A stretch of DNA of 44,827 nt from Candidatus Zixiibacteriota bacterium (GTDB taxonomy: Bacteria; Zixibacteria; MSB-5A5; UBA10806): assembly GCA_024641335.1 (NCBI GenBank), contig JAHEDG010000011.1, forward strand, positions 1 through 44,827. Direction: 5' to 3'. The translations under genes were made by a program, and so were the position numbers. The notes below the pieces were generated by a model that worked only from the letters and a program-made list of their open reading frames with translations, searched no databases and was not told where the DNA came from. This document shows, in pieces, positions 1 through 44,827 of this stretch. Position 1 is the stretch's first letter; every line of letters starts with the position of its first letter.

Positions 1-546
1 CAGCGGCACCATGGTATCGCCGTGCCCGCCCATAACCATCGCCTGAACATCATTTACCGATACTCCCAATTCCCAGGCGACAAAGGTTCTGAACCTGATT
101 GAATCGAGCACTCCGGCCTGTCCGAAAACCTTATTGGTATCAAAGCCGGTAATTTTCCAACAGTGATAGGTCATTATATCAAGAGGATTAGCAACCATTA
201 TCACTATCGCGTTGGGAGCGTATTTCTTGATATTGGCAGCCGCCGATCCGATGATATCAGCGTTCATGGTGATCAGATCCTCACGGGACATGCCCGGTTT
301 CCTGGGCATACCGGCGGTATGCACAACTATATCGGAACCTTTCAAATCGGCGAAATCGTTGGATCCGGTTATCCTGGTCTCATAGCCGCGGATCGGTCCG
401 GCCTGAGACAGATCCAGGGCCTTTCCCATAGGCATATCTTCAACAATGTCGATCAAAGTTATGTCACAAATATTCTTTTCGGCCAGATACATAGCCGCGC
501 TTTCTCCGACATGTCCGGCCCCGATAATCGTTACTTTTTTTCTCAT
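1..546 (-). CDS. mdh: malate dehydrogenase, N-terminal part (cut by window edge)
   Basis: Oxidises L-malate to oxaloacetate with NAD+ in the TCA cycle, in the cytoplasm. The visible 182 codons start MRKKVTIIGAGHVGES, a Rossmann dinucleotide-binding motif. Then come the TAGMPRKPGMSRED active-site loop and VANPLD, and the fragment ends in MGGHGDTMVPL, which holds the catalytic His. This is the lactate-dehydrogenase-like malate dehydrogenase class, where the Arg-rich loop MPRKPGMSR favours malate over lactate. The C-terminal 40 percent lies beyond base 1. The ATG shares one base with the TGA stop of the upstream larA-like gene, so translation is probably coupled. It is the last visible gene of the sucCD-kor-ndk-larA operon. 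Confidence 0.95.
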   Translation of the reverse strand, partial: MRKKVTIIGAGHVGESAAMYLAEKNICDITLIDIVEDMPMGKALDLSQAGPIRGYETRITGSNDFADLKGSDIVVHTAGMPRKPGMSREDLITMNADIIGSAAANIKKYAPNAIVIMVANPLDIMTYHCWKITGFDTNKVFGQAGVLDSIRFRTFVAWELGVSVNDVQAMVMGGHGDTMVPL

Positions 547-1790
547 CACCTTTCTCCTTCTTCATCAAAAACTGGTACCATATAACACGCGTCGCGTAAA
601 ACCGCGATCTTCACAGAATCGCCGAAATAATCAAGTGCATCTTTCAAAGCCTCTGTCGGCGATTTCTTATGCTCAAAATACACTTTTCTAATTGTCTTGT
701 CATCCAATTTCGTAACATACCATATTTTTATTCGTCGCAGGCTTCTGGCTGTTTTAATAAGCTTATGAATACCGAATCGACGGTCGTTTATGCCGGCTTC
801 AGAAAGCGCCGATTCAGGGGTCGGGTAATCGTCCGCCAGTTCCATAAAATACGGTGATCCGACCCCCTCCGGGCAGGCCCCCACTACCACCAGAATTCCC
901 CCATCGGCCACCGCTCGGGCGGCATGTTCCTGGGCTTTTTGAAGCTGATAGAGGTTAGCGTCGAGAGGAGGCTCTCCGATGGCGAAAACTATATCATACC
1001 TGTTTTTGACCGGAATAGAGTAAATCTCCCCCGCTTTTTCGCATGCCTTTTGGAAACTCTCATCCAGAGCTCCGCAGAAAAGGCCGACGATCTGGTCAAC
1101 CGGGAAGCAGATCAATTGAATCGAAAAAATCGGCATGACGGCAGTTAAGGCCGCGGCTTCCTCGAGATCGAGATGCACAGGATTGGTTTTAAGATTCAGG
1201 CTTTCGGCAGATATCGAAACCGCGTGACTGTGGTTGGCCGATATTGTCTTGAATCCGGCCAGCCCGGGTACGAGCGATTTTCTGCCGCCCGTATAACCGG
1301 CGAAAAAATGAGGCTCAACTGAATTGACACAAATTACCGCCTCAGCCTCGGCTAATTTCCGGTTTATTTCGACAGGGGCGCCTCGCGTAGTTGTCCCCAG
1401 ACTGACCAGGGATTCGGTATCGTAGCAATCATGAATGAAAATCCTGTCGGCCAGAGGTTTTCTATGTTCTCCGAAAATAATATCGAGTTCGTCTTCGGCA
1501 GGCGCCCGGTGGGTTCCTGCAGCCACCAGGAATTCCAAACTGTCAACAGGGATTAGCTCCAGCAGAATTCGCAGGATTTTCGACGTGGGCAACCGCCGTG
1601 TAGCGTCATTAACTATAACCGTTATCTTTTTACCGTTAAAGAGCTTCTCGAACCGGCGAAAACTGTCTTTTATGATACCGCTAACAGAGTTTTCGTTCAT
1701 TTGCGGATACGGGGTTCCACGCAAAACGGCGGTGTTGTCGGGGAATTTCATCTCCAACATCTCACCGCCGTAAGGGAATTTTATCAGCAT
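546..1790 (-). CDS. larA: LarA-family nickel-pincer racemase (DUF2088), substrate unknown
   Basis: 414 residues, the usual LarA length. LarA enzymes interconvert stereoisomers of 2-hydroxyacids using a nickel-pincer nucleotide covalently held by a lysine. The known active-site pattern is present with the right spacing: an Arg in NDATRRLP (63-68), His120, His161 in EPHFFAGYTGGRKS, Lys171 ten residues later (cofactor lysine) and His187 sixteen residues after that (nickel ligand). The family also includes malate, 2-hydroxyglutarate and other racemases, so lactate should not be assumed. It lies 10 bases after ndk, and its TGA stop overlaps the mdh start by one base. The neighbours handle malate and 2-oxoglutarate, which favours a C4 or C5 hydroxy-dicarboxylate substrate (inference). 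A cofactor gene, larE, lies near 19 kb; larB and larC are not in the window. Confidence 0.88.
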   Translation of the reverse strand: MLIKFPYGGEMLEMKFPDNTAVLRGTPYPQMNENSVSGIIKDSFRRFEKLFNGKKITVIVNDATRRLPTSKILRILLELIPVDSLEFLVAAGTHRAPAEDELDIIFGEHRKPLADRIFIHDCYDTESLVSLGTTTRGAPVEINRKLAEAEAVICVNSVEPHFFAGYTGGRKSLVPGLAGFKTISANHSHAVSISAESLNLKTNPVHLDLEEAAALTAVMPIFSIQLICFPVDQIVGLFCGALDESFQKACEKAGEIYSIPVKNRYDIVFAIGEPPLDANLYQLQKAQEHAARAVADGGILVVVGACPEGVGSPYFMELADDYPTPESALSEAGINDRRFGIHKLIKTARSLRRIKIWYVTKLDDKTIRKVYFEHKKSPTEALKDALDYFGDSVKIAVLRDACYMVPVFDEEGER

Positions 1791-1800
1791 TTATATCCGG

Positions 1801-2205
1801 TCAGGAAAAGAAAAACGCTATTTCTGAACGGGCTGTCTCTTGGCCGTCGGACGCGTGAACCGAGTTTTTTGTCAGGCTGATTGCCAGATCGTGCCGGACA
1901 GTCCCCGGCGCGGCTTTAGCCGGATCGGTAGCCCCGATCAAAGCCCTGACCTTCAATACCGTATCGCTATCGGATTCGATTATCATCGGTACAATCGGTC
2001 CTGACGACATAAACCGGCAGAGCTCATCGAGGAACGGTCTGCCCTCATGCACCGCATAAAATTTTCTGGCTTCATCGTAGGTCAGCCGGACCATTTTCAA
2101 TCCCGTTATTTTAAGTCGGGCGCGCTCCAACCTTTCGATAATCTGCCCTATGAGGTTTCTCTCCACGGCGTCCGGTTTAATGATCAAAAGCGTATTTGCG
2201 CTCAC
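1801..2205 (-). CDS. ndk: nucleoside diphosphate kinase
   Basis: Transfers the gamma phosphate between nucleoside triphosphates and diphosphates through a phosphohistidine. The frame contains LLIIKPDAVERN near the N-terminus, HEGRPF, FMSSGPIV, GATDPAKAAPGT and NSVHASDG, whose His is phosphorylated. The frame stays open upstream to 2238, but the start chosen is GTG at 2205. It has AGGAG eight bases before it and gives the normal length of 134 residues. The start lies inside the 3' end of korC (29-base overlap). In this operon it can convert nucleotide made by succinyl-CoA synthetase into other triphosphates. Confidence 0.93.
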   Translation of the reverse strand: MSANTLLIIKPDAVERNLIGQIIERLERARLKITGLKMVRLTYDEARKFYAVHEGRPFLDELCRFMSSGPIVPMIIESDSDTVLKVRALIGATDPAKAAPGTVRHDLAISLTKNSVHASDGQETARSEIAFFFS

Positions 2206-2770
2206 GCATTTTTCTCCTGGCTTCGACGCCCATCTCATAGCCCAATTCGCAGGCGGTTCGGTTTTTATCTTCGGTCCCGCGGGGCGCCCGCATCAGGACA
2301 GCTTTCAACAGGGATTCTTTGGGACAGAGTTCCATAATAGCGGCTACCGCCGACAGCGATACCACATTGGCTACGACCGGCGTGCCGGCCTGTTCTTTGG
2401 CCGTTTTTATGAACGGCAGGGAAAACGCCTTATGCGACGGAAGTTGACGGACCTTATCGGAATCGACAACCAGAATTCCGTTTTCCTTAAGAGAACGGTA
2501 ATACTGATCACATGATTCCTGGGTCAGGGATAGCAATAGATCGAGCTGGGTGGTTTTGGGGTAATGAATTTCGGTGTCGGAAATTACAATATCGGATCTG
2601 GACGCTCCGCCTCTGGCTTCCGGACCGTACGACTGCGTTTGAGCAACGTTTTTCCCTTCGTAAACACCCATTGCCTCGGCCAGTATTACTCCGGCCAGCA
2701 CCAGACCCTGCCCGCCGGAACCGGAGAGTCTGATTTCAATTCGATGATTTTCGTGAATATCTCTTTGCAT
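2177..2770 (-). CDS. korC: 2-oxoacid:ferredoxin oxidoreductase, gamma subunit
   Basis: 197 residues. The N-terminal GSGGQG motif (17-22) and the later SYGPEARGGASRSDIVIS are diagnostic of the gamma domain of pyruvate/2-oxoglutarate ferredoxin oxidoreductases. Together with alpha, beta and a ferredoxin-like delta subunit it forms the cytoplasmic complex that converts a 2-oxoacid and CoA to acyl-CoA, CO2 and reduced ferredoxin. It follows korB by 49 bases and overlaps ndk. The adjacent succinyl-CoA synthetase genes support 2-oxoglutarate as substrate, though sequence alone does not prove it. Confidence 0.9.
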   Translation of the reverse strand: MQRDIHENHRIEIRLSGSGGQGLVLAGVILAEAMGVYEGKNVAQTQSYGPEARGGASRSDIVISDTEIHYPKTTQLDLLLSLTQESCDQYYRSLKENGILVVDSDKVRQLPSHKAFSLPFIKTAKEQAGTPVVANVVSLSAVAAIMELCPKESLLKAVLMRAPRGTEDKNRTACELGYEMGVEARRKMRERKYAFDH

Positions 2771-2819
2771 TGTCAGCTAACCATTATTTCGTTGTTGTCA
2801 TTGTGATCGTTCTTAAAAG

Positions 2820-3680
2820 CTACGATTCGGTTACCCGAACCATACTTTCCGTACTCTCCCGCGAGAAGCGGTCTATAATCTTTTGATACTCCTCCACGTA
2901 GCCTGGTTTTTCCTGTTCGTACAGGACGCCGGTAATGAATTTATCTTCGAGTTCTTCAGGTGTCTTTTTGGCGGCCACGCTTACCGGTACGGCATGATCT
3001 TTCTGCCATTGAATCATCTTGACAGCGGATCCCTCGCGATTCAGTCGGCCGTATTGAGTATGACAATTGGAAATAACCTCCACGAAAGAAAAGCCGTGAC
3101 GATTGATGGCCTGGCTCATCAGCCTGGAAAGCTGGGAGGCGTGAAATACCGTCCCCCTGGCTACAAATGTCGCTCCGGCCGTGCGAGCCAATTCGGCGGG
3201 ATCGAAAGACTGCTCGATCATCCCGTACGGGCCAGTGGAACTAAGTTTTTTAAATGGTGTGGTTGGCGAGTACTGGCCTCCGGTCATACCGTAAATATAG
3301 TTATTAACCAGGATACAGGTGATATCCATATTCCGTCTGGCGGCATGGATAAAATGATTTCCGCCGATAGCTAACAGATCACCATCGCCCGATACCACGA
3401 TTACTTTCATTTTCGGATTGGCCAGCTTGACTCCGGTGGCAAAAGCGAGAGGACGGCCATGAGTTGTGTGAAGAGTATTGAAATCGAGATACACCGGTAT
3501 CCTGGCGGTGCAGCCGATCCCGGAAACAACGGCGACCTGGTTCTTATCCAGGCCGAGACCGTCAATGGCCCTGATCATAGCTCCCATAGCGATCCCTATC
3601 CCGCATCCGGGACACCAGACATTCGGGAACGACTTTTTGGGTCGAAGATACTTGTGGGTGACATTCGACATCTGATCCAT
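2820..3680 (-). CDS. korB: 2-oxoacid:ferredoxin oxidoreductase, beta (TPP-binding) subunit
   Basis: 286 residues. WCPGCGIG (Cys23, Cys26) and GIGCTARI (Cys57) are cluster-ligand cysteines. SGDGDLLAIGG followed by LVNNYIYGMTGG is the thiamine diphosphate and magnesium site. HTTHGR lies between them. These features fit the KorB type, which is shorter than the pyruvate enzyme. The ATG directly follows the TAG stop of korA with no spacer. The upstream GGAG lies inside korA, so translation is probably coupled. Confidence 0.92.
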   Translation of the reverse strand: MDQMSNVTHKYLRPKKSFPNVWCPGCGIGIAMGAMIRAIDGLGLDKNQVAVVSGIGCTARIPVYLDFNTLHTTHGRPLAFATGVKLANPKMKVIVVSGDGDLLAIGGNHFIHAARRNMDITCILVNNYIYGMTGGQYSPTTPFKKLSSTGPYGMIEQSFDPAELARTAGATFVARGTVFHASQLSRLMSQAINRHGFSFVEVISNCHTQYGRLNREGSAVKMIQWQKDHAVPVSVAAKKTPEELEDKFITGVLYEQEKPGYVEEYQKIIDRFSRESTESMVRVTES

Positions 3681-4859
3681 CTAAGGACGCTCCTCTTTAA
3701 TCTTATCCACGATCTGAGCTGGCGTAATTAACTCACCGTCGAATCTATTAAGACCGACAATTTTTATGTGCCGTTGGCACAACCGCTTGACTTCCCCTAT
3801 TATCTGTCCCTGATTCAGTTCCGGGACAATAACCAGATCGACTTTTTCCAGCAGTCTGCCGACAATATCGTCCGGGAACGGCCAGATAGTCAACGGTTGA
3901 ACCATGCCGACCTTGAATCTTTTTTTCCTGGCAATTCTTATCGCCTGACGGGCCGCACGGGCAGTGGAGCCATATGCCAGTACCATAATATGCGCGTCAT
4001 CCATCAGATCCAGCCTGACATCAGCTATTTCATCAATATGACGGGCGGTTTTCAATCTTAATTTTTCCAGCTTGTCGACAATTTCTTTTTGTTTTGAAGT
4101 GGGAAATCCGTATTCGTCGTGGGTCAGTCCGGTCAGGTGAAAACGGTAACCTTCTCCGAATGAGGCCATCGGGGAGAGATAATCGGGTGTAATTTCGAAA
4201 TGTCTATACCATTCCGGCGGTTCGTTGGGCCGGGTACAGGTTATTATCTCCAATTCGTCCTGCGGGGGAAGCGAAACGATCTCCCGCATGTGTCCGAGCA
4301 CTTCATCCGAAAGCACCACAACCGGGCTGCGAAATTTTTCCGAAAGATTGAAAGCCCGGATGGTCAGATCGAAGCACTCTTTGACGGATGATGGAACAAG
4401 AACTATGGGGAAATAATCGCCGTGAGTTCCCCACTTGGCTTGCATCATCTCGCCCTGCGCGACCTTGGTCGGGAGGCCGGTTGATGGCCCTCCGCGCTGA
4501 ACGTTGACCACCACACAGGGTACCTCGGCCATATACGCGTATCCCAGGTTTTCCTGCATCAACGAGAAACCAGGACCCGACGTGGCTGTCATCGACTTGG
4601 CCCCCGCAACGGACGCTCCTATCACAGAGGCGATAGAGGCTATCTCATCTTCCATCTGGATAAAATGGCCGCCGATTTGAGGAAGATATCTGGCCAGCAT
4701 CTCCGCTATTTCAGTAGACGGAGTTATAGGATAACCACCAAAAAACATGCATCCCGCGGCCAAGGCCCCCCAGGCACAGGCCTCGTTGCCCTGCATCAGC
4801 AAAGGGGTATTGGATTTGTAGAGCTGCTTCCTTTTATTTTGCGTCTCAACTTCGGACAA
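3681..4859 (-). CDS. korA: 2-oxoacid:ferredoxin oxidoreductase, alpha subunit
   Basis: 392 residues. Contains GGYPITPSTE (41-50), EDEIASIASVIGAS, ATSGPGFSLM and QRGGPSTGLPTK. These are hallmark motifs of the alpha subunit pyrimidine-binding domain and of the 2-oxoglutarate branch of the family. The C-terminal third carries the VLAYGSTARAARQA segment of the second domain. It lies between the small ferredoxin gene (18 bases upstream) and korB (directly abutting). It catalyses oxidative decarboxylation of 2-oxoglutarate to succinyl-CoA, or the reverse carboxylation if ferredoxin is strongly reduced. The direction cannot be told from sequence. Confidence 0.92.
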   Translation of the reverse strand: MSEVETQNKRKQLYKSNTPLLMQGNEACAWGALAAGCMFFGGYPITPSTEIAEMLARYLPQIGGHFIQMEDEIASIASVIGASVAGAKSMTATSGPGFSLMQENLGYAYMAEVPCVVVNVQRGGPSTGLPTKVAQGEMMQAKWGTHGDYFPIVLVPSSVKECFDLTIRAFNLSEKFRSPVVVLSDEVLGHMREIVSLPPQDELEIITCTRPNEPPEWYRHFEITPDYLSPMASFGEGYRFHLTGLTHDEYGFPTSKQKEIVDKLEKLRLKTARHIDEIADVRLDLMDDAHIMVLAYGSTARAARQAIRIARKKRFKVGMVQPLTIWPFPDDIVGRLLEKVDLVIVPELNQGQIIGEVKRLCQRHIKIVGLNRFDGELITPAQIVDKIKEERP

Positions 4860-4877
4860 ACTTTACCTCACTCATCA

Positions 4878-5114
4878 TCACTTCTCATTTGACGTAATGG
4901 CGAACTCGGGGCAATGAATCCAGCAGATGGAACATTGAGTGCAGTCCATTCCTCGAGTAACAACAGGGAAGCCGTCGCGGTCGGTATCGAAAACCTGCTT
5001 GGGGCACATTTCTATGCAAATGCTGCAGGCTTTGCACCATTTTTTGTAAATAACAACCGGGTCGGTGCGTTTCTTCCAGCTTTTTTTCTCGCTTGCTTGT
5101 TCGATATCGGCCAT
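4878..5114 (-). CDS. korD: 2-oxoacid:ferredoxin oxidoreductase, delta subunit (2x[4Fe-4S])
   Basis: 78 residues with two cysteine clusters, CKACSICIEMCP (Cys27, 30, 33, 37) and CTQCSICWIHCP (Cys58, 61, 64, 68). Each has the C-x2-C-x2-C-x3-CP pattern of a bacterial-type [4Fe-4S] ferredoxin. It is the electron-accepting subunit of the KorABCD complex. The lysine-rich N-terminus before residue 20 is typical of delta subunits. It starts two bases after the sucD stop, which ties the oxidoreductase to succinyl-CoA synthetase. Confidence 0.92.
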   Translation of the reverse strand: MADIEQASEKKSWKKRTDPVVIYKKWCKACSICIEMCPKQVFDTDRDGFPVVTRGMDCTQCSICWIHCPEFAITSNEK

Positions 5115-5116
5115 GA

Positions 5117-6145
5117 TTATCTTCTCTTTTTGGTTTTCGGCGCTGTTTTCAGCTTTCTTTTGGATTTAACCACCGTTTTCTTTTTGGTTTTGCCGCCGGG
5201 AGCGGCTTTTTTCTTAGCCGAATCGCGGGCCGCTGGTTTGGCAGCTGTTATTGTCTTTTTTACGGTTTTTTTCCGAGGAGACATGCGCTCCCTGATCAAA
5301 CCGGGTAACTGTGATGGTATATCGGCCACAGGAACCCCGGCCTTATTCAAAGCGGCGATTTTATCAGCCGCCAGACCGGAAGATCCGGAAATAATCGCTC
5401 CGGCATGCCCCATTCTCTTACCAGGAGGCGCGGTTCTGCCGGCAATGAACCCGACAACCGGTTTTTTCATGTTATTTTCTATAAATTCGGCGGCCATTTC
5501 TTCATCAGACCCGCCAATTTCTCCGATCATCACCACCGCCTTAGTGCCCGGATCGTTCTCGAAAGCCCGAAGACAATCAATAAAATCTGTGCCGATCACC
5601 GGATCGCCGCCGATTCCTATACAGGTCGATTGTCCCATATCGGCCAGGGTCAGATGATAAACGACCTCGTAAGTTAAGGTGCCGGAACGGGATACTACTC
5701 CGATATCACCTTTTTTATGGATTCTGGCGGGCATTATTCCGACCTTGCACAAACCGGGCGAAATAACTCCGGGACAGTTCGGCCCGATCAAACGAATCCC
5801 CTTAGCTTTAAGATAATGATAAACCTGCGACATATCGTTGGTCGGTAATCCCTCGGTGATGCAGACTATCAACTTTATCCCGGCATCGGCCGCCTCGTAT
5901 ATAGCGTCGATAGCGAACTGCGGCGGGACATAAATAACCGAGGTGTTGGCTTTGGTTTTGGCCGCGGCTTCGGCCACCGAATCGAAGACCGGCACGCCAT
6001 GGATTTTGGTGCCACCCTTGCCGGGCGTTACTCCGGCAACCACGTTGGTGCCGTACTCTATCATCTGTTTTGTATGAAACGAACCGTCACGGCCGGTAAT
6101 ACCCTGAACAATCAGTTTCGTTTTCTTATCTACAAAGATCGCCAT
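5117..6145 (-). CDS. sucD: succinyl-CoA synthetase alpha subunit with long basic C-terminal tail
   Basis: Residues 1 to about 287 are a standard alpha subunit. [12 protein letters not shown] is in the CoA-binding Rossmann domain, and [10 protein letters not shown] follows. His247 in [11 protein letters not shown] is the phosphohistidine. With SucC it couples succinyl-CoA cleavage to NTP synthesis. The gene then continues in frame for about 55 further residues (288-342), of which 24 are Lys or Arg, with Ala, Pro and Thr filling the rest. The resulting tail resembles histone H1 or AlgP tails. The family normally ends near 290, so this is a real extension and not a wrong start. It precedes korD by two bases. 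Confidence 0.95.
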
Positions 6146-6177
6146 TTTACATCCCTCGTATTTTTAAATGCCGACGG

Positions 6178-7308
6178 CTAGGCCGCTTTCTCCAACGCCA
6201 ACTTAACCGCTTCCTCCATCGATGAGGTAGCTTCCATACCCACGCCTTTTAAGATCCTTTTACCCTCATCCTCATTGGTGCCGGTCAGTCTGACCACGAT
6301 CGGTATCGAAGGCTTGAGATGCCCTACCGCTTGAACGATACCGTTGGCGACATCGTCGCAACGGGTAATACCGCCGAATATATTGAAGAGAATGACTTTG
6401 ACCTTCGGTTCGCCTAAGATGATTTTCATAGCGGAGATTACTTTTTCAGGGGATGATGACCCGCCTATATCGAGAAAATTGGCCGGTTCCCCTCCGAAAT
6501 GTTTGACCAGATCCATGGTGGCCATAGCCAGCCCGGCGCCGTTGACACAACAGCCGATATTACCATCGAGTTTGACATAAGACAGATCGGCTTTCTTGGC
6601 TTCGATCTCGTCAGGCTCCTCGGCGTCAAGATCTCTCATTGCTTCCAGATCGGGATGACGATAAAGACCGTTATCATCAAGATTGATCTTGGCGTCCAGG
6701 GCAATCATGGTCCCTTCTTTGGTGACTATCAGAGGGTTTATCTCGGCCAGAGTAGAGTCGCTGTTCATGAAAACGTCGTACAATTTTTGGATTATACCGG
6801 TACACTGCCGAACCAGTTTCATATCGTTATACACGAACATGGCCAGGGAAGTCGCCTGGAATCCGTGTAAGCCCATAACCGGATCGACAGCGAATTTCAT
6901 GATCTTCCCGGGAGTTTTTTGAGCTACCTCCTCGATATCTATGCCTCCGGCCGCGGAAACCATTATGACCGGCTTTTTCGATACCCGGTCCAGGACTATC
7001 CCGACATACGCTTCACTGGCGATATCGAGAGCCTCGGCCACCAGGATCTTTTTAACTGGCAGGCCTTTGATCTCCATCCTGAGAATTTCTTCGGCGGCAA
7101 AAAAAGCGTCATCCGGTTCGGCGCAGTATTTTATGCCGCCCGCCTTGCCTCGTCCGCCGACATGTACCTGCGCCTTTACCATAACAGCTTTTTCATATCT
7201 GAGAGCTATCTGCCTGGCCTCATCGGGAGAGCTGGTCACCTCTCCTTTGGGTATCGGTATTCCCGATGTCCCGAAAATCTCCTTGGCCTGGTATTCATGT
7301 ATTTTCAT
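6178..7308 (-). CDS. sucC: succinyl-CoA synthetase beta subunit
   Basis: 376 residues, close to the usual 388. It starts MKIHEYQAKEIF and has the ATP-grasp features KAQVHVGGRGKAGG and EINPLIV. In the C-terminal half, NGAGLAMATMD, LDIGGSSSPEKV and FNIFGGITRCDDVA form the phosphate and CoA-ligase part. It pairs with SucD 32 bases downstream. It is the first gene of the operon. GGGAG lies about eight bases before the ATG and a good promoter lies about 75 bases further up. Confidence 0.95.
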   Translation of the reverse strand: MKIHEYQAKEIFGTSGIPIPKGEVTSSPDEARQIALRYEKAVMVKAQVHVGGRGKAGGIKYCAEPDDAFFAAEEILRMEIKGLPVKKILVAEALDIASEAYVGIVLDRVSKKPVIMVSAAGGIDIEEVAQKTPGKIMKFAVDPVMGLHGFQATSLAMFVYNDMKLVRQCTGIIQKLYDVFMNSDSTLAEINPLIVTKEGTMIALDAKINLDDNGLYRHPDLEAMRDLDAEEPDEIEAKKADLSYVKLDGNIGCCVNGAGLAMATMDLVKHFGGEPANFLDIGGSSSPEKVISAMKIILGEPKVKVILFNIFGGITRCDDVANGIVQAVGHLKPSIPIVVRLTGTNEDEGKRILKGVGMEATSSMEEAVKLALEKAA

Positions 7309-7380
7309 CCTGATTCTCCCTTAACTCTTTCCTTAATTTCCTCCGGGATAATTAAAGCCCCCATTTTCAAAATATCCCCT

Positions 7381-7409
7381 TATTAAGTGAAAAATTTCTC
7401 TAATGTCAA
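7381..7409 (-). promoter_or_regulatory. sigma-70-type promoter for sucC operon
   Basis: On the minus strand TTGACA (7404-7409) is followed after 17 bases by TTAATA (7381-7386). This predicts a start near 7375 and a leader of about 67 bases before sucC. The -35 box overlaps the stop codon of cca. The 13-mer CTTGACATTAGAG also occurs at the pth promoter. Confidence 0.6.
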
Positions 7410-8761
7410 GATCGCTTTTGATTTAATATTTCTTTTCCCGCTTTTAATAAAATTCCACGGCTGTTTTGCGATGGATCGTCGAGAACTATCTCCAATAATC
7501 CGTATAAAATCAGCCCGACCAGGGGGCCTTCCGGGATTCCGAATTCAGATTTGATATCCTCGCCGCCCACCGCTAAGTCTTTTAACCCGAAGGGCGCTTT
7601 TTTGGCAATCTCCGATTTAATCCGGTTTTCGAAATCATCCACTTCGGCCGGATCCTGGCCCATTCCCTGGGCAATAATATCCGCGCGTCGAAGATCCAAA
7701 AGATCAAAGATAAGATCCTGCCCCACGTTGCGAATTAATCTGCGCACCCCCTTATCGCCGGCCTGGTCGCTGTACATATGCTTTGATACCAGAATGGAGA
7801 CCTGATCGATCAGATCGTTGGAGTAACGAAGCTCTTTCATGATCCTACCGGCCATCCTGGTCGACAGGCGATCATGGCCATAAAATGTCGCTCCATTGTC
7901 GGTCAGTTCTCTGGTCGGCGGCTTGCCGAGATCATGAAACAGGGCTGCCAGCCGAATGTTCAGTTTCCTGGGGGCGTTATCAACGCAAACCATCGTATGA
8001 TCGAATACATCCCAACGGTGGTATCCTCCGGGCTGAGCGACTCCGGCACAGTGAGCCAGGTATGGCATAATCCGTTGCAGTATACCGATTTCAAGTAAAT
8101 AGCGGAACCCTATAGACGGCTTATCCGCCCACAGGAGCATTTTATTGAGTTCTTCGGCGATCCTTTCCGGAGAAACCGAATCGATCAGGGAGGCGTTCCG
8201 GCTCATTTCCCTGAGGGTTTCTTCCTCAATCCGGAATTCGAATCGGGCGGCAAACTGGGCGCCGCGAAGTATACGCAGAGGATCTTCGCCAATAGCCTCG
8301 GGGAATACAATACGAATTAATTTGTCAGCCAGATCGACCTGCCCAGCGTAGGGATCGATAATCTTTCCCGACGGTATCTCTCTGGCCATGGCGTTTATAG
8401 TGAAATCGCGGCGTTTGAGATCGATCTCCAGCGGCAGGTGCGGATCGTAATCGACCGCGAAATCACGATGGGCCTGCCCGGTGGATTTCTCCGTGCGGGG
8501 GATAGCGAAATCCGATGTCTCCCCGCCTCCCCTAAGTGTGAATTTGATGACCCCGAACGACTTGCCTACTATATCGACCCGCCCGAACTGTCGCAGGATG
8601 GACATCAAATCATCGATTTCTATCCCGGTAACCAGATAATCCCGGTCCTTGAATTCTATTTCGGGATGAATCAGGGAATCGCGCACCGACCCGCCGACCT
8701 CGTAGAGCCGGCCGCCGCTGTTGATTTTGCTGATCAGATTTTCAGGCAGTAAGTATTTCAT
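7406..8761 (-). CDS. cca: CCA tRNA nucleotidyltransferase / poly(A) polymerase family with HD domain
   Basis: 451 residues. The nucleotidyltransferase head has GGSVRD (23-28), the metal aspartates D39 and D41 in DRDYLV, RRDFTINA (117-124) and RILR (163-166), which is the class II layout. An HD phosphohydrolase domain follows (FDHT near 255, FHDLGK at 275-280). It adds or repairs the 3' CCA of tRNAs; the HD domain may trim 2',3'-cyclic phosphate. Related proteins act as poly(A) polymerases, so the split of activities is uncertain. The gene ends inside the sucC promoter. Confidence 0.9.
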   Translation of the reverse strand: MKYLLPENLISKINSGGRLYEVGGSVRDSLIHPEIEFKDRDYLVTGIEIDDLMSILRQFGRVDIVGKSFGVIKFTLRGGGETSDFAIPRTEKSTGQAHRDFAVDYDPHLPLEIDLKRRDFTINAMAREIPSGKIIDPYAGQVDLADKLIRIVFPEAIGEDPLRILRGAQFAARFEFRIEEETLREMSRNASLIDSVSPERIAEELNKMLLWADKPSIGFRYLLEIGILQRIMPYLAHCAGVAQPGGYHRWDVFDHTMVCVDNAPRKLNIRLAALFHDLGKPPTRELTDNGATFYGHDRLSTRMAGRIMKELRYSNDLIDQVSILVSKHMYSDQAGDKGVRRLIRNVGQDLIFDLLDLRRADIIAQGMGQDPAEVDDFENRIKSEIAKKAPFGLKDLAVGGEDIKSEFGIPEGPLVGLILYGLLEIVLDDPSQNSRGILLKAGKEILNQKRS

Positions 8762-8777
8762 AATTCATCTCTGCATG

Positions 8778-8806
8778 TTGATAATGAATTATGGCGAGTT
8801 TTTCAA
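8778..8806 (-). promoter_or_regulatory. possible promoter for cca with very short leader
   Basis: TTGAAA (8801-8806), a 17-base spacer, then TATCAA (8778-8783) on the minus strand. The predicted start is only about 10 bases before the cca ATG. Box matches are moderate. Confidence 0.35.
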
Positions 8807-9012
8807 TGGAAAACAGGTAGTGGAGGAATTCTACGCCAATATTCCGGTTTATTCGGGGATCCATAGAATTACGATATGATTCCCGCAACCAAAACTCTTG
8901 ATAGAATAGACAGTATTGAGGACGTTAAGGCTAGAGCCATGAATATAACTATGGAACATGTCAGAAGCCGTACAAAACTGACTGAAAGTTGACGCGATAA
9001 AATTCAGGAAAA

Positions 9013-9201
9013 TCAGCTTTCCGTGACAAATCCTTTATCAACCTTCGAATGGTCTATATTCTTTTCAATAAACGCTAAGCATTCTTCCATATTTTGTATT
9101 TCTAAAAAATCACTAGTTGTGTGCTCCGGCTTCTCTATTTTCGTCTCAATATAATCAACTATTGTTGTTCTATTTCCCTCAATTCGCGCCGATGCTACGC
9201 T
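9013..9201 (-). pseudogene. 3'-terminal relic of an unknown protein gene
   Basis: After an in-frame TAG (9202-9204), 62 codons stay open to a TGA at 9013-9015 with no usable start codon near the beginning. The translation includes YIETKIEKPEHTTSDFLEI and then NMEECLAFIEKNIDHSKV. It has a balanced, charged, protein-like composition. It looks like the C-terminal end of a lost gene with low-GC codon use, perhaps acquired. I do not recognise the family. Confidence 0.3.
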
Positions 9202-9332
9202 CTATAGAATATGAATAAAGTTTTTTAGCTGGAAAAATATGATGGGAGGAGTTGTGTCCCGAAGTTCCTTTTTTCTTAGATAATCCAATTATTAAATCCC
9301 GAACAATTATTTATTTTTTAATAGAGAATCCA

Positions 9333-10286
9333 TTACTTTGTTATCCGCGTCCCCGCTTTGCCCAGCACGGCGTCAAACCCCTTCTCCAGCGACGTAATAA
9401 TAACTTTACTACCGCCGTTTTCGAGGAAACTGATGGCCGCCTCTATTTTTGGTCCCATCGAACCGGCCGGGAAATGGCCCGCTTTGTGATACTCCTTGAT
9501 CTCCTTCAGCGAAACCTCGTTCAATTCGGACTGATCGGGCCGGCCGAAATTAAGCGATACTCTCTCGACCTCGGTCAGGATCAAAAGGAGTTCGGCTCCG
9601 ATATCCCGTCCCATGACCGCCCCGGCGAAGTCCTTATCTATGACCGCGTCCACCCCGACTATCCTGCCGTCCTTTCTGATCACGGGAATTCCACCGCCGC
9701 CGCCGGCTATGACAATCGTATCGTTTGAGACCAGATTCCGGATTGTGGCGCTTTCCACCATGGCTATCGGCCTGGGTGACGGTACCACCCGCCGCCATCT
9801 TTTATCTCCAGGAAACTGGGCTGTGGCGGTCCAACCCATTTCGATTTTTAGCTTTTCCGCTTTATCCTTATCATAGAACTGGCCGATGAATTTCGACGGG
9901 TCGGCAAACGCCGGATCGTTCTCGGCAACCAGTATCTGGGATATCAACGTAACCACTTCCCTATCGATCCCTTCGTCCTTCAGCCTGTTTTGCAGACATT
10001 GGGCTATCATATATCCCATACCCCCCTGCAGATCGGCCACACAGATATGCAAAGGCAGGATCGGAGCCTTGCCGCGGGCCAGTTCGACCCGCAATAAAGC
10101 GTTGCCCACCTGGGGACCGTTGCCGTGAGTGAGCGCCAGCTGATAACCGTCCCTGATAAGTTCCACTATCGGACTCAGGCTGTCATAAGTGTTATTGAAC
10201 TGATTGGGGATAGTATCCTCACGATCCCGGTTGGAGATGGCATTCCCCCCGAACGCTATGACAGCCCTCTTTACGCTTTTATTCAT
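9333..10286 (-). CDS. arcC: carbamate kinase
   Basis: 317 residues, the normal length. The amino-acid-kinase fold is shown by VIAFGGNAI near the N-terminus, THGNGPQVGN, IAGGGGGIPV and a GVDAVIDKDFAGA segment. PAGSMGPKIEAA lies near the C-terminus. It makes ATP from carbamoyl phosphate and ADP, or the reverse. Its ATG overlaps the stop of the upstream predicted GTPase gene by four bases. No arginine deiminase or ornithine transcarbamylase gene is next to it, so the source of carbamoyl phosphate is not shown here. Confidence 0.93.
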   Translation of the reverse strand: MNKSVKRAVIAFGGNAISNRDREDTIPNQFNNTYDSLSPIVELIRDGYQLALTHGNGPQVGNALLRVELARGKAPILPLHICVADLQGGMGYMIAQCLQNRLKDEGIDREVVTLISQILVAENDPAFADPSKFIGQFYDKDKAEKLKIEMGWTATAQFPGDKRWRRVVPSPRPIAMVESATIRNLVSNDTIVIAGGGGGIPVIRKDGRIVGVDAVIDKDFAGAVMGRDIGAELLLILTEVERVSLNFGRPDQSELNEVSLKEIKEYHKAGHFPAGSMGPKIEAAISFLENGGSKVIITSLEKGFDAVLGKAGTRITK

Positions 10287-11671
10287 TTACTCTTTTTCTT
10301 GCCTGCTTTCTTTGTCGTCTTTTTAGCCGTCTTTTTGGCTTTCTTCTTTTTCCCTTCGCTGAAGAAATCATCGAGAACGTCGCTCAGACCGGGCATGCCG
10401 ATCTCCTGAAGATCGTAGCTGACCCTGACGGTCGGTTTTTTGATTTTTATCAGTTTGCCCAGATCGATCGGGGTAGCGATAATCACCGAATCGCAGTCGG
10501 TACGGTTAATCGTTGTTTGGAGGTCTTTCATCTGCTCCGGGCCGTAACCCATTGCCGGCAGAAGAGTCCCGATCTCGGGGTATTTTTTGAAGGTAGCCGA
10601 AATCGAAGCCACCGTATAGGGTCGGGGATCGACCAATTCCGACGCTCCGAACTTCTGGGCGGCTACTACTCCGGCTCCATAGGTCATTTCGCCGTGGGTT
10701 AATGTCGGGCCATCTTCGACTACCAGCACCCTTTTACCCCTGATCTGATCGGGATCGTCCACAAATATAGGAGAAGCCGCGTCTATAACAGTCGCCGCCG
10801 GGTTAAGCTGACGGATTGATTCTCTTACGGTTTCAATCCCCTCGAACGGAGCGGTATCGATCTTGTTGATAACGACCACGTCGGCCATTAGCAGGTTGGT
10901 CTCGCCGGGATAATAAGTTCTTTCGTGGCCGGGACGATGAGGATCGACTACGGTGATGTAGAGATCCGGCAGGAAAAAGGAAAGATCATTGTTCCCGCCA
11001 TCCCATACTACCACGTCGGACTCGGCCTCGGCGTTTTTGAGTATCACTCCGTAATCCACTCCGGCGTAAACCACCTGTCCCCGCATGATATGAGGCTCGT
11101 ACTCCTCGCGCTCCTCGATTGTGCATTCATGCTTATCCAGGTCCTTGAGTGTCGCGAATCTCTGGCAGATCTGTTTGGTCAGATCGCCGTACGGCATAGG
11201 ATGACGGACTACCGCCGCCTTATATCCCATATCTTTGAGAACCTCGCAGACTTTTCTGGTGGTCTGCGATTTACCCGAACCGGTTCTGACCGCGCAAACA
11301 GCGATGATCGGTTTGGTGGATTTCAGCATCGTAGGAAGGCCGCCGACCAGCTTGAAATCGGCCCCGCAGGCGTTAACCAATGCCGCCTTCGACATGACAT
11401 AGTTGTAGCTGACATCCGAATAGGAAAAGACCACCTCGTCCGCTCTATGTTTGGCGATCAGCACGGCCAGCTGAGACTCATCGTGAATTTGAATCCCTTT
11501 CGGATATAGCTTCCCGGCCAACTTCGCCGGGTATTTCCGGTCGTCGATATCCGGGATTTGCGTAGCGGTAAAGGCTACGACATCGTATGCTTTATTATCA
11601 CGGTAGAGCAGGTTGAAATTATGGAAATCCCGTCCCGCGGCGCCCATTATGATGACTTTTTTTCGTTTCAT
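10283..11671 (-). CDS. predicted GTPase, cyclic 2,3-diphosphoglycerate synthetase-like (COG2403 type), with lysine-rich tail
   Basis: 462 residues. The N-terminal 120 residues form a Rossmann-like domain starting KKVIIMGAAGRDFHNF. A P-loop follows, AVRTGSGKS (127-135), then VVVWDGGNNDLSFF and VVINKID, a GTPase-style base-recognition motif. This arrangement is that of the predicted GTPases related to archaeal cyclic 2,3-diphosphoglycerate synthetase. The true reaction in bacteria is not established. The last 23 residues contain 14 lysines. The gene is co-translated with carbamate kinase (ATGA overlap), suggesting a shared pathway. AGAGG lies six bases before the ATG. Confidence 0.75.
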   Translation of the reverse strand: MKRKKVIIMGAAGRDFHNFNLLYRDNKAYDVVAFTATQIPDIDDRKYPAKLAGKLYPKGIQIHDESQLAVLIAKHRADEVVFSYSDVSYNYVMSKAALVNACGADFKLVGGLPTMLKSTKPIIAVCAVRTGSGKSQTTRKVCEVLKDMGYKAAVVRHPMPYGDLTKQICQRFATLKDLDKHECTIEEREEYEPHIMRGQVVYAGVDYGVILKNAEAESDVVVWDGGNNDLSFFLPDLYITVVDPHRPGHERTYYPGETNLLMADVVVINKIDTAPFEGIETVRESIRQLNPAATVIDAASPIFVDDPDQIRGKRVLVVEDGPTLTHGEMTYGAGVVAAQKFGASELVDPRPYTVASISATFKKYPEIGTLLPAMGYGPEQMKDLQTTINRTDCDSVIIATPIDLGKLIKIKKPTVRVSYDLQEIGMPGLSDVLDDFFSEGKKKKAKKTAKKTTKKAGKKKSK

Positions 11672-11826
11672 AAAAAACCTCTGACTAAAAAGAACATTTC
11701 TTTCATCTGGTTGAATTACAGCTATGCGAATGCGTTTGAGAAAATTAAGCTCGGCCGTAAAATGGCCTTATAAAAGGAGAAAATCAGTGATCGAAAAGTT
11801 TTATTGACCAGTAAATCATATCTCCA

Positions 11827-11854
11827 ATATTATATCGGCATGAATAAATGTCAA
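11827..11854 (-). promoter_or_regulatory. promoter for GTPase-arcC operon
   Basis: TTGACA (11849-11854), a 16-base spacer, then TAATAT (11827-11832) on the minus strand. A perfect TATAAT overlaps at 11829-11834. The leader to the GTPase start would be about 150 bases. Confidence 0.55.
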
Positions 11855-11944
11855 TATAATTCGATAGACTAACCTTTTATTATAATTAATGTTATGGTTG
11901 TAATGCCGTCGACGTGAAGTAAACTGCAGAGAACTGGAATCGCG

Positions 11945-12067
11945 ATTCCCGCAGATATATCTCTTTAGCCCTGCCCAGGCGATTTTAGCCAGAAATGGCC
12001 CAACTGTTTCGTAACGTATTGATGATGAAATGGTTATGATGCCTGCTTGAACGCCGCGACGATATTC
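11945..12067 (-). pseudogene. decayed 3' end of a second CPA2-type antiporter gene
   Basis: On the minus strand the translation GVQAGIITISSSIRYETVGP then FLAKIA matches the C-terminus of the intact antiporter at 14487-15656 (VILSSVIVYEAVGPFLTKIA). A one-base deletion near 11979 breaks the frame just after this match. Stop codons lie upstream near 12100. A hand alignment of 70 columns with bases from 14489 gives 56 identities. Ten of the 14 differences are G/C to A/T transitions relative to the intact gene, as expected of unselected DNA. Confidence 0.7.
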
Positions 12068-12190
12068 TTTCTTCCTCTTGATCCTCTATTTTCAAAATAT
12101 CCCTACGACGTTTATTTTGCCTGTCAATCCATGACATTTGGGGATATCGGTATTAAAGGAATTACCCGCAGTTATCGACCCTGAAAAACC

Positions 12191-12218
12191 TTGACAAAAT
12201 CATAGAAGGAGCTATTTT
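12191..12218 (+). promoter_or_regulatory. promoter for LVIVD-repeat protein gene
   Basis: TTGACA (12191-12196), a 16-base spacer, then TATTTT (12213-12218). The predicted start is about 60 bases before the ATG at 12286. Confidence 0.5.
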
Positions 12219-12285
12219 TTAGTTATTAGAATTGTTTTACATCCGAGATCAACTGCTTGGATGAATGCCTTTTTTGGAGGGCATC

Positions 12286-14481
12286 ATGAAAACGGTAATT
12301 GCTTTTTCAAGCGCAGTTACGGTGCTTGTTGCCGCTGGAACGGTAGCTACCCAGAGCTTGGAACAGGTCAGCGCTACTCTGTTCAGGGGTGAATTTAGTT
12401 CATTTCAGGTAGTGGGTGACCTGGCTTATGGTATTGGAGGCATGAGCCTGCAGATTATCTCAGTGACAGATCCTGCCAATCCGGTCTCAACTGGCGGTTA
12501 TGTTTTACCTTTTAATCATGAAGGTATCGATGTTTTTATCTCCGGTGATTACGCTTATTTGTCATGGCACGAATTCACAGGTAGTGGAAACGGCCTATTT
12601 ATCTTGGATATCAGTAATCGTTTTGAAGTTACACTTACGGGAAGTTTAAATATTCAGAGTGGGAAGATTGCCGTCGGCGGCAACTATGCTTATATAGCCG
12701 GTGATTCGAGCCTTCAGATTATCGATATTTCCGACCCCGCGAACCCGGCAATAGCGGGAAGCTGCCTCACGCCGGACATGGGCGGGGCAATTTCCCTCTC
12801 CGGCAATTTCGTTTATACGACCGGAAATGATCTTCTGATCATAGATATTGACGACCCGGCCAATCCTGTACTTGTCCAAAGCTATGATACTCCTGGTTCG
12901 GCCGGCGGAGTTTTTATCTCGGCTGATTACGCTTATGTCTGCTGGGCGGATCAACCCGATTTTGGGTTGGAGATAATCGATGTTTCCGATCCCAGGAATC
13001 CGGAATTCGCGGGAAGATACTATTTGTCTATCTATGCTACGGACGTATTTGTGTCCGGCATCTATGCTTATTTGGCTGACGATGACCTGCAGATAATAGA
13101 CATCTCCGAACCATCGAACCCGGTATTTATCTCCAGCCGCTATACCCGGGACGATACGCGTTATGTATCAGTTTCAGGCGATTACGCGTACGCCATGTCG
13201 ATGGCCTGGAGCGACGACCGAGAATACGGCATGGGCGGTATTGAGATTATCGATGTCTCTATTCCCTCGAATCCTATAACCATTGGCGACTTTAGCCCCG
13301 CGGGTACCTCGTCGCGCGTTTGTATCGACGATATATACGCCTATGTAGCCGACGGATATGCCGGTCTCCAAATAGTTGATATCTCTGATCCCGCCAGTCC
13401 GGCCATCGTGGGAAGTCTTGATCCGGCCGGCTTCGACGAATACGCCTTTTCCATTACTATTGCTGATGATTATGCTTATCTTGGCTGGGGTGAATTAACC
13501 GGGTGGCCGGATCTTTATTGGATTGGCAGGCTTGAGATAATAGATATCAGCGATCCCGATCAGCCGATTCCGATCGGAAGCTGCCAGTCGTATGACAGAC
13601 CCATTGAGGTTTTTGTTTCAGGCAGCTATGCTTATGTAATATGGTACGATTATCCCAATTACCGTATGGATCTAATCGACGTCAGCAACCCACCGAACCC
13701 GACAATAAATTGGAGTTGGCACGAGGTTAACGATGTTTTCGTATCAGGGAATCTCGCCTACATGACGCGTGACACCTTAGGCCTTCAAATAGCGGATCTC
13801 TCCGACCCAGCCGATCCTGTAATTTTGGGATACTATGATCCGTCCGGTGTCGAATTCAGAGGGGTTTACATAAACGGCAACTATGGTTATTTCGCGGCTG
13901 GAGCTTCCGGCCTTTATATATTGGATATTTCCGATCCCTCGAATCCGACGTTTATTTCAGCCTACGATACCCAGACTAACGCGATGAAAGTATTTGTCGA
14001 TGGAAGTTACGCGTATATAACCGAAAGTTACTCCGGTTTACAGATTGTGGACGTCTCCGATCCGTCAAATCCGACTCTTGCCGGAGGCTACGACACACCG
14101 GGCATTGCCAAGGCAGTATCCGCGGCTGGCAATTACGCATATGTTGTAGATGGATATTCATTGACCATTCTGCGTTTCGATCCGCAAACGGGAATCATAG
14201 AGGGAGTGAACACTCCCGAACAGTTTTCCCTCGCCCAAAACTACCCCAACCCCTTCAATGCCGCGACACAAATTACATTTTCATTGCCCGAACCGGGGGA
14301 TGTCAAGCTTGTCGTCTATGATCTCCTCGGCCGGGAAGTCGAGACACTGCTCGATGATTATCGCCCGGCTGGCGCGCACGAGGTCACTTTCGATGCCTCT
14401 GCTCTCGCCAGCGGAGTTTACTTCTACCGGGTCTGTGCAGGGGATATGAACGAATCTAAGAGTATGCTTTTGCTGAAATAG
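12286..14481 (+). CDS. secreted LVIVD-repeat beta-propeller protein with type IX-like C-terminal sorting domain
   Basis: The start is ATG 12286, preceded by GGAGG at 12276-12280; an in-frame ATG at 12265 lacks such a site. The resulting 731-residue protein begins with a signal peptide (MKTVIAFSSAVTVLVAAG). I count 13 LVIVD-type repeats of about 45 residues of the form LQIIDISDPANP with gaps filled by GNYAYV, which should fold as one or two beta-propellers. From about residue 645 a sorting-type Ig-like domain follows (QNYPNPFN, YDLLGREV, LASGVYFYRV). Such tails direct secretion or surface attachment in the FCB group. It is the first plus-strand gene and faces the antiporter gene with five bases between stop codons. 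Confidence 0.88.
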   Translation: MKTVIAFSSAVTVLVAAGTVATQSLEQVSATLFRGEFSSFQVVGDLAYGIGGMSLQIISVTDPANPVSTGGYVLPFNHEGIDVFISGDYAYLSWHEFTGSGNGLFILDISNRFEVTLTGSLNIQSGKIAVGGNYAYIAGDSSLQIIDISDPANPAIAGSCLTPDMGGAISLSGNFVYTTGNDLLIIDIDDPANPVLVQSYDTPGSAGGVFISADYAYVCWADQPDFGLEIIDVSDPRNPEFAGRYYLSIYATDVFVSGIYAYLADDDLQIIDISEPSNPVFISSRYTRDDTRYVSVSGDYAYAMSMAWSDDREYGMGGIEIIDVSIPSNPITIGDFSPAGTSSRVCIDDIYAYVADGYAGLQIVDISDPASPAIVGSLDPAGFDEYAFSITIADDYAYLGWGELTGWPDLYWIGRLEIIDISDPDQPIPIGSCQSYDRPIEVFVSGSYAYVIWYDYPNYRMDLIDVSNPPNPTINWSWHEVNDVFVSGNLAYMTRDTLGLQIADLSDPADPVILGYYDPSGVEFRGVYINGNYGYFAAGASGLYILDISDPSNPTFISAYDTQTNAMKVFVDGSYAYITESYSGLQIVDVSDPSNPTLAGGYDTPGIAKAVSAAGNYAYVVDGYSLTILRFDPQTGIIEGVNTPEQFSLAQNYPNPFNAATQITFSLPEPGDVKLVVYDLLGREVETLLDDYRPAGAHEVTFDASALASGVYFYRVCAGDMNESKSMLLLK

Positions 14482-14486
14482 GATTT

Positions 14487-15656
14487 TTATTCCTGCAGGT
14501 GAATCTCTCCGGCCCTGCCCAGGGCGATTTTGGTCAGGAACGGCCCAACCGCTTCGTAGACTATTACCGAAGACAAGATCACGGTGCTTATCGCGGTGCC
14601 TATTTCCGGATGGGTTTCTGAAACTGTGATAGCCAAACCTATAGCTACACCCGCCTGTGGCAACAAGGCCATACCTATATTGGATGTAATTTGAGGTTCG
14701 GCCTGGTATTTTTTCGCGGCAATAAATGATCCCATAAACTTGCCCGCCGGTCTGGCCAGGAGATAAACCACTCCCATTAATCCGAGATGACCCAGGGAAC
14801 CCAGGTGAAGACTGGCTCCCGAAAGGACGAAGAAGGCGATATAGAAGGGCATTTCAGCCAGCCTGAGTTCGGCGTAGACCAGCCGGTGCATCATGGAAAG
14901 GTTGTTGGTCACCGCGCCGATTATCAGACACATCATCAGGTACGATATGCCTATAGTTCTGGCGGCCCCGATGCCTAAAAGCAAACCGCCGATAATAACC
15001 AACAGCAGTTCCGAAAGATCATCGATCTTCTGCTCCCACCAGTTAATCAAAGCGGCAATGGCTACGCCGATGACAACCGAGAGAATCAGCTCTTTAAACA
15101 AGCTGGCTATTACAGCGAAAAACGACAGACCGTTAAGCAGAGAGTATGAAGCGAAAATCAGGCGGAATATCACCAGGCAGATTATATTATTCATGGCGAT
15201 CACAGCCAGAAGAGTATCGGTTAACGGTCCGCGGGCGCTGTATTCGCGAATAACCAAAAGGGTAACGCCCGGAGCGGTGGCCATGCTGATAGCCCCGAGA
15301 AGCAGCGATAATCCGGCGTTGCCGCTGATAACCTGGGCCAGTATAAAGACCAGGCCGAAAGCGCCAAAACTCTCCGCGAGGGCGATAAAAATCACCTTTT
15401 TGCCCATCGCCTTAAGATGGTGCAGTTCAACCTCACCTCCGATAGCGAAAAGAATCAGGCCCAGAGCGATATCATTGACCATGTGGATACTCTCCAGAGT
15501 AGCTGAGGAGATAATACCCAACATTGACGGACCGATAATCAGCCCCATGAGCATATAGCCGGTTACTCTGGGGATCTTGAATCTATGAGAGATCTTGCCT
15601 CCCAAGAGTCCCAGCAGGATCACTATCCCCACGCCCATCAATTCGTAAATTTGCAT
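14487..15656 (-). CDS. CPA2-family sodium/proton (cation/proton) antiporter
   Basis: 389 residues, almost entirely hydrophobic, with about 12-13 membrane segments and no C-terminal TrkA domain. It starts with GGKISHRFKIPRVTGYMLMG followed by IIGPS, the usual first helices of CPA2 antiporters. LFAIGGEVEL and ATAPGVTLLV are also typical. At the ion-binding site, where the family has DD or ND (as in AVVALDD), this protein reads AVIAMNN. The base sequence supports two Asn codons (AAT AAT). It may therefore differ in ion coupling or be a channel-like or inactive form. A decayed copy of its 3' end lies 2.5 kb away beyond the LVIVD gene. Confidence 0.85.
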   Translation of the reverse strand: MQIYELMGVGIVILLGLLGGKISHRFKIPRVTGYMLMGLIIGPSMLGIISSATLESIHMVNDIALGLILFAIGGEVELHHLKAMGKKVIFIALAESFGAFGLVFILAQVISGNAGLSLLLGAISMATAPGVTLLVIREYSARGPLTDTLLAVIAMNNIICLVIFRLIFASYSLLNGLSFFAVIASLFKELILSVVIGVAIAALINWWEQKIDDLSELLLVIIGGLLLGIGAARTIGISYLMMCLIIGAVTNNLSMMHRLVYAELRLAEMPFYIAFFVLSGASLHLGSLGHLGLMGVVYLLARPAGKFMGSFIAAKKYQAEPQITSNIGMALLPQAGVAIGLAITVSETHPEIGTAISTVILSSVIVYEAVGPFLTKIALGRAGEIHLQE

Positions 15657-15745
15657 AACCTAATTCCCCGATTGTTCGATTTTACCATCGCCAGTATAGA
15701 ATCTGCCTTTATTCCTGTCAACAGATAGTTGCCGGATATTAAATA

Positions 15746-15770
15746 CGGCGCCGCGATTGAAGCGACGCCG
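15746..15770 (-). terminator. hairpin after aldehyde dehydrogenase gene, possible terminator
   Basis: A nine-base stem with one mismatch (GCGACGCCG-type arms) and a seven-base loop lies 30 bases after the stop codon. It is followed on the minus strand only by a short TATTT, so termination is uncertain. Confidence 0.35.
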
Positions 15771-15799
15771 CAATAGTACAAAAATCAGCCCGGCGAAAA

Positions 15800-17284
15800 T
15801 CAGTCTATCTGAGCTCTTTGCAGTTTGCCGGAGAAATCGATATAGACCGAACGCCATTCGGAGAAAACATCGAGGGCCGCGGTTCCGGCCTCCCTGTGCC
15901 CATTGCCGGTATGCTTTGTGCCGCCGAACGGAAGATGGACCTCCGCCCCGATAGTCGAAGCGTTTACATAGAAAATACCCGTATAAACGTCGCGGATCCC
16001 TCGGAAGGCATTGTTAACATCCTGCGTATATATAGCGGCCGAAAGACCGTAGTCGGTATTATTGACAATCTCGATCCCCTGCTCCAGGTTATCGAACGGT
16101 ATGACCGAGACAACCGAACCGAATATCTCCTCTTTAGCAATTCTCATTTCCGGATCGACATCGGCAAAAATGGTCGGCTGAGTAAACCATCCGTGATCAT
16201 AATCACCGCCGGTGAGCCGTCCCCCGCCGCACATGAGTTTGGCTTTATCCTCATTCTTGCCTATCTCCATATATTTCAGAACAGAGTTCATCTGTCCTTC
16301 GGAAACCGCCGGTCCCATATCGATCGATTCATCGAGGCCATTTCCAATCTTCAACGATTTCGTGCGAGCGACGAATTTTTCGAGGAACTCTTTGTAGACC
16401 TTTTTATGAACCACAACTCTGGAAGCCGCCGTGCATCGCTGGCCGGTGGTGCCGAATCCGCCCCAGATAGCGCCGTCAACCGCCAAATCGATCTTAGCGT
16501 CATCCATAACCATTATGGCGTTTTTACCGCCCATCTCCAGGTGGCAATGTCTGAAATCGGACGCGCAGGCTTCTGATACACGCCGTCCGATACCGGTCGA
16601 GCCGGTAAAAGAGACCACCATTACCCGCCTATCGGTCATTAACGGTTCGCCAACCGCTCCGCCGCTGCCGGTGACCATATTAACTACTCCGGGAGGTATT
16701 CCGCATTCTTCCATGACCTTGATGAAGTTAACCACCGAAAGAGGGGTATCGGTTGCAGGTTTGATCACGCAGGTATTTCCGCAAACCAGGGCCGGGATCA
16801 TCTTCCAGGCCGGAATAGCCATGGGAAAATTCCAGGGGGTTATCATGGCTGTCACTCCCAGAGGAATGCGGACCGACATTTGGAATTTATTGGGCATTTC
16901 CGACGGCGTGGTATGGCCGTACATCCTGCGCCCCTCTCCCGCATAAAGGAAGCTCATATCGATAGCCTCCTGCACGTCGCCACGGGTTTCCTTGATAACC
17001 TTGCCCATTTCGCGGGTCATCTGTTGAGAAAATTCCTCTTTTCTCTCGATCAATCTCTGACCAATCTTATAAATAATCTCGGCTCTTTTGGGAGCCGGAA
17101 CCAGGCGCCATTTCTTGAAAGCCTCCGAGGCCGCCGTGATAGCGTCATTGACATCGCCAGCATCGGATTTCTGGAAAGTCCCGATCAGCTCACGGGTATC
17201 CGCCGGGCTGCGGTTTTCAAATGTATTTCCGGTTTTCGATTCCACCCATTTGCCGTTTATATAGTTTTTGTAGACCTCAGCCAT
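15800..17284 (-). CDS. NAD(P)+-dependent aldehyde dehydrogenase
   Basis: 494 residues, the normal length for the superfamily. Shows [14 protein letters not shown] (148-161), FTGSTGIG (226-233) for NAD(P) binding, catalytic Glu250 in LEMGGKNA and catalytic Cys284 in GQRCTAASR. The C-terminal [16 protein letters not shown]-like stretch (here [16 protein letters not shown]) and [11 protein letters not shown] resemble semialdehyde dehydrogenase-type members, but the substrate cannot be fixed from sequence. GGAGG lies four bases before the ATG. It appears to be a single-gene transcript with its own promoter. Confidence 0.9.
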
Positions 17285-17333
17285 TTTGCCTCCGATTTTT
17301 TATCAAAACATCAAGTGCCGATCATTGAATGTG

Positions 17334-17362
17334 AAAATAATCACCCGCGACAGATAAATCAA
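17334..17362 (-). promoter_or_regulatory. candidate promoter for aldehyde dehydrogenase gene
   Basis: TTGATT (17357-17362), a 17-base spacer, then TATTTT (17334-17339) on the minus strand. It predicts a leader of about 43 bases. Confidence 0.4.
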
Positions 17363-17479
17363 GGATCGAATGAGATTTCTATGGTTGGAATATTCGATTG
17401 GACACTGCCCGGAACCGATCATATATTCAAATCGGATGGATTCCTGCGTTTACCCGGGATCGGTCATGGAGAAAACGAG

Positions 17480-17815
17480 ATGAGACTTTCGACGAAAATA
17501 TTATTATCGGCGGCGCTGCTGTCATGCTCCATCCCGACATCCAAAGAGCGGCTCCGGTACGTGAACCTTCATCCTGAAACCGGTGAAGCTATAAAAAAAG
17601 CCATTCTAAGAGGTGATGTAATTGTCGGAATGACCAAATTCGAGGTCTATGCCAGTTGGGGAGGACCGCGGGAGAAAGGGATCTCGGCGGAGAAAAACTG
17701 GCAGGGAGAGTACTGGAGATATATCGATATGCAGGACTATCCACTGGTACTGCTATATTTCGACGGCGATCATTTGAGCAAAATACGAAAGTTGAAGGAA
17801 CCGCCCGCAGGATGA
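17480..17815 (+). CDS. small lipoprotein, SmpA/OmlA (BamE)-like fold suspected
   Basis: The frame is open much further upstream, but that part is antisense to the aldehyde dehydrogenase gene. The start chosen is ATG 17480 with GGAG eight bases before it. The 111-residue product begins MRLSTKILLSAALLSC, a lipoprotein signal with Cys16 as the likely lipidated residue. The mature part contains IVGMTKFEVYASWGGPRE and later YWRYIDMQDYPLVLLYFD. The pattern 'G-M-t-x-x-E-V-x-x-x-x-G-x-P' recalls SmpA/OmlA small beta-lipoproteins. The function is not certain. It converges on the operon ending at 17875. Confidence 0.65.
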   Translation: MRLSTKILLSAALLSCSIPTSKERLRYVNLHPETGEAIKKAILRGDVIVGMTKFEVYASWGGPREKGISAEKNWQGEYWRYIDMQDYPLVLLYFDGDHLSKIRKLKEPPAG

Positions 17816-17874
17816 AAACCGAGGGCAGAAATTTCTTATTATAGATAGGTTATCCGTATCGTTTAGTCGTTAGA

Positions 17875-18333
17875 TTATTGGCCGTCCGGTGATTTTTTCT
17901 CCGGGATGGAAATAGTATCATCAGGCAGTTCCCGTCCGAGGAGTTTTCGCCAGAACCGTTTTCTTTTGATCTTTCTTTCGGCCTTATATTTCTTTTTTAT
18001 CTCTCGTTCCGCTTGAACCTGAATCGCGTCCAACTCCTCGATCTTTTGCAGCAGCCTTTCCACGTTATCCCGCTTTTCCATCATTACCCTGAACGTATTG
18101 TAATCTTTGATATTTCTAAAGATTGCCTGGGCGAACGGCTCGAAAAAAACCATAGTTTGCGAGCCAATATAATTAAGCGGCTTGACTGACTCCAGAAACA
18201 AAATGGCCGGCACAGTCCATCCCCCCTTGACGATTTTCGAGGCTAATCGAAGAAGGAGATCGCTCTGTTCCTCGGATAAATTATCGTTCTCATGAGGAAG
18301 GTCGTATCCTCCGAACGGAGATTTATGCGTCAT
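17875..18333 (-). CDS. conserved-looking protein of unknown function
   Basis: 152 residues; I do not recognise a named family. The N-terminal half has SEEQSDLLLRLASKIVKGGW followed by TVPAILFLESVKPLNYIGSQ, a helical, partly hydrophobic stretch that looks membrane-associated. The C-terminal half (about 85-152) is a very basic helix-forming region rich in KK and RK. GGAG precedes the ATG by seven bases. The start lies 11 bases inside the upstream membrane-protein gene. It is the last gene of the long pth-rpsF operon. Confidence 0.7.
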   Translation of the reverse strand: MTHKSPFGGYDLPHENDNLSEEQSDLLLRLASKIVKGGWTVPAILFLESVKPLNYIGSQTMVFFEPFAQAIFRNIKDYNTFRVMMEKRDNVERLLQKIEELDAIQVQAEREIKKKYKAERKIKRKRFWRKLLGRELPDDTISIPEKKSPDGQ

Positions 18334-18778
18334 TTTCCGACTCCACTTTTTCGGACATGCCTCTTGCCTCGTTAAGCCATTCGATCATCATGGTTAAAAA
18401 CTCATCGACTTCCGCTTTATTGTTTTTTCCGTAACGAAGATAAAACCCTCTGAAATTCTCAATCCGCGTGGGGGTGAGATAGGGAGAAAGCAAGACACCC
18501 CTCTGGCCCGGGTAGATGGTTCTGAATGCGGTAATATTGCGCGACTTTTCATTAAAGATATGTTTCACGACCACGTTTTTCCTGTCTATAATATAAGTGG
18601 TCGGGAAGAAGAAGCTGGAAAGAGAGAACAGAAAGATTAACGCCGCCACGAGCAGCATGATTGGGTTATCCGCTATCAAATAGACAAAATAAAAGATCGC
18701 CGCCAGGAGCGCGGCAACTACTGCGGCGGCTAAAGGACGTTCCTTCGCGGGATGAGATTTCCAGGAAAACGATTCCAT
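18323..18778 (-). CDS. small membrane protein of unknown function
   Basis: 151 residues with two adjacent membrane helices (about 17-35 and 39-58). A soluble domain follows, starting TTYIIDRKNVVVKHIFN, with a beta-rich look similar to bacterial PH-like membrane-linked domains. That comparison is only an impression. It overlaps the next gene by 11 bases and lies two bases after the small gene at 18781, so the three short genes form a coupled set behind larE. Confidence 0.7.
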   Translation of the reverse strand: MESFSWKSHPAKERPLAAAVVAALLAAIFYFVYLIADNPIMLLVAALIFLFSLSSFFFPTTYIIDRKNVVVKHIFNEKSRNITAFRTIYPGQRGVLLSPYLTPTRIENFRGFYLRYGKNNKAEVDEFLTMMIEWLNEARGMSEKVESENDA

Positions 18779-18780
18779 TA

Positions 18781-18999
18781 TTATTCAGATTGCGACGGGT
18801 CCCGGTACCTGTCTTTTCTAATCCTCTCCATTTCGGACTGAAGCTCTTCGGGCTTGAATACGCCCTTATCGACCAGCACCTTGACCAGAGACTCGAGTCC
18901 GAGATTATTCGAGAGGGTCAACTCATTGAATGTAACTTCGCGCACCTGATCGCCAATTTGAATTCTTATGGCTACGTTTTTCCGAGTGTCTTCGGTCAT
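18781..18999 (-). CDS. small soluble protein of unknown function
   Basis: 72 residues with no membrane segment, signal peptide or cysteine. The sequence runs from a beta-like IRIQIGDQVREVTFNELTLS to a helical, charged end (KGVFKPEELQSEMERIRKD). It looks like a compact regulatory or adaptor protein, but I cannot assign it. Its ATG overlaps the larE stop by four bases (ATGA), so it is translated with larE. Confidence 0.65.
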   Translation of the reverse strand: MTEDTRKNVAIRIQIGDQVREVTFNELTLSNNLGLESLVKVLVDKGVFKPEELQSEMERIRKDRYRDPSQSE

Positions 19000-19835
19000 C
19001 TTTTTATTTCCTTATCCTGGTTTTCGTTCATGCTTCCGGTTCGATAACCTTCGAGATCTATGGTCACGTAGGTAAAGCCGAGGGTTTTGATTCCGGCGAT
19101 GATTTTGCTCTGAATATCTTCTTCGAATAACCTGGGAAAATCGGATTTCAGAAGTTCGATCCGGGCTATTTTATCATGATGGCGGACCCTGAACTGCTTG
19201 AAACCAAGAGACGACAAAAAACGTTCGGCTCCAGCCACCCGGTTTAGTTTTTCCACGGTCACCTCCGAACCATAGGGTATTCGGGACGCCAGACAAGCCA
19301 GGGACGGTTTTTCCCAGTTCGGCAATCCCATTTCACGTCCCATTCTCCTGATATCTTCCTTGGTAATCCCTATCTCCGCCAGCGGGGAAACGACATCGAG
19401 ATCGGCCGCCGCCCGACGTCCCGGCCTCCAGTCGTGAAGATCATCGGCATTGGATCCGTCCAGAACATATTTCGCGCCTACCCGGCGGGCAACATCCTGA
19501 AGACGGCCAAACAATTCGGTTTTGCAAAAGAAACAGCGATCTACCGGATTGGCCCGATAATTGGGATCGGAGAGCTCATTGGTTTTAATTACAATGAAGT
19601 TCTCCGGCTTAAGCCCGATTTGATCGGCCAGTTTTCGGCATAGCTCGAGTTCTTCGGGCATCAACGATTCGGAATCCCCGGTAACCGCCCAGACATTTTC
19701 TCCGCCCAGTGTGTCGACAGCGGCTTTTAAGAGGAGGCTGGAATCGACTCCCCCGGAAAAGCCTATGACGACCTTGTTGAGCTCCTTGAGCCGTGATGAT
19801 AATCTCTGATATTTGGATACGGCCAGAGTTTCCAT
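18996..19835 (-). CDS. larE: LarE-type ATP-dependent sulfur transferase for nickel-pincer cofactor
   Basis: 279 residues. The PP-loop SGGVDSS (27-33) adenylates the pyridinium carboxylate intermediate. KPSLACLASRIPYG carries Cys181 at the position of the cysteine that gives up its sulfur in LarE proteins. A further CxxC (Cys101 and Cys104 in RCFFCK) is present; some LarE proteins use a cysteine-bound [4Fe-4S] cluster instead of sacrificing cysteine, but I cannot tell which mode applies. It should supply the cofactor to the LarA-like racemase at 546-1790, 17 kb away. It starts three bases after the binding-protein gene. Confidence 0.85.
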   Translation of the reverse strand: METLAVSKYQRLSSRLKELNKVVIGFSGGVDSSLLLKAAVDTLGGENVWAVTGDSESLMPEELELCRKLADQIGLKPENFIVIKTNELSDPNYRANPVDRCFFCKTELFGRLQDVARRVGAKYVLDGSNADDLHDWRPGRRAAADLDVVSPLAEIGITKEDIRRMGREMGLPNWEKPSLACLASRIPYGSEVTVEKLNRVAGAERFLSSLGFKQFRVRHHDKIARIELLKSDFPRLFEEDIQSKIIAGIKTLGFTYVTIDLEGYRTGSMNENQDKEIKR

Positions 19836-19838
19836 GAG

Positions 19839-21668
19839 CTACTCCGCTCTGGCTACCTTGTTGCCGTCGATAGAATAGATCCGGACCTCGTTGTTGGCCC
19901 TGCCGTTATCCCTGAAGGTAATTAGGCATGATACGCCGGGGTATTCTTTGATTCCGCCGAGATAATCCCGAAGTTTTTCCGGTTCGTTGTATCCCTGGTT
20001 CAAGCCTGAAAGAATCAGAGCGACGGCGTCGAATGTCAGAGCGGCGACCTTATCGGGTTGATGCCCGTACTCGGAGGAAAAGGCGTTGGAGAACTCGACC
20101 CAGCCGACCTCGTCCGAGCCGGCGTGAAAATCAGTGGCGAAAACAGCCTTACCGACATACCGTTTAACCTCGCGAATCAGATCTTCGGAATCCCAGCCAT
20201 CCGAGCCGAGAAACTGGGTATGGATAATATGATAACGAATCTGCGGTATGAGAAGCTTCAGATCCTCCGCATAACCGGGAAGAAACAACGCTCCCAAATT
20301 AACCGGCCAGTCATCCTTATCTTTCAAAGTAACACTATCGGCATAATCAGGATGCATCTCGTCCAGCTCGACATTTTCGACATAAGCGGAGCTGTCGATT
20401 TCGCCGGCCGCCAGCTGCTCTTCGGTATTCATCAGAAGAAATTCGCGCAGAGGCTTTATCTGCCTTTTAAAATCAGTCTCACCTGAAGTGTAATAACTGG
20501 TATAAACGACCTCTCCTCCGAGCCTGTACACGGTTTGTGTGAAAGCCCTGGAAACAGTCATACCGCCCATGTCATCGGGGGATATTATGGCGAAGTCCGT
20601 AATTCCCAAATCGTTGATGGCGTATGAGGCTATCGCCTGCCCGATGCCCTCGATAGCCGGTGATATCTGGAAAATATAGTTGCCGATACTGGCGATACCA
20701 TCCTGGGAAGCAGTCGGAGTGATCATCGGGATTTCGTTTTGGTTAAGGGTTACGGCCGCGCCTACCGCGCATTCCGATCTCAAAGGGCCGACAATAGCAA
20801 CCGCTTCCTCTCCGGCTAAAGTCGCGGCCACCTTGGTGGCCTGTACCGGATCGCCTTTGGTATCCTTGATAATCAACTCCACAGAAACCGAATCGGCGCT
20901 TAAGTGTTTAATCGCCAGCCTGGCCCCCTCGACCATGGATCGTCCATACTCGCTGAAGCTTCCGGTAATAGGCGCCATCAGCCCGATGACCTGGCTTCCG
21001 GTGAGATTGGCCCGGCATTCGTCAAGCATCCCTCTGGCGCGTTTGGAATATTTGCCGTAAGGGAATTTACGCAGGTAGGAATTAAGAGTCGAGGCTCCGC
21101 TTCTATATCTTTTGGAATTCACCTGACGCTGGGCCAGATTCAACTCCATCTTTTCTCTTATGAACGAGGAGGGATGTTCGTCGATAAGACGTCTAAGCTG
21201 CGCCATTGACAGCCCCCTGGTAACCAGCGGGTCGAGGTTATTTTCGGCCGTTTCGGCGCTTTGTCCCCGTAGATCCAAATCGATAGCCGTAATATACGCG
21301 GAGGCCGCGCCGAAGAAATCTCCCTGTTTGTAGTAGCAATGGCCTTTGAAAAGAATCGCCGCACCGGCGTAGCGCGACCGGGGGAATTCATCCACAAAGC
21401 GGTCAAATAGCGTTATAGCCCCGTTATATTCTGCGGCCTTGTAGAGGGATTTGGCGGCCATAAACCTGAATACGCTGCCGTGGCCATCCAGAGAATACAT
21501 GTCGGCCAGCGATTTGAACTTCTTATAGGCTTCCTCATAATTGCCGTTCTGGTAATCTATGGTGGCGATTCTCATCCCTTCTTCGGGATCGTCGATATAA
21601 TTCCCGGCCAGCGACCGGCCGGCAGCAAGCAGCAGGCAGACAACGATCATTCGTTTCGACAGGCTCAT
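19839..21668 (-). CDS. TPR plus ABC-type periplasmic ligand-binding protein (family 6 / branched-chain amino acid type)
   Basis: The frame is open to 21908, but that overlaps the preceding gene. The start chosen is ATG 21668, which overlaps its TGA by four bases and has AAGGGG upstream. The 609-residue protein has a signal peptide (MSLSKRMIVVCLLLAAGRSL then AG). A tetratricopeptide region follows (about 30-235, YEEAYKKF, YNGAITLFDRF, YYKQGDFFGAA). From about 245 it carries a Leu/Ile/Val-type binding domain (IGLMAPITGSFSEYG, IVGPLRSECAVGAA, MITPTASQDG). No ABC permease is nearby, so it may act like the LpoA-type TPR plus binding-domain activators of cell-wall enzymes. That role is only a possibility. 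Confidence 0.85.
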   Translation of the reverse strand: MSLSKRMIVVCLLLAAGRSLAGNYIDDPEEGMRIATIDYQNGNYEEAYKKFKSLADMYSLDGHGSVFRFMAAKSLYKAAEYNGAITLFDRFVDEFPRSRYAGAAILFKGHCYYKQGDFFGAASAYITAIDLDLRGQSAETAENNLDPLVTRGLSMAQLRRLIDEHPSSFIREKMELNLAQRQVNSKRYRSGASTLNSYLRKFPYGKYSKRARGMLDECRANLTGSQVIGLMAPITGSFSEYGRSMVEGARLAIKHLSADSVSVELIIKDTKGDPVQATKVAATLAGEEAVAIVGPLRSECAVGAAVTLNQNEIPMITPTASQDGIASIGNYIFQISPAIEGIGQAIASYAINDLGITDFAIISPDDMGGMTVSRAFTQTVYRLGGEVVYTSYYTSGETDFKRQIKPLREFLLMNTEEQLAAGEIDSSAYVENVELDEMHPDYADSVTLKDKDDWPVNLGALFLPGYAEDLKLLIPQIRYHIIHTQFLGSDGWDSEDLIREVKRYVGKAVFATDFHAGSDEVGWVEFSNAFSSEYGHQPDKVAALTFDAVALILSGLNQGYNEPEKLRDYLGGIKEYPGVSCLITFRDNGRANNEVRIYSIDGNKVARAE

Positions 21669-22171
21669 TTCGAATACCCCTTTGAGTATTCCCAGTAATC
21701 TTCCGCCCATTTCAAAAACACGAGGGATTCGTCCTGGCTTAATTTTCTTTTTATCACCGCGGGATTGCCGGCGACCATTGAATTCGCGGGAATATCCATA
21801 CCCTGCTTGACAATCGATCCGGCGGCCACCAAAGAACCTTCGCCGATCACCGCGCCGTCCATAATAACAGAACCCATTCCGATAAGAGAACCTCTTCCTA
21901 TCCTGCATCCGTGAATAACCGCGCCGTGCCCTACAGTGACCTTATCGCCGATCTCCGTGGGCCCGGTATTTGCCGTCACATGTACAATACAACCATCCTG
22001 GATATTTGTAAAGCTCCCGATTTTTATATAGTTGATATCTCCGCGCACGACCGATTTGAACCAAATCGAACTTCCCGGTCCGATGGTGACATCGCCGATA
22101 ACCACGCTGTCAGGAGCCAAAAAGCAGCTATTGTCAATAACCGGAGACCGGCCATTATAGGGCAGGATCAT
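21665..22171 (-). CDS. gamma-carbonic anhydrase-like left-handed beta-helix protein
   Basis: 168 residues of hexapeptide repeats (VVIGDVTIGPGSSI, VTVGHGAVIHGCRIG, GSLIGMGSVIMDGAVIG). His64, His82 and His87 match the three zinc-binding histidines of the gamma-class carbonic anhydrase/YrdA family, including the five-residue gap between the last two. It probably forms a trimer with metal sites between subunits. Whether it hydrates CO2 is unknown, since many homologs are inactive in assays. ATGA overlaps join it to both neighbours. Confidence 0.9.
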   Translation of the reverse strand: MILPYNGRSPVIDNSCFLAPDSVVIGDVTIGPGSSIWFKSVVRGDINYIKIGSFTNIQDGCIVHVTANTGPTEIGDKVTVGHGAVIHGCRIGRGSLIGMGSVIMDGAVIGEGSLVAAGSIVKQGMDIPANSMVAGNPAVIKRKLSQDESLVFLKWAEDYWEYSKGYSK

Positions 22172-22665
22172 AATTTGTAGTTGCCGAAATCTTCCGGATT
22201 GATATTCCTCAGCCTTTCTCTGAGAGACTCCTGATCCGGCAAACCGGAGCTCTCCATCTGTTCTTTCTTAAGATCAAAGAGGCTTTCATTGACGAAAATT
22301 GGAGCCTTCGATTTCAAGGCCAGGGCCAGAGAATCCGATGGCCGCGCGTCGATCTGTATTGTCTCACCGTTTGCGGAAATGGATATCCTGGCGAAAAAGG
22401 TCTGATCCTTAAGATCGGTAATCTCGACTTTCTCGATTTTGCCTTTCATCCCCTTGATAACCGAAAGCAGAAGATCATGCGTAAGTGGACGTTTCGAGAC
22501 GATACCGGAGATTTCCATGCTTATGGCCCAGGCTTCATAATGCCCGATCCAGATAGGCAAGATCTTTTCGGAATTTACGGGCGAGACAGTTATAACAGGA
22601 GAATTAGTGGTTATATCGAGGGCCAGCCCTCCGACTTTGGATTCTATCATTTTCGGCGATTCCAT
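22168..22665 (-). CDS. bifunctional nuclease family protein (DUF151)
   Basis: 165 residues. Typical DUF151 features are LPIWIGHYEAWAISMEISG, RPLTHDLLLSVIK and IDARPSDSLALALKSKAPIF. Plant and bacterial members were reported as DNase/RNase, but the biochemical role remains poorly defined. AAAGG precedes the first ATG, which I keep over the internal Met6. It lies three bases after the fakA-degV gene and overlaps the beta-helix gene. Confidence 0.88.
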   Translation of the reverse strand: MESPKMIESKVGGLALDITTNSPVITVSPVNSEKILPIWIGHYEAWAISMEISGIVSKRPLTHDLLLSVIKGMKGKIEKVEITDLKDQTFFARISISANGETIQIDARPSDSLALALKSKAPIFVNESLFDLKKEQMESSGLPDQESLRERLRNINPEDFGNYKL

Positions 22666-22668
22666 AAA

Positions 22669-24465
22669 TTAACCTTTCATGAAGAATAAGCCCCAGGTGC
22701 CCGGGCCGGTGTGAGCCCCAACGGTCGGGCCTATCTCTCCAACCAGAATATCGTCAACATCAAACTTATCACCGAGGGCTCTTTTTATAAAATCAATTTT
22801 AGCCGGATCGGCGGCGTGAGCCACAGCCAGCTTCCCTCCGATTAGATGCTCCGGCAAATGGCTTAATATCTTCCGAAGAATTTTTTCATCATCGCGGGCC
22901 TTATCCAGCGGAGCGACTTCGCCGTCGACCAGAGTCAGCACCGGTTTCAATCCGAGAATCCTGCCGACAAATCCTCGGGCCCTGCCGATACGACCGCCCT
23001 TGACCAGATAGTCTACCGTTTCCAATGTAAAATAAAGGACATTGTTTCGCTTAAGATCATTAAGAACGGCTATAATCTCTTTCGGTGATCGGCCGTTTTT
23101 GGCCATCTCGGCCGCCTTTATGGCCATCAATCCCAAACCCAGCGAGACCGATTCGGTATCAAAATGAATTATTTTTTCAGAAAACTCCTCCGAGGCTTTG
23201 AGAGCCGAATTATAGGTGCCGGATAGCCTGGACGACACATGAATCGAAATGATGGTATCGGCATCGCCCCGACTGAACACCCGGCGATACGACTCGGCGA
23301 ATCTTTCGGGCGACGGCTGCGATGTTTTGGGGAACTCCGGAGATTCGATCAACATCTTGTAAAAGGCGTCTTTGTCCATATCTATGCCATCACGATAAAC
23401 CCGATCGCCATAAATGACATTAAGAGGAACAACTTCGATATCGTGAAAAGCCGCTATATCGGCCGGTAGGTCGCTGGTGGAATCGGTGACAATACGAATC
23501 GTTTTTTTGGAGCTTTTTCTGAAGTTCATCCTCCACTTACGCATGGATTCGTTTTGGGCTTTCATATCCTCTATTTTGGTATTCTCCAGGACGCCCATCT
23601 TTAGAGCATATTCCTTGATCAGATCCGGATTATCCGTATGGATATGTATTCTAAGATAGCTGTCCTTACCAATGGCGGCTCCGGCCACAATCAGAGAATC
23701 TCCCATTTCGGCCAACGCAGATTTTACAGCCACGGTATCGAAAGATACACCCTTAACCAGAAACTCGGAGCAGTATCTGTATTTTGAATGCTCGGCAACT
23801 TCTTCTGGAATATCTTCAACGGGAATAGCCTGATCGGTCTCGCCGGCCATTTCACCTGTTTTGATAAACCTGTATATGCCGTCGATAAAATGAACAAATC
23901 CCTGGGCTCCGGCATCCACCACGTCGGCCTCGGCCAATACCCGGAGTTTATTTTTGGTTTCGGCCAAAGATACTTTTCCCTTATCGACAGCCGATTCCAG
24001 AAGCTGCAGAAGATCAACGAATCTATCTCCGGCGTCCTTTAGATGATCGGCGATTTCCCTCAAAACCGTCAGGATAGTCCCTTCCTTCGGCTCGGTCATG
24101 GCCATATAGGCTGATTCGGCTCCGGCGGAAAATACTCCGGCCACCTCCGGCAGGGGCAAGCGGTCTTTTTGCCTGACAAAATCGGCGATCCCCTTGAAAT
24201 ACTGGGACATTATCACGCCGGAATTCCCCCTGGCCCCGCGCAGCGAATGGAGAGCGATGGAATCAGCCACATCATGCAGCGAGTTTGATTTGGCCGCCTT
24301 AGCGCCGGCGACCGCGGCATGCAAAGTCAGAGCCATGTTTGTTCCGGTATCGCCGTCAGCGACAGGGAAAACATTTATGGCGTTAAGTCCTTCGCGGTTC
24401 CGGCCCAGCCAGAGCGAACCAGCGGTTACCGCGCGCTGTAAACGTTTGCCATCGAGATACTGCAT
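22669..24465 (-). CDS. fused FakA-like (DAK2) kinase and DegV/FakB-like fatty-acid-binding protein
   Basis: 598 residues in two parts. Residues 1 to about 315 are the DhaL/FakA kinase part, with NVFPVADGDTGTNM, SLRGARGNSGVIMSQ and DAGAQGFVHFIDG. Residues about 322-598 are a complete DegV domain, with IVTDSTSDLP, FPKTSQPSPERF, SSRLSGTYNSA and GPTVGAHTGPGTWG. In Firmicutes the fatty-acid kinase FakA phosphorylates fatty acids held by separate FakB (DegV) proteins, feeding phospholipid synthesis. Here kinase and carrier are on one chain. The FakA part is shorter than usual, so the C-terminal FakA domain seems replaced by DegV. Confidence 0.85.
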   Translation of the reverse strand: MQYLDGKRLQRAVTAGSLWLGRNREGLNAINVFPVADGDTGTNMALTLHAAVAGAKAAKSNSLHDVADSIALHSLRGARGNSGVIMSQYFKGIADFVRQKDRLPLPEVAGVFSAGAESAYMAMTEPKEGTILTVLREIADHLKDAGDRFVDLLQLLESAVDKGKVSLAETKNKLRVLAEADVVDAGAQGFVHFIDGIYRFIKTGEMAGETDQAIPVEDIPEEVAEHSKYRYCSEFLVKGVSFDTVAVKSALAEMGDSLIVAGAAIGKDSYLRIHIHTDNPDLIKEYALKMGVLENTKIEDMKAQNESMRKWRMNFRKSSKKTIRIVTDSTSDLPADIAAFHDIEVVPLNVIYGDRVYRDGIDMDKDAFYKMLIESPEFPKTSQPSPERFAESYRRVFSRGDADTIISIHVSSRLSGTYNSALKASEEFSEKIIHFDTESVSLGLGLMAIKAAEMAKNGRSPKEIIAVLNDLKRNNVLYFTLETVDYLVKGGRIGRARGFVGRILGLKPVLTLVDGEVAPLDKARDDEKILRKILSHLPEHLIGGKLAVAHAADPAKIDFIKRALGDKFDVDDILVGEIGPTVGAHTGPGTWGLFFMKG

Positions 24466-24477
24466 TTGGCTGTTTCC

Positions 24478-24933
24478 TTAAGCCTGTTCTTCCTTTTTGA
24501 CCACCCATAGTTTTACCTTGGCGATGACATCGGAGGCAAGCTTTATATCTATAGTGTAAACGCCCAGAGCTTTCAGAGGTTCAGTTTGCAGGATCATTCG
24601 GCGATCGATTTCGAATCCCTGCTCGGAAAGAAGGCCGACGATATTGGAAGCGGTAACTGAACCGAATACCTTATCATCTTCACCGGTTAGAACCTCGGCG
24701 GTAAGCGACAATTTTTCCAGCTTATCCTTGATTTTCTCGGCTTCTTTCTTTCTCTTTTTCTCGCGGAAGTCTTTCTGCTGTTTGATAGTGTCGATCGATT
24801 TTAAATTTCCCTTGGTCGCCGCGACCGCCAGATTCTTAGGCAGAAGATAGTTGCGTCCGAAACCTCCGGCAACCTCGACAACGTCGCCCGCTGCTCCCAG
24901 CTTATCGATATCGTCTCTAAGTATTACTTTCAT
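24478..24933 (-). CDS. rplI: 50S ribosomal protein L9
   Basis: 151 residues, full length. The N-terminal domain has KVILRDDIDKLGAAGDVVEV and GGFGRNYLLPKNLAVAAT, the rRNA-binding signature. A long central helix rich in Lys and Glu follows, then a C-terminal domain. It sits in the classical rpsF-ssb-rpsR-DUF2232-rplI order. Confidence 0.97.
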   Translation of the reverse strand: MKVILRDDIDKLGAAGDVVEVAGGFGRNYLLPKNLAVAATKGNLKSIDTIKQQKDFREKKRKKEAEKIKDKLEKLSLTAEVLTGEDDKVFGSVTASNIVGLLSEQGFEIDRRMILQTEPLKALGVYTIDIKLASDVIAKVKLWVVKKEEQA

Positions 24934-24942
24934 TTGGCTCCT

Positions 24943-25938
24943 CTATTCTTCGATTTTATTCCCGTTATCCTCAAGATCTCTTTTGAAATTAATTCTGGTA
25001 TCGGCCAATCCCAATACGGCCAGAAAACCCATGGTTATCAAGCCGGCAATCAGAATAATAATATAAATGATCACCCTGGCCGGCGCGGGCAGCATTATCC
25101 TCTTGAAAAAAGCGTCTATGACAGCCAGGCCGACTATCAGGTAGACATGCCCGGTGACGATCAGAATATTCGCTCCGACCCAGAACCATACATCCTCTTT
25201 TACGAAAACCAACGGTATTAAACCGATGATTGTCGGCAAGAGCCACCATCCGCTGGCCCGCCAGTAGTGAAATGGCCTGAACCTGGGTACCATTATGCCC
25301 CAGCGTTCGCCAACGAACCCGGCGATCGAAAGACCGATTATGGCCATCCCCAGGAAGGCTACAAACAGGGCCCCTGGAACGACTTTCATAACAGTCAATG
25401 CCATAGTGTCAAACTCGTCCAGAAAGCGATCAAGATCAGCCTCGTCGGAACCGAACTGTTTTTCGATAATCGAGTTCAACTCGGGATTCTGACCGATTAT
25501 TATCCTTATCTCGCTGTTTAGCTTCTCGACAAAAACCGGCAGGTTGACGATTTCGCGAGAATACTGCGCCATCATCAACGCAAACAGCACAAACAAACAA
25601 CCGAAACCGTACATGGCTGTTCTTAGAGGTGAGGATAAATTTCTCGAACCCCAACCCATGGCGAATCCCGGAACGAGAACTATCCCGCTGTAAATCAGCG
25701 CGTTGAATAATCCGGCTTGATATCCGTTTGTCAAAGAACTGATCAGCACTACCGGGATGAAACCGGCCGCCGCTAGAATGAATCCTCGATAAAACCCCAG
25801 TCTGGCGACTGTTAGTATCAGGGCGATTATGGCCAGGAAACCGACAGCGGAATTAAACCCCGGGACAATCCAGAACAGGCCCGAGCAAAAAACAGTCAGG
25901 CCGCCCCATAATGTCAGCTTTTTTTCAACCGATGGCAT
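24943..25938 (-). CDS. DUF2232 multi-pass membrane protein
   Basis: 331 residues with about eight membrane segments and a soluble loop around 125-175 (LNSEIRIIIGQNPELNSIIE). The position between rpsR and rplI, the size and the topology are those of the YybS/DUF2232 family. These resemble membrane parts of energy-coupling transporters but have no proven role. It starts within 22 bases of the rpsR stop. Confidence 0.8.
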   Translation of the reverse strand: MPSVEKKLTLWGGLTVFCSGLFWIVPGFNSAVGFLAIIALILTVARLGFYRGFILAAAGFIPVVLISSLTNGYQAGLFNALIYSGIVLVPGFAMGWGSRNLSSPLRTAMYGFGCLFVLFALMMAQYSREIVNLPVFVEKLNSEIRIIIGQNPELNSIIEKQFGSDEADLDRFLDEFDTMALTVMKVVPGALFVAFLGMAIIGLSIAGFVGERWGIMVPRFRPFHYWRASGWWLLPTIIGLIPLVFVKEDVWFWVGANILIVTGHVYLIVGLAVIDAFFKRIMLPAPARVIIYIIILIAGLITMGFLAVLGLADTRINFKRDLEDNGNKIEE

Positions 25939-25959
25939 CAGCCCGAAAAATCCTCAGGC

Positions 25960-26184
25960 TCAAACATCCGCCTCCACGCTGAACGGAAGCAAAGCAAGAA
26001 TCCGTCCGCGTCTGATCGCCCTGGTCAGTTGTCTTTGATGTCCCGCGCAAACTCCTGTTACCCTGCGCGGCAGAATTTTGCCTCTTTCGGTCAGGTATTT
26101 TCTTAGCATCCTGTCGTCTTTGTAGTCGATTATGGCGATCTTGTTATCGCAAAAACGACACATTTTTCTTTTACGTTTTTCCAT
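25960..26184 (-). CDS. rpsR: 30S ribosomal protein S18
   Basis: 74 residues. [15 protein letters not shown] and [18 protein letters not shown] are the S18 signature. CxxC plus the later VCAGHQ suggests the zinc-binding form. It binds S6 on the 30S platform, and S6 is encoded three genes upstream in the same operon. Confidence 0.97.
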
Positions 26185-26206
26185 TTATTCTCCTTAAGAA
26201 TTCCAA

Positions 26207-26620
26207 TCAATCTTCTTCGTCGGAACCAGAAAAATCCGGCATATCCGTACATTCGCCGTCATCTTCGAATTTCTCACTTTTATCCAGAAACTGTATATGA
26301 TGAGCCCTAATCTCGATCAGGTTTCGTTTCTTGCCGTCGTCACTGTTCATCGATCTGGATCTCAGCTCCCCCTCGATATAAACCGCGCTCCCTTTAATCA
26401 GCCGGGAAGCGCACGATTCGGCCAGCTTCTGCCAGGCAACAACGCCTATATAGCAGACATCCTCTCGCCATTCTCCGGAGCTGTCCTTGAATCGCCTGTT
26501 GGCGGCGATCCTGAAATTGGTCACGGGAACGCCCGTGGAAGTGGAACGCAGTTCCGGATCTCTGGTCAGATTACCGACGATCATTACCCGGTTGAGATTT
26601 GGAAGCTTGGATAAGGACAT
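26207..26620 (-). CDS. ssb: single-stranded DNA-binding protein
   Basis: 137 residues. An OB-fold is shown by LNRVMIVGNLTRDPELRSTS, VTNFRIAANRRF and VYIEGELRSRS. The acidic C-terminus ends DMPDFSGSDEED, not in the canonical DDDIPF. The core acidic tip that binds partner proteins is thus modified: the usual final Pro-Phe pair lies seven residues before the end. It lies between rpsF and rpsR as in many bacteria. Confidence 0.95.
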   Translation of the reverse strand: MSLSKLPNLNRVMIVGNLTRDPELRSTSTGVPVTNFRIAANRRFKDSSGEWREDVCYIGVVAWQKLAESCASRLIKGSAVYIEGELRSRSMNSDDGKKRNLIEIRAHHIQFLDKSEKFEDDGECTDMPDFSGSDEED

Positions 26621-26629
26621 TATTTATTC

Positions 26630-26986
26630 CTATGTCGAAGTAGTTTCTTCGGTCTGACCGTTTTCGGCCGCGTTTGCGTCAGCCTTTTCCTCCACGGGCA
26701 CGGCAACCGCGATCACCGTAAGAAAACGAAGGATATTCTCGTTTATTCTCATGGTTTTTTCTATCTCGGATGTGAGTCCCGGTTTGGCCTCGAATACGAA
26801 ATGGGCATAGTAACCCTGATGAAAACCCTGAATCAGATAGGCCAACCGTCTTAAACCCCAGCGATCTATCTTCTGGATTTTTCCGCCGGAACCTGATATC
26901 TGTTTTTCGATCTTATCGATCTCGGCCTGGATAGAAGAATCTTCTAAAGAGGAATTGAAAATAACTGTTAACTCGTAGAACCTCAT
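26630..26986 (-). CDS. rpsF: 30S ribosomal protein S6
   Basis: 118 residues. Begins MRFYELTVIFNSSLED, then WGLRRLAYLIQGFHQGYYAH followed by FVFEA, the S6 fold. It ends with a short acidic tail after about residue 98 (EEKADANAAENGQTEE). GGGAGG lies close before the ATG. It starts the ribosomal part of the long operon after pth. Confidence 0.97.
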   Translation of the reverse strand: MRFYELTVIFNSSLEDSSIQAEIDKIEKQISGSGGKIQKIDRWGLRRLAYLIQGFHQGYYAHFVFEAKPGLTSEIEKTMRINENILRFLTVIAVAVPVEEKADANAAENGQTEETTST

Positions 26987-27016
26987 TAAACCTCCCTTCG
27001 GACATTAAGACCCCGA

Positions 27017-27040
27017 CCGCAGCTTACTTCATTTAAGCGG
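27017..27040 (-). promoter_or_regulatory. hairpin in rpsF leader, possible S6:S18 autoregulatory site
   Basis: In the 82-base pth-rpsF gap the minus strand can pair GCTTA with TAAGC around a seven-base loop, with GC-rich flanks (CCGC/GCGG) that could extend the stem. Many bacteria carry an S6:S18-binding RNA at this place. I cannot confirm the specific CCG-loop motif. Confidence 0.25.
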
Positions 27041-27068
27041 CGAGGTAGGGAAACCGTATCAGTTTCTT

Positions 27069-27662
27069 TTATTCTTCATTCGCGGATCTATTGTGCAGAG
27101 CCGCGGTTTTTTCGTATCCATCAGCCAGCCATGACGCCACCGCGTCGGCTGTCCTTGTAACCATTTCTTTGGCCGTTCGGGTTTCTCCTCTGGCGAATTT
27201 TTCCAGAACGAACTCCTCGGCCGGTCGGTTGTCAGGAATCGGACCGATTCCCAACCTGATCCTGGGGAATTCCACAGAACCGAGATGATAAATCACCGAG
27301 GCCAGCCCATTATGGCCGCCATCGGACCCGGAACGCCTGAGCCTGATTCTTCCCAGAGGAAGATTGAAATCATCAGCGATCACCAGTATTTCCCCGGGCA
27401 ACATATTTTCAGCCTGAGCAAGCTGGCCGATCGCGATTCCAGAACGGTTCATGTAGGTCGTCGGTTTTAAAAGAACCACTTCAAAGGACGATATGCGAAC
27501 ATCGCACTGATGGTAATTTCCCTGGCCGGCGGAAAACTGCCGGTCACCCTTTAAAAAATCAACAACCTCGAAACCGAGGTTATGCCGGGTACCATCGAAA
27601 TCCCTCCCCGGGTTGCCCAATCCTACAATAGCCCTGATCCGGGGCTGGAGATCGTCCTCCAT
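27069..27662 (-). CDS. pth: peptidyl-tRNA hydrolase
   Basis: 197 residues. VGLGNPGRDFDGTRHNLGFE holds the catalytic His in the TRHN motif. LLKPTTYMNRSG, IADDFNLPLGRIRLR and GGHNGL are all present. It recycles peptidyl-tRNA that drops off ribosomes. No ribosome site precedes the ATG; instead a promoter ends ten bases before it, so the transcript is probably leaderless. It is the first gene of the operon running to 17875. Confidence 0.95.
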   Translation of the reverse strand: MEDDLQPRIRAIVGLGNPGRDFDGTRHNLGFEVVDFLKGDRQFSAGQGNYHQCDVRISSFEVVLLKPTTYMNRSGIAIGQLAQAENMLPGEILVIADDFNLPLGRIRLRRSGSDGGHNGLASVIYHLGSVEFPRIRLGIGPIPDNRPAEEFVLEKFARGETRTAKEMVTRTADAVASWLADGYEKTAALHNRSANEE

Positions 27663-27671
27663 AAGCCGTAA

Positions 27672-27699
27672 ATAATAGGAATCGGACCTCTAATGTCAA
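27672..27699 (-). promoter_or_regulatory. promoter for pth-rpsF-rplI-larE operon, probably leaderless
   Basis: TTGACA (27694-27699), a 16-base spacer, then TATTAT (27672-27677) on the minus strand. Only nine bases separate the -10 box from the pth ATG, so transcription should begin at or a few bases before the start codon. CTTGACATTAGAG is identical to the sucC promoter over 13 bases. Confidence 0.6.
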
Positions 27700-27789
27700 G
27701 TATTTTATTCAATTATAGAACACGGGGCCGATCCGGCGGTATGGCTCGAACATGTGGAAATAAGCGGATGTCTATCCGCTGGATGGCTG

Positions 27790-29136
27790 CTAATCGGCGG
27801 TTTGGGATTTATTTTCCATACCGAGGGCTTTCATCTTCTTATATAGGTGGCTTCTCTCCAGTCCGAGGATCTCAGCCGCCCTGGTCATGCTCCTATCCAC
27901 CATAGCGAGAGTTTTGCGGATATACTCTCTTTCGAACTGCTCGCAGGCGGCCTTGAGGGTTCCCCCCGGCGCCGATCCCGCTATTCCCGGTATCAGATTT
28001 TCCACCTCGGAGGCGTCAATAATTTCGAGAGGCGACATGATGACGATCCTCTCTATATAATTAGCCAGTTCCCTGATATTGCCGGGATAAGAATAACCGG
28101 AGAGAAGTTTGACCGCCGATTTATTAAAATTCTTCACCGGACGGCCTCTCCGACCGCAGAATGAATCGGAGAAATGCTGAATCAAAAGAGGTATATCATC
28201 CCGACGCTCCCGCAGAGGGAGAATCTCTATCGGCAATACCGCCAGACGATAATACAGATCCTCGCGAAACCTCCCATCCTCGATCATCTTCTTAAGATCC
28301 CTGTTGGTCGCGGAGATTATTCTGGCGTCGGTTTTTATTTCTTTGGTCCCCCCCAGCCTGGTGATCACACCTTCTTCCACCGCTCTTAAAAGCTTGGCCT
28401 GAGTTTTGGCGGATGTTTCGGCAATTTCGTCGAGGAATAAAGTTCCCCCGGCGGCCAGTTCGAACCGTCCCGGCTTAGATTTCACAGCACCGGTAAAGGC
28501 TCCCTTTTCGTACCCGAAAAGCTCGGATTCTATAAGATCATCGGGCAAGGCGGCGCAGTTAACCGCCATAAATGGGCCGTTTCGCCGGCCCGAGGCTTCA
28601 TGGATCATGCGGGCGGCCAATTCTTTGCCGGTCCCGTTCTCCCCGGTGATCAAGACCCTCGATTCTTCCGGCGCGACCTGGGAGATAACCCGTTTCAAAT
28701 CCTCAAGCACTTTTGACCGACCCACCAGTCGGTCGCTAACCCCAAGCTGTTGACGAAGATCGTCTCTTTCGGTTTCTAACCGTTTTAACCGGGAGATATT
28801 AGCTAAAATGACCTCTATTTTATCCAGGGATAACGGTTTCTCCAAGAAATCATACGCCCCTGATTTCACCGCAATAACCGCTGTTTCGATTTCGGCATGG
28901 CCGGATATCATGACACATTCGATTGACCAGTATTTTTTCTTTATCAAATTGAGTAGTTCCAGCCCGTCTCGATCCCCCAGCCAGACATCCAACAAAGCGG
29001 CATCGATCGATTCATCGAGAATCGCCTCGGCCTGTTCGAAGGATCGGGCTGTGATAACATCGTGTCCGGAACGGCCCAGGGCCGAACTCAATGAGGAGAG
29101 AATATTGGATTCGTCATCCACTATCAGTATTCTCAA
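27790..29136 (-). CDS. NtrC/NtrX-type sigma-54-dependent response regulator
   Basis: 448 residues in three domains. A receiver domain carries acidic residues D7 and D8 and phospho-acceptor Asp50. An AAA+ sigma-54 activator domain (about 135-370) has Walker A GENGTGKE, the sigma-54-contacting GAFTGA loop and LFLDEIAE. A C-terminal Fis-type helix-turn-helix includes TRAAEILGLERSHLYKKMKA. Phosphorylated by the kinase encoded directly upstream, it should activate sigma-54 promoters. The targets are unknown. Its ATG overlaps the kinase stop by four bases. Confidence 0.93.
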   Translation of the reverse strand: MRILIVDDESNILSSLSSALGRSGHDVITARSFEQAEAILDESIDAALLDVWLGDRDGLELLNLIKKKYWSIECVMISGHAEIETAVIAVKSGAYDFLEKPLSLDKIEVILANISRLKRLETERDDLRQQLGVSDRLVGRSKVLEDLKRVISQVAPEESRVLITGENGTGKELAARMIHEASGRRNGPFMAVNCAALPDDLIESELFGYEKGAFTGAVKSKPGRFELAAGGTLFLDEIAETSAKTQAKLLRAVEEGVITRLGGTKEIKTDARIISATNRDLKKMIEDGRFREDLYYRLAVLPIEILPLRERRDDIPLLIQHFSDSFCGRRGRPVKNFNKSAVKLLSGYSYPGNIRELANYIERIVIMSPLEIIDASEVENLIPGIAGSAPGGTLKAACEQFEREYIRKTLAMVDRSMTRAAEILGLERSHLYKKMKALGMENKSQTAD

Positions 29137-30890
29137 ACAGGCCTCCCGGGCGATTTCCCCTTTTCTCTAACAGGCAGTTCGATCACAGCGGCGACCCCTC
29201 CTTCTGCGGAATCGGTCAGCTTTATTTTGCCGTCATGCTCGGCGATTATTTTTTTAACAATTACTAATCCCAGTCCCGATCCGCCCGGCTTGGTGGTGAA
29301 ATAGGGAGTAAAGAGATTCTCCCGGGCGTAAGCGGTCAACCCGGGGCCGTTATCGGCGACTATCAACACCGCCTTGCGTTCAGAACTCATGGTTCTTACG
29401 GTCACCCTGCCGCCCGGAGCGATCGCTTCCAGGGAGTTTTTAATCAGATTCGCCGCGGCTCTTTTGATCTGGTCTTTATCGGCATATACCGGTAAAGGCA
29501 TGTTCGAAAGATCCGATTTTAGAAGCCCGGCGTTTTTCTCTTTGATATAAAGATCCAGGGTTGTCGAGACTATATCGTTGAGATCGGAATACTCAGGGCG
29601 CGGCGCCGGAAACCTGGCGAACTCGGAGAACTCCTCGACAATCCGGGTCAAAGACTGCACTTCCTGCAGCACGGTTTTGGTTGACCTGTCGAAATCCCGT
29701 GAAAATTCCGGGTCGGAACTGGAATATGAGCGGCGCAGATCCTCGATGGCGATTCGTATCGGAGTCAGGGGATTTTTGATTTCATGGGCTACCTTGCGGG
29801 CCATCATAGTGAAAGCCGCCAGTCTCTCTGTTTCAATCAGCTTTTTACGATAATCCTCGAGATCGCCGGCCATATCGTTGAAGGTATTAATCAGGCTGCC
29901 GAGTTCTCCCCGTCCTTTGTAATCGACCCTGGCGGAAAAATCTCCTTCGGCCAGCCTGTCGGCGGCCCAGGTAAGTTTAAAAATCGGTTTTGTGAATCTG
30001 GCGGCAAAGAGATAGCCGAATATCAACGCCAGGAAAAGTCCTCCGACCGCGAATCCTCCGTAAATCAATCTCATATTATCAAAAAGGACATCCAGATCCT
30101 GGGTGGAAACACCCATCAGAAGATCAGCTATCTTCACTCCGGAAAAATTCATCAGGGGGTAACGGGAAAAAGAATACCAGAGCCCCTCGAAACGGGTTCG
30201 GTAGGTTTGTTTATCCTGAAGATACAGCAGAAGTTCTTCGGGTTTGCCCGGAAGAGTTTTGGCCAGAAGGTCTTTGCCTTCGACCAGAAGTATTTCCGCT
30301 CCCGAAAGTGTTTGTAGATCGTGGCAGAAATCATCGTCGAGAAACTCCCCGCCGGCGATAACCCCGATCAGCTGGCTGTCGTTATACCATACCGGGGCCA
30401 GTCCCATGGCGGCCAGGACATCATTGCCGGCGAATGTGACTTTATCCAGGGATTGTACTTTTTGCCCTTTCATGGCTTCGGCGAATACCGGATCGTTACC
30501 GAGATTGTCGCCGAAAAGCCCGGGATCGTGGCCGCGAGCCAATACTGTCCCGCGGTTATCAATGATAGTCAGAAAATCGAGATTAAGCAGTTTCTTTGTT
30601 TCCGCGGCGAAAGCGATCAAGCCCTGCTGATCGATAAAACCGTTTCTATCCTTGACCAGAAGATAACGTGTTAAAACCGGATCGCCCGAGAGGTGGCTCA
30701 TCTGGGAGAGGATATCGCTGCCCTTGCGTTCATAAAGGCTGACCGCTCCGCCATAGACGCTGTTCAGCTTCATATCGACAAGGGACAGCCGCTGGGAGTT
30801 GGCGTATATATTTAAGGAAATAAATATAGCGAACATAGGCAAAACCGCCGCCACGATCAGCAGGAATATGATTCGTCCGCGAAGCCTCAT
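29133..30890 (-). CDS. NtrY-like sensor histidine kinase
   Basis: 585 residues. Membrane helix 1 spans about 6-28 and helix 2 about 276-298, enclosing a 245-residue extracytoplasmic sensor of Cache-like appearance (FLTIIDNRGTVLARGHDPGL, VIAGGEFLDDDF). HAMP (299-350) follows. His369 in VAHEIKNPLTPI is the phosphorylation site. N-box NLIKNSLEA and G-boxes ADNGPGLT and GGSGLGLVIVKK make up the ATPase. It overlaps the genes on both sides by four bases, so it is translated together with the solute-binding protein and the regulator. Confidence 0.93.
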   Translation of the reverse strand: MRLRGRIIFLLIVAAVLPMFAIFISLNIYANSQRLSLVDMKLNSVYGGAVSLYERKGSDILSQMSHLSGDPVLTRYLLVKDRNGFIDQQGLIAFAAETKKLLNLDFLTIIDNRGTVLARGHDPGLFGDNLGNDPVFAEAMKGQKVQSLDKVTFAGNDVLAAMGLAPVWYNDSQLIGVIAGGEFLDDDFCHDLQTLSGAEILLVEGKDLLAKTLPGKPEELLLYLQDKQTYRTRFEGLWYSFSRYPLMNFSGVKIADLLMGVSTQDLDVLFDNMRLIYGGFAVGGLFLALIFGYLFAARFTKPIFKLTWAADRLAEGDFSARVDYKGRGELGSLINTFNDMAGDLEDYRKKLIETERLAAFTMMARKVAHEIKNPLTPIRIAIEDLRRSYSSSDPEFSRDFDRSTKTVLQEVQSLTRIVEEFSEFARFPAPRPEYSDLNDIVSTTLDLYIKEKNAGLLKSDLSNMPLPVYADKDQIKRAAANLIKNSLEAIAPGGRVTVRTMSSERKAVLIVADNGPGLTAYARENLFTPYFTTKPGGSGLGLVIVKKIIAEHDGKIKLTDSAEGGVAAVIELPVREKGKSPGRPV

Positions 30891-32659
30891 TTGCCCGATC
30901 CTATATGGGCGCCCCGCAAATCGATATACCCTTCGGGCGTCGGCTTAAGTCCGCCAATATCGCTTTTTGATATCAGGGTCAGATGAGGCTGATACAGGAT
31001 TATAGCCGGAGGCTCGATGGACAACGCTTTGGAGAGACCCAACGAAACGCTCCTGCGGCGGCCGGGATCGGTTTCCGGCCGGAATTTTTCCAGAAACGCC
31101 TGGAACGCTTCATCATCGTAATAGAGAAAATTGGTCTGCCCGGCAAGCCTGTAGCTATATAATGGATAAAGCAGGCAGTCGGGATCATGCGACACCGGAT
31201 TATAATATGTGAGATACAAATCGAGATCGGACATGATCCGTTCCTCATCCAGGGTCGAAAGATCGGCTTTCTTTTCGGTGATTTTCACGCCTCTGTTCTG
31301 AAGCTGGCCGGAAATATAGCCTGCTATTTTATTCAACGCGGGAAATCTCGAATCTATATATAAGGTGGCCGCCCTGGGCAATTTATCGATGGTATTAAAA
31401 TAGTAATCGGCGGAATCGGGGAAAGCGCTGTAATCAGAATCGATATCGAGATCCCGAAATCCGGGAACCGGGCTTTCAGGCATCCTCGCGGAACTTCCCA
31501 AAAGTACCCTGATAATCGTCTCTCTGTCCAGCTGAAACGAAAGAGCTTTGGAAAACCGGCTGCCCTTTTGGAATTTTCTTTTGCTGTTTACGCCCAGAAT
31601 CGCGCAGTTGTTGGTCTGAGAGATGGAGGATGTAATTTCCCGGTTGGAGAAAATCCTGGGCGGGGGTTCACCCAGAATCGAGACCAGGTCGAGGTTACCC
31701 AGTTCAAGTGATAGAGCCGCTTCCTCGGCGCTGCTGAATTTTAAAAATATCAGGCTGTCGAGATAGGCTGATTTGCCGGACTGTTCGAAAGGCTCGAGGG
31801 CCAACTCGCGGCTGTTTCGCCATTTAATCTTATACTGACCCGCTCCTATAACATATCCTCCCGGCTGAGCCAGCCCGGGACGGGGGATAATATACCCTGC
31901 AGGTCCGGCCAGGTAATCCTCGAAGGCCGGAAAAGATCTCCTGAGAGTTATGGAAATAGTCTTCTTATCGATCAGGAATATTCCGGGGATCTCGTTTCTG
32001 TTGCCGTGACGATACTCCTCGGCGCCGCGGATTTCCAGCACGAAGCAGGAGGCCGGAGTCAATCTTGATGAGCGAGCCAGCTGTTGTATGGAATAGAGTA
32101 CGTCCGATGACTCCACCGGACGGCCCGAATGGAATCGAGCGTCAGGAGATATATAAAATGTATAGGTCAAATCTCTCACTTCGAAAGTCCCGCAAAGATC
32201 GGGAACAATCGACCCGTCGCCGTTTCTGGTCAGAAGTCCTCTATGGATCAAGCGTGACACCATCTTATCGTCGGGAGTGTCAATCGAGGACGGTTCCAGA
32301 TTCAGATCGCTGAAATAAGGGATATTCAGGAACCCTCCTTTGGCGGAAGGGGCTACATACAAACGGATTTTGGCGGAAAGATCATCGGAATAATATATCA
32401 ACGAGAACAAAGATGAATCGATCTCTTCCGATCGCGAGATATTCCGGTCCGACCAGGCTATCCTGCCAGTGGCGATAATCCTCTGGTCGTAATAGATTTC
32501 GAAATTTTCTCCCGGAGTTACGCCGTCTTCGGTACCGGCGCTAAAATAGACGACGTTCGGTTTTTTATAAACGATATCACATTTTATATAGTCCTGAGTA
32601 TCGGCCAGTAGAATTTTGCCGATGGACAGACAAAACAGCAATAGTATCCATTTTTTCAT
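30887..32659 (-). CDS. family 5 extracellular solute-binding protein (peptide/nickel type), signalling-associated
   Basis: The start chosen is ATG 32659, giving the signal peptide MKKWILLLFCLSIGKILLAD and 590 residues; a GTG at 32674 is the alternative. After an unusual 95-residue N-terminal part rich in beta structure (IVYKKPNVVYFSAGTEDG), a DppA/OppA-like domain begins (LIHRGLLTRNGDGSIVPDLC, FYISPDARFHSGRPVESSDV). No ABC permease genes follow. Instead the stop overlaps the start of a membrane histidine kinase gene. I infer a ligand-sensing role for the kinase, not transport. Confidence 0.82.
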   Translation of the reverse strand: MKKWILLLFCLSIGKILLADTQDYIKCDIVYKKPNVVYFSAGTEDGVTPGENFEIYYDQRIIATGRIAWSDRNISRSEEIDSSLFSLIYYSDDLSAKIRLYVAPSAKGGFLNIPYFSDLNLEPSSIDTPDDKMVSRLIHRGLLTRNGDGSIVPDLCGTFEVRDLTYTFYISPDARFHSGRPVESSDVLYSIQQLARSSRLTPASCFVLEIRGAEEYRHGNRNEIPGIFLIDKKTISITLRRSFPAFEDYLAGPAGYIIPRPGLAQPGGYVIGAGQYKIKWRNSRELALEPFEQSGKSAYLDSLIFLKFSSAEEAALSLELGNLDLVSILGEPPPRIFSNREITSSISQTNNCAILGVNSKRKFQKGSRFSKALSFQLDRETIIRVLLGSSARMPESPVPGFRDLDIDSDYSAFPDSADYYFNTIDKLPRAATLYIDSRFPALNKIAGYISGQLQNRGVKITEKKADLSTLDEERIMSDLDLYLTYYNPVSHDPDCLLYPLYSYRLAGQTNFLYYDDEAFQAFLEKFRPETDPGRRRSVSLGLSKALSIEPPAIILYQPHLTLISKSDIGGLKPTPEGYIDLRGAHIGSGK

Positions 32660-32688
32660 GACGCCATCTCTCACCCCTTTGCTGCGGT

Positions 32689-32717
32689 ATAATAGCCTTT
32701 ATCTATTTTACGCTAAA
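32689..32717 (-). promoter_or_regulatory. candidate promoter for binding protein-kinase-regulator operon
   Basis: TATTAT at 32689-32694 is a good -10 box. The -35 box at 32712-32717 (TTTAGC, 17-base spacer) is weak, so an activator may be needed. Confidence 0.35.
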
Positions 32718-32873
32718 TTCGTGCCCTCGGCAAATATTATTTGAGATTCCCTAATCGCTTGAAATATTTTAAGTTATAAATCCGGGTTAGATTCTCCGGC
32801 TGAAAAAACGTGGGTGTTTTGACACGTCCGATGTGGATTTACACATATCTAACCTGATAGCGGCAAATCCGTA

Positions 32874-33620
32874 TCAAACTCCGGCGATTTTGATCAGGTA
32901 CATAATAAAGATTCCCAAAACCAGCCAGATAAAGGGGGAGGCCTTTTCTTTATCCACATGAAACGCTTCCGGCAATAGATCGAGGGTAGCTACATATAAA
33001 AAAGTACCGGCAGTGATTCCGGTGGGAATCGCCAGACTGACATCGCTCAATGACTTCAGAAAGGGAATCGATATCAAAGCGCCCAGCGGGGTCATTATAG
33101 AGAATAACAGAATATAACCCATGGTTTTCTTTATGGAAAAGTTCGCCAGTCTGAATATGGTGGCCAGCGAAAATGATTCTATCCCCTTATGAGCGATAAT
33201 AGCGATGAAAATAACCAGGCCCAACTCCGGTTCGATCATCCCTACACCCATCACAAAACCGGCGGTTATGGCATGGACCGACAGGCCAATGAGCGCGATG
33301 ATCCCGACGACCTCGTGTCTATGGTCGCAATTGTCGCCGCAATGCACTTTATGGCTTCCCAGAAGGATTCTCTCTATCAAGAGCACCAGAACGAATCCGA
33401 GAAGCACCATACCGCTGGCCAGATCTCCGGAGCCTTGAGTCAGTGCGTCGGGAAGAAGATGCAAAAAAATCGCCCCCAGAAAAACTCCCGCGCCAAAAGC
33501 TATAAAAAGATGAAGCTGGCGATCGCTCCATTTCCCAAACAGCGGCGGTAACGCCCCTATAACCGCCACCAGAAATATTCCCAGCGTATACAGAATCAAT
33601 GTCGTCGAATAGTCCGGCAT
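32874..33620 (-). CDS. ZIP-family metal transporter
   Basis: The start chosen is ATG 33620, preceded by GGAG; the longer frame to 33647 adds an unlikely N-terminus. The protein has 248 residues and about eight membrane helices. The metal-site helices are SVHAITAGFVMG and AHKGIESFSLA, the H-x3-D/A-G and H-K-x2-E patterns of ZIP proteins. A cytoplasmic loop rich in His and Cys (SHKVHCGDNCDHRHE) lies between helices 3 and 4. It probably moves zinc or another divalent metal into the cytoplasm. It follows rpiA by 35 bases. Confidence 0.9.
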   Translation of the reverse strand: MPDYSTTLILYTLGIFLVAVIGALPPLFGKWSDRQLHLFIAFGAGVFLGAIFLHLLPDALTQGSGDLASGMVLLGFVLVLLIERILLGSHKVHCGDNCDHRHEVVGIIALIGLSVHAITAGFVMGVGMIEPELGLVIFIAIIAHKGIESFSLATIFRLANFSIKKTMGYILLFSIMTPLGALISIPFLKSLSDVSLAIPTGITAGTFLYVATLDLLPEAFHVDKEKASPFIWLVLGIFIMYLIKIAGV

Positions 33621-33655
33621 TCCTTCTCCAATATTCAGGTGGAACAAATAATCGA

Positions 33656-34369
33656 TCAGCCGTTATTTTTTTTCAGGTGCTTAATGCCGTCCATTCCTGC
33701 AATAATTACATCGGACGCGATCCCCAGAAACAGCCCGTGTTCGACAATACCGGCTTTAACACTCAATTTCTCCGCCAATTCAGCGGGATTGTCTATGGGT
33801 CCGAAACGGCAATCGAGAATATGATTTCCCTCGTCGGTGCGGAAAGGTTTTCCTTCGCTCATTTCGCGAACTTCCACTTTCGCTCCCAGAGAGACTATAT
33901 ATTCGGCCACCGGCCTCATCCCGAACGGTATGACTTCGACCGGAACAACCCATTTGGTTCCCAGCTTATCGCTGGTTTTCGAATCATCGGCGATTATGAT
34001 GACCTGCCTGGACGCTTCGGCCACGATTTTCTCACGGAGCAACGCTCCGCCGCCTCCTTTGATCAGATTGAGATCGGGATCTATCTCATCCGCGCCGTCG
34101 ATAGTCAGGTCAATGACGGGATGATCCCTAAGGGTGGTCAACGGGATACCATTGCGCCAGGCTATCCGCTCGGTTTCTTTTGATGTGGGAATAGCTATTA
34201 TATCGGTTAACTCCCCTCTGACCAGCAGCTCCCCCAGCCTGTTCATGGCGAATACAGCGGTGGAACCTGTGCCCAGCCCCAGGATCATTCCGGAATTGAC
34301 AAATTCCACGGCTCGTTCCGCGGCTGATCTTTTCAGTTCATTTATCCGGTCGATCTCCGGATTTCCCAT
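33656..34369 (-). CDS. rpiA: ribose-5-phosphate isomerase A
   Basis: 237 residues from ATG 34369, which has GAGGG four bases upstream; the frame runs on to 34420 without such a site. The motifs GLGTGSTA, PTSKETE, IDGADEID, KGGGGALLREK and FGMRPVAEYI define RpiA. It interconverts ribose-5-phosphate and ribulose-5-phosphate in the pentose phosphate pathway. Confidence 0.96.
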   Translation of the reverse strand: MGNPEIDRINELKRSAAERAVEFVNSGMILGLGTGSTAVFAMNRLGELLVRGELTDIIAIPTSKETERIAWRNGIPLTTLRDHPVIDLTIDGADEIDPDLNLIKGGGGALLREKIVAEASRQVIIIADDSKTSDKLGTKWVVPVEVIPFGMRPVAEYIVSLGAKVEVREMSEGKPFRTDEGNHILDCRFGPIDNPAELAEKLSVKAGIVEHGLFLGIASDVIIAGMDGIKHLKKNNG

Positions 34370-34560
34370 AATTCCCTCTAGACTCGCTCCCCGTAAAATA
34401 ATTATAGGCGGTAATTCCATAATCAGTCAATAACAGTTCTATAAATTATTTTTATGATACGGCTATAGACGGGATATCTTATCAAAATAGCTGGAAAGGG
34501 ATAACTGAACGCCGCGGCCCTATAGGCTTTCGAAAGAAATTCTTCCGGGGAAAATCCGGA

Positions 34561-37065
34561 TTACTTTCCGAGCTCATCCCGAACAGCCATCGCTAATTGC
34601 GTTATCCTCAGAGGTTTTTGAACGAGCGCCCCGGCTCCGAGATTCAAAGCCTCATCTATCCTGGTCGACCTGGCAAAACCGGAAATCATAATAGCTTTCT
34701 GGCCTGGATTGATTTCCCTGGCGCGGCGAAACGTCTCGGTTCCGTCTATGCCATGGGGCATAAAAATATCCAGGATCAGTAGATCAAGCGGATTTCCTCT
34801 GATAAAGTCAATGGCTTCCTCGCCGCTGCTGACAGCTGCGGCGGCATATCCCAGTTCCCGCAGCAATTCCAAGATCACATCTCTTTGTATAGGATCGTCA
34901 TCAACCACTAGAACTCGTTGGCCCGCTCCTTGTATTTCGCTAATTTCCGCTTTTTCAGCCTTGACACGAACGACAGGGAAATAGAGGTGAAACGAAGTCC
35001 CTTTACCCTGAACGCTCTGGCAATCGATATAACCGTGATGCTCTTCGATCACGGAATGAACGACGCTTAAGCCCAACCCCGAACCTCTGATCTGTTCAGC
35101 CGTTTTCGTGGAGAAAAAAGGATCATATATTCTGGCTATATTTTCCGGCGGGATGCCTATACCGGTATCCGTTACGGAGAGTTTGATATATTTGCCTTTG
35201 GGTACCCGGGCGCGTTCAGGAGAGAGCTGATCAACATAATAATTCTCGGTTTTAATTGTCAGACGACCAATATCCTCCATCGCTTCACGGGCATTGGAAA
35301 CAAGATTGGTCAGGGCCCGCTGGATCTGAGACGAAGCGCATTTGACCGGGGCCAGTCCTTTATCCAAAACAGTTTCTACGGCTAAAGTCGACGGGAAATC
35401 GTCAAACTGATTTATTACCTGGATTACGATGTTATTGAGATCGAGCGGCTCGGGCATATTGTGCCCTCCCCTGGCCAGAGCTAACAATTGCTGATTGATA
35501 TCGGCCATTCGTTCAGCGGATTTTTCAATTGCCCCCGCGTATTTCTGTACTAATCCGTTCTCGGGAAACAGATCGCGGATAAAATGAGGATAAGCCATTA
35601 TAGGTGCCAAAAGATTATTGAAATCGTGCGCCACCTGCCCGGCTATCTTACCGGCTGTTTCCAGCCTGTGAGCCCGACCGGCGAATTCGAGCAAACGCCG
35701 CGATTCTGAAAGATCCTTGAATATCAATACCGCGCCCACTATCCGGCTATCGCCGCTTCTTATTGGAGCGATACTCTGAGAAATGGTCCGCTCCCTGCCG
35801 TCACGGGAGATCAGGGTCAAATCCTCCTCGCGCGAAACGATCTCGCCGTAGCCGATTACCCGTTGGATAAAATCCGGGGAGATATGTCTGGATTTTGAAT
35901 CGACACAATTGAATATTTCGTTTATATTCTCTCCGACGGCAGTATCCGATAGCCACCCGGTATATATTTCGGCGGCCTTATTCATATACGCGATTTTGCC
36001 GTAGTTATCGATCGATATAACTCCTTCGCTGATAGCGTCAAGAGTAATATCCAGTTTTTCTTTTTCCGAGGCCAAAAGCCCTTCGGCATATTTCATGTCG
36101 GAGATATCATGGATGATTCCCTGATATTCCATCACCTGACCATCGCTATTAAATCTCGGGGACGATGTCAGCAGACAATCGACAGTTCGGCCGTTTTTCC
36201 GGCGAAGTTTCACTTCGAAATTACTGATACGGCCGTTTTTGATACTTTCCCGGATGAACTTGCGCCAGTCGAGATCGGAGGCAAACAGCTTCATGGCTTT
36301 CATACCTGTCATTTCTTCCAAGGAATACTCAAACAACTCCAATCCGGATTGATTCATCATGGTGATTTTGCCGTCAGGCGAGACATTAAAAATGGCATTC
36401 GATGAACCCTCGAACAAAGCCCGATATCTGGCCTCGCTTTCACGCAGATAATTCTCGGCGATTTTACGTTCGCTGATATCTCTTAAAATACCCAATATTC
36501 CGATGCAGCGATTGCGTTCGTCGTATAGAAACGCAGTTTTCAGATCGGCCCAGACTATTGAGTTGTCAATTTTCAGATACTCCAACTCCTGCGCGCTGGA
36601 CCGGAAAAGACTCAGCTGCCCGTCCAATGCCAAAGCCAGTTCCCGATCGATCAGTTTTTGGATTTTTTCCTGTGATTCCGGAGTCAGAGAGCTAAACAGT
36701 ATCCCCGATTTCGCCTCATCCGCGTTATACCCGAGAAGTTCGTAAACCGACGGACTGACATAGGTTATCCGGCGATTTAAGTCCATTATCCAGATTACGT
36801 CATTGACGTTCCGGACCAGGATCTCGCGTTGTCCAAGGCTCCGAAAGAGCGTCTGATCATCGAGTTTCCCGCTGATTGCCGGCCGTGATATAAAGATGTA
36901 ACCAAGAAATACGCAACATAAAATGAAAATAATTATTCCGCTGAAAATAGCGCCCGGATTGGATAACTCAGTGAAATATATCGGTATGAAAAAGCCTGCA
37001 AAAAAAACAGATAAGATCGCCACAAAAAGAAACAGGCTTATAGTGCCACTATCGGTTTTTTTCAT
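34561..37065 (-). CDS. hybrid sensor histidine kinase with three PAS domains and a receiver domain
   Basis: 834 residues. Two membrane helices (about 11-30 and 38-60) have almost no periplasmic part between them. PAS domains follow at about 82-205, 210-330 and 338-455 (ISERKIAE and ISDMKYAE mark PAC ends). His480 in VAHDFNNLLAPI is the phospho-acceptor. The ATPase has NLVSNAREAM and GSGLGLSVVHSV. The C-terminal receiver has Asp766 in LLILDIFMP. It probably senses an intracellular or membrane-related cue. GGGGGAAAG lies directly before the ATG. The single-domain regulator upstream may be a partner. Confidence 0.92.
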   Translation of the reverse strand: MKKTDSGTISLFLFVAILSVFFAGFFIPIYFTELSNPGAIFSGIIIFILCCVFLGYIFISRPAISGKLDDQTLFRSLGQREILVRNVNDVIWIMDLNRRITYVSPSVYELLGYNADEAKSGILFSSLTPESQEKIQKLIDRELALALDGQLSLFRSSAQELEYLKIDNSIVWADLKTAFLYDERNRCIGILGILRDISERKIAENYLRESEARYRALFEGSSNAIFNVSPDGKITMMNQSGLELFEYSLEEMTGMKAMKLFASDLDWRKFIRESIKNGRISNFEVKLRRKNGRTVDCLLTSSPRFNSDGQVMEYQGIIHDISDMKYAEGLLASEKEKLDITLDAISEGVISIDNYGKIAYMNKAAEIYTGWLSDTAVGENINEIFNCVDSKSRHISPDFIQRVIGYGEIVSREEDLTLISRDGRERTISQSIAPIRSGDSRIVGAVLIFKDLSESRRLLEFAGRAHRLETAGKIAGQVAHDFNNLLAPIMAYPHFIRDLFPENGLVQKYAGAIEKSAERMADINQQLLALARGGHNMPEPLDLNNIVIQVINQFDDFPSTLAVETVLDKGLAPVKCASSQIQRALTNLVSNAREAMEDIGRLTIKTENYYVDQLSPERARVPKGKYIKLSVTDTGIGIPPENIARIYDPFFSTKTAEQIRGSGLGLSVVHSVIEEHHGYIDCQSVQGKGTSFHLYFPVVRVKAEKAEISEIQGAGQRVLVVDDDPIQRDVILELLRELGYAAAAVSSGEEAIDFIRGNPLDLLILDIFMPHGIDGTETFRRAREINPGQKAIMISGFARSTRIDEALNLGAGALVQKPLRITQLAMAVRDELGK

Positions 37066-37470
37066 CTTTCCCCCAGGATCCCGGTTGCATTCTGTAGATT
37101 TTTCACGGAACTACAGACAAATCGTAAATTGTTTTTTTGTTCTTATATAAGCCCATTATAATTATCATTCCGAATATCCGGCTCTTTTGCGTTGGCGGCC
37201 GGAGAAATCGGAGAAGGCCTGCGGTACTGATCAAAATATCTATAACTAATTTGACAAACTGTTTTTCAGAAACTATTTTTTGATTACCGATGCACTCGGG
37301 CATTGCTGATATCCACTGAAAGGGTTTTTCTCTATTGCCGTTAATAACTCGCCTGAATACCGATTACGGAAATAATTGCGATAAAATTCGGTTACTCGGC
37401 AGGCAAAAACGCGTCGCGGTAGTTCCCCTCCAGGAAAATAAATCGGCCATGAGGCTGTAATTGCATGAAA
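37066..37470. other. 405-base intergenic region between kinase and response regulator genes
   Basis: No convincing gene is visible. A near-consensus plus-strand promoter lies at 37251-37279 with only antisense or non-coding DNA after it. The remainder is AT-rich leader of the hybrid kinase gene and 3' flank of the regulator gene. Confidence 0.5.
37251..37279 (+). promoter_or_regulatory. orphan near-consensus promoter
   Basis: TTGACA (37251-37256), a 17-base spacer, then TATTTT (37274-37279). Transcription would run through 190 non-coding bases and then antisense to the response regulator gene, so it may make a small or antisense RNA. Confidence 0.4.
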
Positions 37471-37872
37471 TTAATTTATGTCCACGGCCTCGCTTTCCGC
37501 TTTTTCGAGCGCGTTTTTGATCTTTTCCACCATCAGATCGACTTTGAATGGTTTATAAACGAATTCGTTAACCCCGGCCAGCTTGTCTTTTATCCGAGTC
37601 TTTTTCAAGTTTACTCCCGACATAAGAATAATCGGAATGCGAGAATCGATTTTTCTTATTTTCCGAGCCAAACTCAAACCGTCATCCGTAGGCAGGCCGA
37701 GATCTATCAGGCTCAGATGAATTCTGGTTTTATCGAGCTTTATGAGCGCTGCCTCGCTGTCGCCGGCCACAACCGGTTTATGCTCGAGCGATTTTACAAT
37801 ATCGACTAATAGATCGCGGATAGACTTTTCGTCCTCCACTATTAGTATATTTCTCTTTGACGATTTAGACAT
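37471..37872 (-). CDS. single-domain response regulator (CheY-like)
   Basis: 133 residues, a receiver domain only. It has E13 and D14 in LIVEDEKS, phospho-acceptor Asp57 in LSLIDLGLP, the switch residue in LMSGVN and Lys in FVYKPFKVD. There is no output domain, so it acts through protein contacts, perhaps in a phosphorelay with the hybrid kinase encoded next on the strand. A charged C-terminal helix follows the domain. Confidence 0.9.
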   Translation of the reverse strand: MSKSSKRNILIVEDEKSIRDLLVDIVKSLEHKPVVAGDSEAALIKLDKTRIHLSLIDLGLPTDDGLSLARKIRKIDSRIPIILMSGVNLKKTRIKDKLAGVNEFVYKPFKVDLMVEKIKNALEKAESEAVDIN

Positions 37873-38132
37873 TCAGCCCCGCCTGAATCGTTTTTCAATT
37901 AGCTTACCGCGGTTCGGTTTTTTCGCGGCAACGTTCTAAATATAACGCCGCGATAACGATAGTCAGATTTTTCTCTGTCTGAATTCGTATCGCAAAAGCC
38001 GATTCCGCCCGCATCACCCATCACGTTATGAAAAAAATAAAGAAGGGCTGAATTGTCAAGAAGTATCTTTTACTATAAAGACCACTATATGGACAGAATA
38101 CTGCATGTTTCCATCGTAATTATCGGGCGATC

Positions 38133-39308
38133 TTATCCTCGCAGTACAACCGCGATTCCCTGGCCGCCTTCAACCGGAATAGAAACCGCCCCGTATTGAG
38201 CGTCGCGACGGTTCATCTCATAGACCAGAGTCAACGCCATACGAGCTCCGGAAGCCGCCATTGGGTGCCCAAAGGCTATCGCCCCGCCATTGACGTTCAC
38301 CTTTTCCCGGTTCAGATTCATCTCTTTTTCGCAAACCAGGTACTGGGCGGCGAAACCCTCATGAATTTCCAGCAGATCCAGATCGCCGATCTCTATCCCG
38401 GATTCTTTTACTGCGTTACCCAACGCGGCTACCGCCCCCATAGCCACCTGGTCGGGATCTACCCCCGCTATTCCAAAAGAAGCCAGTCGCGCTCTGGGCC
38501 GCAATCCAAGCTGGCCGGCTTTCTCGGCCGACATTATTATCAGAACCGCGGCGCCGTCAGCCAGACTCGACGAGTTGCCCAAAGTTATTCCGCCATCATG
38601 TCTGATTGCCGGTTTCATTTTGATCAGTTCCCTGATAGAAATTTCCCTGACATAATCATCCAGCCAGGTAGCCACTTCATTGCCTCGGCTATCTTTCAGC
38701 ACCACAGAAATAGTTTCTTCTTTCAGAATTCCCATATTGCGGGCGTTTACCGCCGCCTGGTACGAGCGTAACGCGTATTCATCCTGTTCTATGCGGCCGA
38801 TATTGAATTTTCGAGCCATCTTCTCAACTGCCGTCGCCAGGGTCATTCCGTTGTACGAATCCCTGACGACCATATCCAAAAGATCCTCGATCATGGAATT
38901 TCCATAATAAGACATTCCTCGAGCGCCCCTGATTACGTGCGGCGTCTGGGACATATTCTCTATTCCTCCGACCAGGCAGATATCCGCTTCCCCCAACTGA
39001 ATCGTCCTGGCGCCCTGAATAAGGGCCAGCAGTCCCGAACCGCTGATCATATTGACGGTAACAGCCGGAACTGAAAACGGGATACCGGCCTTTAAGGCCA
39101 CATGTCTGGCGGCGTAATGAGAATCAGCCGATGTTTGAAGAGCGTTGCCGAGAATCACCTGATCGATCTGATCTCCTCTGAGACCGCAGCGCTCAATAGC
39201 TCCCCTGGCCGCGATGGCTCCGAGATCATTGGCGATAACATCGTTAAAGGAACCGCACAGTCCTCCAAATGGCGTCCTGGCCCCGTCGATTATGACAACT
39301 TCCTTCAG
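38133..39308 (-). CDS. thiolase-family protein lacking both catalytic cysteines, CTG start
   Basis: An apparent start at 39158 would remove 50 residues of the thiolase N-terminus. The frame continues upstream as KEVVIIDGARTPFGGLCGSF to a CTG at 39306-39308, preceded by GGGAGG; a stop lies just upstream, so CTG is the only start that keeps this end. The product has 391 residues and its numbering falls in step with Zoogloea thiolase. His348 (AFGHPMAASG) is kept and 316 is His in HEGFAAQ. Position 89 is Ser (VNMISGSGL) instead of the acylated Cys, and 378 is Pro (SIPVEGGQG) instead of Cys. Normal Claisen or thiolysis chemistry is therefore unlikely. Confidence 0.88.
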   Translation of the reverse strand: MKEVVIIDGARTPFGGLCGSFNDVIANDLGAIAARGAIERCGLRGDQIDQVILGNALQTSADSHYAARHVALKAGIPFSVPAVTVNMISGSGLLALIQGARTIQLGEADICLVGGIENMSQTPHVIRGARGMSYYGNSMIEDLLDMVVRDSYNGMTLATAVEKMARKFNIGRIEQDEYALRSYQAAVNARNMGILKEETISVVLKDSRGNEVATWLDDYVREISIRELIKMKPAIRHDGGITLGNSSSLADGAAVLIIMSAEKAGQLGLRPRARLASFGIAGVDPDQVAMGAVAALGNAVKESGIEIGDLDLLEIHEGFAAQYLVCEKEMNLNREKVNVNGGAIAFGHPMAASGARMALTLVYEMNRRDAQYGAVSIPVEGGQGIAVVLRG

Positions 39309-39331
39309 CCTGCCTCCCGATCGCGGTTCAT
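39305..39331 (-). promoter_or_regulatory. eight-codon upstream ORF ending on the thiolase CTG start
   Basis: ATG at 39329-39331 opens MNRDREAG and its TGA (39305-39307) overlaps the CTG start by two bases. The GGGAGG used by the CTG lies inside it. It could couple re-initiation at the rare start codon, or be chance. Confidence 0.3.
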
Positions 39332-39400
39332 ATCAAAACTCTATTCACAATAACCCGGCTGCCCGGCGGTAATTCCCCGTAATATTCACAGCCGTTGTTG

Positions 39401-39429
39401 ATATTACGCGATAACAGGAACATCGGCAA
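39401..39429 (-). promoter_or_regulatory. candidate promoter for thiolase-like gene
   Basis: TTGCCG (39424-39429), a 17-base spacer, then TAATAT (39401-39406) on the minus strand, giving a leader of about 86 bases. Confidence 0.4.
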
Positions 39430-39483
39430 GAGAATTTCCCCGATTCGGGATAGCCTCATGGAACAGAAAAACAGTTATTGCTA

Positions 39484-39512
39484 TTGACTTGAGGGACCGC
39501 TGTCGGTAGTTT
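39484..39512 (+). promoter_or_regulatory. promoter for mazG, probably leaderless
   Basis: TTGACT (39484-39489), a 17-base spacer, then TAGTTT (39507-39512). Seven bases separate the -10 box from the mazG ATG and no ribosome site is present. Confidence 0.5.
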
Positions 39513-39519
39513 TCCTCTC

Positions 39520-40290
39520 ATGAAAAATTTCGAGAAACTTGTGGAGATAATGGCTACACTGCGAGGTCCCGGCGGATGCCCATGGGATAGAGAACAGGAC
39601 CATGAATCATTGAAGCCATATCTGATCGAGGAAGCCTACGAGGTTATCTCGGCGATCGAAGAGGGAAATGACGAACAGCTTGCCGAAGAATTAGGTGACC
39701 TGTTGTCGCAGGTAGTGATGCACGCCCAATTGGCCAGGGAACGAAAAGCCTTCGATATAGAGACTGTCGCCGGGAAAATCGCCCTCAAGCTGACAGTCCG
39801 TCACCCGCATGTCTTCGGCGATAAGCGGGATCTCACATCGCGGGAAGTCCTGCACAACTGGGAAAAAATCAAACATGAAAATGCCGAAAACCGAGACTAC
39901 TCGGTATTGCAGGGTGTGCCTGTTTCGCTTCCGGCCCTGCTCAAGGCGTTTCGGGTACAGGAGAAAGTCGGTCGTTACGGCTTCGACTGGCCCCGAACCG
40001 AAGATGTAATCCTCAAGATCAGAGAGGAAATTGCCGAGTTCGAAGAGGCTCTGGAATCAGGTGAAAAACAGAAACAACATGACGAATTCGGCGATTTGCT
40101 TTTTTCTCTGGTGAATCTGGGACGGCATGTCGGTTTGCAGGCGGAGGAGGCTCTCAACGGCTCGATACGAAAATTCACCGCCCGATTCCAGTATGTCGAG
40201 GATAGACTCCGGGAAAAAGGACGAAGCCTGGCCGATTCCAATCTCGAGGAGATGGACATTCTATGGAATGAGGCCAAGAAACAGAAGTGA
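39520..40290 (+). CDS. mazG: nucleoside triphosphate pyrophosphohydrolase MazG
   Basis: 256 residues with two MazG domains. The first has GGCPWDREQDHESLKPYLIE, EEAYEVISAIE and ELGDLLSQVVMHAQ, the metal-binding EExxE...ExxD pattern. The second repeats it (EEIAEFEEAL, DEFGDLLFSLVNLGRH). LQGVPVSLPALLKAFRVQEK links them. It hydrolyses non-canonical or excess NTPs to NMP and pyrophosphate. It is divergent from the thiolase-like gene and ends before a strong terminator. Confidence 0.96.
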   Translation: MKNFEKLVEIMATLRGPGGCPWDREQDHESLKPYLIEEAYEVISAIEEGNDEQLAEELGDLLSQVVMHAQLARERKAFDIETVAGKIALKLTVRHPHVFGDKRDLTSREVLHNWEKIKHENAENRDYSVLQGVPVSLPALLKAFRVQEKVGRYGFDWPRTEDVILKIREEIAEFEEALESGEKQKQHDEFGDLLFSLVNLGRHVGLQAEEALNGSIRKFTARFQYVEDRLREKGRSLADSNLEEMDILWNEAKKQK

Positions 40291-40313
40291 CGATTAGAAT
40301 CGCTCAAAAAGAA

Positions 40314-40348
40314 AATGGCGGGGATTTTGCCCCCGCCATTCTTATTTT
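40314..40348. terminator. bidirectional intrinsic terminator between mazG and ompA-like gene
   Basis: A perfect 10-base stem AATGGCGGGG / CCCCGCCATT (40314-40323 and 40331-40340) has a seven-base loop. The plus strand continues with CTTATTTT. The minus strand continues with TTTCTTTTT, so it can end both convergent transcripts. Confidence 0.85.
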
Positions 40349-40364
40349 CCTCAAGACCGATTTA

Positions 40365-41864
40365 CTATTGCTGCGGAACCGGTTCTATCTCAACCCGACG
40401 GTTTTTCTGTCTGCCTTCGGGCGTGGCGTTATCTCCAATGAAGTATTTCGGATCCTCGCCATATCCATGAACAGTCATCCTATCGGCCGCGATCCCTTTA
40501 TCCCGAATGTAGAGCATCACAGCTTCGGCTCTTTTGGTCGAGAGTTTCAGATTTCCGCGAGCCGACCCTAAAGCATCGGTGTAACCATTGACCTCGATCT
40601 TGAGATTCGGATAGGCGTTCATCGATTCGACCACGTCGTCGAGTATCTTACGGGCCGGAGCGTCCGGCTGGAATGATCCGGCGGCGTACTGGATATTCAG
40701 AATTATTTTTTCCACTAACGGTTTGGCTTTGGGACATCCCAACTCATCCACCTGCACACCCTCGGCGGTTTCGGGACATTTATCTATACCGTCGGCTACT
40801 CCGTCTCTATCGCCGTCGAGAGCGATACCGTTCTCGTCGACAATCGCTCCGCGCGGCGAATTCATCTCCTGATCCTTGAAATCCGGAACGCCATCTCCAT
40901 CGGTATCCAGCGGACAGCCTCTTTCGTCGACTGTGACATCAAGAGGAGTATCTGGACATTGGTCGATACCGTCATAAACACCATCCTGGTCGGTATCCAG
41001 AGGACAGCCGATAATATCGACAAAAGCGCCGGCCGGAGTATTATCACAAGCGTCGATACCGTCGAAAACAGTGTCGCCATCGGAATCCCTGGGGCAACCA
41101 TACTCATCGACCAGCGCTCCTTTGGGAGTATCCGGACACTGATCGAATTTGTCAGAGATCCCATCCTTATCGCTGTCGGGAGTTCCGGTGATGAAGTAGG
41201 TAAGTCCGATAGACGGCTCCAAGTATCCGCCGAACGGCCTGGTTTTGAAATCGGTCCAGTCGACCGCTCCGTAATATCCGGGCAGATCGTCGGCCGAAAT
41301 ACTTGCCAGATCGTAGGTCAGTTTTCCCTGCAGATCCAGAGAGAACCTGTCGCCCAGCCAGAAATTGATCCCGGCGCCGACTTTTCCTCCCAGATCCTTG
41401 AAACTATAGGTAGTGCCGGTGGTTTGACGTTCCAGAGTCCACATGTCTATTCCAAGACCGGCCAGCAGATACGGCTGAACATTTCCCTGGGTCAGGAAAT
41501 AGTACTGCCCCTCCAGGCTGAACCTGATCCCGGTCATTTTCACGCTGGCGTTGTCGGCTTTGTTTAGCTTGAAGGTCTGATCGCTGGCAGCGGTAGTGTC
41601 GTCATAGGTAATATTGTAAGCTCCGGAGAGATTGATCACAAAGCTCCTATTGAAACCGTACTTGATATGAGGACTGATATTCCAGCCCATCATGAAATTC
41701 TCGAAGCTGCCATTATAATTGAATTCGGAACCTTTAAACATCGGAGCGATAACCGGCCCTCGAATTCCAGCTCCGAGCCGCTTACTCCATTCGACCGCCT
41801 TTGAAGTTCCTGTCCAACCCAAGATCACTATCAAAAAACCGATAAGAGCTTCCCTGCTTTTCAA
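40365..41864 (-). CDS. OmpA-family outer membrane protein with thrombospondin type 3 repeats
   Basis: 499 residues from a TTG start with AGGAGG upstream. A signal peptide (about 1-23) precedes a beta-barrel (about 25-225, alternating strands such as YYFLTQGNVQPYLLAGLGID). Next come about five calcium-binding TSP3-type repeats of the form DSDGDTVFDGIDACDNTP (about 228-385). The C-terminal peptidoglycan-binding OmpA domain has VNGYTDALGSARGNLKLSTK followed by RAEAV. It anchors the outer membrane to the cell wall. It follows trxA by 16 bases and ends at the strong terminator. Confidence 0.94.
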   Translation of the reverse strand: MKSREALIGFLIVILGWTGTSKAVEWSKRLGAGIRGPVIAPMFKGSEFNYNGSFENFMMGWNISPHIKYGFNRSFVINLSGAYNITYDDTTAASDQTFKLNKADNASVKMTGIRFSLEGQYYFLTQGNVQPYLLAGLGIDMWTLERQTTGTTYSFKDLGGKVGAGINFWLGDRFSLDLQGKLTYDLASISADDLPGYYGAVDWTDFKTRPFGGYLEPSIGLTYFITGTPDSDKDGISDKFDQCPDTPKGALVDEYGCPRDSDGDTVFDGIDACDNTPAGAFVDIIGCPLDTDQDGVYDGIDQCPDTPLDVTVDERGCPLDTDGDGVPDFKDQEMNSPRGAIVDENGIALDGDRDGVADGIDKCPETAEGVQVDELGCPKAKPLVEKIILNIQYAAGSFQPDAPARKILDDVVESMNAYPNLKIEVNGYTDALGSARGNLKLSTKRAEAVMLYIRDKGIAADRMTVHGYGEDPKYFIGDNATPEGRQKNRRVEIEPVPQQ

Positions 41865-41880
41865 AATCCCTCCTTTATGT

Positions 41881-42216
41881 TCAATTTACAGATCCAATGA
41901 TCGATTCAATCTCTCCCAAAATTTTATCTTTCGGCGTGATTCCGAGAAACCTGCCGCGCTCCTGACCGTCCGAGAAAAGCACCAATGCCGGAAGACTTCT
42001 GATACCGAGCCCGGCCGGAACCTGAGGATTGGTATCCACGTCGATCTTCGCCACAACAAGTCTTCCCTCATAATCCCTGGCGATCTCATCCATCAACGGC
42101 GCAATCGCCTTACATGGACCGCACCACTCGGCCCAAAAATCTACAATCACGGGATACTCTGATCTTAAAACAAACTCTTTAAAGTTCGAATCTTCTACTT
42201 CAATCGGTTTACCCAA
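41881..42216 (-). CDS. trxA: thioredoxin
   Basis: 111 residues. WCGPCK is the redox-active site, with FWAEWCGPCKAIAPLMDEIA around it. KIDVDTNP and the cis-proline region SLPALVLF follow. It is cytoplasmic, with no signal peptide. Translation starts at TTG 42216 with AGGAG seven bases upstream. It is the first gene of a trxA-ompA transcript. Confidence 0.94.
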   Translation of the reverse strand: MGKPIEVEDSNFKEFVLRSEYPVIVDFWAEWCGPCKAIAPLMDEIARDYEGRLVVAKIDVDTNPQVPAGLGIRSLPALVLFSDGQERGRFLGITPKDKILGEIESIIGSVN

Positions 42217-42253
42217 AACAACGCTCCTGGAACAACCCAGAAAAACTAAAGAA

Positions 42254-42283
42254 ATTATATGCCTATGCCACCCGATATGGCAA
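42254..42283 (-). promoter_or_regulatory. promoter for trxA-ompA operon
   Basis: TTGCCA (42278-42283), an 18-base spacer, then a perfect TATAAT (42254-42259) on the minus strand. The leader is about 30 bases. Confidence 0.6.
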
Positions 42284-42317
42284 GACGTTTTTCTATATAA
42301 ATTGTCGGTAACTCTCC

Positions 42318-42330
42318 GCTAATTATTAGC
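42318..42330. repeat. 13-base palindrome upstream of trxA promoter
   Basis: GCTAATTATTAGC is a perfect inverted repeat with a one-base centre, 35 bases upstream of the trxA -35 box and 37 bases after the tolC stop. It could be an operator or part of a weak terminator; no T-run follows it. Confidence 0.3.
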
Positions 42331-42366
42331 TTAATTCGGGAGGTGGAAACCTGCTTTCGAAAGAGC

Positions 42367-43317
42367 TCATTTCAGCTCGGGATAATATCCCGTCGCCCCC
42401 TTGAGATCAAGTCGAGCCGAGGCCAACCTGTAATATGCCGAATTCAGGCCTATTTGAGCCTTTGATCGCTCCACTTCCAGGTCCAGCAGATCGGATATTC
42501 CTAAAAGTCCTTCCCAGTAACGGGCTTCGGCTATGGCTAAACCTTTATCGGCCAACGTCAACCGCTGATTCGACAGAGTCAGCTCCTCGGTAGCTGCTTC
42601 TATGGCGATCTCGGAAGTTTCAATCGACATCCTAATATCTGTCAGCAAATCATCCATCAGGTTCCTGATCTTGTCGGTCTCCAGACGAGCCTGTCTGATC
42701 TTGCTTTTGCGTTCCCCTCCGTCGAACAAAAGCCAGTTGAGTGACACTCCCGCGCTCCAGGAATCCTCCAGTTTATCGATATCCGGCTGGTAGCCGTTCT
42801 GCCAATCATACCTGCCTGTAAGGCCCAGAACCGGATAGAAAGCGCTCTTATTCATTTTGATCGCCTCCATACCGGCTTGGAGACTCTTTTCGAGTTTCAT
42901 GAACAATAATTGATTGTCCGGTATTATCCCTATGGAATCGGGGGCGGCTATCTCGAAATCCGCCAGTTCGCCCACTGGAAGGAATTCATGATCATAGCTC
43001 CACCCGATAATTTTTTTCAATGCCGAAATCGCCTGCTTATAATCGGTCCGGGAGGCGATTTCCTGGCTTCGGAATTCCGCTTCGAGAATCCTTGCTCTGA
43101 CCAGATCATACTCACCGGCCAAACCTTCTCCGACGCGAGCTTCGACAATCTGCAGTTTTTCACCGGCCCTCTTGACATTATCCCTCTGAATATCGAGAAT
43201 ATCTCTGGCCAGCAATACTGATAGAAAACTCCTGGTAACTTGATTATAAATAAAGTACCTGTACTCTTCCCGTTCGAGCGCGGCTTTCTCCGCTCCTGCC
43301 TGTGAAGCTCTTATCGT
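42367..43317 (-). CDS. TolC-like outer membrane efflux protein, C-terminal part after a frameshift
   Basis: This frame continues the TolC-like protein whose N-terminus is encoded at 43311-43679. Reading the shifted frame from ACG at 43315-43317 gives ATIRASQAGAEKAALERE and then YRYFIYNQVTRSFLSV, joining smoothly to LLARDILDIQRDNVKRAGE. It lacks its own signal peptide; the first plausible internal start is TTG at 43213-43215. The long helices (AGEKLQIVEARVGEGLAGEY, MSIETSEIAIEAATEELTLS) and the second repeat (WLLFDGGERKSKIRQARLE) are typical of TolC-family channels. It is probably non-functional unless the shift is a sequence error. Confidence 0.85.
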   Translation of the reverse strand, partial: TIRASQAGAEKAALEREEYRYFIYNQVTRSFLSVLLARDILDIQRDNVKRAGEKLQIVEARVGEGLAGEYDLVRARILEAEFRSQEIASRTDYKQAISALKKIIGWSYDHEFLPVGELADFEIAAPDSIGIIPDNQLLFMKLEKSLQAGMEAIKMNKSAFYPVLGLTGRYDWQNGYQPDIDKLEDSWSAGVSLNWLLFDGGERKSKIRQARLETDKIRNLMDDLLTDIRMSIETSEIAIEAATEELTLSNQRLTLADKGLAIAEARYWEGLLGISDLLDLEVERSKAQIGLNSAYYRLASARLDLKGATGYYPELK

Positions 43318-43679
43318 CGCGCGTTTCGGCCGAAGGAATAGAGATCATGCGAAACCGCCAGACCGAAACCATACCTGTTTTCGGGCGTGAAAGTTATCTT
43401 CTGAACAGAGCCTGTAAGAGGATTGAGCAGTTCGATCTGATTTTGAAGGGAGCTTCTGGAATAGCTGGAAAAAACGCTTAGTCTGGGGAAATATGCTGCC
43501 CTGGCCTGACTGATTCTGGATTCTTCTATGATGACAGCGTCTTCCCGGGCGGCTAAACCGGCGTTGTTGGCAAACGCCATTTCGAGAGCCTGCTTGTATT
43601 CGAGGCTTGACGGGTTTTCCTGGGCGGCGGCCGGGGCGGACAGGCCGGCAATCAGGCAGATGAACAGCCCTTTTCTCAT
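43311..43679 (-). CDS. TolC-like outer membrane efflux protein, N-terminal part before a frameshift
   Basis: 122 residues with a signal peptide (MRKGLFICLIAGLSAPAAAQ). The first TolC repeat follows, with LEYKQALEMAFANNAGLAAR, ARAAYFPRLSVFSSYSRSS and the strand end AVSHDLYSFGRNAR. The frame stops at TAA 43311-43313 exactly where the family continues. The downstream part lies in the -1 frame. Removing one CG from the GCGCG run near 43317-43321, or adding one base, restores a single protein of about 437 residues. The ATG overlaps the purA stop by four bases. Confidence 0.85.
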   Translation of the reverse strand: MRKGLFICLIAGLSAPAAAQENPSSLEYKQALEMAFANNAGLAAREDAVIIEESRISQARAAYFPRLSVFSSYSRSSLQNQIELLNPLTGSVQKITFTPENRYGFGLAVSHDLYSFGRNARR

Positions 43680-44827
43680 TCTATAATAATGGTGCTTTCC
43701 CGGGATTGGCCGGTGGAGATCAACCAGATAGGAACTCCCGTTTTCTCAGCGATATAATCGAGATATTTCCTGGCCTCCGACGGCAGTTGATCGAGCCGAG
43801 TTGCATCGGCGGTCGATTTACTCCATCCTTTGAATTTCTTTAGTACCGGTTTTGCCCTGACAAAATCCGGATGATTGGGAGGGATAACCATCGTACCGGC
43901 GCTATCCAGCTGATATGATTCGCATACAAATATATCGTCGAGCCCGTCCAGTACATCGAGCTTGGTGACAGCCAGCCTGGTAACTCCGTTTTGCCTGATT
44001 ACCCTGACCAGCGCCGCCAGATCCAGCCAGCCGACTCTGCGCGGCCGGCCGGTAACAGAGCCGTACTCATTGCCGCTTTCCCTTAGTTTTTCAGCCAACT
44101 CGCCATCTAATTCCGACGGGAACGGGCCATGTCCGACCCTGGTCATATAGGCTTTGGTTACACCTACGGTTTCGCTAAGCATCGACGGCGGAATGCCCAG
44201 CCCGGTAAAGATACCGCCGATTGTAGTATGGGATGAGGTTACGTAGGGATAGGTTCCGAAATCTATATCCAGCAGCGCTCCCTGCGCCCCCTCGAACAGT
44301 ACCTTTTTGCCGGCCAATAACTGCTCCATAATTTTCGGACCCACGTCGGCCACCAGCTTTTTCAAAAGAGGTTCGAATTGCGAGAGGTTTTGAGTCAGGC
44401 GGGTTTGATCCACCAGGGCCTCGTCGCCTAATCCCTCAAGACAATCCATATGCTCTGCAATCAGGTACTTTATTTTCAAGGATAACTGCTGTCGGTCGAA
44501 GATATCGGCCACCCGAATACCGACTCTGGAAGCCCTGTCGGCGTACGACGGCCCGATTCCTCGTCTGGTGGTATCGATAGCCCCGTCGCCTCTTTCCGAA
44601 TCACGATAACCGTCGGCGAATCTATGAACGGGCAATACCAGATGCGAGGCATAATCCACAAACAGGCGTTCGGCGGTGGATATGCCGCGTTTTTCAAGCT
44701 CGGAAATTTCGTTCTGCAATACCTCGGGATCACAAGCCACGCCCGGCCCGATCAGGCAGAGTTTGCCTTTGTGAAGAATACCGGATGGGATCAGGCGCAG
44801 AATAAATTTCTCGCCCTGCACTACAAT
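43676..44827 (-). CDS. purA: adenylosuccinate synthetase, C-terminal part (cut by window edge)
   Basis: 383 codons are present; the N-terminal GTP-binding end (about 45 residues) lies outside the window. The motifs RGIGPSYADRASRVGIRVAD, FEGAQGALLDIDFGTYPYVT, GVTKAYMTRVGHGPFPSEL and SVTGRPRRVGWLD are specific to PurA. The base-recognition TKLDVLDG is also present. It joins IMP and aspartate using GTP in AMP synthesis. The stop overlaps the tolC start (ATGA), an unusual partner for purA. Confidence 0.96.
   Translation of the reverse strand: MVVQGEKFILRLIPSGILHKGKLCLIGPGVACDPEVLQNEISELEKRGISTAERLFVDYASHLVLPVHRFADGYRDSERGDGAIDTTRRGIGPSYADRASRVGIRVADIFDRQQLSLKIKYLIAEHMDCLEGLGDEALVDQTRLTQNLSQFEPLLKKLVADVGPKIMEQLLAGKKVLFEGAQGALLDIDFGTYPYVTSSHTTIGGIFTGLGIPPSMLSETVGVTKAYMTRVGHGPFPSELDGELAEKLRESGNEYGSVTGRPRRVGWLDLAALVRVIRQNGVTRLAVTKLDVLDGLDDIFVCESYQLDSAGTMVIPPNHPDFVRAKPVLKKFKGWSKSTADATRLDQLPSEARKYLDYIAEKTGVPIWLISTGQSRESTIIIE

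Follow-up and report, generated by a model that had tools for sequence, protein, structure and literature searches.

Canonical acetyl-CoA C-acyltransferases (TIGR01930), such as ThlA and the thiolase of Zoogloea ramigera, combine a nucleophilic Cys89 (CxS motif), a general-base Cys378 with the oxyanion-hole Gly380 (CxG motif), and the pair made up of the oxyanion-hole Asn316 (NEAF motif) and His348 (GHP motif). Relatives devoid of the nucleophile have been described. For Mycobacterium smegmatis thiolase-like protein 1 (MsTLP1), thiolase activity was undetectable and CoA binding weak (PMC3406046), and Ltp2, Sal and the trypanosomatid SLP use a YDHF/YDCY-type motif, with a DUF35 partner in the case of Ltp2 and Sal (PMC12329534). 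For inactive subunits in CoA-thioester pathways, BbsCD, reported to have pseudoenzyme subunits in a paper cited by PMC10818641, serves as a precedent. A literature search pairing ‘Zixibacteria’ with ‘thiolase’ found no paper. Here, we describe, from one family of these uncultured bacteria, a homolog of thiolase, an enzyme of fat metabolism, in which both catalytic cysteines are replaced; the replacement is real, belongs to a family-wide event, and has probably given rise to a young thiolase-fold pseudoenzyme.

The gene, hereafter the pseudo-thiolase gene, was found in a stretch of 44,827 nucleotides (the window; contig JAHEDG010000011.1 of the Candidatus Zixiibacteriota assembly GCA_024641335.1), which belongs to the genome designated G000 (Table 1). 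Its minus-strand frame terminates at 38133 and runs open for 399 codons, the preceding stop lying just beyond 39332, and the 391 codons assigned to the protein contain neither stops nor frameshifts. Thiolase_N (PF00108, 7.6e-66) and Thiolase_C (PF02803, 9.8e-40) are both present in about 390 residues with a two-core fold, and the match to TIGR01930 (E=3.9e-113) reaches 378 bits for a cutoff of 240.55, a score with which automatic annotation would label the protein an active acetyl-CoA acyltransferase. The alignment with Clostridium acetobutylicum ThlA spans residues 1–389. The AlphaFold2 (AF2) model, computed from 26 aligned sequences, is of high confidence (pLDDT 92, pTM 0.92) and its best PDB matches are thiolases (TM 0.96–0.97, 1.4–1.6 Å), so that the thiolase fold is retained in the predicted structure. 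The least certain stretch of the model comprises residues 121–150, which we take to be the region of the tetramerization/cover loop. The residue numbering parallel to that of the Zoogloea enzyme, which the initial annotation obtained with a restored N-terminus, is borne out by alignment to the Zoogloea and Clostridium thiolases, as are the complete fold and the frame open up to the stop at 38133.

Table 1. Features of the pseudo-thiolase gene and of its conserved surroundings in the window.
Feature	Coordinates	Strand	Remarks
SBP_bac_5 protein, histidine kinase, sigma-54 response regulator	27790..32674	-	synteny with G003
ZIP transporter	32874..33647	-	syntenic, common to both sister genomes
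rpiA (ribose 5-phosphate isomerase A)	33656..34420	-	syntenic, common to both sister genomes
Pseudo-thiolase gene	38133..39308	-	391 codons + stop; full-length thiolase fold
Codon 380, GAA (Glu)	38169..38171	-	replaces oxyanion-hole Gly (oxyanion hole 2)
Codon 378, CCG (Pro)	38175..38177	-	replaces general-base Cys; Ser (G001) / Ala (G003)
Codon 348, CAC (His)	38265..38267	-	conserved in window; Asn in both sister genomes
Codon 316, CAT (His)	38361..38363	-	replaces Asn of NEAF; Asn retained in sister genomes
Codons 287-289	38442..38450	-	VMG fingerprint loop changed to QVA
Codon 89, AGC (Ser)	39042..39044	-	replaces nucleophile Cys; Gly in G001 and G003
Candidate start CTG	39306..39308	-	presumed initiation; GTG/TTG/ATG at this site in orthologs
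GGGAGG, Shine-Dalgarno-like	39313..39318	-	4 nt before CTG; predicted from sequence

The frame contains no ATG, GTG or TTG codon after the upstream stop and before residue 1 of the pseudo-thiolase. At the homologous position, G001 carries GTG, G003 TTG and G024 ATG, and the window carries CTG, a codon from which only weak initiation occurs in E. coli (PMC11497404). The mechanically assigned GTG start at 39158, yielding 341 residues, was rejected because it would cut the first 50 residues and with them strand 4–11 and helix 26–40 of the AF2 model. The candidate CTG also overlaps, as CTGA, the stop codon of a short ATG frame (8 codons; 39306-39332, minus strand; ATGAACCGCGATCGGGAGGCAGGCTGA), an arrangement resembling ATGA-type translational coupling. 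Promoter and terminator scans returned little above shuffled sequences.

Ser89, Pro378 and His348 were read by the initial annotation as they stand in the sequence. Its description of an intact HEGF motif at 316–319 was wrong, since 36/36 intact orthologs carry NEAF at this place, and Asn316 to His and Ala318 to Gly are thus two more losses. In all, four of the five thiolase fingerprints (set as in PMC3406046) are broken in the window protein. The reference set consisted of 36 more distant full-length orthologs, drawn from Zixibacteria, Acidobacteria, Chloroflexi, Planctomycetes and others, all of which keep Cys89, Asn316, His348, Cys378 and Gly380. Across these orthologs, 104 positions were conserved at ≥97% and defined as near-invariant. 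The window protein departs from them at 25 and the two sister proteins at 15 each, compared with 0–6 departures when each intact ortholog was left out in turn. The catalytic fingerprint loops of the window protein keep only 7/15 near-invariant residues, and these loops are significantly enriched in changes in the window copy (p=0.008), with no significant enrichment for the sister genus (p=0.22). In the Nb3 tight-dimer strand region (residues 60–86), 14/15 near-invariant residues are kept in the window and 15/15 in the sister genus, a contrast that on its own amounts to a trend (p 0.11–0.12). As both Cys89 and Cys378 are missing, the established chemistry (PMC3406046) leads one to expect little or no thiolase activity.

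The closest relatives share this condition. The two sister genomes, G001 and G003, belong to the same family and to one other genus, and their orthologs, 56% identical to the window protein, also lack both cysteines. The residues found in the window, G001 and G003 are Ser/Gly/Gly at position 89, Pro/Ser/Ala at 378, His/Asn/Asn at 348, His/Asn/Asn at 316 and Glu/Gly/Gly at 380, and the motif at 316–319 reads NESF in the sister genomes vs HEGF in the window. Each lineage has hence lost one member of the Asn316/His348 pair, the window Asn316 and the sister genus His348. Ser89 and Pro378 are therefore not kept by orthologs. The initial annotation would have been overturned by close relatives with both cysteines; close relatives lack them, and they are found at class level and farther away (the class and phylum searches covered the same 133 genomes). 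The two canonical thiolases of the window's own genome, on contigs C63 and C41, keep the Cys/Asn/His residues, the C41 sequence ending after Cys378 in that alignment. In a protein tree computed with IQ-TREE, the three proteins without the cysteines group as a single clade (support 100/99) nested in the intact orthologs, and 11 near-invariant positions are altered in all three copies where 3.6 would be expected (p=1.5e-5). The simplest reading of these sequences is that both cysteines were lost once, on the family stem.

Base-call or assembly error as the source of the odd codons is hardly conceivable in this light. The window does belong to a 98-contig assembly and its start codon is unusual, but two separately assembled genomes of the same family are also devoid of both cysteines, and each of the 25 departures is a substitution that leaves the reading frame unbroken; an error is conceivable for the CTG only.

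In the third genus of the family (g3), the gene is absent from G002 (96% complete) and from the incomplete G004. A search for the site through rpiA returned nothing in this genus and the region was located via the SBP5 gene; at the ZIP-SBP5 site of G002, both flanking genes are present with no thiolase remnant. The gene is therefore dispensable in the family.

Where it is present, the gene is under purifying selection. Between G001 and G003, dN is 0.081 and dS 1.35, i.e., an omega of 0.06 (NG86) or 0.068 (GY94 codon ML, omega=1 rejected), with values of 0.03–0.04 for two intact paralogs of the same genomes. Synonymous sites on the window branch are saturated, so dS was set to the two paralog values (0.84 and 1.23), giving branch-averaged omegas of 0.27 and 0.18, respectively, with omega=1 rejected in both cases (2dlnL 232 and 382); for the paralogs, the corresponding branch gives 0.07 and 0.04. 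In protein distance, the branch of the window copy measures 0.74 vs 0.106 and 0.125 for the paralogs, i.e., it evolved about six times faster than these active enzymes. Constraint on the window branch is weaker than for an active thiolase but by no means lost.

The length of this branch, the CTG at the sole start position, the 25/104 near-invariant positions lost vs 15 in the sister genus, and the absence of the gene from the third genus would all suit the main rival reading, decay under way in the window lineage though not in the sister genus, where a protein non-catalytic since the family ancestor would now be poorly or not translated and drifting. We nevertheless regard decay as unlikely, since omega=1 is strongly rejected on the window branch, the model shows a confident full fold, and constraint in the sister genus is strong. 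Moreover, a neutral frame of equal length would be expected to have picked up about 5 stops once it had diverged by 0.2 substitutions per site, and the pseudo-thiolase gene has 0 over 391 codons. Because the omegas are branch averages, a very recent release is possible. The verdict of the initial annotation, changed function and not decay, accordingly stands at the family level, with an omega of 0.07 in the sister genus and omega=1 rejected on both branches, and is less secure for the rapidly evolving window copy, whose only candidate start is CTG.

A further alternative is that the site was remodelled for new chemistry in the same pocket, be it a Ser-based transferase or hydrolase, a retro-aldolase or a decarboxylase. 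The fold and the frame of the CoA pocket are retained, active sites have been repurposed elsewhere in the thiolase superfamily, as in the Ltp2 and Sal aldolases (PMC12329534), and in the window protein Ser89, His316 and His348 could in principle combine into a new site. The five catalytic positions, however, share no common replacement among the three copies, in contrast to the altered motifs of MsTLP1, which are conserved among its homologs (PMC3406046), and to the new motifs of the Sal and Ltp2 aldolases, likewise conserved within their own group. Nor is there a Tyr-Asp-His/Cys motif of the Ltp2/Sal type, and the sole DUF35 gene of the genome lies on another contig, with other thiolase-like genes. 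We thus consider new chemistry quite improbable. For the Ser-based enzyme put forward in the initial annotation, we found no support, since position 89 is Gly in both sisters and the replacements differ between genera; its other suggestions, an acyl-CoA-binding protein or a partner subunit, may still apply. Such differences argue for lost catalytic constraint on a kept scaffold, against a new active site.

The surroundings of the gene offer a second line of comparison. After the pseudo-thiolase, G001 and G003 share the order phosphoglucose isomerase-like gene, rpiA, ZIP transporter and SBP5, which G003 continues with a histidine kinase and a sigma-54 regulator; synteny of the SBP_bac_5 gene with the window thus extends to G001 as well. 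The window keeps the order from rpiA to the sigma-54 regulator and has a response regulator and a hybrid kinase instead of the phosphoglucose isomerase-like gene. The latter, labelled from its sequence and without a family search, lies at 6970-8661 of locus L047 and 10353-12044 of locus L048 in the sister genomes. The kinase and regulator genes that occupy this place in the window (34561-37872, minus strand), between the pseudo-thiolase and rpiA, encode a hybrid histidine kinase of the PAS type and a response regulator with a single domain. On the other side, mazG is divergent (39520-40290), and near it lies a gene for an OmpA-family protein that carries thrombospondin type 3 repeats together with a beta-barrel domain (40365-41864, minus strand).

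Intact orthologs have other neighbours. In six class-level relatives (G009, G017, G024, G025, G031 and G032), a gene for an ADP-forming acyl-CoA synthetase is adjacent to the intact ortholog or within a few genes of it, and in family f17 the neighbours are a 3-hydroxyacyl-CoA dehydrogenase gene and an enoyl-CoA hydratase-like gene. A fadB-partnered trifunctional complex was considered and rejected, the neighbour of the intact orthologs being the synthetase. In G000, G001 and G003, by comparison, the synthetase gene is found 4–6 kb from a different, intact thiolase. In the window's genome it clusters with this thiolase and with SDR-like and enoyl-CoA hydratase-like genes (locus L150 3453-9585; G000:C41:53452-59584), and the synthetase shares 57% identity with that encoded next to the intact ortholog of G024. 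This C41 cluster is likely the functional replacement of the ancestral pair, and the changed context fits a functional displacement of the thiolase, with an order of events that we can only reconstruct.

Taken together, we consider it probable that the pseudo-thiolase is a displaced thiolase turned non-catalytic and held by purifying selection for a non-catalytic role. It descends from a canonical acetyl/acyl-CoA C-acyltransferase, which related Zixibacteria encode near an ADP-forming acyl-CoA synthetase. In the family ancestor, the thiolase would have parted from its synthetase partner, whose gene is now near another intact thiolase, and would have lost both catalytic cysteines. What remains would be a full-length fold, probably still dimeric, that could neither be acylated by the thiolase route, for want of Cys89, nor use a second base, for want of Cys378. 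The role most likely to explain its retention would be to pair with or regulate some other protein, which might be an active thiolase or an enzyme acting on CoA thioesters, with ligand sensing in the old CoA pocket as the second choice. A more specific version, put forward tentatively and with low confidence, has a canonical acetoacetyl-CoA-type thiolase become a family-specific regulatory or structural subunit of a different CoA-thioester enzyme, e.g., an active thiolase paralog, with relic active sites that differ between the sister genera and translation from CTG in the window copy. The long window branch, the CTG-only start and the missing gene in the third genus weigh against a retained pseudoenzyme, as does the loss, in a sample of three copies in all, of conserved residues from the window copy beyond those lost in the sister genus.

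Compared with known systems, the pseudo-thiolase shares its full-length fold with the canonical acetyl-CoA C-acyltransferases, to whose solved structures it is 36–42% identical; it differs from them by the absence of both cysteines, Asn316, Gly380 and the VMG loop in the window, and of His348 in the sister genus. Like MsTLP1, it has a thiolase fold in which the nucleophilic Cys is missing and most fingerprints differ. MsTLP1, however, is a monomer carrying an additional domain at the C-terminus, and the altered motifs YSCF, GGL and NGG are conserved among its homologs, whereas the window protein has HEGF, GHP and PVE in 391 residues, no extra domain, and motifs that vary between genera. Like Ltp2, Sal and SLP (PMC12329534), it is a member of the thiolase superfamily without the thiolase nucleophile, but unlike the steroid/bile-acid aldolases Ltp2 and Sal it carries HEGF or NESF and has no adjacent DUF35 gene. 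A DUF35-dependent aldolase was rejected: no YDHF/YDCY motif is present and a search of the genome by family for thiolase-type and DUF35 genes located the sole PF01796 gene on another contig. Beside that gene are two more thiolase-superfamily genes (G000:C63:70165-73444), in an arrangement resembling a thiolase/HMG-CoA synthase complex that depends on DUF35. Proteins with a thiolase fold and no catalytic cysteine are already known, but they form ancient, divergent families. In the present case the loss is recent enough for the intact orthologs, the former neighbour, the intact thiolase now close to that neighbour and two different outcomes of active-site drift all to be visible, which makes this family a tractable case of the change from enzyme to pseudoenzyme.
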